From positions 1 to 64,000 of the forward strand of contig JANQPD010000003.1 of the NCBI GenBank assembly GCA_028285465.1: a stretch of DNA of 64,000 nt, written 5' to 3'. Made by a program: the position numbers and the translations under genes. Below are positions 1 through 64,000 of the stretch, in pieces. Under the pieces are notes generated by a model. It ran no database searches. It had not been told where the DNA came from and saw only the letters and a list, made by a program, of their open reading frames with translations. Source of the DNA: Owenweeksia sp. (lineage in GTDB: Bacteria > Bacteroidota > Bacteroidia > Flavobacteriales > Schleiferiaceae). Numbering within the stretch: position 1 is the first letter of the stretch; every line of letters begins with the position of its first letter.

Positions 1-2
1 CG

Positions 3-3000
3 ACCGGTAGTAACCCTGCTGATTTTACCGACACCATTGTGCCTTTTGCTTCTTATAGTAATACTTCGTACCAGGAACAATTAGTAGATCTTTCATCTTA
101 CACAGGAGACGTGTTTATTGCCTGGCACGTACCTTCGGGTGGGTTAGATGGCTGGAGGCTGTATATCGACAGTGTTTCTGTCGAAGCCATTCCTGCTTGT
201 GTAGAACCCATGACCCTGCTCCTTACGTACAATAGTACAGACAGCGTTCAAATAGCCTGGGACTCTGTAACCAATGCCTATAATGTGGAATATGGCATAA
301 GCGGTTTTGCTCCTAATACAGGACAGGGAACAACCCTGGCGGTTACGGATACTTTTGCCAATATTAGCGGCCTTTCGGCCAATACAGCTTATGATTTTTA
401 TGTAACCTCCGATTGTTCCGGTGCCGGTGGCGGACTGAGTATACCGGGCGGGCCTCTTACTGTAAACACCCTTTGCAACGCATTGCCTGTTCCCTTTACA
501 GAAACTTTTAATAGTACCTCTTTATCCGAGGCCTGCTGGACCGTGCTCAATGCCAATGCCGATGGAGACCAGTGGAACCTCAACTATACTTCCAACACCT
601 TAAACGGAGATGAAGTAGCGGCTATCTATACCGACTTTAACGGTGGAAGCAATGATGATTGGCTGATCAGCCCTGCCTTATCGTTGACAGGAAATGAACA
701 ATTGGCCTATTACTACAGGGTACAGAGTTCCGGGGAACCAAACGATTTTGAAGTACTGGTTTCTACAACTGGTACCAACCCCGCTGATTTTACGGATACC
801 ATCGTGCCCCTTGCTTCTTACAGCAACATCACTTACCAGCGCGAAACAGTAAACATGGCCCTGTATTCAGGAGCTACCTATATTGCATGGCATATTCCTC
901 CCGGCGGCCTGGATGGATGGAGGCTTTATATAGATAGCGTGGTGGTAGAAACCCTGCCTCCCTGTCCTGACCCCAGCCAGCTCACGGCAAATAACATTAC
1001 CGCTTTCCAGGCAGATCTGGGTTGGACAAATCCCAATGCCACTTCCTGGAATGTTGAAGTGGTACCTGCAGGTTTCGGGCAAGGTTCCGGTACCACGGTG
1101 AACACCAGCAACAACCCGTATACGGCCACAAATCTTTCTCCAAACACCTGTTATGACTATTACGTACAGCAGGATTGCGGCAGCAATGGTACCAGCCAGT
1201 GGGTGGGTCCCTTTACCTTCTGTACACCCCCTACATGCCCTGCACCAACGAACCTGGGTGTTGATTTTGGTTCTTTAACATCTAACGGAACTGATATATT
1301 CTGGACCACCGGTGGTGCTTCCGACTGGAATGTACAGTATGACACGGCTGGTTTTTCTTTAGGAACTGGCACACAGACCTCTTCAACAAATGATACCCTA
1401 AGTCTGAGCAGCCTTACTCCGGGTACTGAATATGAGTTTTACGTACGGGATAGCTGCGGTGTAGGGGATGTATCTTCTTGGGCAGGCCCCTTTAGCTTCA
1501 GCACCCCTTGCCTTCCTTTCACTGCCCCTTATGCTCAAAACTTTGACGGAGCTGCGGCTCAAGATCCGTTCGGTGGTATTTCTTGCTGGACCATAACCGG
1601 CCCCGGTGCCAATGATATAGAACTCAACGACTCTCCTGATTTTGGTGTTGATCCAGCGCCAAGTTTACCTAATTCGGTGGAACTAAATGACGGTAACTTC
1701 AGCGGAGGGGACACCGCCATATTGGTAAGCCCCCGGTTTTCCGACCTCTCTTCCGGAAACAACCGTGTTCGTTTTAAAGCAGCCTTTGAAAACGTAGTCG
1801 AAGAGTTGTTTGTAGGAGTGATGAGTAATCCAAACATACCCTCCACAATGGTTATACTGGATACCATAACTACCTCAACGGCCGGGGTGTACAGGGAGTA
1901 TACGGTTAATCTTAACAATACCTCTGTTATTGGCACAGCGGAGCATGTGATTTTTGTGCATGGTACAGACATTTATGAAGTGTATATAGACGACTTCTTT
2001 TATGAAGCACTCCCAACGTGCCTGGCTCCTACAGCCCTCGGAGTAAAAAGTAGTATAACGACTACCTCTGCGGAGGTTTTCTGGACTACCGGAGGTGCCT
2101 CTAACTGGAACGTACAGTATGGCCCTATTGGCTTTTCTTTAGGAACCGGCACAAAAGTCCAATCTACAAATGATACCCTCCTTTTAAGCAATCTCGCTCC
2201 TGGCACCGAATATGAGTTTTACGTACGTGACAGTTGTAATGCTATGGACACCAGTTCCTGGGCTGGCCCGGTAAGCTTTATAACCGCTTTTAATACTAAT
2301 TACCTGGACGACTTCACACTCAGCTCTCCATTTGCCTGGAGTGAAGCAGATGGTAGGTTGAGTAATAATACGGTGTTTACTTCTTCCTCCAGCAGTTGGG
2401 GGCAGGATAACTTTGGGAACACAGGCTCTTCTTCTCAAAGAGTAAACCTTTTCACCGACAATCAGTTTGAATGGTTGATCTCCCCTTCTATCTACCTCGA
2501 TCCTTCCATATCAAATCTCCAGGTTGAATTTGATGTTTCCATAAGCGAATTCAACAGCGCCACCCAGGGCTATCTGGATGGAACGGATGATACATTGGCG
2601 TTGGTCATTTCTACGGATAATGGCGTGACATGGTCTTCCACTGACATTTTATGGTACACGGATGTCAATGATACCATTGATGTTACTGGCGAGCATGTGG
2701 TTATTCCGTTATCCGCGTATAGCGGTTATGTGAAGTTCGGGTTTTACGGAGGATCCGTAATAAATGACTCCCCGGATAACGACATATACGTAGACAACTT
2801 TGAAGTGCGTACACCCAGGGCCTGTAATACTCCTGTGTTGGACTCTGTTACTGCCGTTACCACTTCCAGTGCAACAGTACACTGGACAGATGGCGATGTC
2901 AATGCTTCTTCCTGGGATGTGATCCTGACGACATCAGGGCAAACACCGGGGCAGGGAGTGGTGACTACTCTGTCAAGCAGTGGCAGCTATAGTTTCAGCA

Positions 3001-4415
3001 ATCTTACAGATGCTACAGCTTATTGTATTTACCTGGTGGAAACCTGTCCTAATGGTATTTCGGATACTGCAGGGCCTTTATGTTTCAATACCTTGTGCCT
3101 GACCCAGGCCTTGCCCTATGTTGAGCGTTTCGATTTTTCGCTCAGGTGTTTTTCTGTTGTAGATAGCTCTGCAGACCCTGCTTCCTGGCAACATCTGCCG
3201 GCAGGTGGTTCTGCAAATGCCACGGGTGATCTGGATGGCACGGGTTATATGATCGTAGATAGCGATGAGGCAGGCAGTGTAGATATGGATGAGTATGCCT
3301 ATTCGCCCGTCATTGACGCGTCTGTAATCCCTACGGGAGAACAACTGTTTGTAGAATTCCACCAGTTTTTCAGGGTATATACTCTGGGTGGTTTCGAAAT
3401 TGGCGAAGTAGAAGTATGGGACGGCAACGCATGGAATTCTATCCTCTTGCAGGATCAATCGAGCGGTGACCAGGGAGCCTTTTCTGCTCCCGATACTGTC
3501 AAAATTGACATTACCCAGTATGCAAACGCAAGCCTTCAGGTACGTTTTCATTATTACGGTGCCAACTTCGATTGGTGGTGGGCAATTGACAATTTCAGTG
3601 TATACACCGAGGCACCAGGTTGTGCTGATCCGGGCCCTTTAACCTCTTCTACTCCCTTATGTGATGAGGTAACCTTTAATATAGCCTCCAATAGCAACAA
3701 CTCAATCATTGAGTTTGGCTCGGGAGGTTTTCCTGTGGGCACCGGAGCCGGAACAATCATTCCTGGCATTACGTCAACATCGCATACACTTGGAAACCTT
3801 CTTCCAGCCACAACGTACGATGCGTATATTGCGGATATCTGCGGATCTGATACCAGCAACTGGGTTGGACCTTTCACTTTTACCACAGATACCATTCCGG
3901 CAATCACCGCTGGTTTTAGTTTTGTACAAACCACCACTACGGCTAACAATGCTACGGTTGATTTTGATGCCAGCGCTTCGGTGGGCGCTACTTCTTATAC
4001 CTGGGATTTTGGCAATGGAAATGGGGGTATTGGTGTAAACGCTACTACTACCTATAGTGCCAACCAGGTGTACAATGTGAAGTTGATCGTAGAAGGACCT
4101 TGCGGAGCGATTGACAGCCTTACCCAGCCGGTAACCGTTACAGGCATAAGCCTGGAGGAAAACCGCTTTGATGCTACAGTTAGTTTGTATCCGAACCCCT
4201 CCAAGGGCATATTTTACCTGAATGTGGGCAATACCAGCAAGCTGTATAACGTGGAAATCACAGACCTGAGTGGCCGCGTGGTTTTCCGTGCCGCTGAACT
4301 CGAGCCCCGCATGGACCATATGATCCAATTGTCGGGTGAAGCAGCCGGTATGTATTTACTGAAAATTAAAGGAGAAGGTTTACGGATGAACCAACGGATC
4401 ATCCTCGATAAATAA
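3..4415 (+). CDS. Giant secreted adhesin, 3' part (cleaved-adhesin/FN3/PKD repeats, T9SS type A sorting domain)
   Basis: The frame is open to the window edge, so the gene starts upstream; the GTG at 39 in the ORF track is not a real start. The protein alternates jelly-roll modules of the cleaved-adhesin/choice-of-anchor J type (WLISPALSL, GGLDGWRLYIDS) with fibronectin type III modules (TEYEFYVRDSCG). Near the C-terminus is a PKD-like domain (YTWDFGNGNGG). The last ~80 residues are a T9SS type A sorting domain starting at SLYPNPSKGIFYLNV and ending in a basic tail. Proteins of this build are exported by the type IX system and anchored or released at the cell surface, usually for adhesion or polymer degradation. 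No catalytic domain is visible in this part. The first residues closely repeat a segment about 250 residues further on, so the array grew by internal duplication. A strong terminator follows. PorX, a T9SS regulator, lies near 44-45 kb. Confidence 0.93.
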   Translation, partial: TGSNPADFTDTIVPFASYSNTSYQEQLVDLSSYTGDVFIAWHVPSGGLDGWRLYIDSVSVEAIPACVEPMTLLLTYNSTDSVQIAWDSVTNAYNVEYGISGFAPNTGQGTTLAVTDTFANISGLSANTAYDFYVTSDCSGAGGGLSIPGGPLTVNTLCNALPVPFTETFNSTSLSEACWTVLNANADGDQWNLNYTSNTLNGDEVAAIYTDFNGGSNDDWLISPALSLTGNEQLAYYYRVQSSGEPNDFEVLVSTTGTNPADFTDTIVPLASYSNITYQRETVNMALYSGATYIAWHIPPGGLDGWRLYIDSVVVETLPPCPDPSQLTANNITAFQADLGWTNPNATSWNVEVVPAGFGQGSGTTVNTSNNPYTATNLSPNTCYDYYVQQDCGSNGTSQWVGPFTFCTPPTCPAPTNLGVDFGSLTSNGTDIFWTTGGASDWNVQYDTAGFSLGTGTQTSSTNDTLSLSSLTPGTEYEFYVRDSCGVGDVSSWAGPFSFSTPCLPFTAPYAQNFDGAAAQDPFGGISCWTITGPGANDIELNDSPDFGVDPAPSLPNSVELNDGNFSGGDTAILVSPRFSDLSSGNNRVRFKAAFENVVEELFVGVMSNPNIPSTMVILDTITTSTAGVYREYTVNLNNTSVIGTAEHVIFVHGTDIYEVYIDDFFYEALPTCLAPTALGVKSSITTTSAEVFWTTGGASNWNVQYGPIGFSLGTGTKVQSTNDTLLLSNLAPGTEYEFYVRDSCNAMDTSSWAGPVSFITAFNTNYLDDFTLSSPFAWSEADGRLSNNTVFTSSSSSWGQDNFGNTGSSSQRVNLFTDNQFEWLISPSIYLDPSISNLQVEFDVSISEFNSATQGYLDGTDDTLALVISTDNGVTWSSTDILWYTDVNDTIDVTGEHVVIPLSAYSGYVKFGFYGGSVINDSPDNDIYVDNFEVRTPRACNTPVLDSVTAVTTSSATVHWTDGDVNASSWDVILTTSGQTPGQGVVTTLSSSGSYSFSNLTDATAYCIYLVETCPNGISDTAGPLCFNTLCLTQALPYVERFDFSLRCFSVVDSSADPASWQHLPAGGSANATGDLDGTGYMIVDSDEAGSVDMDEYAYSPVIDASVIPTGEQLFVEFHQFFRVYTLGGFEIGEVEVWDGNAWNSILLQDQSSGDQGAFSAPDTVKIDITQYANASLQVRFHYYGANFDWWWAIDNFSVYTEAPGCADPGPLTSSTPLCDEVTFNIASNSNNSIIEFGSGGFPVGTGAGTIIPGITSTSHTLGNLLPATTYDAYIADICGSDTSNWVGPFTFTTDTIPAITAGFSFVQTTTTANNATVDFDASASVGATSYTWDFGNGNGGIGVNATTTYSANQVYNVKLIVEGPCGAIDSLTQPVTVTGISLEENRFDATVSLYPNPSKGIFYLNVGNTSKLYNVEITDLSGRVVFRAAELEPRMDHMIQLSGEAAGMYLLKIKGEGLRMNQRIILDK

Positions 4416-4435
4416 TCTCTTTTTAATAGTTATGC

Positions 4436-4467
4436 AAACCCCCAGGCCTTGCCTGGGGGTTTTTTTT
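4436..4467 (+). terminator. Intrinsic terminator of the giant adhesin gene
   Basis: A perfect 9-bp stem CCCCCAGGC / GCCTGGGGG with loop CTT is followed directly by eight T residues, 20 bases after the adhesin stop codon. It separates the adhesin from the sulfotransferase genes. Confidence 0.93.
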
Positions 4468-4564
4468 GTATGCGTGTACCAAGCCCGATTGCATTCAACA
4501 GAAAAGGGCTGGGTTTACAATACCCACTATCTCAGTTTATCCTACAGAAAAATTCCGCTACAAA

Positions 4565-4572
4565 TACCTTTG
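4565..4572 (+). promoter_or_regulatory. Putative -7 box (TACCTTTG) before the first sulfotransferase
   Basis: TACCTTTG matches the Bacteroidota -7 consensus TAnnTTTG and lies 26 bases before the ATG of the sulfotransferase. No convincing -33 TTTG is present at the usual spacing, so the call rests on the -7 element and its position. Confidence 0.45.
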
Positions 4573-4598
4573 TGAAAGAGAGCTATCTTTAAGCGCTA

Positions 4599-5651
4599 AT
4601 GGATCTTATTCAAAAAGCACAGCAGATTCCTATTGCATTTGTGGTAGGCAGAGGCAGGTCAGGCACTACCCTGTTGCAGAGCATTTTCGATGTTCACCCC
4701 CGGGTTTGTGCCCCGGCTGAATCCCGCTTTTTACTTTACCTGTACAGCAAATATGCACACGTTAAGCGCTGGAACGCAGAGCATGCACTGCATTTTGTGC
4801 AGGACCTGCTATCCGAACCTAAAATAAAGCTACTTTGGCATGTTAACCATGAAGCCCTGCTTCACGTACTCATGTCAAATCTTGATAAACTCGACTATGG
4901 CACCGTATGCAAACTGGTTTACCTCCACGATGCGTGCTGTGTTGAAAAAGGTAATGTGCAGCTTATTGTAGATAAGAACCCCGTATACTCCCTGTTCATT
5001 CCCCTATTGTTAAAAATTTTTCCCGAAGCAAAGTTCATCCACCTGGTCAGGGACCCCAGGGCAAATGTAGTCTCCCACAAGGGCATAGGGCTAAAATCAG
5101 GCGTCAAAGGGCTGGCGCTGAGTTGGCGTTTTTACAACCGACAAATAGAAAAAACCCGACCCGGGTCTTCGGGTCATTATCAATTGTTGCGTTATGAAGA
5201 CCTGGTAAATATGCCCGAAAAGCTCATCCGGCAGGCATCTGAGTTTTTAGACCTTCCTTACCTGGATGAAATGCAACACCCGCATAAATACGCACCTGCG
5301 CTCAGCGGGAAAAGCAAAAACAAGGTGAAAGAAAAAGCACTAAAAGGCATGCACCGTACGCTTATTGAACCTATTCACCCGGCCAGGATAAACAAATGGA
5401 AGTCCACTCTCAATGAAAAGCAAGTACGATGTGTAGAAGCTATTGCTCACTCCTATATGTTCAAATACCGGTATTCTTTTAGCTTCAAAACAAAGGTCCT
5501 TTTTTCTTGTGTATGCATTTGGGAAATGGCAGATCTGAAAAAAAGGATCTTACTCCTGAAATGTTATTACCTTATGCCTTTTTGGATAAGGAAAAAAAGA
5601 GCTGAAAGCTATGGCATAAAAAAGTTAAGAAAGCAGCTTTCGCTATCATGA
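4599..5651 (+). CDS. Sulfotransferase family protein (paralog 1 of 3)
   Basis: 350 residues, PAPS-dependent sulfotransferase of the Sulfotransfer_3 type. The 5'-phosphosulfate loop GRGRSGTTLLQ is at residues 17-27 and the 3'-phosphate motif RDPRANVVSH at 151-160. These enzymes move sulfate from PAPS to a hydroxyl or amine on a glycan, lipid or small molecule; the acceptor cannot be told from sequence. A basic, aromatic-rich tail of about 60 residues (PFWIRKKRAESYGIKKLRK) may bind the membrane. The gene starts about 130 bases after the adhesin terminator, and its stop overlaps the ATG of the next sulfotransferase (ATGA), so the two are translationally coupled. Confidence 0.88.
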   Translation: MDLIQKAQQIPIAFVVGRGRSGTTLLQSIFDVHPRVCAPAESRFLLYLYSKYAHVKRWNAEHALHFVQDLLSEPKIKLLWHVNHEALLHVLMSNLDKLDYGTVCKLVYLHDACCVEKGNVQLIVDKNPVYSLFIPLLLKIFPEAKFIHLVRDPRANVVSHKGIGLKSGVKGLALSWRFYNRQIEKTRPGSSGHYQLLRYEDLVNMPEKLIRQASEFLDLPYLDEMQHPHKYAPALSGKSKNKVKEKALKGMHRTLIEPIHPARINKWKSTLNEKQVRCVEAIAHSYMFKYRYSFSFKTKVLFSCVCIWEMADLKKRILLLKCYYLMPFWIRKKRAESYGIKKLRKQLSLS

Positions 5652-6721
5652 ATAACTTACCAGAAGTGTTTTCTCAACAAGACGTGCAGGAGCTTCCCTT
5701 TTTTTTCATAGTGGGCAGAGGAAGGTCTGGCACCACACTTTTGCAGATGATGCTGAATGCGCAGGGAAAAGTGACCATTCCCCTGGAGTCTAAATTTATC
5801 CTTCACCTGCAGGGTAAATATGAAGGCCGTTCCTTTACCAGCCCTTTGGAAATACGCCAGTTTTGCGAAGACCTCTATACCAACCGAAAGTTTAGGTTGT
5901 TTTGGAATGTTGAAAAGGAAGCGCTTATCACTTTTCTTAGTGGTCAGCTTCCCGTAAGGGGCTTTCCGGAAATCTGTAAGCTTATTTATGCCTACGCACC
6001 TACACCTTTTCCGTTTCACAACTTGTGCATGTTGGGGGATAAAAATCCTTTCTACTCCCTCTACATCCCTGCGCTGCTGCGTACATTTCCCGAAGCCAGG
6101 TTTGTGCATCTGATACGAGACGCCCGGGCTAATGTATGGTCTCACTACAAAGCTTTCGGCAAAAAAAACGCGGTTCATATGGCTTCACAGTGGAAATTGT
6201 ATAACCAAAGGGTAGAAGCCGCCAAACGAGAAAAACCAGACCGCTTTCACACCCTTAGGTACGAAGATCTTGTCAGCAATCCGGAAGAAACATTGCGTTC
6301 ACTTTGTACATTTCTCAACCTGGCTTACTCACCGGCTATGCTTGATTACCACCTCACTGCCGACAAATGGGCCAAAGAAAGCAGCTACCTCAATCTAAAG
6401 CATCATCTTGCCATTGGAAAAAAGGTAAGTCCGGCCAAAGCGGGAGGTTGGAAGGAGGGGTTGACCAGCTTTGAAGTAAGATGTATTGAGCATGTTGCTT
6501 ATGAAGAGCTGCTTCGGTATGGCTATCCGGTTGAAAAACAATCTTTAGCCAGCAGCGCCCTATTGTACTGGGCAATGGGGAAGATCAGGTTTCACATACA
6601 ACACCTGCTCATTCAAAAAGTCCTTTTCTCTATGCCTTTCTCACTCCGGAAGCACATCTTTAACGGACTTAGCCTCTTTTTTGATGCCCGGTATACAGGT
6701 TCAGGAACGGAACAGGCTTAA
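5648..6721 (+). CDS. Sulfotransferase family protein (paralog 2 of 3)
   Basis: 357 residues, clearly homologous to its neighbours: PAPS loop GRGRSGTTLLQMML near residues 23-36, conserved GDKNPFYSLYIPALL, and 3'-phosphate motif RDARANVWSH. It begins inside the stop codon of paralog 1 (ATGA overlap). Its 3' end overlaps the convergent hydroxylase-like gene by 21 bases. The C-terminal region is again hydrophobic and basic (MPFSLRKHIFNGLSLFF). Acceptor unknown; the adjoining acyl/glycosyl operon suggests a surface glycolipid or polysaccharide. Confidence 0.88.
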   Translation: MNNLPEVFSQQDVQELPFFFIVGRGRSGTTLLQMMLNAQGKVTIPLESKFILHLQGKYEGRSFTSPLEIRQFCEDLYTNRKFRLFWNVEKEALITFLSGQLPVRGFPEICKLIYAYAPTPFPFHNLCMLGDKNPFYSLYIPALLRTFPEARFVHLIRDARANVWSHYKAFGKKNAVHMASQWKLYNQRVEAAKREKPDRFHTLRYEDLVSNPEETLRSLCTFLNLAYSPAMLDYHLTADKWAKESSYLNLKHHLAIGKKVSPAKAGGWKEGLTSFEVRCIEHVAYEELLRYGYPVEKQSLASSALLYWAMGKIRFHIQHLLIQKVLFSMPFSLRKHIFNGLSLFFDARYTGSGTEQA

Positions 6722-7453
6722 CAAATAAACGGCTACATAAGCCACTATAAATACCGGGGCCAGGATAACTTTAGAAAGCATTCCCTTGCCCGCAAAAGCA
6801 CCGGCTACCTTCTGCGAAACCAGGGCCGCCAATACGGTGGCACACACCCTGCGTTTCTTTCTTATATACTCGGGTCTGATCACATCAAAAAGCAACACGA
6901 TTCTTCGTTTATCTGTGTGGTTCCAGGCACGGTGCTTTGAAGAATCGTTAAACAACAGCAATTCTCGCTCTTTCCAGGCACGCTGCTCCCCATCACACTC
7001 GAAACCGCATAAAGGTAAGCCTGCCGGAATAAGCAGTCCCAAATGCCCGCGTATGATCGCATTTGTATCGCCTCTGTGTTTTTTTATGTCTACCCCAGGT
7101 TCCAACATACTCACCGAATAAGAAACGATCCCCGGGATGCTTTCCATGACTTTTTGTGTAAGCGGGCACTCTTTTACATTCTCTTTGATCGGCCAACCCC
7201 ATATTTTAAAAGACAGCGCCCGCCAGTTTTTCTTGCCCTCCACCAGGGTCTTGTTGAAATACGGTTTAAGTTTATCCGGGTGTTCCTCTAAAAAAGAGGC
7301 AATTTCCTCTTGTATGGCACGGCTATTTTTTTTTACGCCCTCTGTCCAGGTGTGTTCTCCGGCATTTACATAGCCTATTTCCTTTGGAGGGCTCCCCCCG
7401 AAAGCAGAAAACCAAAGTTTCTCGGCATTTTTGTTCATGCCGGTAATGTACAA
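6701..7453 (-). CDS. Aspartyl/asparaginyl beta-hydroxylase-like dioxygenase
   Basis: 250 residues resembling the Asp_Arg_Hydrox (AspH/LpxO-like) Fe(II)/2-oxoglutarate dioxygenases. The likely iron-binding and co-substrate segments are KKHRGDTNAIIRGHLGLLIP and NDSSKHRAWNHTDKRRIVLL, spaced as in the family. A hydrophobic C-terminal stretch (VILAPVFIVAYVAVYLLSLF) probably anchors it to the membrane, as in LpxO, which hydroxylates lipid A acyl chains; other members hydroxylate Asp/Asn side chains. It sits on the minus strand between plus-strand sulfotransferases 2 and 3, so it is transcribed separately. Hydroxylation of a lipid or acyl group here is an inference from context. Confidence 0.75.
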   Translation of the reverse strand: MYITGMNKNAEKLWFSAFGGSPPKEIGYVNAGEHTWTEGVKKNSRAIQEEIASFLEEHPDKLKPYFNKTLVEGKKNWRALSFKIWGWPIKENVKECPLTQKVMESIPGIVSYSVSMLEPGVDIKKHRGDTNAIIRGHLGLLIPAGLPLCGFECDGEQRAWKERELLLFNDSSKHRAWNHTDKRRIVLLFDVIRPEYIRKKRRVCATVLAALVSQKVAGAFAGKGMLSKVILAPVFIVAYVAVYLLSLFRS

Positions 7454-7497
7454 AATGGTAGGATTTTGGTTAATCTTCTATCTTCACCGGTGAATAA

Positions 7498-8550
7498 ATG
7501 AATGGCATCGACAACACTTCATTGTTTTTTATCATCGGCAGGGAACGCTCCGGTACTACCCTTTTACAGTCTTTTTTAGCAGCCCATCCTGAAGTAAGTA
7601 TTCCTACGGAGGCCCCCTTTATTCCGTACCTGTATCGAAAATACCATGCGGATGCAAAGTGGAAGCAAGGCTTACCCCCCGACTTTATACCTGACCTGCT
7701 TACACATCCTTACTTTGTTTATTGGCGGATAAAGCCCGATGCTTTAAAAGAAGAGCTAAACAAATTAGAGGAATTGAATTTTGCCATAGCCTGTAAAAGT
7801 GTGCTCCTTCATCAAAACAAACAGGCCCGGCATGTGGGTGACAAAAACCCGCAATACACGCTGTATTTAAAAGAACTCATAAAACTTTACCCTGAGGCAA
7901 AATTTGTTTGGATTACCCGTGACCCCAGGGCCCAGGTTTATTCCATGCTTAAGGTGTCCTTTGAAAGAAAGATAGTGAGTGCTCTCGCCTACCGATGGCA
8001 ACAATACAATAAAAAGGCAGCAGCTTTTTCACATGCCCACCCCGCTAAAATGCTATGGATCAAATATGAAGACCTGGTAGCTGAACCCGTAGAAACCTTA
8101 CAGCGCACATGTACCTTCCTCGGGGTAGATTACCAGGAGTATATGCTAACGCAGCGCACCTCAACCCTTGAGGATCAACCGTTTTTTAAAACCCCGCAAC
8201 ACCTATCCTTAAACAAAGCACTTTCGTTGTCTCCGCTCAAGGCGTGGAAAGAACACCTCAACCGTAGTCAAATAGAATTGATCGAGGCCATTTGCCAACC
8301 GGTAATGGAAACATTGGGTTATGCGCCAGGTCACAGGCAATCTTCTTTTAACCGCCTTTCGCATAAGGCAGCGCATTTCCCGGGGATCCTGTATGGACAC
8401 TTTTACTTCGGTTTCATTAAGGGCCTGCAAGCCCTGCCCTTTTCGCTCAAACTCTTTCTACTTAAGAAATTGATTTATCCAAGGTTTACATTTTGGATAA
8501 ACGCAGCCCATGATGCAAAGAATAAAAAAGCGCATAAAGAGGGGAGCTAG
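7498..8550 (+). CDS. Sulfotransferase family protein (paralog 3 of 3)
   Basis: 350 residues. PAPS loop GRERSGTTLLQSF at about residues 14-26, conserved GDKNPQYTLYLKELI, and 3'-phosphate motif TRDPRAQVYSM. It has the same architecture as the two sulfotransferases upstream, including a C-terminal tail (ALPFSLKLFLLKKLIYPRF), so the three arose by duplication. It diverges from the hydroxylase-like gene (44-base gap) and converges with the GNAT gene of the acyl operon (24-base gap, no clear terminator). Acceptor unknown. Confidence 0.87.
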   Translation: MNGIDNTSLFFIIGRERSGTTLLQSFLAAHPEVSIPTEAPFIPYLYRKYHADAKWKQGLPPDFIPDLLTHPYFVYWRIKPDALKEELNKLEELNFAIACKSVLLHQNKQARHVGDKNPQYTLYLKELIKLYPEAKFVWITRDPRAQVYSMLKVSFERKIVSALAYRWQQYNKKAAAFSHAHPAKMLWIKYEDLVAEPVETLQRTCTFLGVDYQEYMLTQRTSTLEDQPFFKTPQHLSLNKALSLSPLKAWKEHLNRSQIELIEAICQPVMETLGYAPGHRQSSFNRLSHKAAHFPGILYGHFYFGFIKGLQALPFSLKLFLLKKLIYPRFTFWINAAHDAKNKKAHKEGS

Positions 8551-8574
8551 ACACTGGTTTTCCCACTACTCCCA

Positions 8575-9213
8575 CTAAAAGATCTCCAGAAAGGCTTTGG
8601 GGTCTTTCTCTGCCAAGGCATACCAATGTTTGGCCGAATCAGGTAGTTCAATATCGCTGGGTGCTAGTATTTTATCGTCTCCCGTTAGTATACCCATCGC
8701 CTTCCTGATCTTCTTCGTTTTTTCGAAGTATTGCGCTGCATTGAGCTCCATAACCACTTTATGTGCCCCAGGCAATCGCTCGCTTATCTCATAGCCTAAC
8801 ATTTGGTTGTATTGGATCACCCTGGTATTGTCGTCTCTTACGGTTGCTACGGTAGCCTTCAGCTTCAGAATGGAAAAAGTGAGGTCAGCCATACAAAGGG
8901 ATACTGCCACGGGCAGGTGCGTTTCCATTGCCTTTTTATCCCAAAGAAAGATCCCACCCTCAGCTTTCTCCTCATCCTTGGAACAGATCCGTCCATGCAC
9001 CAAGCCCACCTTCTCTTCTTTATGTTTAATGATGAAGTAAAAATTCCGGTTGTTGTTTATGGAATGGAACCAATCCAATTGCTCTTGTTTTGAAATGATC
9101 TTCTGAAAAAACATCTTTGAGCGGATATACTTGCTGTTCCGGTGCTTTCGCACTAGTTCAATATCCCCGAGTTTCAGACGATGCAGTTCAATGCCATACT
9201 TCCGGATGATCAT
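8575..9213 (-). CDS. GNAT family N-acetyltransferase
   Basis: 212 residues with the GNAT fold signature: an acceptor-side N-terminus, a central acyl-donor strand (KEEKVGLVHGRI) and the late motif KATVATVRDDNTRVIQYNQM followed by LGYEI. It most resembles GNATs of surface-sugar pathways that acylate amino sugars. It is the last gene of a six-gene minus-strand operon; its ATG overlaps the GT2 stop by 4 bases. With a dedicated ACP and two KASIII genes in the same operon, an acyl-ACP donor is plausible, but acetyl-CoA use cannot be excluded. The last ~45 residues are a separate C-terminal extension. Confidence 0.75.
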   Translation of the reverse strand: MIIRKYGIELHRLKLGDIELVRKHRNSKYIRSKMFFQKIISKQEQLDWFHSINNNRNFYFIIKHKEEKVGLVHGRICSKDEEKAEGGIFLWDKKAMETHLPVAVSLCMADLTFSILKLKATVATVRDDNTRVIQYNQMLGYEISERLPGAHKVVMELNAAQYFEKTKKIRKAMGILTGDDKILAPSDIELPDSAKHWYALAEKDPKAFLEIF

Positions 9214-10124
9214 AACCTGGATTCTGATATCGAATAGGTAGGCTTCTGGTTGAGAATGCCGAAAATATTACTCAAATACTGGCCCACCACGGCCAGGCTG
9301 ATAAGAATAAGGCTGGTCGAAAACATAATGGCCACGATCAAAGCGGTGAAGCCCGCTACATTCACATCGAAGAAAAGCTTTCTTACAGCAAAGTAAAGGG
9401 CTAAAACAAATGCGAGCGCAGACAGGCTACCCCCGAGAAATACCAAAAGCCGGAGAGGTACGGTGCTGTAGGTAAAAGAGAGTTGAAGCACCAGGCTAAT
9501 TATCTTAAAGCGCGAGTACCCACTTTTCCCATGTGCCCTCGGGCTGGTTTGTACAGCAACAAAACCGATCTTCTGTGTATACCAAAACAATATCTCATCT
9601 AAAAAAACAACCGGTTGTACATGACTTACCAGTTTCTTCTTTAACGCCTGGTTTAAGAGCCTCATCGAAGATCCTCTTCCTATGCCTTGATTAAGTGTCT
9701 TTGCCCCTAACTGCCACAGCTGTCCCCCGATTTTTTTAGCGGCATTCGTGTGCCGTGCGCCTTCTCCGTATACCAAGTCTGCCTTGCTCTTCTTCATCTC
9801 GCTTAGCAGTAGAGGAAGGTCTTCCGGGCTGTATTGCAGGTCATCGTCTATGGTAAATACATAGTCTCCCGAAGCGTGTTTAATGCCGCATAAAGTGGCA
9901 TTGTGTTGTCCGTAATTCTTAGCGAGGCGGATCAGCTTCACCGAACCGGGCGTATTTTCTTTTAGCTGCAACAACACCTCCCAGCTGTTGTCCTTCGAAA
10001 AATCATCCACATACAGGATCTCAAAAGGTTTTTCCAAAGCCCGGAAAGTTTCCAAAAGCTTAGTGTTGAGCGCAGCTAAACTCGCGCTGCTTTCGTAAAC
10101 CGGTATTACAATTGAATATTCCAT
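9210..10124 (-). CDS. Glycosyltransferase family 2, polyprenyl-phosphate type (DPM1/ArnC-like)
   Basis: 304 residues. The N-terminal GT-A domain starts SIVIPVYESSASLAALN and carries the metal-binding motif TIDDDLQYSPEDL near residue 95. Two C-terminal membrane spans follow (LRLLVFLGGSLSALAFVLAL; FTALIVAIMFSTSLILISLA). This layout is that of enzymes making polyprenyl-phosphate sugars such as ArnC or dolichyl-phosphate mannose synthase. The charged sugar would serve as donor on the periplasmic side, for example for GT-C enzymes like the TMTC-like pair at 13.6-17.4 kb. The gene overlaps both neighbours in the operon. Confidence 0.88.
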   Translation of the reverse strand: MEYSIVIPVYESSASLAALNTKLLETFRALEKPFEILYVDDFSKDNSWEVLLQLKENTPGSVKLIRLAKNYGQHNATLCGIKHASGDYVFTIDDDLQYSPEDLPLLLSEMKKSKADLVYGEGARHTNAAKKIGGQLWQLGAKTLNQGIGRGSSMRLLNQALKKKLVSHVQPVVFLDEILFWYTQKIGFVAVQTSPRAHGKSGYSRFKIISLVLQLSFTYSTVPLRLLVFLGGSLSALAFVLALYFAVRKLFFDVNVAGFTALIVAIMFSTSLILISLAVVGQYLSNIFGILNQKPTYSISESRL

Positions 10125-10870
10125 CAGTGTCCGGCACTTAGACCGCCATCCATAATAAGTTCGGTACCGGTTATCCAGCGGGAAGCGTCTGACAACAAAA
10201 ACACAATGGCATGGGCAATGTCTTCCGGCTCTCCAAAACCCAGCGGGTACATGTCTCCGTGTTTGTCCATCATTTCCTTTGAAACCGCTTGTTCAGCCCG
10301 GTCAAAAAGTGGGGTTTTCACCATGGCTGCCGCGATCACGTTTGACCGTATTTTCTTTTCCGCATACTCCAGGGCCAAGGCTTTACTGTAAGCATTTAAT
10401 GCGGCCTTGCTCCCGGCATATAAGGCACCTCCTTTATGCGCAAAAAAACTGGAAATAGAAGACATAAATACAACAGCTCCTCCATTGTTTATCTTTTTTG
10501 CTTTTAGCAAAAAGCTATTGAGCTTTATAGGGCCTTTGTAATTAAGGGCAAAAAGTTGCTCGATCTGTTTTTCTCCGATAAACTTTACCGGGAAAGCTTT
10601 GACCATGCCGGCACTATGTACCAATCCATCCAAAGCGGGGAGCTGCTCTACCAGATGGCGCAATTGATCCTCCTTTGTAACATCGGCCTGTATGATGCGA
10701 TGTTCTTCCCCGGATAAGGTGTCCTTTACATCTGCTAACTTCTGCTCACTCCTGGCACTGAGCACCAGTGTAGCGCCCATGTCAGCACAAAGGCGTGCCG
10801 TACAGGCACCGATGCCCGAAGAGGCCCCTGTAATCAAAATGGTTTTGCCTTGTAAGGTAAACGGATTCAT
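10124..10870 (-). CDS. SDR family oxidoreductase (FabG-like ketoreductase)
   Basis: 248 residues. Rossmann motif GASSGIG at 15-21, catalytic Ser in VVFMSSISSF, catalytic YAGSK (Tyr151, Lys155), and the C-terminal TGTELIMDGGLSAGH typical of classical SDRs. Its overlap with the KASIII gene upstream (ATGA) and its place after the ACP suggest that it reduces the 3-ketoacyl-ACP made by the KASIII enzymes to 3-hydroxyacyl-ACP. A nucleotide-sugar or other keto substrate is possible. Confidence 0.85.
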   Translation of the reverse strand: MNPFTLQGKTILITGASSGIGACTARLCADMGATLVLSARSEQKLADVKDTLSGEEHRIIQADVTKEDQLRHLVEQLPALDGLVHSAGMVKAFPVKFIGEKQIEQLFALNYKGPIKLNSFLLKAKKINNGGAVVFMSSISSFFAHKGGALYAGSKAALNAYSKALALEYAEKKIRSNVIAAAMVKTPLFDRAEQAVSKEMMDKHGDMYPLGFGEPEDIAHAIVFLLSDASRWITGTELIMDGGLSAGH

Positions 10871-11922
10871 ATCTCAAGTACTTCGGTGCATACTACTTTA
10901 TTGGTGCTGAGAGACATCACCCCCCATGACAAACCCACACCAAAACCCGAAAGTAATGCATGGCATTTTTTCGTACTTAATGCTTCTTTCAATTCTGTAA
11001 GCATGGTAAGCGGGATGGATGCAGAACTGGTATTGCCATAATCCCGTATAGAGTAAGGCACCTGTTCGGGTGAGAATTTCATTTTTTTCCGGATGGTCTC
11101 GTTCATCAGGAGATTGGCCTGGTGCATAAGCAAGTAGTCAAAATCTGCAGGGGTAAAGCCATGTTTATCCAAGAATGCCTGCATGCTTTTAGGTACTTTT
11201 CCTACCGAAAAGCTAAACACATCCAATCCGTTCAAGGCTACGTGTAGCCGACTCCGGCTAATGCCTTTGTCCAGTTCCCTTATGCGGAAAGACTCTTCCG
11301 ACACCAGATTCCTTATGCCTCCGTCAGGGATCATAATGGCTTCGTACCCGCTGCCATCACTATTGAGTTGAAAATGCATGGGTGGGGCTGTGGGTGTGTA
11401 TTCCAGGGCACATACACAACCCGCATCGCCAAATAAAGGATAGGTGCTTTTATCGGTTGATGCACAGGTGGCTGAGGAAACGTCTCCTACCATGAGTAAG
11501 CCCTTTTTCAGTTGTCCGCTTTGCATGAGGCTACTGATCACCGATAAACCATATACAAAGCCCGAACAGCCCAACCCAATGTCAAAAGTTATACACCCTT
11601 CGCTCAGCTTCAGGCGGTCTTGCAAAATGGTAGAAGTAGAAGGTAAATAATAGTCCCTTGATTGTGAAAGAAAGATCAATACTTCTACTTCTTCCTTTTC
11701 CCATTGGAGTTTGTTGAGGAGTGCTTCGGTTGCTTCAAAGCATAGGTCGGAAGTAGTAAGCCCTTTGGGAGCCACCCGCCTGGTTTCTACACCTGTAGTT
11801 TTAATAAACAGTTTTTTTTCTGCTTCCGAAAAATGCGGCAAGTCCCAATTCGACTCTGCTTGTTTGGGTACAGCCCCTGAAAGGCCAGCTACGTTTACGT
11901 GATGTGTGGAGAGCCATGCCAT
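10867..11922 (-). CDS. 3-oxoacyl-ACP synthase III family protein (KASIII copy A)
   Basis: 351 residues of the FabH/KASIII thiolase fold. Catalytic Cys119 lies in DIGLGCSGFVYGL, the active-site His in LMHQANLLMN, and the Asn in IRDYGNTSSASIPL; the triad is intact. Such enzymes condense an acyl-CoA with malonyl-ACP or transfer acyl groups. The ATG follows immediately after the stop codon of the ACP gene, so the partner is probably that ACP. It differs widely from KASIII copy B in the same operon, so the two may use different starters or form a pair. Housekeeping FabH is expected elsewhere in the genome. Confidence 0.88.
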   Translation of the reverse strand: MAWLSTHHVNVAGLSGAVPKQAESNWDLPHFSEAEKKLFIKTTGVETRRVAPKGLTTSDLCFEATEALLNKLQWEKEEVEVLIFLSQSRDYYLPSTSTILQDRLKLSEGCITFDIGLGCSGFVYGLSVISSLMQSGQLKKGLLMVGDVSSATCASTDKSTYPLFGDAGCVCALEYTPTAPPMHFQLNSDGSGYEAIMIPDGGIRNLVSEESFRIRELDKGISRSRLHVALNGLDVFSFSVGKVPKSMQAFLDKHGFTPADFDYLLMHQANLLMNETIRKKMKFSPEQVPYSIRDYGNTSSASIPLTMLTELKEALSTKKCHALLSGFGVGLSWGVMSLSTNKVVCTEVLEI

Positions 11923-12162
11923 TTACGATGCCTTTCTGCGTGCCTCTACAATGTGAAAAAGATCCTGAACGGTTTCAATCTGGTTTAAATCTTCTCCGGT
12001 AATCGCCACTTCGTATTCCGTTTCCATCAGGGCAATCAGGATCAGGGCGTACATAGAGCTCCACTCTTCAAGATCGCGGAAACTCGTTGTGGGTTCCAGG
12101 GTCCCTTTTTCAAGTTCCTCGAACTCCTCTTCTAATTTGTGTATAAAACTTTTTATCTCCAT
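11923..12162 (-). CDS. Acyl carrier protein, dedicated to the operon
   Basis: 79 residues, acidic helical ACP. The phosphopantetheine site usually reads DSL; here it reads WSSM (Ser36 as the probable attachment residue), preceded by FRDLEEW. Divergent ACPs of this sort occur in surface-glycan and secondary-metabolite loci rather than in the fab operon. It lies between two KASIII genes, with gaps of 3 and 0 bases. Replacement of the motif's Asp by Ser may tune which phosphopantetheinyl transferase or partner recognises it. Confidence 0.83.
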   Translation of the reverse strand: MEIKSFIHKLEEEFEELEKGTLEPTTSFRDLEEWSSMYALILIALMETEYEVAITGEDLNQIETVQDLFHIVEARRKAS

Positions 12163-12165
12163 AGT

Positions 12166-13209
12166 TTACTTAAAATACAGCATACAAGCTCCCCAAGATA
12201 ACCCAATTCCGAAACCCGCCAGCAATACTTTATTTCCTTTACTTATTCTCTGAGCCTGGTAAGCTCTGTACAAAGCGATCGGGATAGAAGAAGATACCGT
12301 ATTGCCCACATCGGTTATGTCAATGCAAAACTTTTCTTCCTTTACCTTGAGCCGCTTGCGCAAAAAGTTAAGCATTTGCCCGTTGGCCTGATGAGGCACA
12401 AAAAAATCTACTTCTTCTTTCTCAAGCCCTTCCTTTTCTAAAATATCCTCTACTAGCTGAGGCACCGTTCGCAAAGCAAATAAAAATATCTGAGGTGCAT
12501 TCATGCGCAACCTTCCCCCCAATAAGCCAGGATAGATGTGCTTGAATTGAAACAGCCACTCTGCATCCGCAGGATTCCGGGTACCGGAACGTTCTACCTT
12601 TAGTATATGTTCTCCTTTTCCGTCCGTACCAAAAACAGCCCCTCCAATGGAAGCGTTGATCCCTGACGGGATCTTTTTATCGCTGATCAGGGTAGCCGCT
12701 GCGCCATCACTGAATATGGCCCGGATATTCCAATCACTCGGATGGATGACTTTGGTGGGGGTATCTGATGTTATGAGCAGCACCTTTCGTGCCTGCCCCC
12801 CCATAATGAGCAATTTGGCCAGGTTAAGCCCATAGATGTAGCCGGTACATCCATGAAGCACGTCAATGGCGCCTATACTCTTTCTCAACCCCAGGTCGGC
12901 CTGCATCACACAGGCAGTGGTTGGGCCTTTGTATTCCAGCGCATCAGAAACAAAGATCAGGTAATCAATTTCCTCGCGGGCAATGTCCCATTCTTCAAAG
13001 AGCTTCAAGGCGGCCCTGTTTCCCAGGTCTTTTGAGCTATCGCTATGCGCTGAAACATACCTTTGCTTGATCCAGCAATAGTTATACACATCTTCTATCG
13101 ATGGACCATCAGGATCATCTTTCTCCTTAAAATGCAGATAATCTTCTATGATGGAGGCATTGCCGAGTTTTTCTTCCGGCAGGTAGTAACTGATCGCGTT
13201 TATATACAC
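12166..13209 (-). CDS. 3-oxoacyl-ACP synthase III family protein (KASIII copy B)
   Basis: 347 residues. The triad is present: Cys121 in DVLHGCTGYIYGLN, His in FVPHQANGQML, Asn in DVGNTVSSSIPIAL. It is the first gene of the minus-strand operon KASIII-ACP-KASIII-SDR-GT2-GNAT. Its N-terminal third contains an unusual insertion (FKEKDDPDGPSIEDVYNYCW) compared with housekeeping FabH, in the region that shapes the acyl pocket and dimer face, which suggests a specialised starter unit. The ATG at 13209 has no good promoter match upstream; the region upstream holds a decayed repeat fragment. Confidence 0.87.
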   Translation of the reverse strand: MYINAISYYLPEEKLGNASIIEDYLHFKEKDDPDGPSIEDVYNYCWIKQRYVSAHSDSSKDLGNRAALKLFEEWDIAREEIDYLIFVSDALEYKGPTTACVMQADLGLRKSIGAIDVLHGCTGYIYGLNLAKLLIMGGQARKVLLITSDTPTKVIHPSDWNIRAIFSDGAAATLISDKKIPSGINASIGGAVFGTDGKGEHILKVERSGTRNPADAEWLFQFKHIYPGLLGGRLRMNAPQIFLFALRTVPQLVEDILEKEGLEKEEVDFFVPHQANGQMLNFLRKRLKVKEEKFCIDITDVGNTVSSSIPIALYRAYQAQRISKGNKVLLAGFGIGLSWGACMLYFK

Positions 13210-13428
13210 TAAAAGAAAGTATGAAAAGAGGTTAAAGTAACGGAAAAAAACTGGTCGTAAGCCTCTGCTTTTTTCAAGCTAAGCGAAATAGTCTCCGCTA
13301 AAAAGTGAAAGACTTACTCTCGGCATAGCACCTTATTCAGTTTTTCTGCTGTAAGTGACATGCCAAAAGGTGCCTCAGAGCATATCTTATAACTTAACCT
13401 TCCATGTCTATGATTATTTAACGGTAGC

Positions 13429-13584
13429 CTAACCTCCCTTAAGCAGCTGAGTTTCTCCAGCTTCTATTCCATACCGGGTAGTCGTACAACCATTGCCATC
13501 CGTAACGGTTAATGTATACCCTCTCAATGGCATGGTTATCGGCATATATCCATCATCCTAAGAACAATTGTAAGGTGGTTTACC
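13429..13584 (-). pseudogene. Decayed SprB-like adhesin repeat fragment
   Basis: On the minus strand one frame reads GKPPYNCS, a TAG, then DDGYMPITMPLRGYTLTVTD and GNGCTT. This follows the SprB-repeat pattern (PPYtYsW-sdG...GtYtvtVTDanGCt) seen in large T9SS gliding adhesins. The TAG sits where the repeat normally has Trp (TGG to TAG), and a TAA interrupts the frame just upstream. No other repeat units or start codon were found, so this is a relic. The rest of the 405-base gap 13210-13614 holds only short open frames that I cannot identify. Confidence 0.55.
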
Positions 13585-13614
13585 TTAGGGTATACTTACT
13601 AGGGCACTCCGGAA

Positions 13615-15573
13615 TTAATTCGCCTTTGATCGGAGTTGGTCTAAATACGCTTCGGAAACCTGGGCGCCTTCTTGCTTTGCGCGCATAGCACTTTCCAAAG
13701 CACCTTTATAATCTCCAATACTATTCTTTACTACAGCTAAATTCAACCAGGTACCTGATGCATGACTATTGAGTTGCAAAGCTTGCGTGTAGGCTTTAAC
13801 GGAGCGGTCCAGTTCCCGGGTCTGGTAATAGACACTTCCAAGGTTATTAAATGCATCAAAGTAGCCAGGGTCAAGGTTAATGGCCTTTTCCAGATCGCGT
13901 TTGGCAGATTCAAGGTCAGAATTTAGCTGCGCTGTTCCCCGGTTGTACCAGGCCCTTGCATAATTGGGGTTCAATTCAATGGCTTTGTTAAAGTCTGATA
14001 TTGCTTCCTCTTGATTACCGGTTAGCAAGTATAAGTTACCCCGGTTGTTATAGGCCAGGTAAGAATCCGGATTGAGGGCAATTGCCGTATTAAAATCGCC
14101 CAATGCCTTTGCTCCATCATTTGCAGAAACGTAAAATTGCCCCCTGTTGATATAAGCTTGTTCATAATCTGGCCGCAACTGAATAGCCTTTGAATAGCTT
14201 TCTATGGCTTGCCGGGTATATCCTAACTGATGCTGTAAATCTCCCAGGTTAAAGTAATTGTCAAAACGATCAGGTGCCAACTGCACGGCCTTGTTAAAAT
14301 CAGCCAGGGCTTTAGAATTGTTGGAAACATCTTTGTAATAATTCCCCCGCCCTATATAGGCAAACCAATCCTGCGGATATTCTGAAATGGCCTTACTCCA
14401 TAGTGTTTCGCTATTCTGCCAAACCTTTAATTGTTGGCTTGAGAGATAAAAAAGGGGAAGCCCGATACTGATGCTTATCAGATAAAAAGTAGATTTCTTT
14501 TTAGGTATCTGAGGGACACGTTCAATCAAAACGATCAATGCCAAAAATAATCCTATATAACACAGGTAAGAATACCGTTCAGCAACTATGGCTCTTCCTA
14601 CGCTCACCAGCTGTAGCATCAATATCAGATTGAGCAAAAAGAACAATCCCGCAAACCCCAAAATCCTGTTCTTTCTCATCCCCAGCCATCCAAGGATCAA
14701 TAAGAATATCGCGCCTACTGCTGCCGGCATCAGAAAGCCCCATTCCAACATTTCAGTTTCCTGAGGGTAGGGATGCATAGGTGACAGGCCTGTGGGTAAA
14801 ATGCTCTTGACTATGTAGAAAAACAAACCGTAAAAGGCAAAGCTCAAACGTTGCGTTACTGAATAGGTTTCCAGGTCATTAACTGCAGCATTGCTTTGCA
14901 ATTGGATAGTAAGCATACCAATAAGCAAACTGCCTATAAACAATGGTATTAAAGGGAGGGCACTTTTGATTTTGATCTTCCCGAATGCTAAGTAATGCAA
15001 CAAAACCAAAGCTACCGGAAGGGTAATAGCTGCAGGCTTAGACAGAAGGGAAATTACCGCTGCACCAAATGTGAGCAATAGATGTTTTTTCTGTTTGGTT
15101 TTTAGATATTCGAAATATGCGATCAATGCACCCAGATAGAAAAAGGTATACACTAAATCCTTCCGGCTGGATATCCAGGCTACAGACTCTATGTGCATGG
15201 GGTGAATAGCAAAAAGAAGTGCTGCAAAAAAAGCTGCTCCCATTTTATTTGGAAGTATTCTTCTGGCAAAAAAGAAAACCAAAATGGAATTCAAAAGATG
15301 CCAAACAACATTATTAATGTGAAATATGCCAGGTGAGCCCCCTCCTAACCAATAATCTAACCTAAGGCTTAGCATAGTTAGCGGGTGAAAATTACCTGTA
15401 CCTGATCCATCTAAAAGAGAAGCAATAGTTGGATGGAGAATAAACGCGTTGTTCAGGACATATAGCTGATCGTCAAAGTTGACAAAGTCAAAATGGAAAG
15501 AAGGCCAATAGAGCCCCAGGGTAAGTACAGCCAGGCCCAACAACTCTAGGTAAGTCCTCTTATTCACATTCAT
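13615..15573 (-). CDS. TMTC-like multi-span TPR membrane protein (putative GT-C glycosyltransferase), copy B
   Basis: 652 residues from the ATG at 15573; the ORF track begins two codons earlier at TTG. The N-terminal ~400 residues hold about ten membrane spans with GT-C features: an acidic loop motif (FVNFDDQLYVLNN) after span 1, then NFHPLTMLSLRLDYWLGG and HPMHIESVAWISSRKD. These resemble TMTC-type O-mannosyltransferases and PMT-like enzymes using polyprenyl-linked sugars. About seven TPR units (residues ~415-645, e.g. NRGNLYLLTGNQEEAISDFN) face the periplasm and probably bind acceptor proteins. It directly follows its paralog with no gap, so the two are cotranscribed. Activity is inferred from architecture. 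Confidence 0.75.
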   Translation of the reverse strand: MNVNKRTYLELLGLAVLTLGLYWPSFHFDFVNFDDQLYVLNNAFILHPTIASLLDGSGTGNFHPLTMLSLRLDYWLGGGSPGIFHINNVVWHLLNSILVFFFARRILPNKMGAAFFAALLFAIHPMHIESVAWISSRKDLVYTFFYLGALIAYFEYLKTKQKKHLLLTFGAAVISLLSKPAAITLPVALVLLHYLAFGKIKIKSALPLIPLFIGSLLIGMLTIQLQSNAAVNDLETYSVTQRLSFAFYGLFFYIVKSILPTGLSPMHPYPQETEMLEWGFLMPAAVGAIFLLILGWLGMRKNRILGFAGLFFLLNLILMLQLVSVGRAIVAERYSYLCYIGLFLALIVLIERVPQIPKKKSTFYLISISIGLPLFYLSSQQLKVWQNSETLWSKAISEYPQDWFAYIGRGNYYKDVSNNSKALADFNKAVQLAPDRFDNYFNLGDLQHQLGYTRQAIESYSKAIQLRPDYEQAYINRGQFYVSANDGAKALGDFNTAIALNPDSYLAYNNRGNLYLLTGNQEEAISDFNKAIELNPNYARAWYNRGTAQLNSDLESAKRDLEKAINLDPGYFDAFNNLGSVYYQTRELDRSVKAYTQALQLNSHASGTWLNLAVVKNSIGDYKGALESAMRAKQEGAQVSEAYLDQLRSKAN

Positions 15574-15579
15574 GATCAA

Positions 15580-17421
15580 TTATTGAGCCGGCTGGTAATA
15601 ACCTGGATCAACCTTTACCCCTAGATTCCGGGCTCTGTCGAAATCTGCATTAGCCGAATTCTGATCCCCAAGCAAGCGAAAAGAAATTCCCCGGTTTAAG
15701 AAATACACTCCCTCGGCCTTTAAGCCAATTGCGGTATTGAGCACGGTAATGGATGAATCAAACTCACCCAAGTACTGATGCTCTATGGCAAGGGCGTTCC
15801 AAATAGCATGGTTACCAGGTTCCAGAAAAACGCATTTTTTAAAATCCTTTTTAGCCTGAACTCTTTGATTTAATTGCCCATATATGATCCCCCTGTTCAT
15901 ATAGGCATTTACAAACAGTGAATCCAAACTTATGGAGCGGTTTAAGTCACCAAGTGCTTCACGGTACTTTCCTTTTCTTCCATAGATAGCTCCCCGATTG
16001 GCAAATGCATTTTCATCAGTAGAATCCAACCGGATACAATTGTTATAATCGCTTAAAGCATACTCATCTTGTCCCATGTCGAAATAGATATTACCGCGGT
16101 TGCTGTAAAACATGGCCTCGTTAGGATTGAGTTTAATGGCTTGGTTTAAATCCCGGAGCGCTTTGGAAAACTGCTTTTCCAAGCGGTAATAAACACCTCT
16201 TCCGCCCCAAGACCCTGCCACTTCAGGAAACTTTTCAATAGCATCTGTCCACAGGGTTTCTCCGTTTTCCCAAACCTTTACCCTGTTGAAGGATGCTACA
16301 GCAAGGCCCAATAGAAGCAGGCCTGTGAGCATTCCTACTGACCGTTTATTGTTTTTTTGCTTAAAAAACAGGGCTTCTGAAACAAAGTAGACGGCAATGC
16401 TCAATCCTACATAAGCCAGGTAGGTATAGCGTTCTGCAATGATGGTGCTTCCTACAGAGACCAGTTGCACCACTAAAAGCAGTGATGATAGAAAAAACAG
16501 CATACCAAAAACAATACCTCTGTAAGATCTCCAGCGCCATAGACTAAATCCTGTAACTGCCAGAAAAATAACAGGGGATAAACTCACCCACAGATCAAAT
16601 GGTTTTGAAGGATAGGGATAAAAAGATGATAGGTGGATTGGCGCTACGAACTTGATCAAATATAGATTTAACGCGTAGCTGGCTAATTGCAAGCGCTCCA
16701 AAACCGTATAGGCCTCTACACTAACTGCTCCCACTTTAGTTTGGACAGATACAGTTGCTAATCCGATCAAAACGGATACGATAAAGAAAGGTATTTTTTC
16801 GACAATCAGTTTAATTGACATTTTCCTTGCCGTCAAATAGTCCACTAATAACAAATGGATGGGGAATATGACAGCCGTAGGCTTTGATAGGGTAGATAGG
16901 ATAAAGAACAGAAGGGTAACTGTCAGGTATCTTGATTTCTTCGCTGCACAAAAACTATGATAACTGATAAGGCCTAGAAAATAGAAACAGAAAAACAGGA
17001 CATCTTTTCGCGCGGATATCCAGGCAACTGATTCAACATGCATAGGGTGTAACGCAAAAACCCCTGCTACAAACAGAGGTAAAAATTCCTGCTTGGGCCA
17101 GGTTCTCCGCACCCACATATATAGCAGCAGGATATTGAAAATATGAAGTATCAAATTAAACAGATGATACCCAAATGCATTTTCTCCTCCAACAGCATAG
17201 TTCAATGCTAAGCTTAGCATCGTCAAAGGGTGATAGTTGGCCGTATTCCCCTCTGTAAAAAACTTTCCTAAGTTCTCCGCTGTTGGGTTCGTGACTTGTA
17301 AGTTATTGATAACATAGTAGTCATCATCCCAATTGACAAAATCAAAAGAAAGCGATTGTAAATACACCAGTAAGGTGACGATTAGAATACTGCCAACTAG
17401 AACTCTATGCTTTTGATTCAA
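15580..17421 (-). CDS. TMTC-like multi-span TPR membrane protein (putative GT-C glycosyltransferase), copy A
   Basis: 613 residues. The frame has no ATG before the conserved N-terminus, and an in-frame TGA lies a short way upstream, so TTG at 17421 is the best start; a -7 box TAGATTTG sits 20 bases upstream. Conserved features shared with copy B: FVNWDDDYYVINN, NYHPLTMLSLALNYAVGG, HPMHVESVAWISARKD, then VSVGSTIIAERYTYLAYVGL before the soluble part. About six TPR units follow (NRGNIYFDMGQDEYALSDYN). It probably transfers a lipid-linked sugar to periplasmic or secreted proteins; the polyprenyl-phosphate GT2 at 9.2-10.1 kb could supply such a donor. Confidence 0.75.
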   Translation of the reverse strand: MNQKHRVLVGSILIVTLLVYLQSLSFDFVNWDDDYYVINNLQVTNPTAENLGKFFTEGNTANYHPLTMLSLALNYAVGGENAFGYHLFNLILHIFNILLLYMWVRRTWPKQEFLPLFVAGVFALHPMHVESVAWISARKDVLFFCFYFLGLISYHSFCAAKKSRYLTVTLLFFILSTLSKPTAVIFPIHLLLVDYLTARKMSIKLIVEKIPFFIVSVLIGLATVSVQTKVGAVSVEAYTVLERLQLASYALNLYLIKFVAPIHLSSFYPYPSKPFDLWVSLSPVIFLAVTGFSLWRWRSYRGIVFGMLFFLSSLLLVVQLVSVGSTIIAERYTYLAYVGLSIAVYFVSEALFFKQKNNKRSVGMLTGLLLLGLAVASFNRVKVWENGETLWTDAIEKFPEVAGSWGGRGVYYRLEKQFSKALRDLNQAIKLNPNEAMFYSNRGNIYFDMGQDEYALSDYNNCIRLDSTDENAFANRGAIYGRKGKYREALGDLNRSISLDSLFVNAYMNRGIIYGQLNQRVQAKKDFKKCVFLEPGNHAIWNALAIEHQYLGEFDSSITVLNTAIGLKAEGVYFLNRGISFRLLGDQNSANADFDRARNLGVKVDPGYYQPAQ

Positions 17422-17441
17422 CCGGATATCTTTAGTATTCG

Positions 17442-17449
17442 CAAATCTA
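17442..17449 (-). promoter_or_regulatory. Putative -7 box (TAGATTTG) of the TMTC-like pair
   Basis: The minus-strand TAGATTTG matches TAnnTTTG. It would place transcription start about 14 bases before the TTG codon at 17421, which supports that start. No clear -33 element was seen. Confidence 0.4.
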
Positions 17450-17571
17450 TAGCTAATTCATACCCACCTCTTTATATTCCAGCAGAAATTTTCTGCGCAA
17501 GACATTGGCTAACTGCTGCCCTTACCGGTTAAAGAATCTAAGTTTTGTGGTTAATAATGTTGCACGGCAAT

Positions 17572-17598
17572 AAAAAAGCCGACTCAATGAGTCGGCTT
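17572..17598 (-). terminator. Terminator downstream of tRNA-Leu
   Basis: On the minus strand a 10-bp stem (AAGCCGACTC / GAGTCGGCTT, loop of 3) is followed by a T run. It lies 9 bases after the tRNA-Leu 3' end. Confidence 0.85.
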
Positions 17599-17606
17599 GC
17601 ATTACG

Positions 17607-17692
17607 TGCCCCAGGCGGGACTTGAACCCGCACGGACATTGCTGTCCACGGGATTTTAAGTCCCGCGTGTCTACCAATTCCACCACCAGGGC
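17607..17692 (-). tRNA. tRNA-Leu (anticodon TAA)
   Basis: 86 nt class II tRNA. Minus-strand sequence begins GCCCTGGTGGTGGAATTGGT, the anticodon loop reads CTTAAAA (anticodon TAA), there is a long variable arm (TGGACAGCAATGTCCG), and the T loop is GGTTCAAGTCC. Acceptor stem pairs GCCCTGG with CTGGGGC with two G-U pairs; discriminator A. CCA is not encoded. Confidence 0.95.
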
Positions 17693-17741
17693 GTAGTATC
17701 CGATGCTCTTAGATCTGTTCAGAAAAGCAAAGGCGTAAACC

Positions 17742-17768
17742 AAAAGCCCCTCATCAGGAGGGGCTTTT
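17742..17768 (-). terminator. Terminator downstream of tRNA-Gly
   Basis: An 11-bp perfect stem AAAAGCCCCTC / GAGGGGCTTTT with a 5-base loop lies 6 bases after the tRNA-Gly 3' end on the minus strand. It separates the two tRNA genes into distinct transcripts. Confidence 0.85.
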
Positions 17769-17774
17769 ACTTCG

Positions 17775-17847
<73 letters not shown>

Positions 17848-17893
17848 AATTGGGAGGGCAAATTTAGATAAAATTTCAACGTCTACAAGAAAT

Positions 17894-20485
17894 TTATGGT
17901 GTCCCCAGCTTCTTTTTGATCTCATTCAATTTCATCAAAGCTTCTATAGGTGTTAATGTATTTACATCCAGGTTTTTAATATCCTCTCTTATGTCTTCCA
18001 AGATGGGATCATCGAGTTTAAAAAAACTGAGTTGGAGGTCACCCGGAGCATCTTTAGTTTGATCTCCTTTTTTGGCACGGCTTCTTTCCAACTCCTGCAA
18101 CATGCGTTCCGCCCGGTTTATCATTAACGCAGGCATCCCTGCCATTCTCGCCACGTGGATGCCGAAACTATGCTCACTCCCTCCTTCCTTAAGCTTACGC
18201 ATAAATATGATGTTCCCCTTGGCTTCCTTAACACTTACGTTGTAGTTTTTAATGCGGGTAAAAAGGTTTTCCATTTCATTGAGCTCGTGGTAATGGGTGG
18301 CAAAAAGTGTTTTGGCCCTGGAAGGGTGTTCATGTAAATACTCCGCAATAGCCCAGGCTATGGAAATGCCGTCATACGTACTTGTGCCGCGACCTATCTC
18401 ATCTAGCAGTACCAGGCTATTTTCGGAAAGGTTATTGAGAATACTGGCCGTTTCGCTCATTTCCACCATAAAGGTAGATTCGCCCTGGCTGATGTTGTCA
18501 CTCGCGCCAACGCGCACAAAAATCTTGTCTACCATGGATAAGCGGGCCGATTTAGCAGGAACAAAACTGCCTGTTTGTGCCATAAGGCAAGTTAGGGCAG
18601 TCTGCCTTAGCAAGGCAGATTTTCCGGACATATTGGGTCCGGTAATCATGAGAATCTGCTGTGCATCACGAGATAGGGTTACGGAATTGCCCACGTATTT
18701 TTCCCCTATCGGCAAAGTCGTTTCTATTACCGGATGCCTCCCTTCTTCTATTTCCAGAATGTCCTTTTCTTCGATAGAAGGCCGTACATAATTCTGTTTT
18801 TTGGCTAGTTGAGCAAAGCCTGCCAGGCAATCTATATGGGCAATGGCACGGGCATTTTGTTGGATAGCAGGGATGTGGATGTGCAGTGCGTCCAAAAGTA
18901 CCTGGTAAACTTCACCTTCAATCCTCGATATTTGCTCTTCAGCTTCTATGATTTTCTGCTCGTATTCCTTAAGCTCGGGAGTAATATAACGTTCTGCATT
19001 AACCAGCGTTTGCTTACGCACCCAGTTTTCAGGCACTTTATCTTTGTGCGTATTGCGTACCTCGAGGTAATAGCCAAACACATTGTTAAACGCAATTTTC
19101 AGGCTTTGTATACCCGTGGATTCCGTTTCACGCAGCTGGATCTGCAATAGCTTGTCTTTTCCGTTCTTTAGCAGGTCCCGGTATTCATCCAGCCGTTTGT
19201 CTACCCCAGTTTTTAATACATTGCCTTTGTTCAGCTGAGCAGGGGCTTCAGGGCTGATATGTGCCTCGATCAACCGGACCAATGTGCTCAAAGAAGGGGT
19301 TTTATTTAGATGCTTGAAAAGCTTGGGGGCGGAAGCATCACACAAAGCAAGCACTTCAGTGGTTCTTTCCGCACTCTGTTTTAATGCCAACAATTCTTTA
19401 GGAGAAATGCGCTGCGTACTTAGCTTGGCCGCCAGGCGTTCCAAGTCATTCAGTTCATCGAGATGGGCACTTACCTCCTCGCTAAGTTCCGGCTGTTGTA
19501 TAAAATGCGCCACCACATCCAGCCGTTGGTTAATCTTGGCTTTATCTTTTAAAGGCATACTAAGCCACCTTTTCAACATGCGGCCACCCATTGGAGAGGA
19601 AGTACGGTCGAGCACATCGATCAAAGCTACGCCATCAACAGCATTGGAGTGAAAGAGCTCTAAATTCCGAATGGTAAAGCGATCCATCCAAACATATTCT
19701 TCCCGGTTTATCCGTTGAATGGATGTGATGTGGCTAAGCTCCGTATGGCGGGTTTCTTTCAAATAATGCAGGATGCTCCCTGCCGCAATGATCCCCAGGC
19801 TAAGGTCTTCTATTCCAAACCCTTTTAAGTTTTTGGTATTAAAATGATGCAAAAGATTTTCATACGCATAGCTGTCTTTAAATATCCACTCATCAAGCGA
19901 AAAGGTGTAATGCCCTCCAGCAAAGCGCTCGGCAAACACCTGGCTTTGGGCTTTGCTCAATAATATCTCGGCCGGAGAAAACGATTGCAGCAACTTCTCC
20001 ATGTACTCCTGAGAGCCTTCGGCGCACATAAACTCTCCCGTGGAAAGATCACAAAAAGCAATCCCCCGCTTTTCTTTTTGAAAATACAGCGCTGCTAAAA
20101 AGTTGTTTTGTTTGGCTGTAAGCACATGCTCGTGTGTAGCAAGGCCCGGGGTCACCAATTCCGTAACCCCTCGCTTTACAATCGTTTTGGTCAACTTAGG
20201 GTCTTCCAACTGATCGCAAATAGCTACCCGCTGCCCTGCCCTTATCAGTTTGGGCAGATAAGTGTCGAGCGCGTGATGCGGAAAGCCGGCTAACTCTATG
20301 TGTGAAGCACTTCCATTAGCTCTCTTGGTAAGGACAATGTCTAATATCCGGCTGGTATGAATGGCATCTTCCCCGAAAGTTTCATAAAAATCCCCTACAC
20401 GAAAGAGCAATAACGCATCGGGGTGTTTTTGTTTGATCTGATTGTATTGCCTCATTAGAGGCGTTTCCGCACCTTTGCCAGCCAA
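17894..20485 (-). CDS. mutS: DNA mismatch repair protein MutS
   Basis: 863 residues, full length. The mismatch-reading Phe-x-Glu motif is FYE at 33-35 (RVGDFYETFGED). The C-terminal ATPase has Walker A GPNMSGKSALLRQ, Walker B LVLLDEIGRGTSTYDG and ATHYHELNEM. MutS binds base mismatches and small loops and starts repair with MutL. The start is TTG at 20485: the residues after it (MAGKGAETPLMRQY) match the usual Bacteroidota N-terminus, and starting at the later ATG would lose them. It diverges from the methylase gene by 36 bases. Confidence 0.97.
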   Translation of the reverse strand: MAGKGAETPLMRQYNQIKQKHPDALLLFRVGDFYETFGEDAIHTSRILDIVLTKRANGSASHIELAGFPHHALDTYLPKLIRAGQRVAICDQLEDPKLTKTIVKRGVTELVTPGLATHEHVLTAKQNNFLAALYFQKEKRGIAFCDLSTGEFMCAEGSQEYMEKLLQSFSPAEILLSKAQSQVFAERFAGGHYTFSLDEWIFKDSYAYENLLHHFNTKNLKGFGIEDLSLGIIAAGSILHYLKETRHTELSHITSIQRINREEYVWMDRFTIRNLELFHSNAVDGVALIDVLDRTSSPMGGRMLKRWLSMPLKDKAKINQRLDVVAHFIQQPELSEEVSAHLDELNDLERLAAKLSTQRISPKELLALKQSAERTTEVLALCDASAPKLFKHLNKTPSLSTLVRLIEAHISPEAPAQLNKGNVLKTGVDKRLDEYRDLLKNGKDKLLQIQLRETESTGIQSLKIAFNNVFGYYLEVRNTHKDKVPENWVRKQTLVNAERYITPELKEYEQKIIEAEEQISRIEGEVYQVLLDALHIHIPAIQQNARAIAHIDCLAGFAQLAKKQNYVRPSIEEKDILEIEEGRHPVIETTLPIGEKYVGNSVTLSRDAQQILMITGPNMSGKSALLRQTALTCLMAQTGSFVPAKSARLSMVDKIFVRVGASDNISQGESTFMVEMSETASILNNLSENSLVLLDEIGRGTSTYDGISIAWAIAEYLHEHPSRAKTLFATHYHELNEMENLFTRIKNYNVSVKEAKGNIIFMRKLKEGGSEHSFGIHVARMAGMPALMINRAERMLQELERSRAKKGDQTKDAPGDLQLSFFKLDDPILEDIREDIKNLDVNTLTPIEALMKLNEIKKKLGTP

Positions 20486-20521
20486 TGTATCGAGTTTTTC
20501 AAACGGCTAAGATAAACCCAC

Positions 20522-21055
20522 ATGCTGAGAAAATTAAGGATGAGCGAACTCAATAGAGTAAGCCTGGATGAATTCAGGCAACTTGAAAAGTTTCCTGTAG
20601 TGCTGGCTCTGGATAATGTGCGCAGCGCACTCAATGTAGGTGCTGTTTTTAGAACTGCCGACGCCTTTAAGGTGCAAGAAGTGTTGCTGCTAGGCAAAAC
20701 CCCGTCACCGGAGAAAAACCCGGAAATGCGCAAAACCGCTTTAGGCGGAGATGAAAGTGTTCTTTGGAAACAGGGCCATGAAAGCCTTGCCCGCTTACAT
20801 GCCTTAAAGGAAAAAGGCTATTCTATATATGGGGTAGAGCAAACCACTCAATCCATTTCATTGGAAAGCTGGACTCCTGTAAAAGGGGAGAAAACCGTAT
20901 TGGTGTTTGGCAACGAAGTAACGGGAATAAGCGATGCGTTACTGGCTCTTTGTACCCGCTGCATCGAAATCCCGCAATTTGGCACAAAGCACTCCATAAA
21001 TGTTTCGATTAGCGTGGGCATAGTGCTCTGGCACCGGGTTATCCGGGAGTTATAG
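20522..21055 (+). CDS. SpoU/TrmH-family RNA methyltransferase
   Basis: 177 residues with the SPOUT motifs of 2'-O-ribose methylases: motif 1 DNVRSALNVGAVFRTADAF, motif 2 VLVFGNEVTGIS, motif 3 IPQFGTKHSINVSISVGIVL, which form the trefoil-knot SAM site. It is short and lacks an added RNA-binding domain, like TrmL/TrmH-type tRNA methylases; the target nucleotide is not predictable. ATG at 20522 or the ATG six codons later could both serve. A bidirectional terminator follows. Confidence 0.88.
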   Translation: MLRKLRMSELNRVSLDEFRQLEKFPVVLALDNVRSALNVGAVFRTADAFKVQEVLLLGKTPSPEKNPEMRKTALGGDESVLWKQGHESLARLHALKEKGYSIYGVEQTTQSISLESWTPVKGEKTVLVFGNEVTGISDALLALCTRCIEIPQFGTKHSINVSISVGIVLWHRVIREL

Positions 21056-21061
21056 CATAAA

Positions 21062-21087
21062 AAAAGGCCGCTTTTCAGCGGCCTTTT
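21062..21087. terminator. Bidirectional terminator between the SpoU methylase and OmpA genes
   Basis: A stem AAAAGGCCGC / GCGGCCTTTT with loop TTTTCA lies between two convergent genes, with an A run on one side and a T run on the other, so it can act on both strands. Confidence 0.88.
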
Positions 21088-21112
21088 CACATATTATCAA
21101 ACCTATTTATTA

Positions 21113-22528
21113 TTACATAGGGTTCAGGTCAGCTCTGCGGTTTACAGAGTAGCGGCCTTCGGCCAAAGGATCGGACTCACCTTCAGATTCAGTCGTAAAC
21201 CTTCCTTCGTCAATACCAAAGCTTTGGTTCAAGGCTTTTACAACAGCCTTAGCTCTGCGCATTGCCAGGTTTTTGTTGTACTCTTCAGAACCACGCTTAT
21301 CAGCATGACCCACTACATTGAATTTCAAATCGGAGTTCGCCTTCATCACTTTTGCGATAACCGCCAAACGCTGGTAGTTAGCTGCCGTAATTTCAGCACT
21401 ATTGAAAGCAAAGAAGATAGAAGGCACATAAGCCGTTCCACCACCTGCAGTTCCTTGTTTGATGGTTTTACCCATAAAGTTTACCATAGTTCCTTCAGGA
21501 GTATTTGCTTCCTGGTCTCTGTAGTCAGGCACACCGTCATTATCTGAATCAATGGCGCGTCCGTCAGCATCTACCTGCGCCCCTTTAGCCGTAAAAGGAT
21601 CGGCATCCATATAGTCAGGAATACCATCCGCGTCAGCATCAAAAGCCTGGCCGGCACCGTCTACAACTGCACCCTCTGGCGTATTGCTTTCTTTATCAAA
21701 GAAGTTGTTCACACCGTCATTGTCGTCATCCGTAGTCAGCTTTTCAAAGTTGTCTTTCACTTCTTCTACTGTGGCGTATATATCATCTAGTGGGTTGGTG
21801 TAAACCACAGAAACATTTTCTTTATCCCCGAAGTTGTATGTAATACCCAAATACAATTGGGAAAATTGATCGTTAGCAGACCTGCTAACGCTGAAAACAT
21901 CCAACCAATCTTCTCCAAAGAAGTTATGGCGAAAGCCTAGATCAAGATCCAATCCATTTGTTAAACGATATTTATACTCCAGTAAAGCTGATAAATACGG
22001 CTGATTTGAGCGGCCGGGAGGATTTACCGGATTGCCAGCACGGTCAGCAACGCCTGTTTCAGCAATTTCATTCCCGTTTATATCATACAAGAAACTCTTT
22101 GAATTTTGCCAGGCTGCACCTGCACCGGCTAAGAGGGCACTCCTTCTGTCCTGCATTTTACCTTGAAGGAACATATTGCTCAGGTTAAACAATACATCTA
22201 TGTTCCCCGAGATGCCATTACCCTCAAAATATATTTGGCCATTTGAGCCAGAGAAACTGTTGTAGTTCGCACCTAAACGAACCCCAATGGAAGGAGCTAC
22301 CCATTTAGTAAGGTGCAATCCAGCGCCTATTTCAATGCCACCTGCATCAATGGCGTCATCTTTTTCCGGCTCAAAAGAACTTAAGTCACCAAAGAAAAAA
22401 GTGTTGTTCACGTTAACACCCAATGCCCAGCTGCGGTAGTTGGTCGGGTGCGCCTCAGTGATAACTTCTTGTGCCTGCAACGACAAAGCTGTCGCTCCCG
22501 CCACAATCATTAAGGTAAACTTTTTCAT
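21113..22528 (-). CDS. OmpA family outer-membrane protein with TSP3-like calcium repeats
   Basis: 471 residues. Signal peptide MKKFTLMIVAGATALSLQAQ, then an eight-strand-type beta barrel (~residues 25-235), acidic thrombospondin type-3-like repeats (DADADGIPDYMD, DSDNDGVPDYRDQ), and an OmpA/MotB peptidoglycan-binding domain (NVVGHADKRGSEEYNKNLAM). It links the outer membrane to peptidoglycan. It is preceded by the best promoter in the window, which fits the high expression usual for this protein. The ending DLNPM is short, but the domain is complete. Confidence 0.93.
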   Translation of the reverse strand: MKKFTLMIVAGATALSLQAQEVITEAHPTNYRSWALGVNVNNTFFFGDLSSFEPEKDDAIDAGGIEIGAGLHLTKWVAPSIGVRLGANYNSFSGSNGQIYFEGNGISGNIDVLFNLSNMFLQGKMQDRRSALLAGAGAAWQNSKSFLYDINGNEIAETGVADRAGNPVNPPGRSNQPYLSALLEYKYRLTNGLDLDLGFRHNFFGEDWLDVFSVSRSANDQFSQLYLGITYNFGDKENVSVVYTNPLDDIYATVEEVKDNFEKLTTDDDNDGVNNFFDKESNTPEGAVVDGAGQAFDADADGIPDYMDADPFTAKGAQVDADGRAIDSDNDGVPDYRDQEANTPEGTMVNFMGKTIKQGTAGGGTAYVPSIFFAFNSAEITAANYQRLAVIAKVMKANSDLKFNVVGHADKRGSEEYNKNLAMRRAKAVVKALNQSFGIDEGRFTTESEGESDPLAEGRYSVNRRADLNPM

Positions 22529-22570
22529 AAGTTGTTGTTTTAGAAACTATTTAGGTATTTAAATTAGTAG

Positions 22571-22604
22571 CAAATGTAAGAGGTTTCTTAATTCACGGGA
22601 CAAA
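22571..22604 (-). promoter_or_regulatory. Bacteroidota-type promoter of the OmpA gene
   Basis: On the minus strand TTTG (-33) and TACATTTG (-7) are separated by 22 bases, matching the TTTG-N19-23-TAnnTTTG pattern. Transcription would start about 36 bases before the ATG at 22528. Confidence 0.75.
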
Positions 22605-22652
22605 AATATAAATCCCACTCTACTTACAAAGCATAATACCTACAATCTTAAG

Positions 22653-23291
22653 TTAACTTTTGTTCATTTCTACGTAAGACACTCCTTCGGGGTATTCATT
22701 TTCAAGGAGTTTTACAATGAGATGCAACGCTTCTTTGTCCTTTACGAAATCCATTTCACCCAAGTCCAGAATAAGTATTTTATGTTGAGACGAAACCTTA
22801 TAAAACTGAAGGTAGTTCTGCTTTAGCTCGTTTAGATAGGTTTCCTGGATTTCCTGCTCATAAGTGCGCCCCCTGTGTTTTATCAGCTTGAGCAAATGTG
22901 CTGTAGGGCGATTCAGATGCAGGATCAGATCCGGTGACGGCATTTGTTTAAAACTAATTTCATAGAACTGCCTGTATAGGGCAAACTCGCGGGGATCCAA
23001 ATTTTGTTGTGCAAAGATCAATGACTTGAAATAGGCGTAATCTGAGATGATCTTTGGTTGAAAAATATCCGGTTTAAAGAATTGCTCCAACTGTTGATAG
23101 CGGTCTGCCAGAAAACTCATTTCCGTAGAAAAGGCATATTGCTTTGCGTCTTGATAAAAGCGCTCCAGAAAAGGATTCTCGGCAAAGCGCTCCAAAAGCA
23201 GGCGTGCATTAAAATCTTTTGCCAGCATCTTGGCCAAGGTAGTCTTGCCCGAGCCAATACTCCCTTCTATAGCTAAATAATTATACCGCAT
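22653..23291 (-). CDS. Deoxynucleoside kinase family protein (copy 1)
   Basis: 212 residues. P-loop AIEGSIGSGKTTLA near residues 8-20, a base-binding segment ENPFLERFY, and the LID region RGRTYEQEIQ. These kinases phosphorylate deoxynucleosides for salvage. The ATG overlaps the end of folK by 11 bases, so the pair forms an operon, an arrangement common in Bacteroidota. A second member is at 30.5 kb. Confidence 0.88.
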   Translation of the reverse strand: MRYNYLAIEGSIGSGKTTLAKMLAKDFNARLLLERFAENPFLERFYQDAKQYAFSTEMSFLADRYQQLEQFFKPDIFQPKIISDYAYFKSLIFAQQNLDPREFALYRQFYEISFKQMPSPDLILHLNRPTAHLLKLIKHRGRTYEQEIQETYLNELKQNYLQFYKVSSQHKILILDLGEMDFVKDKEALHLIVKLLENEYPEGVSYVEMNKS

Positions 23292-23730
23292 AGCGCTCTA
23301 CATCTGACGTATCCGTACATTCTTTTAAGAGGGTTTTTATGGGCTTACTCAGTACAGGATGATGTAAATCAGGCGCTATCTCAGCCAGGGGAAGTAAAGT
23401 AAACTTTCGCAGGTGCATGCGCGGATGCGGTATTTCAAGACCGGGCACTCTGAGGATAAGTTGCTCTATCATCAATATATCTATATCTACCGTTCGGTCT
23501 GCATAAGCACCTTGATGTGCGTCGCGCTTTCTTCCCATTTCTTTTTCTATATCGAGCAAAGCTGAGAGCAGAGCGGCTGGCGGCAGGGCGCTATCAACCG
23601 CCAGGGCCCTATTGAAAAACGAATAGACACTTTCCATACCCCAGGGTGCACTCTTATAAAGTGACGACTTCGCATAAACAGAGCCAATATGCGCTAACTT
23701 TTCCAGCACTTGCTCAAAGGTCTTTGGCAC
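23281..23730 (-). CDS. folK: 2-amino-4-hydroxy-6-hydroxymethyldihydropteridine pyrophosphokinase (FolK)
   Basis: HPPK motifs are clear: SSLYKSAPWG, FFNRALAVDS, the ATP-binding GRKRDAHQGAYADRTVDIDI and PHPRMHLRKFTLLPL. It makes the pyrophosphate ester used in folate synthesis. The boundary given uses the GTG at 23730, but homology clearly continues upstream in frame as AYILLGGNLGN (to about 23763), which is the conserved first strand. No ATG, GTG or TTG occurs in frame between that segment and the upstream TGA, so the true start is either non-canonical or hidden by a sequence error. The gene faces sppA. Confidence 0.9.
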   Translation of the reverse strand: MPKTFEQVLEKLAHIGSVYAKSSLYKSAPWGMESVYSFFNRALAVDSALPPAALLSALLDIEKEMGRKRDAHQGAYADRTVDIDILMIEQLILRVPGLEIPHPRMHLRKFTLLPLAEIAPDLHHPVLSKPIKTLLKECTDTSDVERYAV

Positions 23731-23851
23731 ATTACCCAGGTTGCCTCCCAGAAGTATGTACGCCCTTTGTCTTTCGAATTTATTGTGCTTGCTGAACTTT
23801 TCTTTAATAATATTGCTATTTCATCGCAAAACTAAAACAGCCAACGTTTAT

Positions 23852-25618
23852 ATGAAGACTTTCTTAAAAATGCTTTTGGCCACCATTATCGGAGGGTTCA
23901 TTTTTTTGTTCCTGGGCTTTATCCTGGTCGTTTCCCTGGTTTCACTGGCAGAGCCTAAAACCGTTGTGCAACCCAATACGGTGCTGCGCATGGACCTCAA
24001 CACCATAATCTACGACCGTGCCGACAACAACCCGCTGGCCGGTTTTGATCCTTTCTCCATGCAGCCGGAGGCAGCACTTGGCCTGGACCAGATTATGGCA
24101 GCTCTAAAAGCGGCCAAGGAAGACGACAATATCCTGGGTATATATCTGAGCGGAGGTATTCCGCTCTCAGGACACGCCACCATGAAGGAGGTGTACCATG
24201 CCCTTCAGGATTTTCGCTCTTCCGGTAAGTTTGTTATCGGATATACAGACATCATAACGCAAAAGGGATTGTATCTGGCTTCGGCAGCCGACAGCTTTTT
24301 TGTAAACCCCGAGGGCATTTTGGAGTGGAATGGTTTAAATGCCTCTGTCACCTATTATAAAGAGGCACTGGGTAAAATAGGCTTACAACCTGAAGTGTTG
24401 CGCGCTACGAATAATAAATTCAAAAGTGCCGTGGAGCCTTACCTGCTTCAGGAAATGAGCGAGGCCAATCGCACACAGCTCTCCACTCTGCTTTCTTCAG
24501 TATGGGGTACGTACCTTAGTGATATTGCCGAAGCTAAGGGAGTGGATAAAGCGAAGCTGGATGAACTGGCAGACGAGTTTCTGATCACCAACCCAAAACG
24601 GGCGGCTGAAGAAAAGTTGATCAGCGGTACGGCCTATTACGATGAAGTATTGGAAATATTGATGCGGAAAACAGGAGAGGATAAACTAAAAGACATCAAT
24701 TACATCAACGTACGCAAGTACAGTGAAGGTAAAAAACTGGGAGGTACCAAAGCCATAGATAAGCAACGCGTGGCGGTAATTATAGCACAAGGAGAGATCA
24801 GGGACGGCCAGGGCGATGAATACACCATAGGCTCTGCACGTATTTCTGAAGCCATTCGCAAAGCGCGCTTAAACGACAAAGTCAAGGCGGTAGTGTTGCG
24901 CGTAAACAGCCCCGGGGGCAGCGCATTGGCCTCCGAAGTAATCTGGCGCGAAATGGATCTTACCCGCCAGGTGAAGCCCGTTATTGCCTCTATGGGCGAT
25001 TTAGCAGCCAGTGGCGGGTATTACATCTCGTGCTTTGCCGATACAATCTTGGCGCAGCCCAATACCATTACCGGCAGCATCGGCGCCTTCGGCCTCTTTT
25101 TTACAGGAGAAGAATTAATGCACGACAAGCTAGGCCTGAATATAGAGACCGTGCCTACGAATAAGTACTCCGACCTGGGCACTTTTGATCGTTCCCTGAG
25201 CGAAAGTGAAAAAGCCCTTCTCGTAAAGCAGGTAGACAAGATCTACAATACCTTTAAGGAACGTGTAGCGGAAGGCCGTGGACTTAGCCTGGCCTATGTA
25301 GACAGTATTGGCCAGGGACGTGTTTGGAGCGGGAAAGACGCCCAAAGACTAGGCCTGGTGGATTTGATGGGCGGCCTTAGTGACGCCATAGCACTGGCAG
25401 CAGAAAAAGCAGGGATAAGCGAGGAATACAGTGTAAGTGTGTACCCCGAACAAGAGGATCCCTTTACACAGATCATAGAACAGCTTTCAGGCGATTACCA
25501 GGCAAAAGCCCTGGAGCGGGAGCTGGGAGAATATGCGCAATACTTTCACCTCTTGAAAGACATCAAAAACCGGGAGGGCTTCCAAACCCGCCTGGAATAT
25601 GAGCTTGAAATAGAATAA
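23852..25618 (+). CDS. sppA: Signal peptide peptidase SppA, 67K type
   Basis: 588 residues from the ATG at 23852. The longer track start adds 37 residues lacking family character, and the chosen start gives the usual N-terminus with one membrane anchor (ATIIGGFIFLFLGFILVVSLVS). It has two tandem peptidase S49 domains. The catalytic Lys is in NNKFKSAVEPYL of the first domain; the Ser is in GDLAASGGYYIS of the second. The enzyme degrades leftover signal peptides and membrane protein fragments in the cytoplasmic membrane. Twelve bases separate it from the transporter gene. Confidence 0.94.
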   Translation: MKTFLKMLLATIIGGFIFLFLGFILVVSLVSLAEPKTVVQPNTVLRMDLNTIIYDRADNNPLAGFDPFSMQPEAALGLDQIMAALKAAKEDDNILGIYLSGGIPLSGHATMKEVYHALQDFRSSGKFVIGYTDIITQKGLYLASAADSFFVNPEGILEWNGLNASVTYYKEALGKIGLQPEVLRATNNKFKSAVEPYLLQEMSEANRTQLSTLLSSVWGTYLSDIAEAKGVDKAKLDELADEFLITNPKRAAEEKLISGTAYYDEVLEILMRKTGEDKLKDINYINVRKYSEGKKLGGTKAIDKQRVAVIIAQGEIRDGQGDEYTIGSARISEAIRKARLNDKVKAVVLRVNSPGGSALASEVIWREMDLTRQVKPVIASMGDLAASGGYYISCFADTILAQPNTITGSIGAFGLFFTGEELMHDKLGLNIETVPTNKYSDLGTFDRSLSESEKALLVKQVDKIYNTFKERVAEGRGLSLAYVDSIGQGRVWSGKDAQRLGLVDLMGGLSDAIALAAEKAGISEEYSVSVYPEQEDPFTQIIEQLSGDYQAKALERELGEYAQYFHLLKDIKNREGFQTRLEYELEIE

Positions 25619-25629
25619 CCGCCCAATCT

Positions 25630-26316
25630 TTGAACAGGAAAAAACAAAGAACAGAGCAAGCCAAATTCCTTTACCTGACTTTGGCCGCCCTGTTTATCAC
25701 AGCCCTTGTAAGCTGCAACCTTATCGCCAATAAGTTTGTAGAGGTAGACCTGGGGTTTAAAGTGTTCGTTGTTTCTGCCGGAGTGCTCCCCTACCCCCTT
25801 ACTTTTCTCATAACAGATATCCTGTCCGAGATCTTTGGACGCAAAAAAACCAACCAGGTGGTAGCGGCAGGCTTCTTTGCTTCCCTTTTTGTATTGTTGA
25901 TCCTGAAGCTGGGAGGAATGTTTCCCGCCATTCCTTCAAGCCCGGTAAACGACAGTGGGTATAACCAGGTGTTTCAAAACAGTGAACGCATCATCATGGC
26001 TTCTATGCTCGCTTACCTGGTAGCACAGTTTGTAGACGTACGCCTCTTTCATTTTTGGAAGAAGCTTACCAAGGGTAAACACCTCTGGATCCGTAATAAT
26101 TTTTCTACTATCCTTTCCCAGTTGATGGACACTATTTTAGTAACCAGTGTAATTTTTATGGGGAGAGAATCCGTAGGGTTCATAAGTGCTTTGGTGCTGG
26201 ACGGCTGGTTTTTCAAGGTGCTCTGTGCGGCGGCCGACACGCTTGTGATTTACCTGGTAGTATATGCCATAAGACGTTTTTTTAAACTGAAAAGCCATGA
26301 AGAAATCATGGTTTAA
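25630..26316 (+). CDS. VUT family queuosine-precursor transporter (YhhQ-like)
   Basis: 228 residues, about six membrane spans, with the family pattern SCNLIANKF, LPYPLTFLITDILSEIFGRKK, and a late segment RNNFSTILSQLMDTILVTSV. Members import queuosine precursors (preQ0/preQ1) for tRNA modification. The start is TTG at 25630; no ATG precedes the first span. It overlaps the next gene by 20 bases and follows sppA closely. Confidence 0.88.
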   Translation: MNRKKQRTEQAKFLYLTLAALFITALVSCNLIANKFVEVDLGFKVFVVSAGVLPYPLTFLITDILSEIFGRKKTNQVVAAGFFASLFVLLILKLGGMFPAIPSSPVNDSGYNQVFQNSERIIMASMLAYLVAQFVDVRLFHFWKKLTKGKHLWIRNNFSTILSQLMDTILVTSVIFMGRESVGFISALVLDGWFFKVLCAAADTLVIYLVVYAIRRFFKLKSHEEIMV

Positions 26317-27268
26317 TCGCCTTTTTGCCAGCAAGCCTTTTCAATCTCTCCTCAGGGTATTCCTGCTTCTTTTAGCCCTTTACTTCATTCAGGCAAGGCT
26401 CAACGAAAACCTTTGGGAGGCCTTTAAAAGTGTGAGCACATATGGAACCTGGTTTTGGTTGCCGGTATATTTTGCCCTTTGGCTGGCCAATTTCTGGCTC
26501 GACATTAGGCTCTGGCAAATAACCATCCGCCCCCTAGCGGCACTACGCACTGCTGAGGCCTTTTCTGACAACCTGAAGTTTTATGCCTATAGCTTTGTCA
26601 GCCCCGCCAACAGCGGAGGCTTAGTTGCACGCATGAGCCGCTTTATAGGCAAGCAGCAAAAAACCACAGCTTCCTTATTGAGCGCCAAGCTAGGACTCGC
26701 GCGTTATCTATCCCGCCTGAGTATTGGTTTGGGCTGTGCACTTTTGCTCTTTTTATACAAACCCATAGGCTGGGTACTGGCAAGTTGCCTTGCGCTTTTG
26801 TGTTTCATTCTTTTTACGCTCGTTGCGTACCACTGGCGGGCACTTACTCAATGGGTGCCCTGGCGCAATTGGCTCCGGAGGTTAAAGCTGCTCTCTGCCG
26901 AAGAAATGTACGTGCCACAAACAGGTAAAAACGATAACCTGTTCCTCCTGTTTGCACTGGCCTGCCTCCGCTTCCTCGTTTACAATAGCCAGTTTGCCGT
27001 ATTGCTTTTGCTCTTTGGCGCCTCTTTTAATCCTGAAGTATTTCTGGCTATTCCCGCTTTTTTCCTGCTCACTAATTTACTCCCTTCATTCCCGGCCGCT
27101 GACTTTTTGATCAAAGGCGCTGTAGGCCTGGCCGTGTTCCAGTATTTTGAAGAAAACCCGGCCTTGCTTCTCATTAGCGCCACCACCCTATGGTTTAGCA
27201 ATTGGGCACTTCCCGCCTTAGCGGGGATATTCGTCGGAAAGGAAAGCGGCCGGAAACTTAAAGGCTGA
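26297..27268 (+). CDS. Lysylphosphatidylglycerol synthase TM-like (flippase-like) membrane protein
   Basis: 323 residues, about eight membrane spans. The segment FYAYSFVSPANSGGLVARMSR and the spacing of spans resemble the LPG_synthase_TM/UPF0104 flippase-like family, which moves lipids across the cytoplasmic membrane; no soluble aminoacyl-transferase domain is present. It overlaps the VUT gene by 20 bases and converges with DUF2797 (11-base overlap). The substrate is unknown. Confidence 0.65.
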   Translation: MKKSWFNRLFASKPFQSLLRVFLLLLALYFIQARLNENLWEAFKSVSTYGTWFWLPVYFALWLANFWLDIRLWQITIRPLAALRTAEAFSDNLKFYAYSFVSPANSGGLVARMSRFIGKQQKTTASLLSAKLGLARYLSRLSIGLGCALLLFLYKPIGWVLASCLALLCFILFTLVAYHWRALTQWVPWRNWLRRLKLLSAEEMYVPQTGKNDNLFLLFALACLRFLVYNSQFAVLLLLFGASFNPEVFLAIPAFFLLTNLLPSFPAADFLIKGAVGLAVFQYFEENPALLLISATTLWFSNWALPALAGIFVGKESGRKLKG

Positions 27269-28055
27269 ACGCTACCCGGTAACCAGTATGAGCCCGTAAA
27301 TTGATTACTGCGCCTCCTTCAAAGATCAAATACTGCCCGCGGACACCTTGAAGTACAGCAGACAGCTGTTCCGTTTTATCCAGGTTAACGCTTTTTACCT
27401 TGGTGGGAAAATGCGCAATGGGGTACTCAAAAGTAAATACCTCGTCCCGGGGCGAAACAAACTCTTTTAACTCTCCTTCCAGCAGGGCGCTTACCCTCTT
27501 TTTCTCTGAGACCAGATCTACTGGTTCTTCTTCGTTCTTGAGCATGCGTTGCCAGACTGTTTTATCCGAAAGATGCGCCTTAAGTGCTACCTCAATTTGT
27601 CCGGCTTCAAAGCGATTCGTAGTTTCAGCCAGTACAATGGCACTGCTTGCCCCCTGGTCCATCCAGCGGTGCAACTTCTGTTTGGCCCTGGTTACGCCCA
27701 CCTTTACCCCCCCACTATTGGCGAGGTACACTACATGGGGTTGCAGCTGATAGCCCTTTTCAAAAACAAGGTCACGGTCTTCTATCCCCTCGTGGGCACG
27801 GCTTAGTTCGGGGCGTATAATGCTTTCTCCCGCCTCGGGTTTCGTAAAAAAGCAGTTTTTACAAAACCCCATCCGGTATAGATCCTTAAACTGGTTTCCG
27901 CAACTGGCACAATATTTTTCTTGCAAAAACCGTATCCCTATTTCTTTACCAACAAATGGGTTTATCTTTACAAAATTATCGTCAGCCAACAAGAGATAGC
28001 CTACAGGCCTGGTTGGCAGGGTGGCCATTTTAGCAAGTGTACAGGCAATGTCCAT
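27258..28055 (-). CDS. DUF2797 domain-containing protein
   Basis: 265 residues. A zinc-ribbon-like motif CASCGNQF...FCKNCFF lies near residues 50-70, followed by VVYLANSGGVKVGVTRAKQ, which resembles a GIY-YIG-type core, with RWMDQGASSAIVLAETTNRF after it. These features match the DUF2797 family, whose role is unknown. It diverges from the GH3 gene with a 22-base gap. Confidence 0.78.
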   Translation of the reverse strand: MDIACTLAKMATLPTRPVGYLLLADDNFVKINPFVGKEIGIRFLQEKYCASCGNQFKDLYRMGFCKNCFFTKPEAGESIIRPELSRAHEGIEDRDLVFEKGYQLQPHVVYLANSGGVKVGVTRAKQKLHRWMDQGASSAIVLAETTNRFEAGQIEVALKAHLSDKTVWQRMLKNEEEPVDLVSEKKRVSALLEGELKEFVSPRDEVFTFEYPIAHFPTKVKSVNLDKTEQLSAVLQGVRGQYLIFEGGAVINLRAHTGYRVAFSL

Positions 28056-28077
28056 ATAATTACGTATTTACAGCGTT

Positions 28078-29613
28078 ATGAAATTTGACCTCCTAAATTC
28101 ATTCTTAAGCTGGAAGATGAAAAAACGCTTTCATCAAATTGAGCTATTTATGAAGTACCCGGGAGAGGTGCAGCAAGAGCTCTTTTTTGACCTGCTGAGC
28201 AAAGCCAAAAATACAGAATGGGGTAAGAAGTACGACTTCAAAAGCATTCAATCTTTTACCGAATTTCAGCAACGTGTACCCTTACACTTTTATGAAGACA
28301 TCGAATCTGATGTGGAACGCCTGCGCAAGGGCGAGCAAAACATCATGTGGCCTACCGACATATTGTGGTTTGCCAAATCTAGCGGAACAACCGGTAGCAA
28401 GAGCAAATTCATTCCTATGAGCCAGGAGGCTATTGAAGATTGCCACTTTAAGGGAGGTAAAGACCTCCTGAGCATCTATTGCAACAACAAACCCGAAACC
28501 GCTATTTTTTCCGGGATGAGCTTACGCCTGGGAGGTACCACTTCGGTGAACAACGTAAACAACAAATCTTTTTATGGCGACTTATCGGCCATTATTATTG
28601 AAAACCTGCCTTTTTGGGTAGAAATGCGCAGCACGCCCAACAACAAGATCTCCCTAATGGATGAGTGGGAAGAAAAAATTGAGGCGATTGCCAACACCAC
28701 CATTAAGGAAGATGTAAGCAGCCTGGCCGGGGTACCCAGCTGGATGTTAGTGCTGGCAAAAAAAGTACTGGAAAAAACCGGCAAACGCAACCTCCATGAA
28801 GTGTGGCCCAACCTTGAGCTGTATATGCATGGGGGAGTAAACTTTTCGCCTTATCGCCAGCAGTTCGAAGCACTTTTGCCCGACCCAAAATTTAGTTTCC
28901 TGGAAACCTATAATGCCTCTGAAGGCTTCTTCGGCATCCAGGATGTTTCAAGCAGCAGTGCCATGTTGCTTATGCTGGACTACGGCATCTTCTACGAGTT
29001 TATTCCTATGGATTCCTTTGAAGGAACTGCTTCCAAGACCATTTCGCTCAGTGAGGTGGAGGCCGATAAAAATTATGCTGTAGTGATCAGCAGCAATGCC
29101 GGGCTTTGGCGTTACATCATCGGGGATACGGTAAAGTTTACCAGTACCTCTCCCTACCGCATAAAGGTTTCGGGCCGTACCAAACACTTTATTAATGCCT
29201 TTGGGGAAGAGCTCATTATTGAGAACGCAGAAGAAGCGCTAAAGTACGCCTGCCAGGAGCATCAGGCTGTTATTACCGAATATAGCGCGGCTCCTGTGTT
29301 TATGGGTGCCCGGGGCGAAAGCGGGGCTCATGAATGGTTGATCGAGTTTGAAAAGGAACCCAAAAACCTGGGTGCTTTTACCCAAAGCCTGGACCATAAG
29401 TTGAAAGCGCTAAACAGCGACTACGAAGCCAAACGCCATAAAAACATGGCGTTAAACCCACCGCAGGTAAGATTGGCGCGCAAGAATCTCTTTTATGACT
29501 GGCTAAGCGAAAAGGGAAAACTGGGAGGACAGCACAAGGTACCAAGACTGGCCAATAGCCGTTTGTATATGAGCGAATTGCTGGAGCTGAACAAAGCCCT
29601 CAAAGCCTCCTGA
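28078..29613 (+). CDS. GH3 family acyl-acid-amido synthetase-like protein
   Basis: 511 residues of the GH3 adenylate-forming fold. ATP motif FAKSSGTTGSKSKFIPMS near residues 99-116, acyl-site region LETYNASEGFFGIQD, and motif YRIKVSGRTKHFINAFGEEL. Plant GH3 enzymes join amino acids to jasmonate or auxin; bacterial members are common in Bacteroidota, with largely unknown substrates. Three bases separate it from the following secreted protein gene. Confidence 0.88.
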   Translation: MKFDLLNSFLSWKMKKRFHQIELFMKYPGEVQQELFFDLLSKAKNTEWGKKYDFKSIQSFTEFQQRVPLHFYEDIESDVERLRKGEQNIMWPTDILWFAKSSGTTGSKSKFIPMSQEAIEDCHFKGGKDLLSIYCNNKPETAIFSGMSLRLGGTTSVNNVNNKSFYGDLSAIIIENLPFWVEMRSTPNNKISLMDEWEEKIEAIANTTIKEDVSSLAGVPSWMLVLAKKVLEKTGKRNLHEVWPNLELYMHGGVNFSPYRQQFEALLPDPKFSFLETYNASEGFFGIQDVSSSSAMLLMLDYGIFYEFIPMDSFEGTASKTISLSEVEADKNYAVVISSNAGLWRYIIGDTVKFTSTSPYRIKVSGRTKHFINAFGEELIIENAEEALKYACQEHQAVITEYSAAPVFMGARGESGAHEWLIEFEKEPKNLGAFTQSLDHKLKALNSDYEAKRHKNMALNPPQVRLARKNLFYDWLSEKGKLGGQHKVPRLANSRLYMSELLELNKALKAS

Positions 29614-29616
29614 CAT

Positions 29617-30405
29617 ATGCGCTTTTTACTTTCTCTTTTTCTGCTTCTTTCTTTTCCGGGAGATACCCCCTGGAAACTGACACTTGAGGTAAAGGGCAAA
29701 AACTTCATCGACATGGCTCCCGATCAGTTTGGCAACATATTGGTTATAGAGGGGGATAACCTTCTGAAACTCGATGAAAAGGGAAAAGTGCAAGCTACTT
29801 TCAGCAACCCTTCCCTGGGATCTCCTACAGAAATCAATGCACTGGACGCCCTTAACCCGCTACTTTTCTACCGGGAAGCCAATGTGCTCATTACGCTGGA
29901 CAACCGACTGAACGAAAGTGTTCGTACAAATTTCCTGGAAGAAGGCTTTTACGATGTTACGCTCGTTTGCCCAAGTGATGAAGAGCGTGTTTGGTTGTAT
30001 GACCAGGCGCAGGACAAGCTCTTTCGTTATAACCTGATACAAGGTAAAATTGAAGGGAGAAGCCTCAACATCACGCAACTCAGCGGCTCCGAAAATAAGC
30101 CCATACAATTGGTGAGCACCTTTGAGCATACCTATGTAAACGTACCTGAAGTAGGCATCTTGAGTTTTACCGCTACGGGGGCTTTTGAAAAAGTGATCCC
30201 CTTTAAAGAAGTAGCTTACTTTGACGTAGATCGCCATACCCTCTACTTGCTTAAGAATAATGGAATAGAGCGCTTTGAGATGAAAACAAAGGCAATTGAA
30301 AAACTGATCTTGTCCGATGTGCCTGGCGGGATTGAACGCATTAAGATACGGGGTGAAAGGCTCTATACCCAGGGTGAGAAAAGGTTGGGAGTTTATCAGC
30401 ATTAG
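29617..30405 (+). CDS. Secreted protein of unknown function, propeller-like
   Basis: 262 residues starting with signal peptide MRFLLSLFLLLSFPGDTPW. The rest is made of short beta-rich units (FGNILVIEGDNLLKLDEKGK, ERVWLYDQAQDKLFRYNLIQ), which suggests a small beta-propeller. I do not recognise a named family. It probably shares the GH3 transcript (3-base gap). Confidence 0.6.
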   Translation: MRFLLSLFLLLSFPGDTPWKLTLEVKGKNFIDMAPDQFGNILVIEGDNLLKLDEKGKVQATFSNPSLGSPTEINALDALNPLLFYREANVLITLDNRLNESVRTNFLEEGFYDVTLVCPSDEERVWLYDQAQDKLFRYNLIQGKIEGRSLNITQLSGSENKPIQLVSTFEHTYVNVPEVGILSFTATGAFEKVIPFKEVAYFDVDRHTLYLLKNNGIERFEMKTKAIEKLILSDVPGGIERIKIRGERLYTQGEKRLGVYQH

Positions 30406-30441
30406 GCCAGCCAAATACCTAAAACCTAAGCGCTAAAATGT

Positions 30442-30449
30442 TAGTTTTG
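30442..30449 (+). promoter_or_regulatory. Putative -7 box (TAGTTTTG) before the second deoxynucleoside kinase
   Basis: TAGTTTTG matches TAnnTTTG. Transcription would start near 30456, 43 bases before the ATG at 30499. This favours that ATG over the GTG used in the ORF track. Confidence 0.4.
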
Positions 30450-30498
30450 TGCCCTGCGCCTTGTGCCTCGCGCGTTTGGGCCCAATAAATTAAAGCAC

Positions 30499-31113
30499 AT
30501 GCACATAGCCGTTTCCGGGAATATTGGATCAGGAAAGACCACCCTCACCAGTTCATTAGCCAAGCATTATAAATGGACCCCCCAGTTTGAGGACGTGGAA
30601 GACAACCCCTATCTGGATGATTTTTATCGCGAAATGCAACGTTGGTCCTTCAACCTGCAGATCTACTTTTTAAACTCCCGATTCAGGCAGGTAAAAGAAA
30701 TACGCGATAGTGGAAAAGAGGTGATCCAGGACCGCACCATTTACGAAGACGCACACATTTTTGCACCGAACCTGCATGCCATGGGACTTATGCCCAGCCG
30801 CGACTACGAAAACTACCAGACGCTGTTCACCCTGATGGAAAGCCTGGTGCAACCGCCTGACCTTCTGATTTACTTACGGGCCTCTATTCCCACCCTGGTA
30901 GACCAAATCCAAAAGCGTGGCCGTGAATATGAAAACAACATACGCCTGGATTACCTGAACCGCCTGAACGAGCGCTATGAGGCCTGGATCAGCGGCTACG
31001 ACAAAGGGAAGCTGCTCATCATAAATGTAGACGAAAACAAATTTGCCGTAAACCCGGAGCACCTTGGGGAGATCATCAATAAAATAGACGCCGAGTTAAA
31101 CGGCCTCTTTTAA
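30499..31113 (+). CDS. Deoxynucleoside kinase family protein (copy 2)
   Basis: 204 residues from the ATG at 30499; the twelve extra residues from the GTG at 30463 carry no family sequence. P-loop AVSGNIGSGKTTLTSSL, EDNPYLDDFY, the catalytic DRTIYEDAHIF, and LID QKRGREYENNIR. It is probably a deoxyadenosine/deoxyguanosine-type kinase, closer to the usual Bacteroidota dNK than copy 1, which has FAENPFLERFY. Downstream is the decay zone. Confidence 0.9.
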   Translation: MHIAVSGNIGSGKTTLTSSLAKHYKWTPQFEDVEDNPYLDDFYREMQRWSFNLQIYFLNSRFRQVKEIRDSGKEVIQDRTIYEDAHIFAPNLHAMGLMPSRDYENYQTLFTLMESLVQPPDLLIYLRASIPTLVDQIQKRGREYENNIRLDYLNRLNERYEAWISGYDKGKLLIINVDENKFAVNPEHLGEIINKIDAELNGLF

Positions 31114-31130
31114 GGAGCCTGGAGGTATAA

Positions 31131-31318
31131 AAGCAACCAGGGCTTACAGGCGGCGTTCCGGTTAAGGTTTACATTCGGGATGTATCAGAAATCAAGCCCG
31201 GAGACCAGCCTTGTTTTAGACTCTTCCTGTTTTCCAGGTAGATTTGCTGGGTCACACCCGGAATTATGAACGCAAAGGCAATGCACAGCTGTGGTTCAGT
31301 GACCACCAAGAACAATAA
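31131..31318 (+). pseudogene. Frameshifted gene fragment, unknown family
   Basis: One frame reads VKVYIRDVSEIKPGDQPCFR and ends at TAG. The next frame then continues FQVDLLGHTRNYERKGNAQL WFSDHQEQ to TAA. Both halves look protein-like and join over a few bases, so this looks like the remains of one gene with a frameshift. There is no start codon and I do not recognise the family. Confidence 0.4.
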
Positions 31319-31369
31319 AGCCATTAATGGCCTTGCAAAATATCTGTCTTATCCTGATTTTCAAACGTA

Positions 31370-31543
31370 ATGCCTACCTTTAAACCTACATCTGCTCATT
31401 TGATCATGCCAGCTATTCCCATCCATACGAGATTCCGCAGGGGCCACGATGTTCTTTTATTGAAATTAGACTATTAAAGCCTTGATATTGAAGCCGTGGC
31501 AAGAAGCATGGGTGCTCCTTTTTCGAAGACCTACAAAGGGTGA
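31370..31543 (+). pseudogene. Short interrupted frame, unknown family
   Basis: From ATG at 31370 a frame reads to HTRFRRGHDVLLLKLDY, meets TAA at 31475, and continues in frame as SLDIEAVARSMGAPF to TGA. The composition is protein-like on both sides of the stop. It may be a remnant; the family is unknown. The remaining bases of 31114-31707 show nothing I can assign. Confidence 0.3.
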
Positions 31544-31707
31544 TGGCTCAAATGGGGTGCTCAAAGCCTTGAGGAAGTAAAAAACCCGTTAGACCGTATT
31601 CTAGGAAATTCTCCCTTGAATATTAAAAATGTATTAACGTAGTTATATACGCAGTGTATTGCGCATTGCTCTATGTACAAATGTTGTAACTAATTAAAAA
31701 GAAGACC

Positions 31708-32370
31708 ATGAGAAAAACAATTGTTGTGTTGACGATAATCATTTCAGTACCCGCTTTTGGACAAAATCATTTTATCGGTCTGCAAGGCGGAATAAACTTG
31801 ACCAACGTTAATTCAACCAACTTCATAAATGGTCATGACCGTAGAACGGGAATTAACAGTGGCCTGACTTACCAGTATCATCTGAATCAAAGATTTAATT
31901 TGGGAATAGACCTGTTGTACTTCCAAAGAGGCTTTACAGTTGATGTTGTGTTTAGAGACGAATTTGGAAATTCCACAGGGGGAAGGGCAACTAGTGAATT
32001 CAACTATGATTATTTGTCATTGCCCTTAAAAGGTGGAATTGTAATCGGGGACAAATTTTCAGGGTTTGCAAACCTTGGAATTGTCCCATCATTACTAGTT
32101 GAAGCAAAAACAATAACACCAGCTATGGAAGGATTTACCCAAAAGACTACCGCCGATGTAACAGACAGGGTTACAAACTTTGACCTAGGCGGATTGGTTG
32201 AAATTGGCGCTGGTTATAAATTAACACCCGATTTTCTCCTGACTGCTACATTTGGATACCAACATAGTTTTACAAGCATTACAAATGACGAGTATTTTTC
32301 AGGCTCAGAAGCTCGACATTATGGAATGGTTTCGTCAATCGGAGTAAAATATGCATGGAAAAAGAAATAA
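31708..32370 (+). CDS. Porin-family outer-membrane beta-barrel protein
   Basis: 220 residues. Signal peptide MRKTIVVLTIIISVPAFGQ, then alternating amphipathic strands (HFIGLQGGINLTNVNS, NLGIDLLYFQRGF, LLTATFGYQHSF) ending in an aromatic/basic strand VKYAWKKK. It fits the OMP_b-brl_2 type of small Bacteroidota barrels. It is the only intact gene between remnants on either side, and the region is more AT-rich than the flanking housekeeping genes, which suggests recent arrival. Confidence 0.8.
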   Translation: MRKTIVVLTIIISVPAFGQNHFIGLQGGINLTNVNSTNFINGHDRRTGINSGLTYQYHLNQRFNLGIDLLYFQRGFTVDVVFRDEFGNSTGGRATSEFNYDYLSLPLKGGIVIGDKFSGFANLGIVPSLLVEAKTITPAMEGFTQKTTADVTDRVTNFDLGGLVEIGAGYKLTPDFLLTATFGYQHSFTSITNDEYFSGSEARHYGMVSSIGVKYAWKKK

Positions 32371-32523
32371 AAGGCCATAACAACGGCTACAACAAATGCA
32401 GACTAACTGCTAAAAATGAAGATATTACAACTAAACAATTTTACGGTAGGCAGACAAGAAAGCGGCTTTGAAATCCCGTAATTGCCATAGCCGGAGCCGT
32501 ATTGCTATATTAAAACCCTTCAC

Positions 32524-34103
32524 ATGCATGAACCTCTCGCCCACGGATTGAGCATATTGTTTATAACTACGCTAATTCTTCAATCTTGTTAAAAAGAGAA
32601 TGCCCGCTTTCAAGCTCTACCTCAAGCAGAGGGCTGGCAAAGGGATCAAAGGTTTGAAGACATTCCTATTCCATTTCAAGGTGTTAGATTAAACCTCTAT
32701 AGTACAGAGACGAAGCTTTACCTGCTTGGACCTAACCGTTTTGACATCATTGACCTAAACGGCAAGCATGAAGGTTCTCGCGTTTTTAATGAAAATCCTG
32801 TGAAGTTTCCAATTAATGCTGAGCTACATTTAGATTACGATGAAAACAGTTCCTCTTTTGCATTTAAAACTAATGATCCGGCAGCCTATTCAATGGCCAG
32901 TGATTTTTTGACTAACCTGGACTCAACAGCAATTAGCATCATTACGCCCTCAACACCAAGAGACCAATTCGGTACCATTATGAATTCAATCACTCCATCT
33001 TTCCTTACCTATCAAGTGATGGTATCAAAATTGCCTTAATAAAGATTAAGGGGAATGGGGAACTTGGTTTTGACTCTCCATTTAGAATAGGTTTAATCTA
33101 ATTCCCTTGGTAGAATTCGATGGAGCAGTCGGAGGAATCGGCACCCCTGTTTCAATTGATGGGAATTCTTCATTCCTACCTCTAGTGGTGTTTTTAAAAT
33201 GGACTCGATGGGAAACTTCCAAAAAGTTTTAAGCGATGGCTTAATAAGGCAAGTTTTTGCCGCTGAAGAGTTCCTCGGTGCTAAAGGAACGAATAGTGAC
33301 TTTTACGTATCAACCGATAATGGCAGCTCCTGGCAGGCTAACACCGGGTTTCCAACCCCTTGGAGGATGCTTATTTTCAAATGATTGGAGATAGCATCGT
33401 GGGCTACAATGAGAATCTGTTTACGCTAAGCTTGTCAAATTACAAGTGGAAGCATCGCCTCTTGGAGATGGACTCACTTACCGACCCGGATATCACTGGT
33501 ATAGCCGAATTTCATGACACCATATTCGTGGCAACACGAAATGGGTTTTTAAAAAATCTAAGCTTCGTTTTTATAATCAACCACAACTGCCTAAAACGTT
33601 TTCACCGAGGGATAAATTCTTCGGTGTATCAGTTATTTAGCTGACCAAAATCTACATTTTTCCGTGCATACCCCTTAGGCTTAAAAAGCTATTTGTATCT
33701 GGCCACTAACAGGAGGTGGTTTTGCCTTTTCAAAAGGCTGGTTCAGCCACTCGAAGAAGTTAATTTTCACGAATGCCGCCAGTTGGATAAGTGCCACTTG
33801 TAAGCGGCCCTGGCCTTAAGATGTCGTAGCAGTATAAAGCAAATCAAGGCACTCCATACCTGTATCATCACGGCATTCGAGCTGGTACCTATAAAGGATT
33901 TAATCTTCAGGTTTTGTTTGATGAGCTTGAAAAACATTTCAATCTGCCTGCGTCCCGCTTGGCGCGCCCGCTTCCTGAAAATGGACGATTTAGAAGGACA
34001 ACTTATAACCTCAATTACTAACTATAATGATAGCATTTCCGTCTCCACCTTAGGGAGAGTTTTTGTTAAGTCACAAATAAATTTCCATTTAACCCAAGAA
34101 TAA
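32524..34103 (+). pseudogene. Lipoprotein with propeller-like repeats, inactivated by stop, frameshifts and an IS4 fragment
   Basis: ATG at 32524 starts a lipoprotein signal (LSILFITTLILQSC). The codon directly after the lipobox Cys is TAA (32590-32592). The same frame then runs on (GWQRDQRFEDIPIPFQGVRL) to 33039. Further pieces follow in shifted frames: SSDGIKIALIKIKGNGELGF, then SDFYVSTDNGSSWQANTGF (a BNR-like turn), then DAYFQMIGDSIVGYNENLF. A propeller motif ITGIAEFHDTIFVATRNGFL occurs before the IS4 fragment, and its counterpart ITSITNYNDSISVSTLGRVF after it, which shows one gene split by the insertion. Several lesions mean it is not functional. Confidence 0.75.
33681..33977 (-). mobile_element. 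IS4-family transposase C-terminal remnant
   Basis: The minus strand reads RRQIEMFFKLIKQNLKIKSF and IGTSSNAVMIQVWSALI, the YREK-region and tail typical of IS4 transposases. It then shifts frame after KWHLSN to LAAFVKINFFEWLNQPFEK and ends at TAA (33681-33683). The N-terminal two thirds, the DDE residues upstream of this part and the terminal inverted repeats are missing. It lies inside the lipoprotein pseudogene. Confidence 0.8.
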
Positions 34104-34445
34104 AAACGAAGCATGGCAACATGTGGCAGCCATTGCATAACCCTTCCAAAAGAAGAGTGTTAGTTAACAAGAAGGCTACCGAGCGCTTCTTTTGTCTTAA
34201 CCATAGAGAATTTACCAAGTAAGATTTAGGACTATTTAACCCAAACAACATGGCGCATTCAGATCCTTAGGTTATCTTTATCAGCAGCGTTGTGAGACCG
34301 ACACAAACGCAATAAGCAATAGCGGTTTACGTGATAAAATGAAAGCCAAAAGAGTAAATAAGCAGCAGGGCAAAACTGAAAAGCCCATCAGCAGAAATCC
34401 GCCACTATTGATACGCGATACTGTCAAACACTACAAAAGAGTATT
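34104..34445. other. Intergenic stretch, no assignable feature
   Basis: 342 bases between the pseudogene and the next lipoprotein gene. Short frames such as NKKATERFFCLNHREFTK occur but cannot be assigned. No promoter with a good -7 box was seen. Confidence 0.5.
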
Positions 34446-35372
34446 ATGAAAAAAAATAACCTGATCTTGTTGGCACTAAGTGGAATTGTGTTTTTTTCCT
34501 GTACCAAGGATGATCCTGTGGAATCCTCAAATGAGCCTTCTTTGAATATTACTTTTTTAATGGATGCCAATGCAGATAGATTAAACAACTTGGGAGAACC
34601 TGTAAGCGTTCCGAATGGAAACGCAGCACAAGACCCTGACTTTGAAATTTTAGGATTACACTTTGCAGACTTATACCAGGATAAATTTACACCTTATGAC
34701 AATGGCGTTGCACTATTTACAACGCCTACAACGGAAGCAGGGGGCATAGCAGCTATAGATTTTACTCAAGAATTGTTTCTGACCCAGGATAATAACGTCT
34801 TTAGTATTCCATTAAGTCAAGTATCCCCTGGTGTTTACGAGTATTTTAGAAGTTCAATTGGATTTCAGCAGTACGCTATCGAATATAACCTTTCCGGGGC
34901 ATCTTCAAGCCCTAATTGGCCCGCGGGTGTAAGTGACGATGTAGATGTAGAAGGAACAATAGCATCCTTTCTTGGGTACAACACCTACATAAGCCAATAT
35001 ACCATCGTCAATGAGGAGGTAACCGTAAATGCCAATAAATTGCAGGGGTATTTTGGTTTGGAAACACAAGGTGAAGTAGCCGGGTTCCCCGTTAACAGTG
35101 TTACCGAGGGAGATGCTCCTCAAACAACGGTACCAAACCCTATAAGTGATACTTCACCTGTACCAGATGGATCCTGTGTGGTTACCGGGAAGTTCCCAAC
35201 GGCACTGGTAATTCCTGAAAACCCTACCGAAAATATTAATATCCAAGTGGTGATCTCTATTAACAACAGTTTTGAATGGGTAGATGCCAATGGCAACGGA
35301 AAATATGAACCCTTGTTAGGCGAACAAGTAGTGGATATGGGAACACGAGGTGTTTTTCCTTCAATTTTGTAA
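34446..35372 (+). CDS. Lipoprotein of unknown function
   Basis: 308 residues. Lipoprotein signal with lipobox FFSC (Cys19), followed by TKDDP, a common Bacteroidota surface-lipoprotein start. Two stretches look like calcium-binding loops: MDANADRLNNLGEP near residue 39 and DANGNGKYEPLLGEQ near the C-terminus. The body is beta-rich and rich in Asn and Thr. No named family was recognised. It is a single gene in the accessory region. Confidence 0.65.
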   Translation: MKKNNLILLALSGIVFFSCTKDDPVESSNEPSLNITFLMDANADRLNNLGEPVSVPNGNAAQDPDFEILGLHFADLYQDKFTPYDNGVALFTTPTTEAGGIAAIDFTQELFLTQDNNVFSIPLSQVSPGVYEYFRSSIGFQQYAIEYNLSGASSSPNWPAGVSDDVDVEGTIASFLGYNTYISQYTIVNEEVTVNANKLQGYFGLETQGEVAGFPVNSVTEGDAPQTTVPNPISDTSPVPDGSCVVTGKFPTALVIPENPTENINIQVVISINNSFEWVDANGNGKYEPLLGEQVVDMGTRGVFPSIL

Positions 35373-35549
35373 AACTTTGGTAGCTTATAAGTTTGGCCCA
35401 TTCAAGTGATTTGTGCATCCCCTTGGGGATAGAACACCGTAGACCCTCTGTTTTCAACTTCAGCTTATGGCCTTCAGACTGATCCTAAGCATCCACTCCA
35501 TAAACTATCCTGAGCGCGCGACACGTAAACTGAACGGATGTGCATATAA

Positions 35550-36470
35550 ATGAAGCACTTTAAGACTATATCGGAATACTGTAAAGGAATCAACATAGGC
35601 CCTCCCAGGCATCCGCATTTTGATATTCGCAGTTTTGAAGAGAATATGAAAACCGTATACAAACAAATGCCACCTTTTAGGCATGAGTTTTATGCTATAG
35701 CCATCAAAGCAGGCGGAGATGGAAAAGCTATGACAGGCGAATTTTCAGACTTTCCTACCGGCACCACGGTATTCTTTAATACGCCCTTTCAGGTGCTCTC
35801 CTGGGATATAGCTCCCAACTGGAAAGGGTACTACCTGATGTTTAGCCAGGATTTTATTGCCCAATCAAACATACTTTCGAAACTCCTGGAGCTATTCCCT
35901 TTTCTCAAAATTGATAAATCCATTCCTTTCACTGTTCCTACATCCGAGATGCGGAATGTGTTGACCATTTTTGAAAGCATTTGGCACGAATACAAGCGTT
36001 CCGAAGGAGATAAATTTCAGGTCATCGAAGCACACGTATATCTTTTGCTCACGTATATCAGAAGGTTCTTTGAGCAACAAGTTGATGCTAAAACAGCTGA
36101 GGTAAGTATGAAAGCCGCAGATTTAAAACTGCTCTCTCGTTACCAAACGCTCATTCAGACGAGCTTCTACCCTAACGCAAAACTCGAGACCTTTTCCAAC
36201 TTACACTCACCAAGTTATTACGCTCAGAAGTTAAGCGTGCACCCCAATCACCTCAATGCCCTGGTCAAAGCAGTTTCAGGGGTCACTGCGTTAAACCACA
36301 TCCACAACCACATTTTATCACTTGCCAAATCCTACTTGGCTCAAACGGATTGGTCTGTAAAGGAAATTGCCTACACACTGCACTTTGACAGCCCGAACCA
36401 CTTCAGCTCCTTTTTCAAGCGCAAGACCAACCTGACTCCCCTCGGCTATAGGGAGCAAGTCAGTCTTTGA
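35550..36470 (+). CDS. AraC family transcriptional regulator
   Basis: 306 residues. The N-terminal half is a cupin-like sensor (MPPFRHEFYAIAIKAGG). The C-terminal AraC/XylS double helix-turn-helix carries KLSVHPNHLNALVKAVSG for the first helix pair and KEIAYTLHFDSPNHFSSFFK with the usual RKTNLTPLGYR ending. It probably controls the two genes just downstream on the same strand (77-base gap), as such regulators often sit next to their targets. The ligand is unknown. Confidence 0.9.
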   Translation: MKHFKTISEYCKGINIGPPRHPHFDIRSFEENMKTVYKQMPPFRHEFYAIAIKAGGDGKAMTGEFSDFPTGTTVFFNTPFQVLSWDIAPNWKGYYLMFSQDFIAQSNILSKLLELFPFLKIDKSIPFTVPTSEMRNVLTIFESIWHEYKRSEGDKFQVIEAHVYLLLTYIRRFFEQQVDAKTAEVSMKAADLKLLSRYQTLIQTSFYPNAKLETFSNLHSPSYYAQKLSVHPNHLNALVKAVSGVTALNHIHNHILSLAKSYLAQTDWSVKEIAYTLHFDSPNHFSSFFKRKTNLTPLGYREQVSL

Positions 36471-36547
36471 AATTTATACTCCCCTCTTTGAAATCATAAA
36501 CTACGCACATTTACGCTTCAGCAACTTTGTAGAAAAAATACAAAGCG

Positions 36548-37048
36548 ATGAAGAAAACACTCCTGGGACTTCTCACTCTGCTATCAGTCCACTTAAATGC
36601 GCAACAAGTGATTTCGCCAAAAGACGTTATAGTTAAGCTATTCATATCAACCGATCAGCGGGACTGGACGCAGACTGAAGCGCTTTTCAACGACCGGGTT
36701 ATCCTTGATTACGCAAGCATGAACGGGCACCCCGCGAGGGAATTAACTCCTTCCGATATAATTGAAACCTGGAAAGAAATCTTACCAGGTTTTTCCACCA
36801 CCCACCATCAACTCGGGAATTTCATGTGCCATATCAAAAATGATTCAGCCCATGTATTCTGCTACGGTACTGCAAGTCATTTTCTGGAAGATAAGCAAGG
36901 GAATGTATGGACCGTAGTTGGCTCTTACGACTTTGACCTTACCAGATCCAAGGAGGGATCGTGGAAGATCACTGCCATGAAATTCAATTTCAAATACCAG
37001 GACGGAAACACAGGTCTTCCTGAAAAAGCCCTAAACAACTCAAAGTAG
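36548..37048 (+). CDS. Secreted NTF2-like (SnoaL-type) protein
   Basis: 166 residues with signal peptide MKKTLLGLLTLLSVHLNAQ and an NTF2-like cone: a first helix with DWTQTEALFNDRVILDYAS and the closing strands VVGSYDFDLTRSKEGSWKIT. Members are ligand-binding or small isomerase-type proteins; no catalytic residues can be named. It lies 6 bases before the hydrolase gene, so both are one transcript. Confidence 0.75.
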   Translation: MKKTLLGLLTLLSVHLNAQQVISPKDVIVKLFISTDQRDWTQTEALFNDRVILDYASMNGHPARELTPSDIIETWKEILPGFSTTHHQLGNFMCHIKNDSAHVFCYGTASHFLEDKQGNVWTVVGSYDFDLTRSKEGSWKITAMKFNFKYQDGNTGLPEKALNNSK

Positions 37049-37054
37049 ATCATT

Positions 37055-38080
37055 ATGAAAAAAATACTCAGAATAGCCTGCATGGCGGCGCTTACGGCCT
37101 CATGCAGCCAAAACAAATCAAATTCCGCAACAGCCTCGGAAAACAATACTTCAATATCAAATCCATTACATATGAAAAAAGTCCATTTTAATAGTGAGGG
37201 GGCTGCCCTTGCAGGCCATTTATTCCTTCCCCCAAACTTCGATAAATCAAAAAATTATCCGGGTATTGTAGTTTCAGGTAGCTGGACAACCGTAAAGGAG
37301 CAAATGGCAGGCCTCTATGCCAAAAAACTAGCCGAAGAAGGATTCATCACATTGGCTTTTGACTTTAGAAATTACGGGGAGAGTGAAGGCGAACCCCGGT
37401 TTTACGAAAGCCCGGACCTTAAAAAGGCAGATATACAGCATGCCGTTTCCTTTCTTGAAGCACAACCAAACGTTGACAACAATAAGATCGGTGCCTTTGG
37501 CGTTTGTGCCGGAGCAATGTACACCCTTATGGCAGCATCAGAAGATAACCGCATTCAGTCCGTAGTTACTGTGGCTTCCTGGTTGCATGATCCGGAAGCT
37601 GTCAAGTTGTTCTACGGGGGTGAAGAAGGCGTAAGCGAAAAGATTGCAGCAGCCAGGGAAGCAAAGAAAAAGTATGCTGAAAAGGGTGTGGTTGAATACA
37701 TTCCGGCAATTTCAACCGAAGACTCCACAGCCGCTATGTTTGGTCCTTATGACTATTACCTCAATCCTGAACGTGGCGCCATCCCGGAGTGGAGTAATGA
37801 CAAGTTTGCCGTAATGTCGTGGGAAGATTGGCTTACCGCTGATCCTATGCCAACCGCTAAAAACCTGCATAAGCCTACATTGATGGTGCATTCAGATGGA
37901 GCAGTTTTGCCCCAGTATACCAAAACTTATTTTGAGCAAATTGCAACAGGTGATAAGAAACTACATTGGATGGACACGGATCTGGAATCTCCTTACCATC
38001 AGTTCAATTACTATGATCAAGATGCGGAAGTAAATGAATCCGTTGATGAGGCGTCTAAATGGTTTATGGCTAAAATGTAA
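37055..38080 (+). CDS. Alpha/beta hydrolase lipoprotein with Cys nucleophile (dienelactone hydrolase-like)
   Basis: 341 residues. Lipoprotein signal with Cys17 (ALTASC). The nucleophile elbow reads GAFGVCAGAMYTL, so Cys takes the place of the usual Ser, as in dienelactone hydrolases. Oxyanion-region GSWTTVKEQMAG, acid in MVHSDGAVLPQ, His in LESPYHQFN. It would cleave an ester or related bond in the periplasm or at the surface. Cotranscribed with the NTF2-like gene and probably regulated by the AraC protein upstream. Confidence 0.82.
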   Translation: MKKILRIACMAALTASCSQNKSNSATASENNTSISNPLHMKKVHFNSEGAALAGHLFLPPNFDKSKNYPGIVVSGSWTTVKEQMAGLYAKKLAEEGFITLAFDFRNYGESEGEPRFYESPDLKKADIQHAVSFLEAQPNVDNNKIGAFGVCAGAMYTLMAASEDNRIQSVVTVASWLHDPEAVKLFYGGEEGVSEKIAAAREAKKKYAEKGVVEYIPAISTEDSTAAMFGPYDYYLNPERGAIPEWSNDKFAVMSWEDWLTADPMPTAKNLHKPTLMVHSDGAVLPQYTKTYFEQIATGDKKLHWMDTDLESPYHQFNYYDQDAEVNESVDEASKWFMAKM

Positions 38081-38094
38081 GGATACCACGCAAC

Positions 38095-38134
38095 AATAGC
38101 GGTTTAAGTGCATACTTGAGCCGCTATTTTTTTT
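38095..38134 (+). terminator. Intrinsic terminator after the hydrolase gene
   Basis: A 15-bp stem (AATAGCGGTTTAAGT / ACTTGAGCCGCTATT, two G-T pairs) with a GCAT loop is followed by a run of T. It lies 14 bases after the stop and between convergent genes. Confidence 0.9.
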
Positions 38135-38169
38135 CGGCTACCGCCTATAGGAGAGCATTCGATTTGTAT

Positions 38170-39399
38170 TTAGCCAGATACAATCTCAAAACCGACACGT
38201 TCCAGATCATTCCAAAAGGCCGGGTAGCTTTTTTTCACTACTTCTGGATGGTTGATCTCTATAGGCCCCAATAAGGCCAGGGGGGCTAAAGCCATTGCCA
38301 TTCGGTGATCCCCCCAGGTATCAAAAACCGGTGTATCTAAAGGAGCAATGCCTTTTTCGATGCAAAGGCTGTTATCTGTGATGGATATATGGGCTCCACA
38401 TTTTTCCAACTCTTTTTTAAGCGCCACAAGACGATCTGTTTCTTTAATGCGCAGGGTTTGCAAACCGGTGAGTTCCGCCCTTTGCCCTATCGCAGCCAGG
38501 GCCACAGCCAACGTTTGGGCGATGTCCGGTGTATGAAGCAAGTCTACTCGGAGCACGTCTTGCTTTTGCCTTTTGCCTTTCTTTAAGCGAAAGCCATTGC
38601 CCAGGCCAATGGTTAAAACACCCAAAGAATCAAAAATACCCCGTACGGCAGCATCGCCCTGCATGCTTACCTCTCTGAAATAAGGCAGGAATAATTCCGC
38701 TTCCCTGGCCAGCAAGGCCATACTATACCAGTAAGAAGCGCTGCTCCAGTCGGGCTCCACCACAAGCTCCCCGGGCGTTCCGGGCACAAAAGGTTCAATG
38801 TACACCTCCTCCCCTTTTATGCGCACGTAAAAACCCAAACGATTCATTATGCTGGCAGTAAGATAAATGTATGGGGCAGACACTGAAAATCCTTTTATGT
38901 AAATGGTTAGCCCCTTGGATAAACGCGGTGCCACCAGCATTAAAGCACTTATGAACTGGCTGCTGATGCCCCCGGATACGGCAATGGACTCCCTTTCCAA
39001 CGTTTTTCCTTTTATCACCAAAGGCGGAAAACCCGGTTCTCCCTTGTACCTTATGTCGGCCCCCATAGCCCGGAGGGCATCCACCAAAACCCCGATGGGG
39101 CGCTCGTGCATGCGTGGGCTTCCGCTCAGGACTACTTCCGCATGTTGCTTTACGGAAAAAAAGGCCGTTAAGAAGCGCATGGCTGTCCCTGCATCTCCGA
39201 TATTGATGGTTCCCGTTCCCTTTTCCAAGGCTGCTTGCATAACCTGCGTATCCTGGCTGTCAGAGAGGTTTCGAATCTCCAGCCCGGGCAAAAAAAGGTG
39301 TTTCAAAACAAGCGCCCGGTTGCTTTCGCTCTTGCTTCCGCTAATGGCAATGCGTCCGGTTAGCTTTTGCGAAGGATGGGATAACCTGATGCGGCTCAT
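38170..39399 (-). CDS. aroA: 3-phosphoshikimate 1-carboxyvinyltransferase (EPSP synthase)
   Basis: 409 residues from the ATG at 39399; the extended track start runs into aroB and adds nothing conserved. Motifs: SGSKSESNRALVLK near the start, the family pattern NIGDAGTAMRFLTAFF, RPIGVLVDALRAMGADI, and DTWGDHRMAMALAPLALLG. It joins PEP and shikimate-3-phosphate in the shikimate pathway. It lies 4 bases after aroB, forming an operon. Confidence 0.95.
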   Translation of the reverse strand: MSRIRLSHPSQKLTGRIAISGSKSESNRALVLKHLFLPGLEIRNLSDSQDTQVMQAALEKGTGTINIGDAGTAMRFLTAFFSVKQHAEVVLSGSPRMHERPIGVLVDALRAMGADIRYKGEPGFPPLVIKGKTLERESIAVSGGISSQFISALMLVAPRLSKGLTIYIKGFSVSAPYIYLTASIMNRLGFYVRIKGEEVYIEPFVPGTPGELVVEPDWSSASYWYSMALLAREAELFLPYFREVSMQGDAAVRGIFDSLGVLTIGLGNGFRLKKGKRQKQDVLRVDLLHTPDIAQTLAVALAAIGQRAELTGLQTLRIKETDRLVALKKELEKCGAHISITDNSLCIEKGIAPLDTPVFDTWGDHRMAMALAPLALLGPIEINHPEVVKKSYPAFWNDLERVGFEIVSG

Positions 39400-39403
39400 T
39401 CTC

Positions 39404-40471
39404 TTAAGCAGGTTTAGTATGCATGAGAAAGTGCAATGCATCCATGGCTTCTTCTTCACTAACCTCTACATCCACCTGCGCCCTGCCCAGCTCAGGCAGA
39501 AGCACAAAACGCAGCTTTCCTGCTTCATTTTTCTTGTCGTTCTTTAAAAGAGCAAACACTTTCTCCGCATCCACGGAAAGATCGGTTCTTCCAAAGATGT
39601 TTTCCACTATTGTGCAACCTTGTTTAAATTGCTCTTCCGGCAAATGGAGTTTCTTTTTAGAGAGGTACAGCTCTGCAAGCATGCCTATAGCTACCGCTTC
39701 TCCGTGAAGGATGGCGTTTCCTGCAGCCAGGTATACCCCTTCAAAGGCGTGGCCAAAACTATGCCCGAAGTTCAGTTTCTTCCGGTCTCCACCCTCCCGG
39801 AAATCCTGGGCCACAATTTCTGCTTTTATCTCGATAGAGCGCTCAATATGGCTGACCGATGGTGGGGTGCCCCGGGTGTATTCCTTTGCCAGCACATCCA
39901 GGTATGCTCTGTCGGCAATGAAGCCATGCTTAAGCATCTCGGCAAAACCCGCACGTACATGCTTAGCCGCCAAAGTTTCCAGAAAATCGGGGTATACATA
40001 AACCCCCAGGGGCTCTGCAAAAGCACCCACCTGGTTTTTATAGGGCCCCAGGTCGATCCCTGTTTTTCCTCCCACACTTGCATCCACCATAGCCAGCAGA
40101 GAACTCGGAAAGTGCACAAAAGAGATACCTCGTTTATAAGTAGCCGCTAAAAAACCGCCTAAATCCGTTACCACTCCTCCACCCACGTTTACCAAAAGGG
40201 CATGCCGGTCTGCTTCCAGTTCGGTAAGGGCGTAATACAGGTTCACCAGCACTTCCGGTGATTTGCTTTCTTCTCCCGCTTCTACTTCCAGTACTTCATA
40301 TGTTTCCAGGTGCGAAAGAGCTGCAAGCAGAGAAGGCAGGCAACATTCGTGTGTGTGCTCATCCACCAAAAAGAACACTTTTGAAAAGTTTTGTTGGCCA
40401 AGCCATGCGTTGAATTGCTCAAAGACAGCATGTCCTACCGATACTGCGGCGCCAGCCGTGTGAATGTGCAT
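39404..40471 (-). CDS. aroB: 3-dehydroquinate synthase
   Basis: 355 residues. NAD-binding VNVGGGVVTDLGGFLAATY, FPSSLLAMVDASVGGKTGID, metal-site segment AGFAEMLKHGFIAD, and LNFGHSFGHAFEG with two zinc-binding His. It catalyses the second step of the shikimate pathway, one step group before AroA, which follows in the same operon. The N-terminus starts directly with MHIHTAG. Confidence 0.95.
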   Translation of the reverse strand: MHIHTAGAAVSVGHAVFEQFNAWLGQQNFSKVFFLVDEHTHECCLPSLLAALSHLETYEVLEVEAGEESKSPEVLVNLYYALTELEADRHALLVNVGGGVVTDLGGFLAATYKRGISFVHFPSSLLAMVDASVGGKTGIDLGPYKNQVGAFAEPLGVYVYPDFLETLAAKHVRAGFAEMLKHGFIADRAYLDVLAKEYTRGTPPSVSHIERSIEIKAEIVAQDFREGGDRKKLNFGHSFGHAFEGVYLAAGNAILHGEAVAIGMLAELYLSKKKLHLPEEQFKQGCTIVENIFGRTDLSVDAEKVFALLKNDKKNEAGKLRFVLLPELGRAQVDVEVSEEEAMDALHFLMHTKPA

Positions 40472-40567
40472 GTATAGAACTCGTATAAATTGAAAAGCAA
40501 AGTAAATAAAACCAATTGGGGAAAGGATTTGTTGTGGCTACTTTAGCGCCACTTTTTATACCGCACT

Positions 40568-41734
40568 ATGTTGGACTTCAATGACACCAAAACCGCTTTT
40601 ATCATTAAAAGCGACAGGCAACTCAAAAAGGCTAAATTCTTATTCAAGTTAGTAGCCAGCCAATCGTTGGTTAAGTTCGGAAAGAGGGGAAGTGAGCTGG
40701 CCCTACGCCTGGGGTTGCCTATCCGGGGTATTGTAAAGAGTACGGTTTATAACCAGTTTGTAGGTGGAGAAACCATAGAAGAATGCAAGAAGATCATTGA
40801 TGAAATGCGCACGCACGGGGTATATTCCATACTCGACTACTCGGTAGAAGGGAAAGAAACAGAAGCCGACTTTGACAACACCATGCATAAGATCATCCAA
40901 ACCATAAAGTTTGGAGGCGAAAAAGCCGGGGTTCCCTTTTGTGTGTTTAAAGTGACGGGTATAGCGCGCTTTGGCTTACTGGAGAAAGTAAGTGCCAGGG
41001 GTATTCTTACAGAAGAAGAGACCCATGAATGGAAACGCGTATGTGAACGGGTAAAACGCATTTGTCAGCAAGCGTACGACAGCAATGTATGGGCATTAAT
41101 AGACGCTGAAGAAAGCTGGATACAGCAGGCCATAGATGACCTGGCAATGGAAATGATGGAGCACTACAACAGGGAAAAAGTAAGTGTTTTCAATACTTTG
41201 CAAATGTACCGGGTAGACCGCCTCGAATACCTTGAAGCCTTGTTACAGGAATGCGAGGAGAAAAAGCTCTACTGCGGGGTAAAACTGGTTAGGGGCGCGT
41301 ACATGGAAAAAGAAAGGGAGCGGGCGGCTTATTTTGGCCAACCGTCTCCCATACAGCCCACTAAGGAAGCAAGTGATAAAAGCTATGATGACGGGCTTAG
41401 GCTGGTAATGGAAAACATTGAAAGAATGGCCTTGGTTGCGGGGAGTCACAATGAAGAAAGTGCGCGCTTACTTTCGGAATTGATAGAGGAAAGGGGCCTC
41501 GAAAAAAACGACCGGAGGATATGGTTCAGTCAGCTTTATGGCATGAGCGATAACCTATCGTTTAATCTTGCCAAAGCGGGATACAACGTGGTAAAGTACC
41601 TTCCTTTCGGCCCCGTACGGGAAACCCTGCCCTACCTCATCCGCAGGGCAGAAGAAAATACTTCGGCCAGCGGGCAAACCAGTCGTGAGCTAATTCTTAT
41701 TGAAAAAGAAATGCACCGCAGGGGGATTGATTAG
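40568..41734 (+). CDS. Proline dehydrogenase
   Basis: 388 residues, a monofunctional FAD-linked TIM barrel. Motifs: SILDYSVEGKET, VFKVTGIARFGLLEKVS, NTLQMYRVDRLEYL, the family YCGVKLVRGAYMEKER, and the C-terminal YLPFGPVRETLPYLIRRAEEN. It oxidises proline to pyrroline-5-carboxylate. The partner dehydrogenase is not in this window. It diverges from aroB by 96 bases. Confidence 0.93.
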   Translation: MLDFNDTKTAFIIKSDRQLKKAKFLFKLVASQSLVKFGKRGSELALRLGLPIRGIVKSTVYNQFVGGETIEECKKIIDEMRTHGVYSILDYSVEGKETEADFDNTMHKIIQTIKFGGEKAGVPFCVFKVTGIARFGLLEKVSARGILTEEETHEWKRVCERVKRICQQAYDSNVWALIDAEESWIQQAIDDLAMEMMEHYNREKVSVFNTLQMYRVDRLEYLEALLQECEEKKLYCGVKLVRGAYMEKERERAAYFGQPSPIQPTKEASDKSYDDGLRLVMENIERMALVAGSHNEESARLLSELIEERGLEKNDRRIWFSQLYGMSDNLSFNLAKAGYNVVKYLPFGPVRETLPYLIRRAEENTSASGQTSRELILIEKEMHRRGID

Positions 41735-41755
41735 GGCAGGCAAATTTTGTACCCG

Positions 41756-42136
41756 CTATTGTTTTCGCACCTCTACCAGTACCGCACTGCTGTCGCAATT
41801 CAGAAACGTAGCGCTGAAGCGGACCTTATTTTTCTCCTCAAAATCAATCCAGTAGCTGTTGCAGCTGTCTCCTTTGGTATTGCTCTTTTTGAAGTCTACT
41901 TTACCGCGCCACAACAATTCCGAAACCAGCGCGGTATCCAGTTTATATTGAGCTAGCTGGGCCTCGGCAGCGGGTGTAATAAGCCGCTCTTTCTTGCCGC
42001 GCAGGTCATACAATACCCGGTCATTGGGAAAGTAGCTGCATTGTATGTCATCCCTGCCTCCGAAAAGGAATTTCACCACTAAAATGCCAAGAAAAAGGCC
42101 AATGCCAAAATAAAGCAGCTTACGCCAGATGTTCAT
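41756..42136 (-). CDS. Small membrane-anchored protein, DUF4258-like
   Basis: 126 residues. One N-terminal membrane span (LLYFGIGLFLGILVVKFLFG) followed by a short globular part with NDRVLYDLRGKKER, GKVDFKKSNTKGDSC and FLNCDSSAVLVEVRK. This pattern recalls the DUF4258 proteins of Bacteroidota; the assignment is from memory of the pattern, and the role is unknown. It lies 27 bases after alanine dehydrogenase on the same strand. Confidence 0.6.
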   Translation of the reverse strand: MNIWRKLLYFGIGLFLGILVVKFLFGGRDDIQCSYFPNDRVLYDLRGKKERLITPAAEAQLAQYKLDTALVSELLWRGKVDFKKSNTKGDSCNSYWIDFEEKNKVRFSATFLNCDSSAVLVEVRKQ

Positions 42137-42163
42137 CTGCGGGAATTTTGGCCAAAGGTAAGC

Positions 42164-43372
42164 TTAGCCGAACAACAAATGGGCATCCGTATAGGGTAAA
42201 TCAAACCACTCTCCTATGGCTTTATTTACCAGGGTGCCCCGGTACATATACAGTCCCTTACGCACACCTACACTTCTTCCAAGTATTTCATCCACTCCGC
42301 CATACTCCCCGATAGAGAGTAAAGTAGGGGCCAGGATATTGCTAAGGGAAAAGGAAGCAGTACGGCTCACCCGGGAGGCGATATTGGGGACGCAATAGTG
42401 GATAATATCGTATTTTGAATAAATGGGCTTTTCATGGTTGGTGAGCTCGGAGGTTTCAAAACAACCTCCCTGGTCTATGCTTACATCTACAATCACAGAG
42501 CCCGGTTTCATATTGCGCACCATATCCTCGGTTACTATACAAGGCGTACGGCCATTCTCCGACCGGATGGCCCCGATGGCTACATCGCAGCGCATGAGGG
42601 ACTTCTCCAGGATCTTAGGTTGGATCACACAGGTGTAAATGGGGGCATTATTCAATACGCCCTGCAACCTCCTGAGTTTGGAAAGGCTCTTGTCGAACAC
42701 CTTAACACTGGCTCCGAGCCCCAGGGCAGTTCGGGCCGCATAAGCCCCTACGGTTCCGGCCCCTATAATAACTACCTCGGTGGGGGGTACCCCGGAAACG
42801 CCTCCGAGCATAAAGCCTTTTCCATTATTGGCATTGCTCAGGTATTCCGCAGCAATCAAAATAGAAGTATTTCCCGCAATCTCACTCATGCTACGCACTA
42901 CGGGCACTATACCGTCCTCATCCTCCATGTTTTCAAAAGAAAGGGCGGTTACCTTTTTCCGGGCGAGTTTTTCAAAATAGACTTTGTTTTGGGTCTTGAG
43001 CTGAAGGGCAGAGATTAGGGTCTGCTTATGTTTCATCAGGTCAATTTCTTGCGCGGAAGGGGGCTCTATTTTCAAGATGAGATCGCTCTCAAAAATTTCC
43101 TTTTGCTGGTAAGCGACAATGGCGCCCGCTTCGCTGTAATCCTGATCGCTGTAACGGGCATCTTCTCCTGCACCGGTTTCCACTTTTACTTCATGCCCGT
43201 TGCTCACTAAAAGCTGTACGCTGTCGGGAGTGAGGCTCACCCGCTTTTCCTGCATACAGGTTTCTTTGGGGATACCTATCTGAAGGCTGCGGCTGGAGGT
43301 TTTTACTTCCAGCACTTCTTCCTGGGGAAGCAACTGGGAAGAAGAAAAGGAAAGAAATTCCGGTTTACTCAT
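42164..43372 (-). CDS. ald: Alanine dehydrogenase
   Basis: 402 residues. N-terminal IGIPKETCMQEKRVSLTPDS and GAGEDARYSDQDYSEAGA, NAD site TEVVIIGAGTVGAYAARTALGLG, and late motifs SIDQGGCFETSEL and YCVPNIASRVSRTASFSLSN. These match Ald rather than the transhydrogenase alpha subunit, which carries further membrane segments. It interconverts alanine and pyruvate with NAD. The ATG overlaps the tsaE stop by 8 bases. Confidence 0.92.
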   Translation of the reverse strand: MSKPEFLSFSSSQLLPQEEVLEVKTSSRSLQIGIPKETCMQEKRVSLTPDSVQLLVSNGHEVKVETGAGEDARYSDQDYSEAGAIVAYQQKEIFESDLILKIEPPSAQEIDLMKHKQTLISALQLKTQNKVYFEKLARKKVTALSFENMEDEDGIVPVVRSMSEIAGNTSILIAAEYLSNANNGKGFMLGGVSGVPPTEVVIIGAGTVGAYAARTALGLGASVKVFDKSLSKLRRLQGVLNNAPIYTCVIQPKILEKSLMRCDVAIGAIRSENGRTPCIVTEDMVRNMKPGSVIVDVSIDQGGCFETSELTNHEKPIYSKYDIIHYCVPNIASRVSRTASFSLSNILAPTLLSIGEYGGVDEILGRSVGVRKGLYMYRGTLVNKAIGEWFDLPYTDAHLLFG

Positions 43373-43802
43373 GGTCGGTGGTACTAAGCGTCAATTTTCG
43401 TTTACCTGATGGCAACAATTCCAATTCAATCTTGGTAAAATGCGGGGGTAACAAATTACGGATTTTTTCCGGCCATTCCATAAGGCACCAATGCCCCGAA
43501 TCCAGATAATCTTCCAGCCCAAACGCATAGGCTTCTGTTTCATCCTCCAAACGGTACAGGTCAAAATGATATACGGGGCCCAAACGGGGTGAAACGTATT
43601 CGTTGACCAGGGAATACGTAGGGCTGCTTACAGCATCTTCTACCTGCAAAGCCCGGCATATCTCCTTTATGAGCGTTGTCTTTCCCACGCCCATATCTCC
43701 ATAAAACAACAAGACATTTTGTGTAACCCGGGCCACTATACTTTCAGCCACAGCCGGCAAAGCGGCCAGGTTCACCTCGTCAAAAACCTGCAATACCTTC
43801 AT
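43365..43802 (-). CDS. tsaE: tRNA threonylcarbamoyladenosine biosynthesis ATPase TsaE
   Basis: 145 residues. Walker A FYGDMGVGKTTLIK near residues 34-46, the family segment SSPTYSLVNEY, YHFDLYRLEDETEAYAFGLEDYL and the WPEKI motif. TsaE works with TsaB and TsaD to make t6A37 in ANN-decoding tRNAs. It lies between porX (21 bases upstream) and ald, all on the minus strand. Confidence 0.93.
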   Translation of the reverse strand: MKVLQVFDEVNLAALPAVAESIVARVTQNVLLFYGDMGVGKTTLIKEICRALQVEDAVSSPTYSLVNEYVSPRLGPVYHFDLYRLEDETEAYAFGLEDYLDSGHWCLMEWPEKIRNLLPPHFTKIELELLPSGKRKLTLSTTDHE

Positions 43803-43823
43803 GCTGCAAAAGTAAACAGATAC

Positions 43824-45380
43824 TCAGGCGCGGGGGTTAAGTACCGCCAGGGGCACGATCATTTCTTCAAGGCTAACCCCGCCATGTTGGTAGGTATTGC
43901 GGTAATACTTCACATAATGGTTAAAGTTATTGGGATAGGCAAAAAACAGGTCCTCCTTTGCAAATACAAAGGCTGAATTGATATTGGCTTTAGGTAAAAA
44001 GATACGTTCGGGGTCCTTTACCTCGTATACATCCTTATGCTGGTAGCTCATATTGCGCCCCACTTTATACCTCAAATTGGTGTTCACATTTCTATCGCCT
44101 ACCAGTTTGGTGGGATCCGTTACACTTATGGTACCATGATCTGTGGTCAAGATCAGTTTCACTCCTTTTTGTCTGAGGATACGCACCATTTCCATCAATG
44201 GGGAGTTTTGGAACCAGGAACGGGTAAGAGAACGGTAGGCCTTGTCGTTATCCGCCAGTTCCTTTATCATCTCACTGTCTGTTTTGGCATGGCTTAGCAT
44301 GTCTACAAAATTGTATACCACTACGTTAAAGGGGTTCCCCAAAATATTGCTCAGGTTATCCACCAGCTTTTTGCCATTCTGGTGATTGGTTATTTTGGTA
44401 TAGGTAAACTTCATGTCTCCCCTGCCCAGGCGCTTGAGTTGATCGGCCATAAAATCCTTCTCGTAAAGGTTCTTGCCTTCGTCTTCATTGTCGCCGATCC
44501 ATTTGTCGCGGAAACGCTTTTGGATCTCCGAGGGCATTAAACCGCTAAAAATGGCATTGCGCGCATACTGGGTAGCCGTAGGTAAGATGGAAAAAAAGTT
44601 ATCCTCTCTATCTGTAGTATAATGTTCCTCAATCAGCGGCTGGATAACTTTCCATTGGTCCTGGCGCAGGTTGTCGATCACCAGGAGCATTACTTTTTCC
44701 TCTTCATTTAAATGCGGGTTCACCCATTCTTTAAAAAGGGTGTGGCTCATAACAGGCCCTTCCTCCCGGCCATTAAACCAGCTTTCGTAATGTTTCTCTA
44801 TGTACTTAAAAAATTGGCTATTGGCTTCCTTTTTCTGGGATTGCAGAATCTCGTTTAAGCCTTCGTCTTCCAGTTTATCAAGCTCCAACTCCCAATAAAC
44901 CAACCGCTTGTACAGCGAAACCCAGCCTTCGTGATCGTTTACCATAGCCAGGTCCATACCGATCTGCCTGAATTCCTGCTGATAGTTGCTGGTTGTTTTT
45001 TCACTCACCAGCCGCTTGCTGTCCAGGTTCTTTTTTATGGTGAGTAATACCTGCCTGGGATTCACGGGCTTTATTAAGTAATCGGATATCTGCGAACCGA
45101 TGGCATCTTCCATAATGCTTTCTTCTTCGCTTTTGGTTACCATTACCACAGGCAAGCTGTTTTGATGCGTTTTAATACGCCTCAGTGTTTCCAGGCCACT
45201 GAGACCAGGCATGTTCTCATCCAGGAAGACCAGGTCGTAGCGCTTTTCTTCGATCATTTCCAGGGCCTCATCCCCGTTGTTGATCGTATCTACGGCATAG
45301 CCTTTCTCTTCCAGGAACATGATGTGGGGCTTGAGATGGTCTATCTCATCATCCACCCAAAGTATTTGAATCTTGTCCAT
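43824..45380 (-). CDS. porX: T9SS regulator PorX (response regulator with PglZ/alkaline-phosphatase-fold domain)
   Basis: 518 residues. N-terminal receiver domain: acidic pocket WVDDEIDH, phosphoacceptor Asp54 in VFLDENMPGLSG, Lys in LIKPVNP. The C-terminal PglZ-type domain carries VMLLVIDNLRQDQW, LTTDHGTISVTDPTK and HGGVSLEEMIVPLAVL. PorX, with the kinase PorY and sigma factor SigP, controls T9SS genes and has phosphodiesterase activity on nucleotides in studied species. The adhesin at the start of the window is a likely T9SS client. No clear -7 box was found in the upstream gap. Confidence 0.95.
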   Translation of the reverse strand: MDKIQILWVDDEIDHLKPHIMFLEEKGYAVDTINNGDEALEMIEEKRYDLVFLDENMPGLSGLETLRRIKTHQNSLPVVMVTKSEEESIMEDAIGSQISDYLIKPVNPRQVLLTIKKNLDSKRLVSEKTTSNYQQEFRQIGMDLAMVNDHEGWVSLYKRLVYWELELDKLEDEGLNEILQSQKKEANSQFFKYIEKHYESWFNGREEGPVMSHTLFKEWVNPHLNEEEKVMLLVIDNLRQDQWKVIQPLIEEHYTTDREDNFFSILPTATQYARNAIFSGLMPSEIQKRFRDKWIGDNEDEGKNLYEKDFMADQLKRLGRGDMKFTYTKITNHQNGKKLVDNLSNILGNPFNVVVYNFVDMLSHAKTDSEMIKELADNDKAYRSLTRSWFQNSPLMEMVRILRQKGVKLILTTDHGTISVTDPTKLVGDRNVNTNLRYKVGRNMSYQHKDVYEVKDPERIFLPKANINSAFVFAKEDLFFAYPNNFNHYVKYYRNTYQHGGVSLEEMIVPLAVLNPRA

Positions 45381-45854
45381 ATGGTTGTCTCGTCTCTATT
45401 TGATTTGCTTATGAATAGCGCAATTTATTTCAAAAGGTTTGGAGTGCTGCGCATAAACCTCTGCTTTCTAAACGAGCTTACTCCCGCTTCATTACATTAC
45501 CCTGTGGATTTATTTTGATGCCGTGCCTGCTGTTTTGCGGTAAAAAAACGCTTCGGGGCTTCCCCTCCTTATCTGCATCTGAATATTGCTTTGAGGCTGG
45601 GTATTGCTTGCTTCATTGTGAAGGCGTGCTTGCTGGCTAGGTTCTTTCTCATTTTTATGAGTACCCCCCTGGCCCTCTGCATCTCTTGTTTCATTTTTCC
45701 CATCGTAAGAAAATATTTCTCCCATCAAATACTTCTCTCATAATTTCCTTACAAAAAAATCAATCAACCATTTTTCTATACTCTTTATCGTATTTCGCAC
45801 CTCAATTATACTATTCTCTTATACGTTTACATCAGTTAAAAACACGAATGATAC
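45381..45854. other. Intergenic stretch upstream of porX, no assignable gene
   Basis: 474 bases. A 72-codon minus-strand frame (45510-45728) is low-complexity and polar with no recognisable features, and is probably chance. The porX promoter should lie at the left edge, but no exact TAnnTTTG was found. Confidence 0.45.
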
Positions 45855-46085
45855 ATGAAGATTGATCCGGCAAAAAACAAAGCTCCGTGGGAAAGAAAAG
45901 TGGCGGAGATGCTACCCGCACTGCTTATGTCTGTACTTCCTTTTTTACTCATCTACCTTTCCTCCGGGCTGGACTGCTGCCAGGCTGGAAACTTCCCGGA
46001 TGTTTGTTCAAAGGCAAGCCAGGCTGCACGGAAAGAGGTTTTTATAGTATACACTAGTGGCAATAAGATTAGCGGCATTATGTAG
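45855..46085 (+). pseudogene. Decayed bacterial sugar transferase N-terminus
   Basis: The frame from 45855 reads WERKVAEMLPALLMSVLPF then LLIYLSSGLD, matching the membrane-anchoring start of the intact sugar transferase at 46315. The +1 frame continues with MFVQRQARLHGKRFL, matching [13 protein letters not shown] of the intact gene, then stops. The rest of the enzyme is absent. It looks like a frameshifted and truncated relative of the downstream gene. Confidence 0.55.
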
Positions 46086-46314
46086 GCAAACCAATAATAA
46101 TTCCACATCTTTTTTATGCTTTTTGAATCTAAAAAAGTGTTGCGTTTCTTTCACTTTTTTGATCTGATATTGTATGGTTTTTCATTTTTCAGCACTAGCG
46201 TTTGTCGAAAAAAATCAACCATTCGTCTAATCATCGAGTTTTTAAGTCTGTTTAAAGTAAAACGGGGATACAAGGAGAACCCTTCCCATAAGTTTAAGGC
46301 AGAAATCAACAGTC

Positions 46315-47040
46315 ATGCTTTCCTGTCCGCTTAACGAAACCCAACTCCAGTATATACGCTTCAAAAGAGTGTTAGAAGTGATGCTCGCCCTTTCGGCCGC
46401 CATTCTCTCGTTGCCCTTGTTTGCTTGCATTGCGCTTTGGGTGGTGTTGGATAGTAAGGGAGGTGCCTTCTTTGTGCAAGAGCGTCCTGGTCTGCACGGC
46501 AAACTTTTCAAGCTTTACAAGTTCAGAAGCATGCAAAAAGCGGGCAATAAAGAGCCGTTTAAGCTTACTACAGAAAACGATGCCCGGGTTACACGTGCCG
46601 GAAAATGGCTACGCCAACTGCACCTGGACGAACTTCCGCAACTCATAAACGTGCTTAGAGGTGACATGAGCCTGGTAGGCCCGAGACCCATTCCGGCAGA
46701 GTTGTATACCTCCTGTAAAGAAGAAATTGATCACTATGACCTGCGTCATTGCATAAAGCCAGGCATTACAGGTTTTTCACAGGTTTGGTTGGGGTATACC
46801 AATACCATGCAAGGCGAAGCGTTAAAGTGGAAATACGATATGTATTACATAAAGTACCTCTCGCCAGGGTTTGATGCACAACTCTTATGGCAAACCTTGT
46901 TCTTTCACCAAAAGCAAAAGGCAGTGCACATCCCCAGGGTTTTCCGGAGAGTGCTGGATCAGTTAGAATCCCCGGCCTACTCCTTTGCAAAACAGCCGGA
47001 TCAGTGGTTTTCTGCAAAAAGTATTTCCAAAGCTTCTTAA
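46315..47040 (+). CDS. Bacterial sugar transferase (undecaprenyl-phosphate phosphoglycosyltransferase, monotopic)
   Basis: 241 residues. Re-entrant membrane helix near residues 22-45, then [20 protein letters not shown], the catalytic Asp-Glu of monotopic PGTs in [27 protein letters not shown], and [11 protein letters not shown]. The enzyme transfers a sugar-1-phosphate to undecaprenyl phosphate, the first step of an exopolysaccharide, O-antigen or glycan unit. It lacks the large N-terminal domain of WbaP/WcaJ. No other glycan genes adjoin it; rfbA is 10 kb downstream. The terminal ~40 residues are an unassigned extension. Confidence 0.92.
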
Positions 47041-47078
47041 AATACAGGTGTTCCTAGGTACATAGCCCGCAAGCTTTA

Positions 47079-47086
47079 TATATTTG
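47079..47086 (+). promoter_or_regulatory. Putative -7 box (TATATTTG) of pyrH-frr
   Basis: TATATTTG matches TAnnTTTG and ends 17 bases before the pyrH ATG at 47104, giving a leader of about 10 bases. It supports that ATG over the upstream start in the ORF track. Confidence 0.45.
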
Positions 47087-47103
47087 TGCGCACATCCTCC
47101 CTT

Positions 47104-47811
47104 ATGAAATATAAAAGAATTCTCCTGAAACTCAGTGGAGAGGCCCTGATGGGCGATCAACAGTACGGAATCAATGGCGACACCCTAAAGGCCTACGCAA
47201 GAGAAGTAAAGGCTGTAGTAGACAAAGGTGTAGAAGTAGCCATTGTAATAGGAGGGGGTAATATTTTCAGGGGACTGAAGGGCGCCAGTGAAGGCATGGA
47301 CCGTACCCAGGCAGACCATATGGGTATGCTGGCCACCGTAATCAATGGCCTGGCGCTGCAATCAGCCCTGGAGGAAGCCGGTGTGAAAACCCGCCTGCAA
47401 AGCGCTATAGAAATGAACAAAGTAGCCGAGCCCTTTATCCGCAGGCGCGCCACCCGCCACCTGGAAAAGGGCCGGGTAGTGATCTTTGGGGGAGGTACCG
47501 GAAACCCTTACTTCACTACCGATACCGCGGCCACGCTTCGGGCCATTGAAATTGATGCCGATGTAATACTAAAGGGTACGCGAGTAGACGGAATCTATAG
47601 CGCAGACCCCGAAAAAGACAGCAACGCCGTGAAATACGACAACCTTTCTTTTAAAGAGGTGTACGAGAAAGGGCTGAACGTAATGGATATGACGGCTTTT
47701 ACCCTGAGCAAAGAAAATGAACTTCCCATACTGGTATTCGACATGAATGCCCCCGGAAACCTTGGCAAGGTAGTGAGCGGTGAAAGTGTGGGCACTTTGG
47801 TAGAAAACTAA
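47104..47811 (+). CDS. pyrH: Uridylate kinase
   Basis: 235 residues from the ATG at 47104, which gives the standard N-terminus [17 protein letters not shown]. Further motifs are [51 protein letters not shown] and [15 protein letters not shown]. It phosphorylates UMP to UDP and is a hexamer in bacteria. It is followed after 16 bases by frr, the common arrangement. Confidence 0.96.
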
Positions 47812-47827
47812 ACGCTTTTTAAAGTTT

Positions 47828-48388
47828 ATGGAAGATATAGATATCATTCTGGAAGAAGTCCGCGAACAAATGGATGCAGGGATAAAACACCTGGAAAAGG
47901 AGCTGCTTAAAGTACGGGCAGGTCGTGCTAATCCGGCCATGCTCGAAGGCGTTTTTGTTGAGTACTACGGCAGCCCTACACCACTGAACCAGGTGGCTAA
48001 CGTAAGTACCCCGGACGCCCGGACACTTTCCGTACAACCCTGGGAAAAAGCGCTTATCCCTGAAATTGAAAAGGCCATTATCAATGCCAACCTCGGGCTA
48101 AACCCGCAGAATAACGGGGAAATGATCATGATCAACATCCCGGTATTAACGGAAGAACGCAGAAAGGAGCTCGTAAAAAAGGCTCGGGCAGAAGGGGAAG
48201 AAGCACGTATCGGGATACGCAACGCACGAAAAGACGGGAACGACATGCTGAAGAAACTGGCAGACGATGGCCTTTCGGAAGACCTGGTAAAAGACGGGGA
48301 AGCAGAAGTGCAAAAGCTTACCGATGCCTACAACAAAAAAGTAGAGGCGACACTCGACAAAAAAGAAAGCGAGATCATGCATGTATAG
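47828..48388 (+). CDS. frr: Ribosome recycling factor
   Basis: 186 residues, the usual length. Motifs: KVRAGRANPAML, YYGSPTPLNQVANVSTPDAR, IPVLTEERRKELVKKARAEGE and IRNARKDGNDMLKKL. With EF-G it splits post-termination ribosomes. Cotranscribed with pyrH. Confidence 0.96.
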   Translation: MEDIDIILEEVREQMDAGIKHLEKELLKVRAGRANPAMLEGVFVEYYGSPTPLNQVANVSTPDARTLSVQPWEKALIPEIEKAIINANLGLNPQNNGEMIMINIPVLTEERRKELVKKARAEGEEARIGIRNARKDGNDMLKKLADDGLSEDLVKDGEAEVQKLTDAYNKKVEATLDKKESEIMHV

Positions 48389-48410
48389 ATCCCGCTGAAA
48401 ACGCTAGCAA

Positions 48411-48445
48411 AAAGAAAGCCGTAGCAACGGACTTTCTCTTTATTA
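48411..48445 (+). terminator. Probable terminator after frr
   Basis: The stem AGAAAGCCGT / ACGG(A)CTTTCT with loop AGCA and one bulged base is followed by a T-rich stretch, 22 bases after the frr stop codon. Confidence 0.65.
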
Positions 48446-48523
48446 TAATCCCGATAACTAAACCGTTGGTGTTTTTACCGCGGAGTAATGGTTTTGTATT
48501 TATTTTAGCACACATACTCTTTT

Positions 48524-49024
48524 ATGAGAAAACGCCTTTTTTTACTCCTTGCCCCTTTTCTTTTGGTGGCCTGTGGGGATACGGCTACTGACACTTCGCA
48601 GTTTGTACAGCTCGACCTTCGAGGCGATATGCTCTTTGCTGGCGCCAACACTTTGCAAATGCCTGCAAGCATTGATGCCAGGAACTTAGCAGAAGCTCTT
48701 TCCATATCCGTAGAAAACTTAAAAAAAGTGGGGGTAAAAAAAGCCGTGTTGAGCGTAGATCCAAGTAAAGTAAAAAATTTGGAAAGCTTTTTGCTTCAGG
48801 TCGTGAGTAATGAACAGGATCTCATCACCATCGGCACGCTAAGCCCAATAAAAAGTGGAGGTAGTGTGGAATTGCAGCTTGCAGAAGAAGTAGACTTGCT
48901 TCCCTTTCTGAAAGACGAAGGCTGTACCTGGGTGTTGGACCTGAACCTGGCCGAAGACCATATGGATGAAATGCAAATAGACGGAAACCTGTATTTACAA
49001 ATTGAGTATATTGAAAAAAATTAA
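48524..49024 (+). CDS. Lipoprotein of unknown function
   Basis: 166 residues. Lipobox LLVAC with Cys17, then GDTATDT. The body has alternating helices and strands (NLKKVGVKKAVLSVDPSKV, WVLDLNLAEDHMDEMQID) with no family I recognise. It lies 21 bases before the DUF2147 gene and is probably cotranscribed. Confidence 0.65.
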   Translation: MRKRLFLLLAPFLLVACGDTATDTSQFVQLDLRGDMLFAGANTLQMPASIDARNLAEALSISVENLKKVGVKKAVLSVDPSKVKNLESFLLQVVSNEQDLITIGTLSPIKSGGSVELQLAEEVDLLPFLKDEGCTWVLDLNLAEDHMDEMQIDGNLYLQIEYIEKN

Positions 49025-49045
49025 TCACTTAAACTAGTACACGTT

Positions 49046-49510
49046 ATGAAAAAGTATCTGTCCCTGTTTTTCCTGAGCTGTTTTATAGGCCTGCTTGCAG
49101 GAAGCCCTGTGCAGGAAAAAGAAAAAGCGGATAAATTGGTTGGCGTATGGCAGCCCAGTGATGGCCGCAGCTACATTAAGATCGATAAGATCGGAAACAA
49201 GTTCTATGGCCGGGTAGTATGGCTTCTGGAGCCAAATGACGAGAACGGCAAGCCCCGCGTAGATAAGAACAATCCCGATGAAGCATTACGCTCTACCCCC
49301 TTAAAAGGATACCGTGTGTTAAAGGATTTCGCATATGATGAGGAAGAAGGCATCTGGAAAGACGGCACCATTTACGACCCTAAAAACGGAACTACCTACA
49401 ATTGCAAAATAGAACTGGTGAACGACAATAAAATAGAAGTGCGCGGCTTTGTAGGCACGGCTATGTTCGGACGTACCGATGTGTGGACCCGCCTGGTAAA
49501 AAAGAAATAA
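49046..49510 (+). CDS. DUF2147 family secreted protein
   Basis: 154 residues with a signal peptide (KYLSLFFLSCFIGLLAGSP). The mature part has the DUF2147 pattern: LVGVWQPSDGRSYIKIDKIG, FYGRVVWL, WKDGTIYDPKNGTTYNCKIE and TDVWTRL. It forms a small lipocalin-like barrel in known members; the role is unclear. A bidirectional terminator follows. Confidence 0.85.
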   Translation: MKKYLSLFFLSCFIGLLAGSPVQEKEKADKLVGVWQPSDGRSYIKIDKIGNKFYGRVVWLLEPNDENGKPRVDKNNPDEALRSTPLKGYRVLKDFAYDEEEGIWKDGTIYDPKNGTTYNCKIELVNDNKIEVRGFVGTAMFGRTDVWTRLVKKK

Positions 49511-49517
49511 CCCCCTC

Positions 49518-49546
49518 AAAAGGCCTTTGCTTTAAAGGCCTTTTTT
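49518..49546. terminator. Bidirectional terminator between the DUF2147 and DUF6268 genes
   Basis: An 11-bp perfect stem AAAAGGCCTTT / AAAGGCCTTTT with loop GCTTT and a six-T run lies between convergent genes. Confidence 0.88.
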
Positions 49547-49548
49547 AT

Positions 49549-50658
49549 TTAAGGACTTACATAGCTTAGGCCAATGGTAAAATACAATGGATTTTCCAGG
49601 GTGTTTTCGATGAAATAGGGTTTATCTGAACCGAAGAAGCGCACAAAGTCTCCATCGCGATCAAGTTCAAAGCTGTAATTGATGCGGTACCCGACCTCGG
49701 CACTGATCCAGAAAAACCCAAATAGCTGGCGGGAATAATTGAGCCCCGCCCTGATCTCCGAACGCCTGAGCTCCACTTCTTCTGCCGCCTGTAATGCTTG
49801 AGGCACTCCGGGGTCTCGTTGAGCCAAAGCTTCAGCAAAAGACGGAAAACGGTTTAGCCGGTAGGTGGCTCCCTGCACGGTATAACCCAGGGAAAAAAGA
49901 CTGATGCTGTTTGGCCGGTAGCGCAAGGTAGCCCGCGCAGGCAGCAAAGCCTCCATGCCCCAGCGCTGGTTTCTGAATGTTTTGTAGTAATACACCACGG
50001 GTACGTAATTTAAACTGCCGCCTAAATAAGTACGCGATAAACCTACCGCCCACATCAGGCGATCACTAGGTTTCCAGCCATAAAGCAAGGCAATGGGCAG
50101 ACGTAGTGTATTTAAGGGTTGCGGATTGTTGAAGGTATAGTCTCCGTTCAACTCAAAGCCTAGTTGCCCCAAGACGAAAGTACGGTCGTTTAAAGGTTTG
50201 AAAACTGTGAAGAGCGCAGCCGCACGCCTTATGCCGTTTTCAGATAGACTGCGCGCGAGTGGGTGTGCGGTCGCATTTTCCATTTGATAGCGTTGCTCCT
50301 GGTACACCAGGTTCATATTGATCAGGATGTTATTGCGCGATATAAGAGGGAAGTTCCCTACCAGGTTCAGGCCATGAGCCGCATTAATGGTGTTCTCTTC
50401 GGAAATGTCAGCCCCCTCACTATCTACCAGGTTACCTGCCGTAAAGCCATGACTGGCCTGAAAATCATAATATACGCCTAAAAGTGGAGTGGGCGATTGG
50501 CCAAGCACCTTATTGGTACAGAAGCTTTTAGCCGCAGGTGCGGCCAACTCGAACGCAGAAAAGTCAAACTCCTCTACTGTAGAGGTTGTATCCTCCTGGG
50601 AGAAAAGAGCCAGGCTGCTTAAAAACAAAAAGGGCAGGAATAGATCTTTGGTACACAT
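49549..50658 (-). CDS. Outer-membrane beta-barrel protein, DUF6268-like
   Basis: 369 residues from the ATG at 50658, whose product opens with a signal peptide (LFLPFLFLSSLALFSQE); the track start eleven residues earlier spoils it. The rest consists of amphipathic strands with repeated turns (LPIALLYGWKPSDRLMWAVG, VVYYYKTFRNQRWGMEALLP), ending YFTIGLSYVSP, typical of a C-terminal barrel strand. It fits the DUF6268 barrels of Bacteroidota. Function unknown. Confidence 0.75.
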   Translation of the reverse strand: MCTKDLFLPFLFLSSLALFSQEDTTSTVEEFDFSAFELAAPAAKSFCTNKVLGQSPTPLLGVYYDFQASHGFTAGNLVDSEGADISEENTINAAHGLNLVGNFPLISRNNILINMNLVYQEQRYQMENATAHPLARSLSENGIRRAAALFTVFKPLNDRTFVLGQLGFELNGDYTFNNPQPLNTLRLPIALLYGWKPSDRLMWAVGLSRTYLGGSLNYVPVVYYYKTFRNQRWGMEALLPARATLRYRPNSISLFSLGYTVQGATYRLNRFPSFAEALAQRDPGVPQALQAAEEVELRRSEIRAGLNYSRQLFGFFWISAEVGYRINYSFELDRDGDFVRFFGSDKPYFIENTLENPLYFTIGLSYVSP

Positions 50659-50727
50659 GGGCAAAAAATTTCCCACTAAAATAGCACACAAAGCCTTTTA
50701 TCCTGCTCCCTTGTGCCACTCAAAACT

Positions 50728-51402
50728 TCAAGACTTCGTTTTGCCTGCTACACAAAGTACAAACTCTCCCTTAGGTGGTGTATTCTTGAAATGAGCGATG
50801 AGCTCACTTAAGGTGCCCCTGCGCGTTTCTTCGAACATTTTGCTTATCTCCCTGCTCGCAGAAGCCCGCCGGTCTTCGTTCCAGGTTCTGTGCATATCCT
50901 CAAGGCTTTTTACCACCCGGTAGGGCGACTCGTAAAACACCATGGTACGTGTTTCAGAGGCCAATTGTTCCAATTTGGTCTTACGTCCTTTTTTAACAGG
51001 TAAAAAGCCTTCGAAACAAAAGTTGTGGTTGGGCAAACCCGAATTCACAAGGGCCGGAACAAAAGCTGTAGCGCCCGGCAGGGTAATTACCTCGATGCCT
51101 GCATCAATGGCCAGGCGAACCAGCAAATAGCCCGGATCGGAGATGCCCGGGGTGCCCGCATCCGAAACCAGGGCCATGTCTTTATGCCGCAATTCATCTA
51201 CTAGCCTGGCGCCAATCTCGTGCTCATTGTGCATATGATACGCGCGTTGAGGGGTTTCAATATTGAAATGCTTCAGCAGTTTTCCCGTAGTACGGGTATC
51301 TTCGGCCAGTATAAGCGACACTGATTTGAGCACCTCTATCGCCCTGAACGTGATGTCTTGCAAGTTCCCTATAGGGGTTGGAACTACATATAGGGTGGCC
51401 AT
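50728..51402 (-). CDS. rsmI: 16S rRNA (cytidine1402-2'-O)-methyltransferase
   Basis: 224 residues of the tetrapyrrole-methylase fold. N-terminal VVPTPIGNLQDITFRAIEVL, LAEDTRTTGKLLKHF, SDAGTPGISDPGYLLVRLAI, and FEGFLPVKKGRKTKLEQLA. It methylates C1402 in the decoding centre. The stop is followed by no clear hairpin. It directly follows the alkyltransferase-like gene on the same strand. Confidence 0.94.
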   Translation of the reverse strand: MATLYVVPTPIGNLQDITFRAIEVLKSVSLILAEDTRTTGKLLKHFNIETPQRAYHMHNEHEIGARLVDELRHKDMALVSDAGTPGISDPGYLLVRLAIDAGIEVITLPGATAFVPALVNSGLPNHNFCFEGFLPVKKGRKTKLEQLASETRTMVFYESPYRVVKSLEDMHRTWNEDRRASASREISKMFEETRRGTLSELIAHFKNTPPKGEFVLCVAGKTKS

Positions 51403-51744
51403 CTAAATAAAATTATCTCGGTTTAACTCCCGGGAAGGGTCCCAGAACAGTTCATCAAAATGGGTCACCTGATCGTTTACCACCTCTACCCCTTCGCTTT
51501 GTAAGAGCTCCTCCATGACCTTACTGCCTCCAAAATGGTGCTTGCCGGTAAGCAGCCCCTTTCGGTTTAAAACACGATGGGCGGCAATGTCCTCCATACC
51601 CACGGAAGCATTCATGGCATAACCCACCGTACGTGCCGCTTTCGGTGCCCCGATGAAGCGTGCTATGGCCCCGTAGCTCGTTACTCTTCCATAAGGGATG
51701 AGCCGCACCACAGCATATACGCGTTCATAGAAATCACTGGCCAT
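51403..51744 (-). CDS. Alkyltransferase-like (ATL) MGMT-family protein
   Basis: 113 residues of the MGMT C-terminal DNA-binding fold: VVRLIPYGRVTSYGAIARFIG, ARTVGYAMNAS. The alkyl-accepting PCHR motif is replaced by AAHRV, so the cysteine is missing. ATL proteins bind O6-alkylguanine and pass the lesion to nucleotide excision repair instead of removing the alkyl group. The ATG overlaps the end of trmB by 11 bases, and the stop abuts rsmI. Confidence 0.88.
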   Translation of the reverse strand: MASDFYERVYAVVRLIPYGRVTSYGAIARFIGAPKAARTVGYAMNASVGMEDIAAHRVLNRKGLLTGKHHFGGSKVMEELLQSEGVEVVNDQVTHFDELFWDPSRELNRDNFI

Positions 51745-52411
51745 GCGGAGAAAATTTTAAATAGGTAATGGTTTTTCCCTTTTCACGGAATATTCCTTCA
51801 TAATGCGTTTTCACACTGTGCAACAAATGGTTCTGCTCAGGAAGCTGCTTGTCAATGTCATGATACGCTTCCTTTACTTCAAAGCCCAGCACCTGTGTTA
51901 CACCCACCGTATACCCGTGCAAAAATTCACTGTCTGTTTTTAAATGCACTACGCCCCCGGGGTGCAGAACGTGCGCATAACGCCTTAGGTTATCCGGATG
52001 CGTAAGGCGATGTTTCAGTCGTTTATGTTTGATTTGCGGGTCCGGAAACGTGATCCAGATCTCCGACACTTCACCTTCTGCAAAACAGTGCGCTATAAGC
52101 TCAATTTGCGTGCGAAGGAAACCCGCGTTCTCCATATTTTTTTCGGCTACTTCTGCAGCACCGTACCATATGCGGGCACCTTTTATATCAATGCCAATAA
52201 AGTTCTTTTCAGGATACTTTTGTGCCATAGCCACGGTATATTCTCCTTTCCCACAGCCAAGTTCCAATACAATGGGCCGGTCATTTTTAAAAAAAGCCTG
52301 TCTCCATTTCCCCTTTAGCGGGAAATGATCGAGGACCTCGTTCCGGCTGGGTTCTATTACATGAGGAAAGTGCTTATTCTCTTCAAAGCGCGCCAACTTC
52401 TTTCTTGCCAT
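51734..52411 (-). CDS. trmB: tRNA (guanine46-N7)-methyltransferase
   Basis: 225 residues. SAM site VLELGCGKGEYTVAMAQKYP, GIDIKGARIW, and the catalytic IWITFPDPQIKHKRLKHRL region. It forms m7G46 in the tRNA variable loop. It is first in the minus-strand run trmB-ATL-rsmI, and diverges from the DUF5686 gene. Confidence 0.95.
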   Translation of the reverse strand: MARKKLARFEENKHFPHVIEPSRNEVLDHFPLKGKWRQAFFKNDRPIVLELGCGKGEYTVAMAQKYPEKNFIGIDIKGARIWYGAAEVAEKNMENAGFLRTQIELIAHCFAEGEVSEIWITFPDPQIKHKRLKHRLTHPDNLRRYAHVLHPGGVVHLKTDSEFLHGYTVGVTQVLGFEVKEAYHDIDKQLPEQNHLLHSVKTHYEGIFREKGKTITYLKFSPHGQ

Positions 52412-52444
52412 CCCGCAAAGGTATCCAACCTGGATTTATTGCGG

Positions 52445-52452
52445 TATTTTTG
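52445..52452 (+). promoter_or_regulatory. Putative -7 box (TATTTTTG) before the DUF5686 gene
   Basis: TATTTTTG matches TAnnTTTG and lies about 105 bases before the ATG at 52557, in the gap to divergent trmB. No -33 element is clear. Confidence 0.35.
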
Positions 52453-52556
52453 GGAACAACACCTTGCATACGGATATTAATAACCGGACTGGCATTTTTT
52501 TTGACAGGCAACCGTTATCATTGTTTTACCTGTCCATTCCACAAACGCACATATTT

Positions 52557-55034
52557 ATGAAGCTACTTATTGCCCTGGCCTTATTCTTTACTATTTCAAA
52601 CATACAAGCACAGGGGTTCAGCGGGCAAGTAGTAGATGAAAAAACCAATGAACCGCTACCTTTTGTAAACATCACGGTAAATGGTTCCAAAGTGGGCACT
52701 GCATCAGACATTGACGGGCGCTTTATACTGCCTTATAAAATAGAAAGCGTACATTACCTTGAATTCAGTTTTATCGGGTACAAAAAATTAAAAGCCCGTG
52801 ATGTGAAAGATGGACAGGTATACCGGCTCCGAGAAATCACGGAAGATTTACCGGAAGTAACAGTGCTACCTGGCATCAATCCTGCACATCGCATTATCGA
52901 AAATGCAGTGGAAAACAAAAGCCGGAACCGGCCCGAAAGCCTGGATGCCTTCGCTTATAAAACCTACTCTAAATTCGTTTTGGGCCTCAATGTAGATTCC
53001 GTAGATGCTACCATAGATACCATCAGCAAGACCGTACGAGACAGCACCTTCACGGAATACGACAGCACGGGTTATGAAATGGTGGAATTTGCGGGTAAGC
53101 AGCATCTCCTGGTGATGGAAACTGTAACAGAAAGAAAATTCCTTGCCCCCTCCCGCGACAATGAAACCGTATTGGCTCAGCGCACTTCCGGTTTCAAGAA
53201 TCCCCTTTTCTCGCTTATTGCCACGCAATTGCAGGCCTTCAGTTTTTACGGGGATTACTTCAGCATGGTGGGAGAAGATTTTTTGAACCCGCTTACTCCG
53301 GGCAGTACCAAAAAATACTTTTTTATTCTGGAAGACACTACGTATAACGATGTGTGGGATACGGTATATACCATTTCTTTTCGACCACGTCCCAATTATA
53401 CCTTCAGGCCCATGCGCGGGCGCATAAGCATCAACAGCAGGGACTGGGCCATTCAGAACGTAACCGCCTCTCCCGTTTGGGAGGAAAACGAGAACAGCCT
53501 GGACCTTACCATACAGCAACACTACCAAAAGTTTGGGGTACGCACCTGGTTCCCCGTGCAGTTGAACGCACTCCTGAGTTTCGAACGCGACCAGGAGGGC
53601 AGCCAGGTATACGGCAATATGCGCACCTACATTAAGCAAGTGGAGATCAATCCCGTACTCAGAAAAAACAAGGTCTCATTAGCCAAGATTTCCATTGATG
53701 AACTGGCCGTGGAAAACGCCGAAGAGTTGCTGGGCCAGTTTCGAAATGATTCCCTGGATGCAAAAGAAAAGGAAACTTACCGGGTAGTGGACTCTATTGG
53801 AGAAGCAGAAAACCTGGATAAGCAATTGGAACTCTTGGCTACCTTGCTTAGCGGCCGTATCCCCCTTTACTATGTTGACCTGGAACTAAACAAGATCATT
53901 GGTTTTAATGCCTATGAAGGCTTTCGACTTGGGTTGGGACTACATACCAATAGCCGTTTCAGCCGCTGGTTTGAAATTGGGGGGTATTTCGGATACGGCT
54001 TCAGAGACCAGGTATGGAAATACGGATATGACGCCTCTGCTACCCTGAATAAAGTATACAACCTAAAAGCGTACGGTGGATATAGTTTTGACCTCTCCGA
54101 AACAGGAGCCAGCACAAACTTCCTGCAAGGCACATCCGGTGGCCTGTTTGCTGACAATTACCGGCAGTTGTTTGCTCAACAATTTGATGAAAATTCCAAA
54201 GTATATGCCGGCCTTAGCTTTGACCCTGCCCCCAGCTTAAGCACCAATCTTCGCCTGCAGCGCGAAAACCGCCTTACGATAGGGAATTACCGATACCTTG
54301 TAGAAAACACGGCTGAAGCTACCCGCCTGCAAAATGGCTTTAACTATAGCGAACTGGTTTTGGGTCTGCGCTATTCTCCCAATGAAGAGGTGTTGGAGGC
54401 GGGTGAATACGGCCGGATTTCCCTAAAAGAAGCTACTCCTGTTTTCTTACTGGATATTGCCCAAAGTCTGCCCAATGTATGGGGGGCCCGGTTCGATTAC
54501 CTAAAAATAGACTTTAAAGCCAATTATACCCGCAAGTCGCTCTCCTGGGGCCGTTCCATATTTGAATTGCAGGCGGGCAAAGTATTTACAGACGGAGTAC
54601 CTTTCTCTAAGCTTTATGCCGGAACCGCCAACGGTATACGCAATGCAGATTTCCTGGAAAGAGCGAGGGCTATTGCCGACCGCAGTTCTTTTGAGACCAT
54701 GCAGTTCAACGAATTTTTGAACGATATGTACATCCACCTGATGTTTCGCCAGGATTTCCGTTCCATACTTTTCAAAAAAGGCGACTTTGCGCCTCATATT
54801 GAAGTAGTAAGCCGGGCGATATGGGGCAGCCTCTCATCCCCGGAGCTGCATCAAAACATCAGCACCCGCGATTTAAGCAAGGGGTACTATGAATCCGGGC
54901 TGGAGCTAAACAAGCTTTACAAACTCAACTTCAGTGCTTTTGGGTTGGGTTTTTACTACCGCTATGGCCCCTACACCTTCGATGAATTCCTCGATAATTT
55001 CACCGTGAAATTCACATCAAAGTTCTCTTTTTAA
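52557..55034 (+). CDS. DUF5686 and carboxypeptidase-regulatory-like domain outer-membrane protein
   Basis: 825 residues from the ATG at 52557, giving a clean signal peptide (LLIALALFFTISNIQAQ); the track start adds 31 unrelated residues. Next is a carboxypeptidase regulatory-like domain (FSGQVVDEKTNEPLPFVNI), shared with TonB-dependent proteins, then the DUF5686 body with AHRIIENAVENKSRNRPESL and a C-terminal barrel (NLKAYGGYSFDLSET; FGLGFYYRYGPYTFDEFLDN). The family is widespread in Bacteroidota; the function is unsettled. No TonB plug domain is present. Confidence 0.85.
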   Translation: MKLLIALALFFTISNIQAQGFSGQVVDEKTNEPLPFVNITVNGSKVGTASDIDGRFILPYKIESVHYLEFSFIGYKKLKARDVKDGQVYRLREITEDLPEVTVLPGINPAHRIIENAVENKSRNRPESLDAFAYKTYSKFVLGLNVDSVDATIDTISKTVRDSTFTEYDSTGYEMVEFAGKQHLLVMETVTERKFLAPSRDNETVLAQRTSGFKNPLFSLIATQLQAFSFYGDYFSMVGEDFLNPLTPGSTKKYFFILEDTTYNDVWDTVYTISFRPRPNYTFRPMRGRISINSRDWAIQNVTASPVWEENENSLDLTIQQHYQKFGVRTWFPVQLNALLSFERDQEGSQVYGNMRTYIKQVEINPVLRKNKVSLAKISIDELAVENAEELLGQFRNDSLDAKEKETYRVVDSIGEAENLDKQLELLATLLSGRIPLYYVDLELNKIIGFNAYEGFRLGLGLHTNSRFSRWFEIGGYFGYGFRDQVWKYGYDASATLNKVYNLKAYGGYSFDLSETGASTNFLQGTSGGLFADNYRQLFAQQFDENSKVYAGLSFDPAPSLSTNLRLQRENRLTIGNYRYLVENTAEATRLQNGFNYSELVLGLRYSPNEEVLEAGEYGRISLKEATPVFLLDIAQSLPNVWGARFDYLKIDFKANYTRKSLSWGRSIFELQAGKVFTDGVPFSKLYAGTANGIRNADFLERARAIADRSSFETMQFNEFLNDMYIHLMFRQDFRSILFKKGDFAPHIEVVSRAIWGSLSSPELHQNISTRDLSKGYYESGLELNKLYKLNFSAFGLGFYYRYGPYTFDEFLDNFTVKFTSKFSF

Positions 55035-55180
55035 ACACTAGAAAAAGCAAATAAAGCAAAGCCTATAGGCACATTCACACATTTAGGCTTTAACATAATT
55101 GTCGTTATTTTGCGCCCAAATCCTGATGGCCCGCGATCAGGAAGTATAAACGCGCTAGACTAGAAAGGGAAAGGGATTTT

Positions 55181-57565
55181 ATGTTTACAGTAATTGCCAG
55201 GCTCATCCTCAGGAATCGGATCTTGATGCTTTGTCTTCTTTTCCTGGCCACGGCCACCATGGTTTATCAGGGTTCTAAAGTGCGGGTGAGCTATAACTTT
55301 TCGCGCCTTCTACCCAAAAACGACAGCACGCAGATCTTTTACGAAAACTTCCAGCAAACCTTTACACAGGTAGGCAATACGGTAGTGCTGGCAGCAGAAG
55401 AAGTGGATCTCTTCTCAAAAGAGCATTACGATACCTGGCGCCATTTTGAAGATTCGCTTACTTCGATAAAAGGGGTTTCGGGGGTACTTTCACCTATCAG
55501 TGCCTTCGCCCTGCAACGCAACGACAGTCTAAAAAAACTGGAGGTTGTAAGCATCAACCATGAACTGCCCACCGTAAACCGCAATGAAGTTTTGCGAGAG
55601 CGCTATAAGCGTTTGCCCTTTTACCAAAACCTGCTGTACAGTGCAGATGAGAAGAGCCCGTTGATGCTGCTTTATATCGACAACGACTTTCTCTACAACG
55701 AGAACATCATCCGCATTATAGAACAGATAAAAATCCAAATAGAAGATTTTGAAGCGCGTAGCGGCTTAAAAATACACGTCAGTGGACTTCCCTATATACG
55801 GATGGCCAATACGCGCAAAGTAAGCAAAGAGATCCTGTTGTTTATCGTGATGGCGATCTCCGTTACCAGCCTCCTCCTCTACTTTTTCCTGCGCAGTTTT
55901 CGCGCCATGGGCATCTCTATGCTGGTAGTGGTTATCGGGGTGTGTTTCACCTTCGGCCTGATCGGTTCCTTTGATTTCCAGATCAGCCTGTTAACCGCAT
56001 TAATCCCTACCCTTATCATCGTGATAGGTGTCCCCAACTGTATTTTTCTCATCAACAAATTCCACAGCGAATACAAAGGCCATGGCAATAAGATCCTGGC
56101 TCTGCAACGCGTGATCAGGAAAGTAGGAAACGCCACCCTCCTGACCAACTTCACCACCGCCCTTGGGTTTGCTGCCTTCATACTTACCGATAGTACCGTA
56201 CTTGTTGAATTCGGCATCGTGGCCTCCATCAATATTTTAATGGTTTTTGTGATCTCCATCATCATTATACCGATTTCGTACAGCTTTAGTAAACCACCTA
56301 AGAAAAGGCATTACCGGCATTTGGATAAACGCTGGATCAATGGGTTTATGAACTTTTTAGAAAGCGCAGTAACGCATCACAGAAAGCTGGTGTACGTAGC
56401 CACCGTAGGTTTGGCAGCTCTTGCTGTTTATGGGACTACCCAAATTTATACCACGGGAAACATGAGCGAAGAATACAGCGAAAAAGATCCGTTGCTGATT
56501 GACCTCAAATACTTGGAGCGGCAGTTTGGAGGAGTGGTTCCGTTAGAGATCGTCATAGACACAAAAAGGAAAAATGGCGTACAGAAACCGGCTACACTTA
56601 AACGCATTGAACGCCTGGAGCAAGCTTTGGCAGAAGTCCCCGGCATTAGCAAGCCCCTAAGCATAGTAGATGGGATAAAGTTTGCCAAACAGGGCTTTTA
56701 CCGGGGCGACCCTGCGTTTTATGCGTTGCCCACCAGCCAGGAACGGAGCTTCATAATGAGTTATCTACCAAAAGGAGAAAACGAGAACTTAAGCATCTTG
56801 AACACCATGGTGGATAGCAGGGGGCGTTATGCGCGTATCTCTCTACAGGCCGCCGACCTCGATACGGAAGAGAGCAAAGTATTGCATAAAAGAATTCAGG
56901 ATCTGGCCAATGATATTTTTCCCCGGGAAAGGTATGGGGTAACCCTGACAGGGGCCAGCATTATCTTTTTAAAGGGCACCTCTTACCTTATCAAAAATCT
57001 CATTATCAGCCTTCTGCTGGCCATAGCCGTGATTACCATCATCATGATCCTCCTCTTCCGTTCTTTCGCCATGGTGGTTGTTTCCCTGATCCCCAACCTA
57101 TTTCCCCTGATACTCACAGCAGGCATTATGGGCTGGTTCGGCATTCCCCTGAAGCCTTCTACCATCCTGGTGTTCAGCATTGCCTTTGGCATTTCCGTAG
57201 ACGACACCATCCACTTCCTGGCCAAATACCGGCAGGAGTTGCGTGCCTCCAACTGGAATATCGGATATTCGGTGATCCGTTCCCTTCGTGAGACAGGTGT
57301 AAGCATGTTCTATACTAGTATTATTTTATTCTTTGGGTTCAGCGTTTTTATTGCCTCCGAATTCGGGGGTACGGTTTCCCTTGGTGTTTTAGTTTCTGTT
57401 ACGCTGGTTATTGCCATGCTCAGCAACCTGATCATATTACCATCCTTACTACTCAGCTTAGAAAAATTGGTTTTAGACCCTAACTTTAACCACCCCCTGA
57501 TTACGCTCTACAAGCGTGATGAAGAAATAGAGGAAGAAGAACCACTCAAAAAACACGTCCCATGA
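55181..57565 (+). CDS. MMPL/RND family transporter
   Basis: 794 residues. Twelve-span RND layout with two large periplasmic loops: an N-terminal span, then a loop ~40-210, span cluster ~215-375 ([20 protein letters not shown]), second loop ~410-595, and a second cluster ([39 protein letters not shown]). The Asp pair in SVDDTIHF fits the proton relay. Members export lipids such as hopanoids or surface glycolipids. The stop overlaps rfbA by four bases (ATGA), so the transporter is linked to surface-sugar synthesis in the same transcript. Confidence 0.9.
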
Positions 57566-58425
57566 AAGGCATCATCTTAGCCGGAGGCAGCGGCACGAGG
57601 CTTCACCCCCTTACCCTGGCGGTAAGCAAACAGCTTATGCCCGTGTATGACAAGCCCATGATCTATTATCCCCTGAGCACGTTAATGCAAGCCGGGATCC
57701 GCGATATCCTGATCATAAGTACCCCACACGATATGCCCTTGTTCAAAAAACTCCTGGGAGACGGCAGCCGCATTGGCTGTACCTTTGAGTATACCGTACA
57801 AGAGGTGCCAAACGGGCTGGCCCAGGCCTTTGTATTAGGGGAAGCGTTTATTGGGAACGACAGCGTTGCCCTGGTTTTGGGCGACAACATTTTTTACGGC
57901 TCTGCCATGGGGGCCTTGTTAAAAAGCAGCAAAGACCCCCAGGGAGGCATTGTGTTTGCCTACCAGGTAAGCGATCCCGAACGCTATGGCGTGGTACAAT
58001 TTGATAAGAACCAGAAGGCTATATCCATCGAAGAAAAACCCAACAATCCCAAAAGCCGCTATGCCGTGCCCGGCCTTTACTTTTACGATAACCAGGTAGT
58101 GGAGATTGCCAAAAACCTGAAACCTTCGCCTCGTGGAGAATACGAGATCACCGATGTAAACAAGGCCTACCTCTCTCAAGGCAAGCTGCACGTAGGCATA
58201 CTCGACCGGGGTACAGCCTGGCTGGATACTGGCACTTTCCCCAGCCTTATGCAGGCCGCGCAATTTGTGCAGGTAATAGAGGAGCGCCAGGGCTTAAAAG
58301 TAGGATGCATAGAAGAAGAAGCCTTTCACCAGGGCTTTATAAATGCCGCACAACTGGAAGAAATAGCCCAACCCTTATTGAAAAGCGGTTACGGAGAGTA
58401 CTTACTGCGCTTATTAGCTGAATAA
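57562..58425 (+). CDS. rfbA: Glucose-1-phosphate thymidylyltransferase
   Basis: 287 residues, full length. Nucleotide loop [75 protein letters not shown] and [17 protein letters not shown]. It makes dTDP-glucose, the first step to dTDP-rhamnose and related sugars. The genes rfbB, C and D are not next to it. It overlaps the MMPL gene and lies 3 bases before the polyprenyl synthase gene. Confidence 0.96.
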
Positions 58426-58428
58426 ATT

Positions 58429-59394
58429 ATGACCCTGATAGAAACCTATACTTCTTTAGTAGAAGAAGAATTACACGCACTGCACTTCAAGCAGGAACCG
58501 GTTAATCTTTATGATCCATTGGGATACATCCTTTCACTGGGTGGCAAAAGATTACGTCCCGCAATGCTACTGGCTGGCAATGCCCTGTTTGGCGGGAAAC
58601 CCGAAGAAGCGCTTAAGCCCGCCTTGGGCATTGAGTTTTTTCATAACTTCTCCCTTATTCACGATGACATTATGGATAAGGCATCTCTGAGAAGGGGAAA
58701 AGCCACCGTGCATAAAAAGTGGAATGAAAACGTAGGCATTCTCTCCGGAGACGCCATGCTGGTTAAAGCATACCAATACATTTCCCATGTCGCCCCGGAA
58801 CATTTACCGGCTGTTTTGGCGTGTTTCTCTGAAACCGCAATGGAGGTGTGTGAAGGCCAGCAATACGATATGGATTTTGAAAGTCAAGCCGTTGTAACCG
58901 AAGAGGAGTACATCCGCATGATACGCCTGAAAACTTCCGTACTCTTAGGAGCAGCTCTGAAAATAGGCGCCATTACTGCCGGGGCCACTCAAAAAGAGCA
59001 GCAACTAATCTACGATTTTGGTGTAAACATCGGCATTGCTTTTCAGATACAAGACGATATCCTCGACAGTTTTGGAGACCCGGATAAATTTGGAAAAAAA
59101 GTAGGGGGAGACATTTTGAACAACAAGCAAACCCTTCTGATGATCGCTGTAAAAAACCTGGCAGACGGGCCGGAGCGGCTACAACTGGCCAGCACGCCTC
59201 AACTCGATGACCAGGATAAAGTAGAAGCAGTTAAAGAAATCTTTGAGATTACAGGTGCCCTGGCCTATGCCGAAACAAAACGCGAGGCATACTACCAGCG
59301 CTCATTAACCGCTTTAAAGGCAATTGACAATCAACACCCCATAAAAGAGGAGTTACGCTATTTCGCACAATACCTGGTGCAACGAGATAAATAA
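58429..59394 (+). CDS. Polyprenyl diphosphate synthase (trans-isoprenyl type)
   Basis: 321 residues. First Asp-rich motif HDDIMDKASLRRGKATVHKKW (Asp79, 80, 83), second QIQDDILDSFGDPDKFGKKVGGD, and GGKRLRPAMLLAGN before them. The small side chains before the first motif suggest a long-chain product (quinone side chain) or a geranylgeranyl-type product; length cannot be set from sequence. It closely follows rfbA. Confidence 0.9.
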   Translation: MTLIETYTSLVEEELHALHFKQEPVNLYDPLGYILSLGGKRLRPAMLLAGNALFGGKPEEALKPALGIEFFHNFSLIHDDIMDKASLRRGKATVHKKWNENVGILSGDAMLVKAYQYISHVAPEHLPAVLACFSETAMEVCEGQQYDMDFESQAVVTEEEYIRMIRLKTSVLLGAALKIGAITAGATQKEQQLIYDFGVNIGIAFQIQDDILDSFGDPDKFGKKVGGDILNNKQTLLMIAVKNLADGPERLQLASTPQLDDQDKVEAVKEIFEITGALAYAETKREAYYQRSLTALKAIDNQHPIKEELRYFAQYLVQRDK

Positions 59395-59450
59395 ACACAG
59401 ATCATTTTAGCCCGGTCTTTGTTATCCGAGACAAAATACCGTTGTCCCTC

Positions 59451-60341
59451 ATGGATAAGATCATAGAAAGTTTATACAACTATTGGGAAATCTTTTTAGC
59501 ACGTGTCCCCAGCATCCTCTTTGGGTTGTTTATTCTCATTCTGGCTTTTATGCTCTCTGGCTGGTTTAGCCGGATGTTCAGGAACCGCTTGGGTGCCCGT
59601 ATAGACGATCCCCTTTTAAGCAGCTTCCTGAGCCGTATTTTAAAAACGGTTTTTATTCTTTTAGGTGTTTTGCTTGCCTTCCAGGTAATGGGCCTTACGG
59701 GAATTGCAGGCGGCTTACTGGCCGGAGCCGGTGTAGGAGCCATCATCATTGGCTTCGCCTTTCAGGATATCGGCTCCAATTTTCTCAGCGGCATTATCCT
59801 GGCCTTTAACCGTCCCTTTAATATTGGCGATACCATTGAGATCAATAACCATATGGGTACTGTGGTGATGTTAAACCTGCGCACTACCCAGATCAAAACC
59901 TTTGAAGGCAAAGACGTGTACATCCCCAATAGCACCATGATCAAAGAAGAACTGATCAACTTCACCAAAGATGGCTACCTCCGTATGGACTTTATGGTGG
60001 GCATTGACTATGACACCGATATAGAAAAAGCACAGGAAGTAATTTTTAAGGCGCTGGAAAAAGTAGAAGGGGTATTGCACAGCCCGGATAAAAAGCCCCT
60101 TGCGGTTATCGATGAGCTAGCCGTAAGCACGGTAAACATCTCCGTCCGTTTCTGGGTAGAAACCTTCGACTACAAAGAAAATACGGTGGTTTTACGGAGC
60201 CGCGCCATCAAACAGGTACTCAATGACTTGATTGCCAATGGCATTGCACTGCCTGCAGATATACTGGAAATAAAACATTACAAAGGCAAAGGCTTTCCCA
60301 TTAAAATGCTGCCCCCCAAGGAAAAAAACGCGAATGCTTAA
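59451..60341 (+). CDS. Small-conductance mechanosensitive channel (MscS family)
   Basis: 296 residues from the ATG at 59451; the track's TTG start is 3 codons earlier. Three membrane spans, the pore helix GIAGGLLAGAGVGAIIIGFAFQ with its glycine/alanine pattern, then the MscS beta domain (FNIGDTIEINNHMGTVVMLN) and C-terminal part. It opens under osmotic downshock. The stop overlaps the convergent barrel gene by 4 bases. Confidence 0.93.
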   Translation: MDKIIESLYNYWEIFLARVPSILFGLFILILAFMLSGWFSRMFRNRLGARIDDPLLSSFLSRILKTVFILLGVLLAFQVMGLTGIAGGLLAGAGVGAIIIGFAFQDIGSNFLSGIILAFNRPFNIGDTIEINNHMGTVVMLNLRTTQIKTFEGKDVYIPNSTMIKEELINFTKDGYLRMDFMVGIDYDTDIEKAQEVIFKALEKVEGVLHSPDKKPLAVIDELAVSTVNISVRFWVETFDYKENTVVLRSRAIKQVLNDLIANGIALPADILEIKHYKGKGFPIKMLPPKEKNANA

Positions 60342-60985
60342 AAGAAAAAACCCAGAACGGGGAACCAGGGACTGGCATAGGGCGAACGAATGCCCTGGTC
60401 TAACACATTATAGCGCAGCCCCAAACGCACCGCTCCCCTATTGCCGATGCGCTGTGTATAACCTGCTTCAATAAACAAGACCGGGCTCCATATCCGTTCC
60501 GTATCTCCGAACCAATTCCCGGTAAGCGGGTCCACTATAGGCGCATCGTGGTTGAGGTACTCAAATTGTGCGCCCACGTACAACAACTCCGTAATATTGA
60601 AGTAATTGAAAAGCAAGGGGCCATAGGTAGAGGTTTTTACATACCCGCGTATTAAATTCCCGTTCTGATCTACGGCACTCAAGCTCAGATACTGGTAAAT
60701 GAAGCCCGTACCCACGGTATACCTTTCGGTAGCCCTGTAGCCTACACTGGGAGATACAAATATGGCTGTAGTATTTCCAAAAGCAATACTGGCATTTCCG
60801 CCAAACACCAGGCGGTCCCAAAAATCCGACTCAGAAAAGCTCTTTTCCCGGGGGGCATCTTGTTCCGCTTCCCGGGTAGTTTCCGGGCTTTCTTTGCTGC
60901 CTCCGCCTTTTTCAAAGCGGTCTTTACCCTGGGCTAATACGGCAACCGAAAAGAGTAAAAGAAGTAGGGTCGTGATTTTCTTCAT
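60338..60985 (-). CDS. Outer-membrane barrel-like protein of unknown function
   Basis: 215 residues from the ATG at 60985, which starts a signal peptide (MKKITTLLLLLFSVAVLAQG); the track start 9 residues earlier is worse. Next comes a charged linker (KESPETTREAEQDAPREKSF), then strand-like segments (VFGGNASIAFGNTTAIFVSP, AVRLGLRYNVLDQ) ending in LGFFF. It is probably a small barrel. I recognise no named family. Confidence 0.65.
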   Translation of the reverse strand: MKKITTLLLLLFSVAVLAQGKDRFEKGGGSKESPETTREAEQDAPREKSFSESDFWDRLVFGGNASIAFGNTTAIFVSPSVGYRATERYTVGTGFIYQYLSLSAVDQNGNLIRGYVKTSTYGPLLFNYFNITELLYVGAQFEYLNHDAPIVDPLTGNWFGDTERIWSPVLFIEAGYTQRIGNRGAVRLGLRYNVLDQGIRSPYASPWFPVLGFFF

Positions 60986-61081
60986 AATGTTGTAACGCAA
61001 ATCTGTAAACAAAGGTATTAAAGGAGGGTTACACCCTCATAATCTAATACTATGCCATGCGCAGCAACCTGTAAAAAGTAT

Positions 61082-61089
61082 TAGTTTTG
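61082..61089 (+). promoter_or_regulatory. Putative -7 box (TAGTTTTG) of sucA-sucB
   Basis: TAGTTTTG matches TAnnTTTG and ends 31 bases before the sucA ATG. No -33 element at normal spacing. Confidence 0.4.
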
Positions 61090-61120
61090 CAATCTATCTC
61101 AGACACCTGATAAAGCAATC

Positions 61121-63877
61121 ATGGACAGATTTTCCTTCCTCGGAGGAGTGCACACCACTTTTGTTGAAGAATTATACCAAAAATACTTATCGGCACCCGA
61201 TCACGTAGAACCCAGTTGGCGTGCCTTTTTTCAGGGCTACGATTTTGCCCTGGAAGAATACGGGGAGGAGCAGGCCGAAAAGGTAAATGCCCAGGCGCTT
61301 AATCACGATGAGATTGTAGAAGAGATCCGCAAGGAATTCCAGGTGCTCAACCTCATAGACGATTACCGCTCGCGGGGGCATCTTTTTACAAAAACCAACC
61401 CTGTACGTGCGCGCAGAACATATACCCCCACGCTCGATATTGAGAATTACGGGCTCACAGAAGCGGATCTGGACAAGCGGTTCCAGGCCGGGAGCGAAGT
61501 AGGCGCACACAAAGCCGCTACGTTGCGCAACATTATCGACCACCTTCAAAAAACCTATTGCCAGTCTATCGGGATCGAATACATGTACATCCGCGATCCT
61601 GAAAAAGTAGACTGGATCAAGAACAAGCTCAACCAAAACGACAACCAGCCCGACTTTACCAAAGAAGAAAAAAAGCAAATTCTCCGCAAACTAAACGAGG
61701 CGGTGGGTTTTGAAAGCTTCCTCAACACCAAATTTGTTGGTCAGAAGAGGTTTAGCATCGAGGGAGCCGAGAGCCTTATCCCGGCTTTGCACTTTGGCAT
61801 CCGGTCTGCTGCCAAACTTGGCGTAAAGGAATTTGTAATGGGCATGGCGCACCGTGGCCGGTTGAATGTGCTTTCCAATATTTTTGGTAAAACCCAACGC
61901 GACATTTTCTCCGAATTTGAAGGCAAGGAGTTTTATGAAGATGAGTTTGACGGAGATGTAAAGTACCACCTGGGGTATTCCACTGAAAAAACCTATGAAG
62001 ACGGCAATACGGTAAAGCTCAACCTTTCGCCAAACCCATCGCATCTGGAAGCAGTAGATGCGGTCGTGGAAGGTATTGCCCGCGCAAAGATCAATAACGA
62101 TTACGATAAGGACCAGAGCAAAGTAATGCCCATCCTTATCCACGGAGATGCTGCAATAGCCGCACAAGGCATTGTGTATGAGGTAATACAGATGGAGCGG
62201 CTCGAAGGATACCGGACCGGGGGCACCGTACACCTGGTGATCAACAACCAGGTAGGGTTTACCACCAATTACCTTGACGCGCGGTCCAGCACCTATTGTA
62301 CCGACATTGCCAAGGTAGTATTGGCCCCGGTATTACACGTGAACGGGGATGATGTCGAAGCCGTGATCCACGCCATGCAGTTTGCCATGGAATATCGCCA
62401 GACCTATAACCGCGATATTTTCATCGACCTGCTTTGCTACCGTAAATACGGGCATAATGAAGGAGACGAACCGCGTTTTACCCAGCCTGTGCTGTACAAA
62501 GCCATTAGCCGGCACCCGAATCCAAGAAAAATATACAACGATAAACTCAAGGAAGAAGGCGTAATAGATGAAGCCTTCATCAACCAAATGGAAAAGGACT
62601 TCAAGGAGATGCTGGAGATGAAATTCGATGAATCCAAAAAGATCGAAAAGAACTTCCTTACTCCCTTCATGGCAGATGAATGGAAGCACTTTCCCATAGC
62701 CAACCCCGAAGACCTGTTTGTGGAGATTGACACCTCCTTTGACGCCGGTAAACTAAAAGAGATCGCCAAAACCATCACCACCCTTCCTGAGCATAAAAAG
62801 TTCTTTTCAAAAACGAAAAGGCTTATGAAGCAGCGCTGGGAAATGGTGGATGAAAAAAATATGCTCGATTGGGCCATGGCAGAACTGCTCGCTTACGGCT
62901 CTCTGATCATGGATGGCTACAATGTACGGTTGAGCGGAGAAGACAGCGAACGCGGAACTTTCTCGCACCGCCATGCCGTAATCAAAGAAGAAGATTCCGA
63001 AGAAGCACATATTTTACTTAACAATATTAAAGGCAGGGAAGGCCGCTTTGCCATTTACAACTCCCTCCTTTCCGAGTACGGGGTGCTGGGCTTCGACTAT
63101 GGCTATGCTATGGCCTCCCCGGAAACGCTCGTCATATGGGAGGCCCAGTTCGGAGACTTCTTTAACGGTGCCCAGATCATTGTGGACCAGTTTATATCTG
63201 CAGCAGAAGATAAATGGAAAGTGCAAAATGGTTTGGTAATGTATTTGCCCCACGGGTATGAAGGGCAGGGAGCAGAACACTCCAGTGCGCGCCTCGAACG
63301 CTGGCTGCAGCAATGTGCACAATACAACATGCAGGTGGTGAACATCACCACACCCGCCAACTTTTACCATCTTTTAAGAAGGCAGATGCTTCGGGATTTC
63401 AGAAAACCCTTGGTTATTATGACCCCAAAAAGCTTGCTGCGCCACCCCAAGGTACAATCCCCCCTGGAAGATCTGGCAGATGGAAAGTTCAGGGAGCTAC
63501 TGGATGATCCGCGTATAGAAAACAAGGAAAAAGTGAAAAAGCTGGTCTTCCTTAGCGGTAAGTTGTACTACGATCTGGACAAAAAGCGAGAAGAGAAATT
63601 TGACCCGGGTATGGCCTTTATACGCCTGGAGCAACTGTACCCCTTATCTGAAAAGCAAATCAGGGAAATCACAGACACTTACCCAAAGGCCGAAACAAAC
63701 ATCTGGGCCCAGGAAGAACCAAAAAATATGGGGGCTGCTTATTACATTATGATGAATTTCCCTCTAGGGATAAATCGTATTATCGCACCATCAAGCAGTG
63801 CAAGCACGGCTACCGGAAGCTCCAAGGCCCACGCTACACAGCAAGAAAAACTCTTAAACGAAATATTAAACGCCTAA
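61121..63877 (+). CDS. sucA: 2-oxoglutarate dehydrogenase E1 component
   Basis: 918 residues, full length. N-terminal YQKYLSAPDHVEPSWRAFFQ, TPP region with FVMGMAHRGRLNVLSNIFGK, IHGDAAIAAQGIVYEVIQM, LVINNQVGFTTNYLDARSS, and CYRKYGHNEGDEPRFTQP. It decarboxylates 2-oxoglutarate in the TCA cycle and passes succinyl to SucB, whose gene follows after 13 bases. Confidence 0.97.
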   Translation: MDRFSFLGGVHTTFVEELYQKYLSAPDHVEPSWRAFFQGYDFALEEYGEEQAEKVNAQALNHDEIVEEIRKEFQVLNLIDDYRSRGHLFTKTNPVRARRTYTPTLDIENYGLTEADLDKRFQAGSEVGAHKAATLRNIIDHLQKTYCQSIGIEYMYIRDPEKVDWIKNKLNQNDNQPDFTKEEKKQILRKLNEAVGFESFLNTKFVGQKRFSIEGAESLIPALHFGIRSAAKLGVKEFVMGMAHRGRLNVLSNIFGKTQRDIFSEFEGKEFYEDEFDGDVKYHLGYSTEKTYEDGNTVKLNLSPNPSHLEAVDAVVEGIARAKINNDYDKDQSKVMPILIHGDAAIAAQGIVYEVIQMERLEGYRTGGTVHLVINNQVGFTTNYLDARSSTYCTDIAKVVLAPVLHVNGDDVEAVIHAMQFAMEYRQTYNRDIFIDLLCYRKYGHNEGDEPRFTQPVLYKAISRHPNPRKIYNDKLKEEGVIDEAFINQMEKDFKEMLEMKFDESKKIEKNFLTPFMADEWKHFPIANPEDLFVEIDTSFDAGKLKEIAKTITTLPEHKKFFSKTKRLMKQRWEMVDEKNMLDWAMAELLAYGSLIMDGYNVRLSGEDSERGTFSHRHAVIKEEDSEEAHILLNNIKGREGRFAIYNSLLSEYGVLGFDYGYAMASPETLVIWEAQFGDFFNGAQIIVDQFISAAEDKWKVQNGLVMYLPHGYEGQGAEHSSARLERWLQQCAQYNMQVVNITTPANFYHLLRRQMLRDFRKPLVIMTPKSLLRHPKVQSPLEDLADGKFRELLDDPRIENKEKVKKLVFLSGKLYYDLDKKREEKFDPGMAFIRLEQLYPLSEKQIREITDTYPKAETNIWAQEEPKNMGAAYYIMMNFPLGINRIIAPSSSASTATGSSKAHATQQEKLLNEILNA

Positions 63878-63890
63878 TCATCTTTTAAAA

Positions 63891-64000
63891 ATGGCCGTAG
63901 AAGTAAAAGTTCCCTCGCCGGGCGAATCCGTATCAGAAGTAGAAATTGCCAGTTGGTTGGTAGAGGATGGCGACTATGTAGAAAAAGACCAGGAAATCGT
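63891..64000 (+). CDS. sucB: Dihydrolipoyllysine succinyltransferase E2, 5' end only
   Basis: The frame from ATG 63891 to the window edge reads MAVEVKVPSPGESVSEVEIA and SWLVEDGDYVEKDQEIV, the start of a lipoyl domain as in E2 of 2-oxoglutarate dehydrogenase. The rest lies beyond the window. The position right after sucA supports the call. Confidence 0.95.
   Translation, partial: MAVEVKVPSPGESVSEVEIASWLVEDGDYVEKDQEI

Follow-up and report, generated by a model that had tools for sequence, protein, structure and literature searches.

A gene island at positions 4599–13209 of the 64,000-nucleotide stretch of DNA analysed here (the window) probably builds a surface sugar that carries a short hydroxylated acid and sulfate. 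Contig C37 (64,317 bases), of which the window covers almost the whole length, belongs to a 3.84-Mb, 99.97% complete genome of a Flavobacteriales-type Bacteroidota. Taken as a whole, the proposal that we favour by a small measure is that of an accessory sugar-tailoring island, in which a hydroxyacyl amino sugar is made on polyprenyl phosphate, hydroxylated and sulfated. An earlier note had described in this region three sulfotransferases (ST1 to ST3), an AspH-type oxygenase and a six-gene KASIII-ACP-KASIII-SDR-GT2-GNAT operon. All ten ORFs were found at or very near the positions given there, and the families, by Pfam or Foldseek, agree with that description; catalytic residues are intact in both KASIII, AspH and the sulfotransferases. 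Few bacterial surface glycans that bear sulfate have, to our knowledge, been matched with the enzymes that make them. The conserved combination of cytosolic sulfotransferases with a hydroxyacyl-sugar pathway provides a testable gene set for finding such a molecule, and may help to show which substrates Sulfotransfer_3 and AspH-type enzymes of bacteria act on.

The forward-strand part of the island is preceded by a terminator-like hairpin with a T run (4439–4467, + strand), read from the sequence and located between a T9SS gene and ST1. Downstream of the hairpin, a TAnnTTTG-type promoter element (TACCTTTG, 4565–4572, + strand) precedes ST1 (4599–5651, +), a PAPS-dependent sulfotransferase of the Sulfotransfer_3 family (Pfam, 92.5 bits) that overlaps ST2 (5648–6721, +; 119 bits) by 4 nt. 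ST2 is convergent, with a 21-nt overlap, with the gene for a 2-oxoglutarate/Fe(II) hydroxylase of the AspH/LpxO/OlsC type (6701–7453, −; PF05118, 131 bits), and this gene is divergent from ST3 (7498–8550, +; 129 bits), 44 nt lying between them. The operon is encoded on the minus strand. Its first gene is KASIII-1 (12166–13209), followed by a dedicated ACP with a WSSM serine attachment site (11923–12162; Pfam PP-binding), KASIII-2 (10867–11922), both KASIII being beta-ketoacyl-ACP synthases III, an SDR of the 3-oxoacyl-ACP reductase type (10124–10870; 173 bits), a GT2 predicted to be a polyisoprenyl-phosphate glycosyltransferase of the GtrB/ArnC type (9210–10124) and a PseH/FdhC-like GNAT, a candidate N-acyltransferase (8575–9213). 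Junctions between the six genes measure −4, −1, −4, 0 and +3 nt; ST1–ST3 and AspH are outside this transcription unit, in units of their own. Pfam scores exceed the cut-offs widely for the sulfotransferases (92–129 vs. 27), AspH (131 vs. 22.6), GT2 (102 vs. 23), the SDR and both KASIII. For the ACP the margin is narrow (23 vs. 20.8), and the GNAT, the weakest family assignment by sequence, falls slightly short (24.5 vs. 25.4). Neither an aminotransferase nor a nucleotide-sugar gene is present within the cluster, six clear DegT homologues being encoded elsewhere in the genome, and no flippase gene was identified. Recent transfer was rejected as judged by base composition, as the GC content of the cluster (0.45–0.47) does not fall outside the values of the flanking DNA. 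Sulfonolipid and flexirubin pathways were also considered and discarded, the enzymes expected for either being absent from the cluster.

The acyl genes have the make-up of a hydroxyacyl cassette: KASIII, ACP, KASIII and a ketoacyl reductase are contiguous, in an order shared with L111, L112, L115, L128 and further loci, and the Cys-His-Asn triad is conserved in both condensing enzymes (Cys119-His267-Asn297 in KASIII-2). KASIII-2 shows 62% identity to its Aequorivita viscosa orthologue, and KASIII-1 55% identity in both A. viscosa and MAG SJ571; the solved structure nearest to KASIII-1 is 3gwa. The attachment serine of the ACP is conserved in seven orthologues. Genes for a dehydratase or an enoyl reductase are absent from the cluster. 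In type II fatty acid chemistry, a KASIII, an SDR and an ACP working without these two enzymes yield a short chain with its hydroxyls left, and because both are absent here the chain would be expected to retain them. In four MAG loci with related genes (L133, L134, L135 and L136), three conserved genes encoding small proteins (107, 142, and 86 aa) are located downstream of the SDR gene; the 107-aa protein has no Pfam match.

For the GNAT, whose scores are below all curated cut-offs (NCBIfam PseH, 48 bits vs. 93), the fold was borne out by an AlphaFold (AF2) model with a mean pLDDT of 87.9 and by Foldseek. FdhC gave the highest query TM-score among the 50 matches listed (0.69) and PseH 0.67, some polyamine GNATs scoring nearly as well; sequence identity to FdhC and PseH is 16–19%. 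FdhC moves 3-hydroxybutanoyl onto Fuc3N. From this fold similarity and by analogy, the window GNAT is a putative N-acyltransferase; its donor is expected to be ACP-bound, whereas that of FdhC is CoA-bound. The GT2 aligns over its full length (residues 2–301) with GtrB (Synechocystis sll0501; 5ekp, 125 bits) and also matches ArnC (115 bits) in PDB profiles. It combines a full-length GT-A domain with C-terminal membrane helices, as the GtrB/ArnC type does, which suggests that it transfers a sugar to polyprenyl phosphate. The scores are nevertheless only about 115–125 bits, and the cluster is devoid of ArnA, ArnB, ArnT and a GtrA partner.

The three sulfotransferases contain the 5′-PSB motif GRxRSGTTLL (GRGRSGTTLL in ST1) and the 3′-PB motif RDxRA (RDPRANVVS in ST1), and with their Pfam scores they belong to Sulfotransfer_3. 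In profile searches against PDB, they match the protein-tyrosine sulfotransferases (TPST, 94 bits) and the CurM ST (90 bits), within a range of 87–94 bits. They differ from both in being stand-alone, cytosolic proteins of a separate clade. Against the NoeE Nod-factor sulfotransferase equivalog they reach 23–43 bits, below its cut-off of 500. As no transmembrane segment is predicted in any of them and an APS kinase is encoded in the genome, sulfation would take place in the cytosol. When ten cluster STs (from the family of the window genome, Flavobacteriaceae and a Chitinophaga-labelled MAG) were compared with 28 other STs from relatives, the ten were placed on one side of a single branch (92/81; 94% of bootstrap trees). 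The genome has eight Pfam ST matches, and five of them are located outside the window, in G000:C17, G000:C24, and G000:C19.

The AspH protein combines its PF05118 score with intact catalytic residues (His126/His174/Arg184); the two histidine iron ligands and the arginine that binds 2-oxoglutarate are invariant in nine cluster AspHs. The human ASPH profile matches it at about 90 bits. AspH is rare, being found in 3 of 119 relatives (the window genome counted, in a set that includes no genome from the window's own genus) and in 17 of 396 genomes of the phylum, and in each of the three AspH-bearing relatives cluster partners are encoded alongside it. It adjoins cluster genes in seven loci, and seven cluster AspHs form one clade (98/94). 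The AspH of relative G017 falls outside this clade, forcing all of them together giving a p-AU of 0.09. In the phylum sample, none of twelve AspH loci away from the cluster has STs nearby, and a distant KASIII is nearby in one of the twelve. Considering the ST and AspH trees together, the STs and most of the AspHs are lineage-specific partners of the cluster rather than chance neighbours. Rieske oxygenase genes are found inside six related KASIII-ACP-SDR cassettes (L120, at 2004–3080, L121, L141, L167, L168, and L169), none of which contains AspH, so that they offer another oxygenase in its place. We take this as a hint, short of proof, that in such cassettes it is the acyl chain that the oxygenases modify.

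The earlier note had named separate occurrence of the sulfotransferases and the operon in relatives as evidence against a common pathway. A KASIII-2 scan of 84,980 genomes yielded 54 loci, and the gene set does recur, so that this check did not count against the proposal. The full KASIII-ACP-KASIII-SDR-GT2-GNAT order is found in A. viscosa (L111), a cultured host of the cassette in which two STs converge on the operon, in MAG SJ571 (L115) with one ST neighbour, and in two further MAGs, L112, where AspH is present, and L128, which has three AspH genes. A Chitinophaga-labelled MAG (L134) has the acyl genes together with three STs and AspH. Flavobacterium limi, a relative from the same order as the window genome, and F. 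fluviatile have a shorter variant operon with AspH and a DegT aminotransferase, arranged in F. limi as ACP-KASIII-SDR-GT2-GNAT with the other two genes alongside. In G017, AspH stands beside a sulfotransferase, a TMTC-like gene and the start of a GT2, inside which the contig ends. A DegT aminotransferase adjoins the clusters in L111, L126, and L162. Among the 53 acyl loci with enough flank, which are not independent of each other, ST, AspH or TMTC partners accompany 5 of 8 with a GtrB-type GT2 vs. 3 of 45 without it (p about 0.001). The latter group includes two Flavobacterium loci, placed there because their GT2 is short, and 16 loci from the phylum sample, in none of which such neighbours were found. 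Acyl cassettes without an ST are common; as some clusters lack STs and some lack AspH, neither is essential. Since the set is conserved in other genomes, its grouping is not due to chance, and its recurrence in distant relatives makes it look like a real pathway. Gene order and phylogeny thus support the view, already put forward in the earlier note, that the operon goes together with the STs and AspH.

That note had also regarded this as a candidate for an undescribed system. This does not hold for the acyl/ACP part. In Flavobacterium psychrophilum, wfpCDEF, among the R-group genes of the O-polysaccharide, was proposed to make 3,5-dihydroxyhexanoyl-ACP for the amino sugar Qui2NAc4N; the 3,5-dihydroxyhexanoyl group was seen on Qui2NAc4N by NMR, and wfpCDEF belongs to the locus for this sugar (PMC6519341). 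As in wfpC-D-E-F-G, the window cassette unites ketoacyl synthases, an ACP, a ketoacyl reductase and an acyltransferase. The wfp acyltransferase is, however, a PglD homologue encoded, alongside sugar genes, within an O-antigen locus (PMC6519341), whereas the window cluster, outside an O-antigen locus, has a GNAT acyltransferase, a GtrB-type GT2, STs and AspH. Pseudomonas syringae vioS, vioR, acp and vioB, encoding a KASIII, a reductase, an ACP and an N-acyltransferase, lead to N-(3-hydroxy-1-oxobutyl) viosamine, which is lost in a vioR mutant (PMC3927599). The window shares KASIII, reductase, ACP and a candidate N-acyltransferase with this island, which differs in having one KASIII and a methyltransferase in place of STs and AspH, and flagellin as acceptor (PMC3927599). 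In the window cluster we found neither an acyltransferase of the PglD/VioB type, the candidate being the GNAT of PseH/FdhC-like fold, nor nucleotide amino-sugar genes beside the cassette as in wfp and vio. In the literature searched, we found no description of an acyl cassette accompanied by STs as well as AspH and a GtrB-type GT2. As far as that literature goes, the acyl core is already known and the dedicated STs, AspH and GtrB-type GT2 are new.

Each of the families is compatible with a role in making an acylated, hydroxylated and sulfated sugar, as suggested previously, and the cell can produce PAPS, an APS kinase being encoded. We infer the order of steps, together with chain length, sugar, site of sulfation, flipping, acceptor and product, as follows. 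KASIII-1, KASIII-2 and the SDR would assemble a short chain on the dedicated ACP, namely 3-hydroxybutyryl, or 3,5-dihydroxyhexanoyl if two rounds take place. With this chain, the GNAT would acylate a nucleotide amino sugar at its amino group, and the GT2 would move the sugar onto polyprenyl phosphate. AspH may introduce one more hydroxyl, for which the acyl chain is the likeliest site, and ST1–ST3 would add sulfate from PAPS, the acylation, GT2, AspH and ST steps all being predicted at the cytosolic side. The finished sugar would then be flipped, and a periplasmic GT-C enzyme would attach it to a glycan or a protein of the cell surface. A more specific version, that the product is a surface sugar of an undescribed type, namely an N-hydroxyacyl amino sugar with an acyl chain further oxidised by AspH and with sulfate esters, assembled on polyprenyl phosphate by a Bacteroidota-wide accessory cassette, is put forward tentatively, as possible but doubtful.

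Three other explanations were weighed. The STs and AspH may have a different target, for example a protein or an exopolysaccharide, and share with the acyl-sugar operon nothing but a genomic island. Their separate transcription units, their absence from some clusters and the relatedness of the STs to protein-tyrosine sulfotransferases are in line with this, but the adjacency is repeated across families, the cluster-specific ST and AspH clades are not what it predicts, and STs without a membrane segment are contrary to an extracytoplasmic substrate; we consider it unlikely. Slightly less probable still is that the STs act, like CurM, on the 3-hydroxyacyl-ACP that the adjacent operon would deliver, or that the target is a lipid. 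CurM-like action, the least probable of all, would give a small acyl product that is sulfated or modified by elimination, and the CurM ST match almost equals that of the protein-tyrosine sulfotransferases; no CurM-like thioesterase was seen beside the STs, however, the frequency of ST-less cassettes argues against it, and the substrate cannot be deduced from family similarity by itself.

Lipid tailoring, an improbable reading that ranks between these two, supposes that an LpxO/OlsC-like oxygenase hydroxylates a fatty acyl chain on lipid A or on an aminolipid, that the operon makes a special chain and that the STs sulfate a head group. Lipid A acyl chains are ACP-borne, the C-terminus of AspH has hydrophobic stretches, and its top curated models (NCBIfam) are OlsC and LpxO. 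Yet these scores, 98 bits for OlsC and 68 for LpxO, are far under the 450 and 500 bits set as equivalog cut-offs, the cluster has neither OlsB nor an LpxA/LpxL-like acyltransferase, the GNAT resembles amino-sugar acyltransferases, the GT2 is of the GtrB/ArnC type, and long saturated chains are not made by KASIII and SDR without a dehydratase. As the acyl part matches wfpCDEF (PMC6519341) and vioS/vioR/acp (PMC3927599), a short N-linked hydroxyacyl group on an amino sugar is likelier than a lipid, which the earlier note had allowed for, or an LPS fatty acid.

Returning to the proposed sugar-tailoring island, its operon side adjoins tandem TMTC-like GT-C proteins (PMT_2 plus TPR, 13615–17421), which looked like candidates for the transferases of the pathway. 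G017 retains this pair at 80–87% identity with no cluster beside it, and DNA similarity between the window and G017 ends at the TPR1 stop codon (window 13614), so that the pair was rejected as an island member in the window. The 405-nt gap between pair and operon contains a SprB-like repeat remnant (GYTLTVTDGNGCTTT, 13432–13536, minus strand) with broken frames, 57% identical in translation to a gene (L182:2824–2928) on the G017 contig bearing the TMTC pair. This remnant is the edge mark of the island. In view of the G017 pair, the end of similarity and the remnant, the cluster is most plausibly an accessory insert next to a resident TMTC-like pair.

Large T9SS proteins adjoin many clusters. 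A T9SS cargo as acceptor was considered and rejected, proximity being uninformative: type A sorting tails are matched 148 times in the genome, roughly once every 26 kb, and the terminator-like hairpin separates the T9SS gene from ST1. The window TMTC-like pair carries DD and ERxxY motifs, familiar from human TMTCs. TMTC-like genes also adjoin the clusters in L111, L115, L126, L128, L162, and L076, where they belong to a subgroup other than the window pair. The counterpart of that subgroup in the window genome is encoded on G000:C32 (L187:5849–7717), between lpx genes and a waaA-like gene; it shows 45% identity to the TMTC-like protein of the L115 cluster, and its position points to a possible link of the subgroup with LPS.

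Follow-up and report, generated by a model that had tools for sequence, protein, structure and literature searches.

The TMTC1-4 proteins of eukaryotes (CAZy family GT105) are cadherin O-mannosyltransferases in which an 11-TM GT-C half is followed by lumenal TPRs. In animals, they transfer single mannoses to cadherins, on Ig-like domains, with specificity thought to come from the TPRs (PMC11292533). The TMTC layout consists of 11 TM segments with motifs in particular loops, and a Glu in motif M4 and an Asp in motif M5 have been proposed as metal ligands (PMC7801869). Full-length bacterial homologues, in which a sugar transferase is likewise followed by TPRs, were noted in the same paper as uncharacterised (e.g., in Deltaproteobacteria DG_8), with one prokaryotic example given without its context. 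Although bacterial TMTC-like proteins are widespread, no substrate for any of them was found in the literature searched. The PMT/POMT protein O-mannosyltransferases, which act as dimers, share the Pfam PMT_2 domain and an acidic motif in the loop EL1 but carry a MIR domain instead of TPRs. In the Pgf system of Streptococcus mutans (PgfS, PgfM1, PgfM2, and PgfE), two related membrane proteins, one of them of the PMT_2 type, are both needed for adhesin modification, and the adhesin gene cnm adjoins the cluster; no TPRs are described in this system, and the donor synthase PgfS is encoded inside the operon (PMC5856776).

The window analysed here, a stretch of 64,000 nucleotides from Owenweeksia sp. 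(Flavobacteriales), encodes two related membrane proteins that resemble TMTC1-4 in having an 11-TM GT-C half followed by periplasmic TPRs and in the EL1 DD, RxD, conserved Lys, and ERxxY motifs. As with the PMTs, they match PMT_2 and have an acidic EL1 motif. Unlike the single prokaryotic example described earlier, they represent a distinct subfamily with tandem arrays and an adhesin neighborhood and, unlike the Pgf proteins, they have TPRs and no donor synthase in their own operon. The resemblance to TMTC1-4 could extend to the acceptors, the candidates for the pair being repeat adhesins with Ig-like folds.

The gene pair, its motifs, and its family

The first gene of the pair, P0002 (15580..17421, minus strand), has a TTG start and codes for a GT-C (11 TM) plus TPR protein of 613 aa; the second, P0001 (13615..15573, minus strand), codes for one of 652 aa. 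Both are complete ORFs, at the same coordinates as in the preliminary description of this DNA, and only 6 bp separate the stop codon of P0002 from the likely ATG of P0001 (15573), so the two are probably expressed as one transcript. Upstream of the pair are genes for tRNA-Leu and tRNA-Gly, which directly precede it at 17606-17847, and mutS. The two proteins are 35% identical over their full length (E value of 2e-108). Their orthologues in the closest named relative, an Owenweeksia sp. bin (G017, contig L022), show 82.5% (P0001) and 86.6% (P0002) identity, with dN/dS values of about 0.11 and 0.075, respectively, that are low in both halves of the proteins. Such constraint, along with the motifs kept in both proteins and the confident models (see below), indicates at the sequence level that both copies are maintained and that neither resembles a dead enzyme; the dN/dS values and motifs rule out a dead or decaying copy.

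PMT_2 matches P0001 and P0002 with E values of 7.7e-7 and 2e-7, above the gathering score, and several Pfam TPR models match the C-terminal halves. Based on these matches and the structural models, the TPR arrays cover approximately residues 388-652 of P0001 (13618..14412, minus strand) and residues 387-613 of P0002 (15583..16263, minus strand). The positive-inside loop charges alternate cleanly across the 11 TM segments, with the N-terminus inside. From this pattern, the predicted periplasmic side carries the TPRs, the conserved Lys, and the loops with the acidic, HPMH, and ERxxY motifs. The AlphaFold models have pLDDT values of 89.9 (P0001) and 92.8 (P0002) and a pTM of 0.88 each. When these models were compared by Foldseek, the 50 matches listed were all TPR or helical-repeat chains, with no solved GT-C enzyme among them, so the GT-C fold of the pair was not confirmed by that route; a profile search of PDB sequences gave no match of the pair to a solved GT-C enzyme, and searches of solved structures with GT-C-only queries returned nothing useful.

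The motifs of the pair fall in the same loops as in the TMTC layout (PMC7801869). The acidic pair (motif M1) of EL1, the first periplasmic loop, corresponds to D34-D35 of P0001 (15469..15474, minus strand) and D32-D33 of P0002 (17323..17328, minus strand; coordinates computed from the translations). Its first Asp is found in 100% of 137 family members, and the second residue is Asp in 95-99%. The HPMHxESVAWIS loop, which is nearly universal across the pair's subfamily, reads HPMHIESVAWIS in P0001 (15169..15204, minus strand) and HPMHVESVAWIS in P0002 (17014..17049, minus strand). Both proteins also contain RKD as the RxD motif (M3) and the ERxxY motif (M7; ERYSY / ERYTY). Across the 137 proteins, which belong to two subfamilies, the first EL1 Asp, an EL1 Pro, K179, and P260 are invariant, and the HPxHxE, RxD, and ERxxY positions are strongly conserved. 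The invariant columns among 55 members of the pair's own subfamily include D34, N61, P64, T66, H92, H124, P125, H127, E129, S130, W133, K138, D139, K179, Q226, Q321, R333, and Y334.

The same genome encodes five further GT-C/TPR proteins that are of the TMTC type, with HPxHTEVVAN-type, KE, and DY motifs. The pair differs from this paralogue subfamily, and from TMTC1-4, in three motifs. M2, which ends in YRP in TMTCs and in the paralogue subfamily, is NFHP / NYHP in the pair, with the Pro kept and His in place of Arg. In M4, the Lys, which is the phosphate-binding residue of this motif in TMTCs, is invariant, whereas the Glu, present in 91% of the TMTC-type paralogue subfamily and not among the residues listed for the pair's subfamily, is replaced by Pro. 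The M5 (DW) Asp of EL4, present in 82% of the paralogue subfamily, is replaced by Met/Phe. The Pfam model TMTC_DUF1736 (PF08409) has no match to P0001 or P0002 even at an E value of 10; it matches 3 of the 5 paralogues (those at L018, L020, and L021), one of them above its cut-off, and 15 of the 63 members of a mixed set. The two subfamilies are clearly homologous (hhalign probability of 99.9%). Since the pair lacks both the two acids proposed as metal ligands and the TMTC_DUF1736 match, its sequences assign it to a sister subfamily of the TMTC-type proteins rather than to the TMTC family itself, and this subfamily could serve as a test of whether those residues are needed.

The designation of the pair as TMTC-like in the preliminary description is thus broadly justified by the architecture, the homology, and the retained motifs and does not extend to the metal-ligand acids or the TMTC_DUF1736 match. 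The other features listed there are all recovered: a tandem pair of GT-C/TPR genes (two adjacent complete ORFs, related and strongly constrained), GT-C-like membrane spans (the PMT_2 matches above the cut-off, the 11-TM charge pattern, and the catalytic-type motifs), an early acidic motif, a shared HPMHxESVAWIS loop, and periplasmic TPR arrays (the Pfam matches and the positive-inside topology).

Adhesin genes beside the pair and its paralogues

In G017, the pair is followed by genes for a 226-aa protein that matches no Pfam model, a regulator-like protein with TPR and HTH matches, and, 3 kb downstream of the pair, a 1156-aa HYR/SprB-repeat adhesin. In the window, the region directly downstream of P0001 (13432..13608, minus strand) retains, as a remnant interrupted by stop codons, the 3' end of a former HYR/SprB-repeat adhesin gene. 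It matches the C-terminus of the 1156-aa protein (46% over 63 aa, E value of 2e-8), the only match among all proteins compared, many other SprB proteins included; six other gaps of the window, searched in the same way, gave no match. This match to a syntenic gene suggests that the ancestral neighbor of the pair was likely an adhesin that has since decayed in this genome. With the syntenic adhesin broken and the pair kept without it, the substrate here may be one of the remaining SprB/HYR proteins encoded on C24, C57, or C92, or something else. At a distance of about 9 kb from the pair, the window also encodes a 1458-aa T9SS-tailed protein with fn3, cleaved-adhesin, and PKD domains (39-4415).

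Adhesin genes are found near the TMTC-type paralogues as well. On C24, the genes for a 2237-aa HYR/SprB protein carrying a type IX secretion tail and for an OmpA-like protein precede the paralogue, a gene order also seen in G017, and the paralogue on C57 is 0.9 kb from SprB proteins, one of which also matches cadherin-like and Ig domains. Elsewhere, three consecutive TMTC-type genes, a GT4 gene, and a PgfS-like GT2 gene adjoin the gene for an SprB protein with 17 scored repeats (G049), another SprB gene ends 46 bp from a TMTC-type gene (G112), an SprB/PKD CHU_C protein is encoded 2 kb from one (G092), and a CHU_C protein with 14 Ig_7 domains is encoded 108 bp downstream of one (G038, a case left out of the SprB counts). 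With orthologues collapsed, an SprB gene is found no more than 3 kb away at 5 of the 13 TMTC-type loci, compared to the expected 0.36 (p of 1e-5), in a set that had in part itself suggested the adhesin idea and with SprB gene spans estimated by hand among the matches listed; restricted to the genomes that were drawn separately, the count is 2 of 7 loci (p of 0.02). In the pair's own subfamily, an SprB-type gene was detected in 5 of 79 loci, always within two genes (Fisher p of 0.02), several of these loci being related arrays that also carry TMTC-type genes. The remaining loci (about 74 of 79) had no SprB-type gene in the stretch examined, and the adhesin link is therefore not a rule for the whole subfamily. 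In several Bacteroidales bins, GT-C/TPR arrays are immediately preceded by genes for a large SprB-repeat protein and a response regulator (L043:1-3324, L051:1-5859, L082:1-5585, and L096:1-5822).

Candidate acceptors and sugar donors

The motifs, topology, models, and constraint, combined with the adhesin remnant and the parallels to TMTCs and to the S. mutans system, are best explained if P0001 and P0002 are periplasmic O-glycosyltransferases of adhesins, an interpretation to which we assign a probability of approximately 0.5. They would be inner-membrane GT-C glycosyltransferases, related to TMTC and PMT. In this model, a polyprenyl-phosphate sugar would be bound by the membrane half at its periplasmic face, with the EL1 aspartate as the putative catalytic base, exported proteins would be recruited by the periplasmic TPRs, and Ser/Thr would receive the sugar, probably one hexose (mannose by analogy). 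We infer each of these elements: catalysis, the sugar and its donor, the acceptor sites, and the cooperation between P0001 and P0002. Judging from the sequences, protein O-glycosylation by the pair is plausible; adhesins are the acceptors in the leading hypothesis because animal TMTCs modify Ig-like cadherin domains. A broader and more tentative proposal is that of a bacterial counterpart of the animal TMTC-cadherin axis, in which TPR-bearing GT-Cs would O-glycosylate the Ig-like/HYR/SprB repeats of type IX-secreted adhesins, with the pair's subfamily working without the TMTC metal-binding acids. If these proteins do act on SprB/HYR/Ig-like adhesins, the TMTC-like family would gain a concrete class of acceptors and glycosylation would be tied to surface adhesion in Bacteroidota. 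This would also suggest that TPR-bearing GT-Cs add sugars to Ig-like adhesins outside animals too, and the recognition of folded domains by TMTCs could then be studied in simple bacterial systems.

The PMT_2 family also covers lipid-modifying GT-Cs, and a match to it does not by itself choose the acceptor. The pair could accordingly have a lipid or a surface polysaccharide as its acceptor, as in the ArnT-like use of GT-Cs, with the TPRs assembling an envelope complex, and the frequent lack of an adhesin gene in the loci of this subfamily would agree with such a role. However, a GT-C joined to a long periplasmic TPR array is the protein-modifying architecture of the TMTCs, and an adhesin gene adjoins the pair in G017 and persists as a remnant in the window, so we view a lipid or polysaccharide acceptor as rather doubtful. 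Less likely still, the pair may target other substrates, such as secreted proteins in general, and be found near adhesin genes only as a result of sharing accessory islands with them. The pair and the TMTC-type genes do co-occur in the same few genomes, and the pair is constrained even though its syntenic adhesin has decayed, but close or operon-like placement recurs in unrelated genomes, with the HYR/SprB-OmpA-TMTC order found in two genera and the Ig_7 protein gene of G038 located immediately downstream of a TMTC-type gene.

Adhesin O-glycosylation by the pair would require a sugar donor, and the preliminary description suggested that one could be supplied by a GT2 about 3.5 kb away. An ArnC/PgfS-like GT2 is indeed encoded at that distance (9210-10124), in a FabH-FabH-SDR-GT2-acetyltransferase cluster. 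Its type is appropriate for a protein glycosylation unit fed by this GT2 and its FabH/SDR/PseH-like operon, and polyprenyl-phosphate-type GT2s are encoded directly beside relatives of the pair in L046, L051, L096, L100, L109, and L120, although such direct adjacency is not significantly enriched overall (p of 0.13). Nevertheless, the pair occurs in only one close relative, G017, and that genome has no match to this GT2 at an E value of 1e-40 and no FabH/SDR/GT2 cluster beside the pair; in the window, the adhesin remnant intervenes between the GT2 gene and the pair, which belong to different operons. We therefore reject this GT2 as the partner of the pair and regard the corresponding glycosylation unit as very unlikely. 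A DPM-like GT2, by comparison, is encoded in 30 of the 31 genomes tested, including this one (C69:373-1074), and would be the better and simpler candidate for the donor synthase. The part of the window that contains the ArnC/PgfS-like GT2 gene (4599-13209) also codes for three sulfotransferases, an OlsC/LpxO-like Asp/Arg hydroxylase, two FabH-like synthases, an SDR, and a PseH-like acetyltransferase and could represent a gene cluster for lipids or sulfated glycolipids.

Distribution and tandem arrays

At an E value of 1e-60, relatives of P0001 were found in 4 of the 60 genomes searched, its own included, and 3 of these 4 genomes also carry TMTC-type genes. The preliminary description had linked the pair to the unsettled enzymes of O-glycosylation in Bacteroidota, and the oligosaccharyltransferase of their general system is still undiscovered (PMC12871550), but that system has been described as being conserved throughout the phylum, and with so patchy a distribution the pair is extremely unlikely to be its missing enzyme. 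A scan of named genomes yielded at least 550 confirmed relatives, and the best 80 of these come mostly from Bacteroidota metagenome bins, with some from Eisenbacteria.

Of the 83 loci examined, 25 are tandem arrays in which two to five such genes follow one another. In the phylogenetic tree, the pairs of the window and of G017 together make up a single four-member clade (support of 0.93), within which each gene groups with its orthologue. The two genes had therefore duplicated before these genera diverged, and a recent duplication is rejected. In the five-gene GT-C/TPR arrays (L051:5867-15490, L083:3-9920, and L096:5830-15503), some copies are on the opposite strand, which suggests repeated local duplication and inversion. 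A different arrangement is found near a TMTC-type gene on C92, where a TPR array is fused to an arginine-methyltransferase-like domain (L020:6972-8729).
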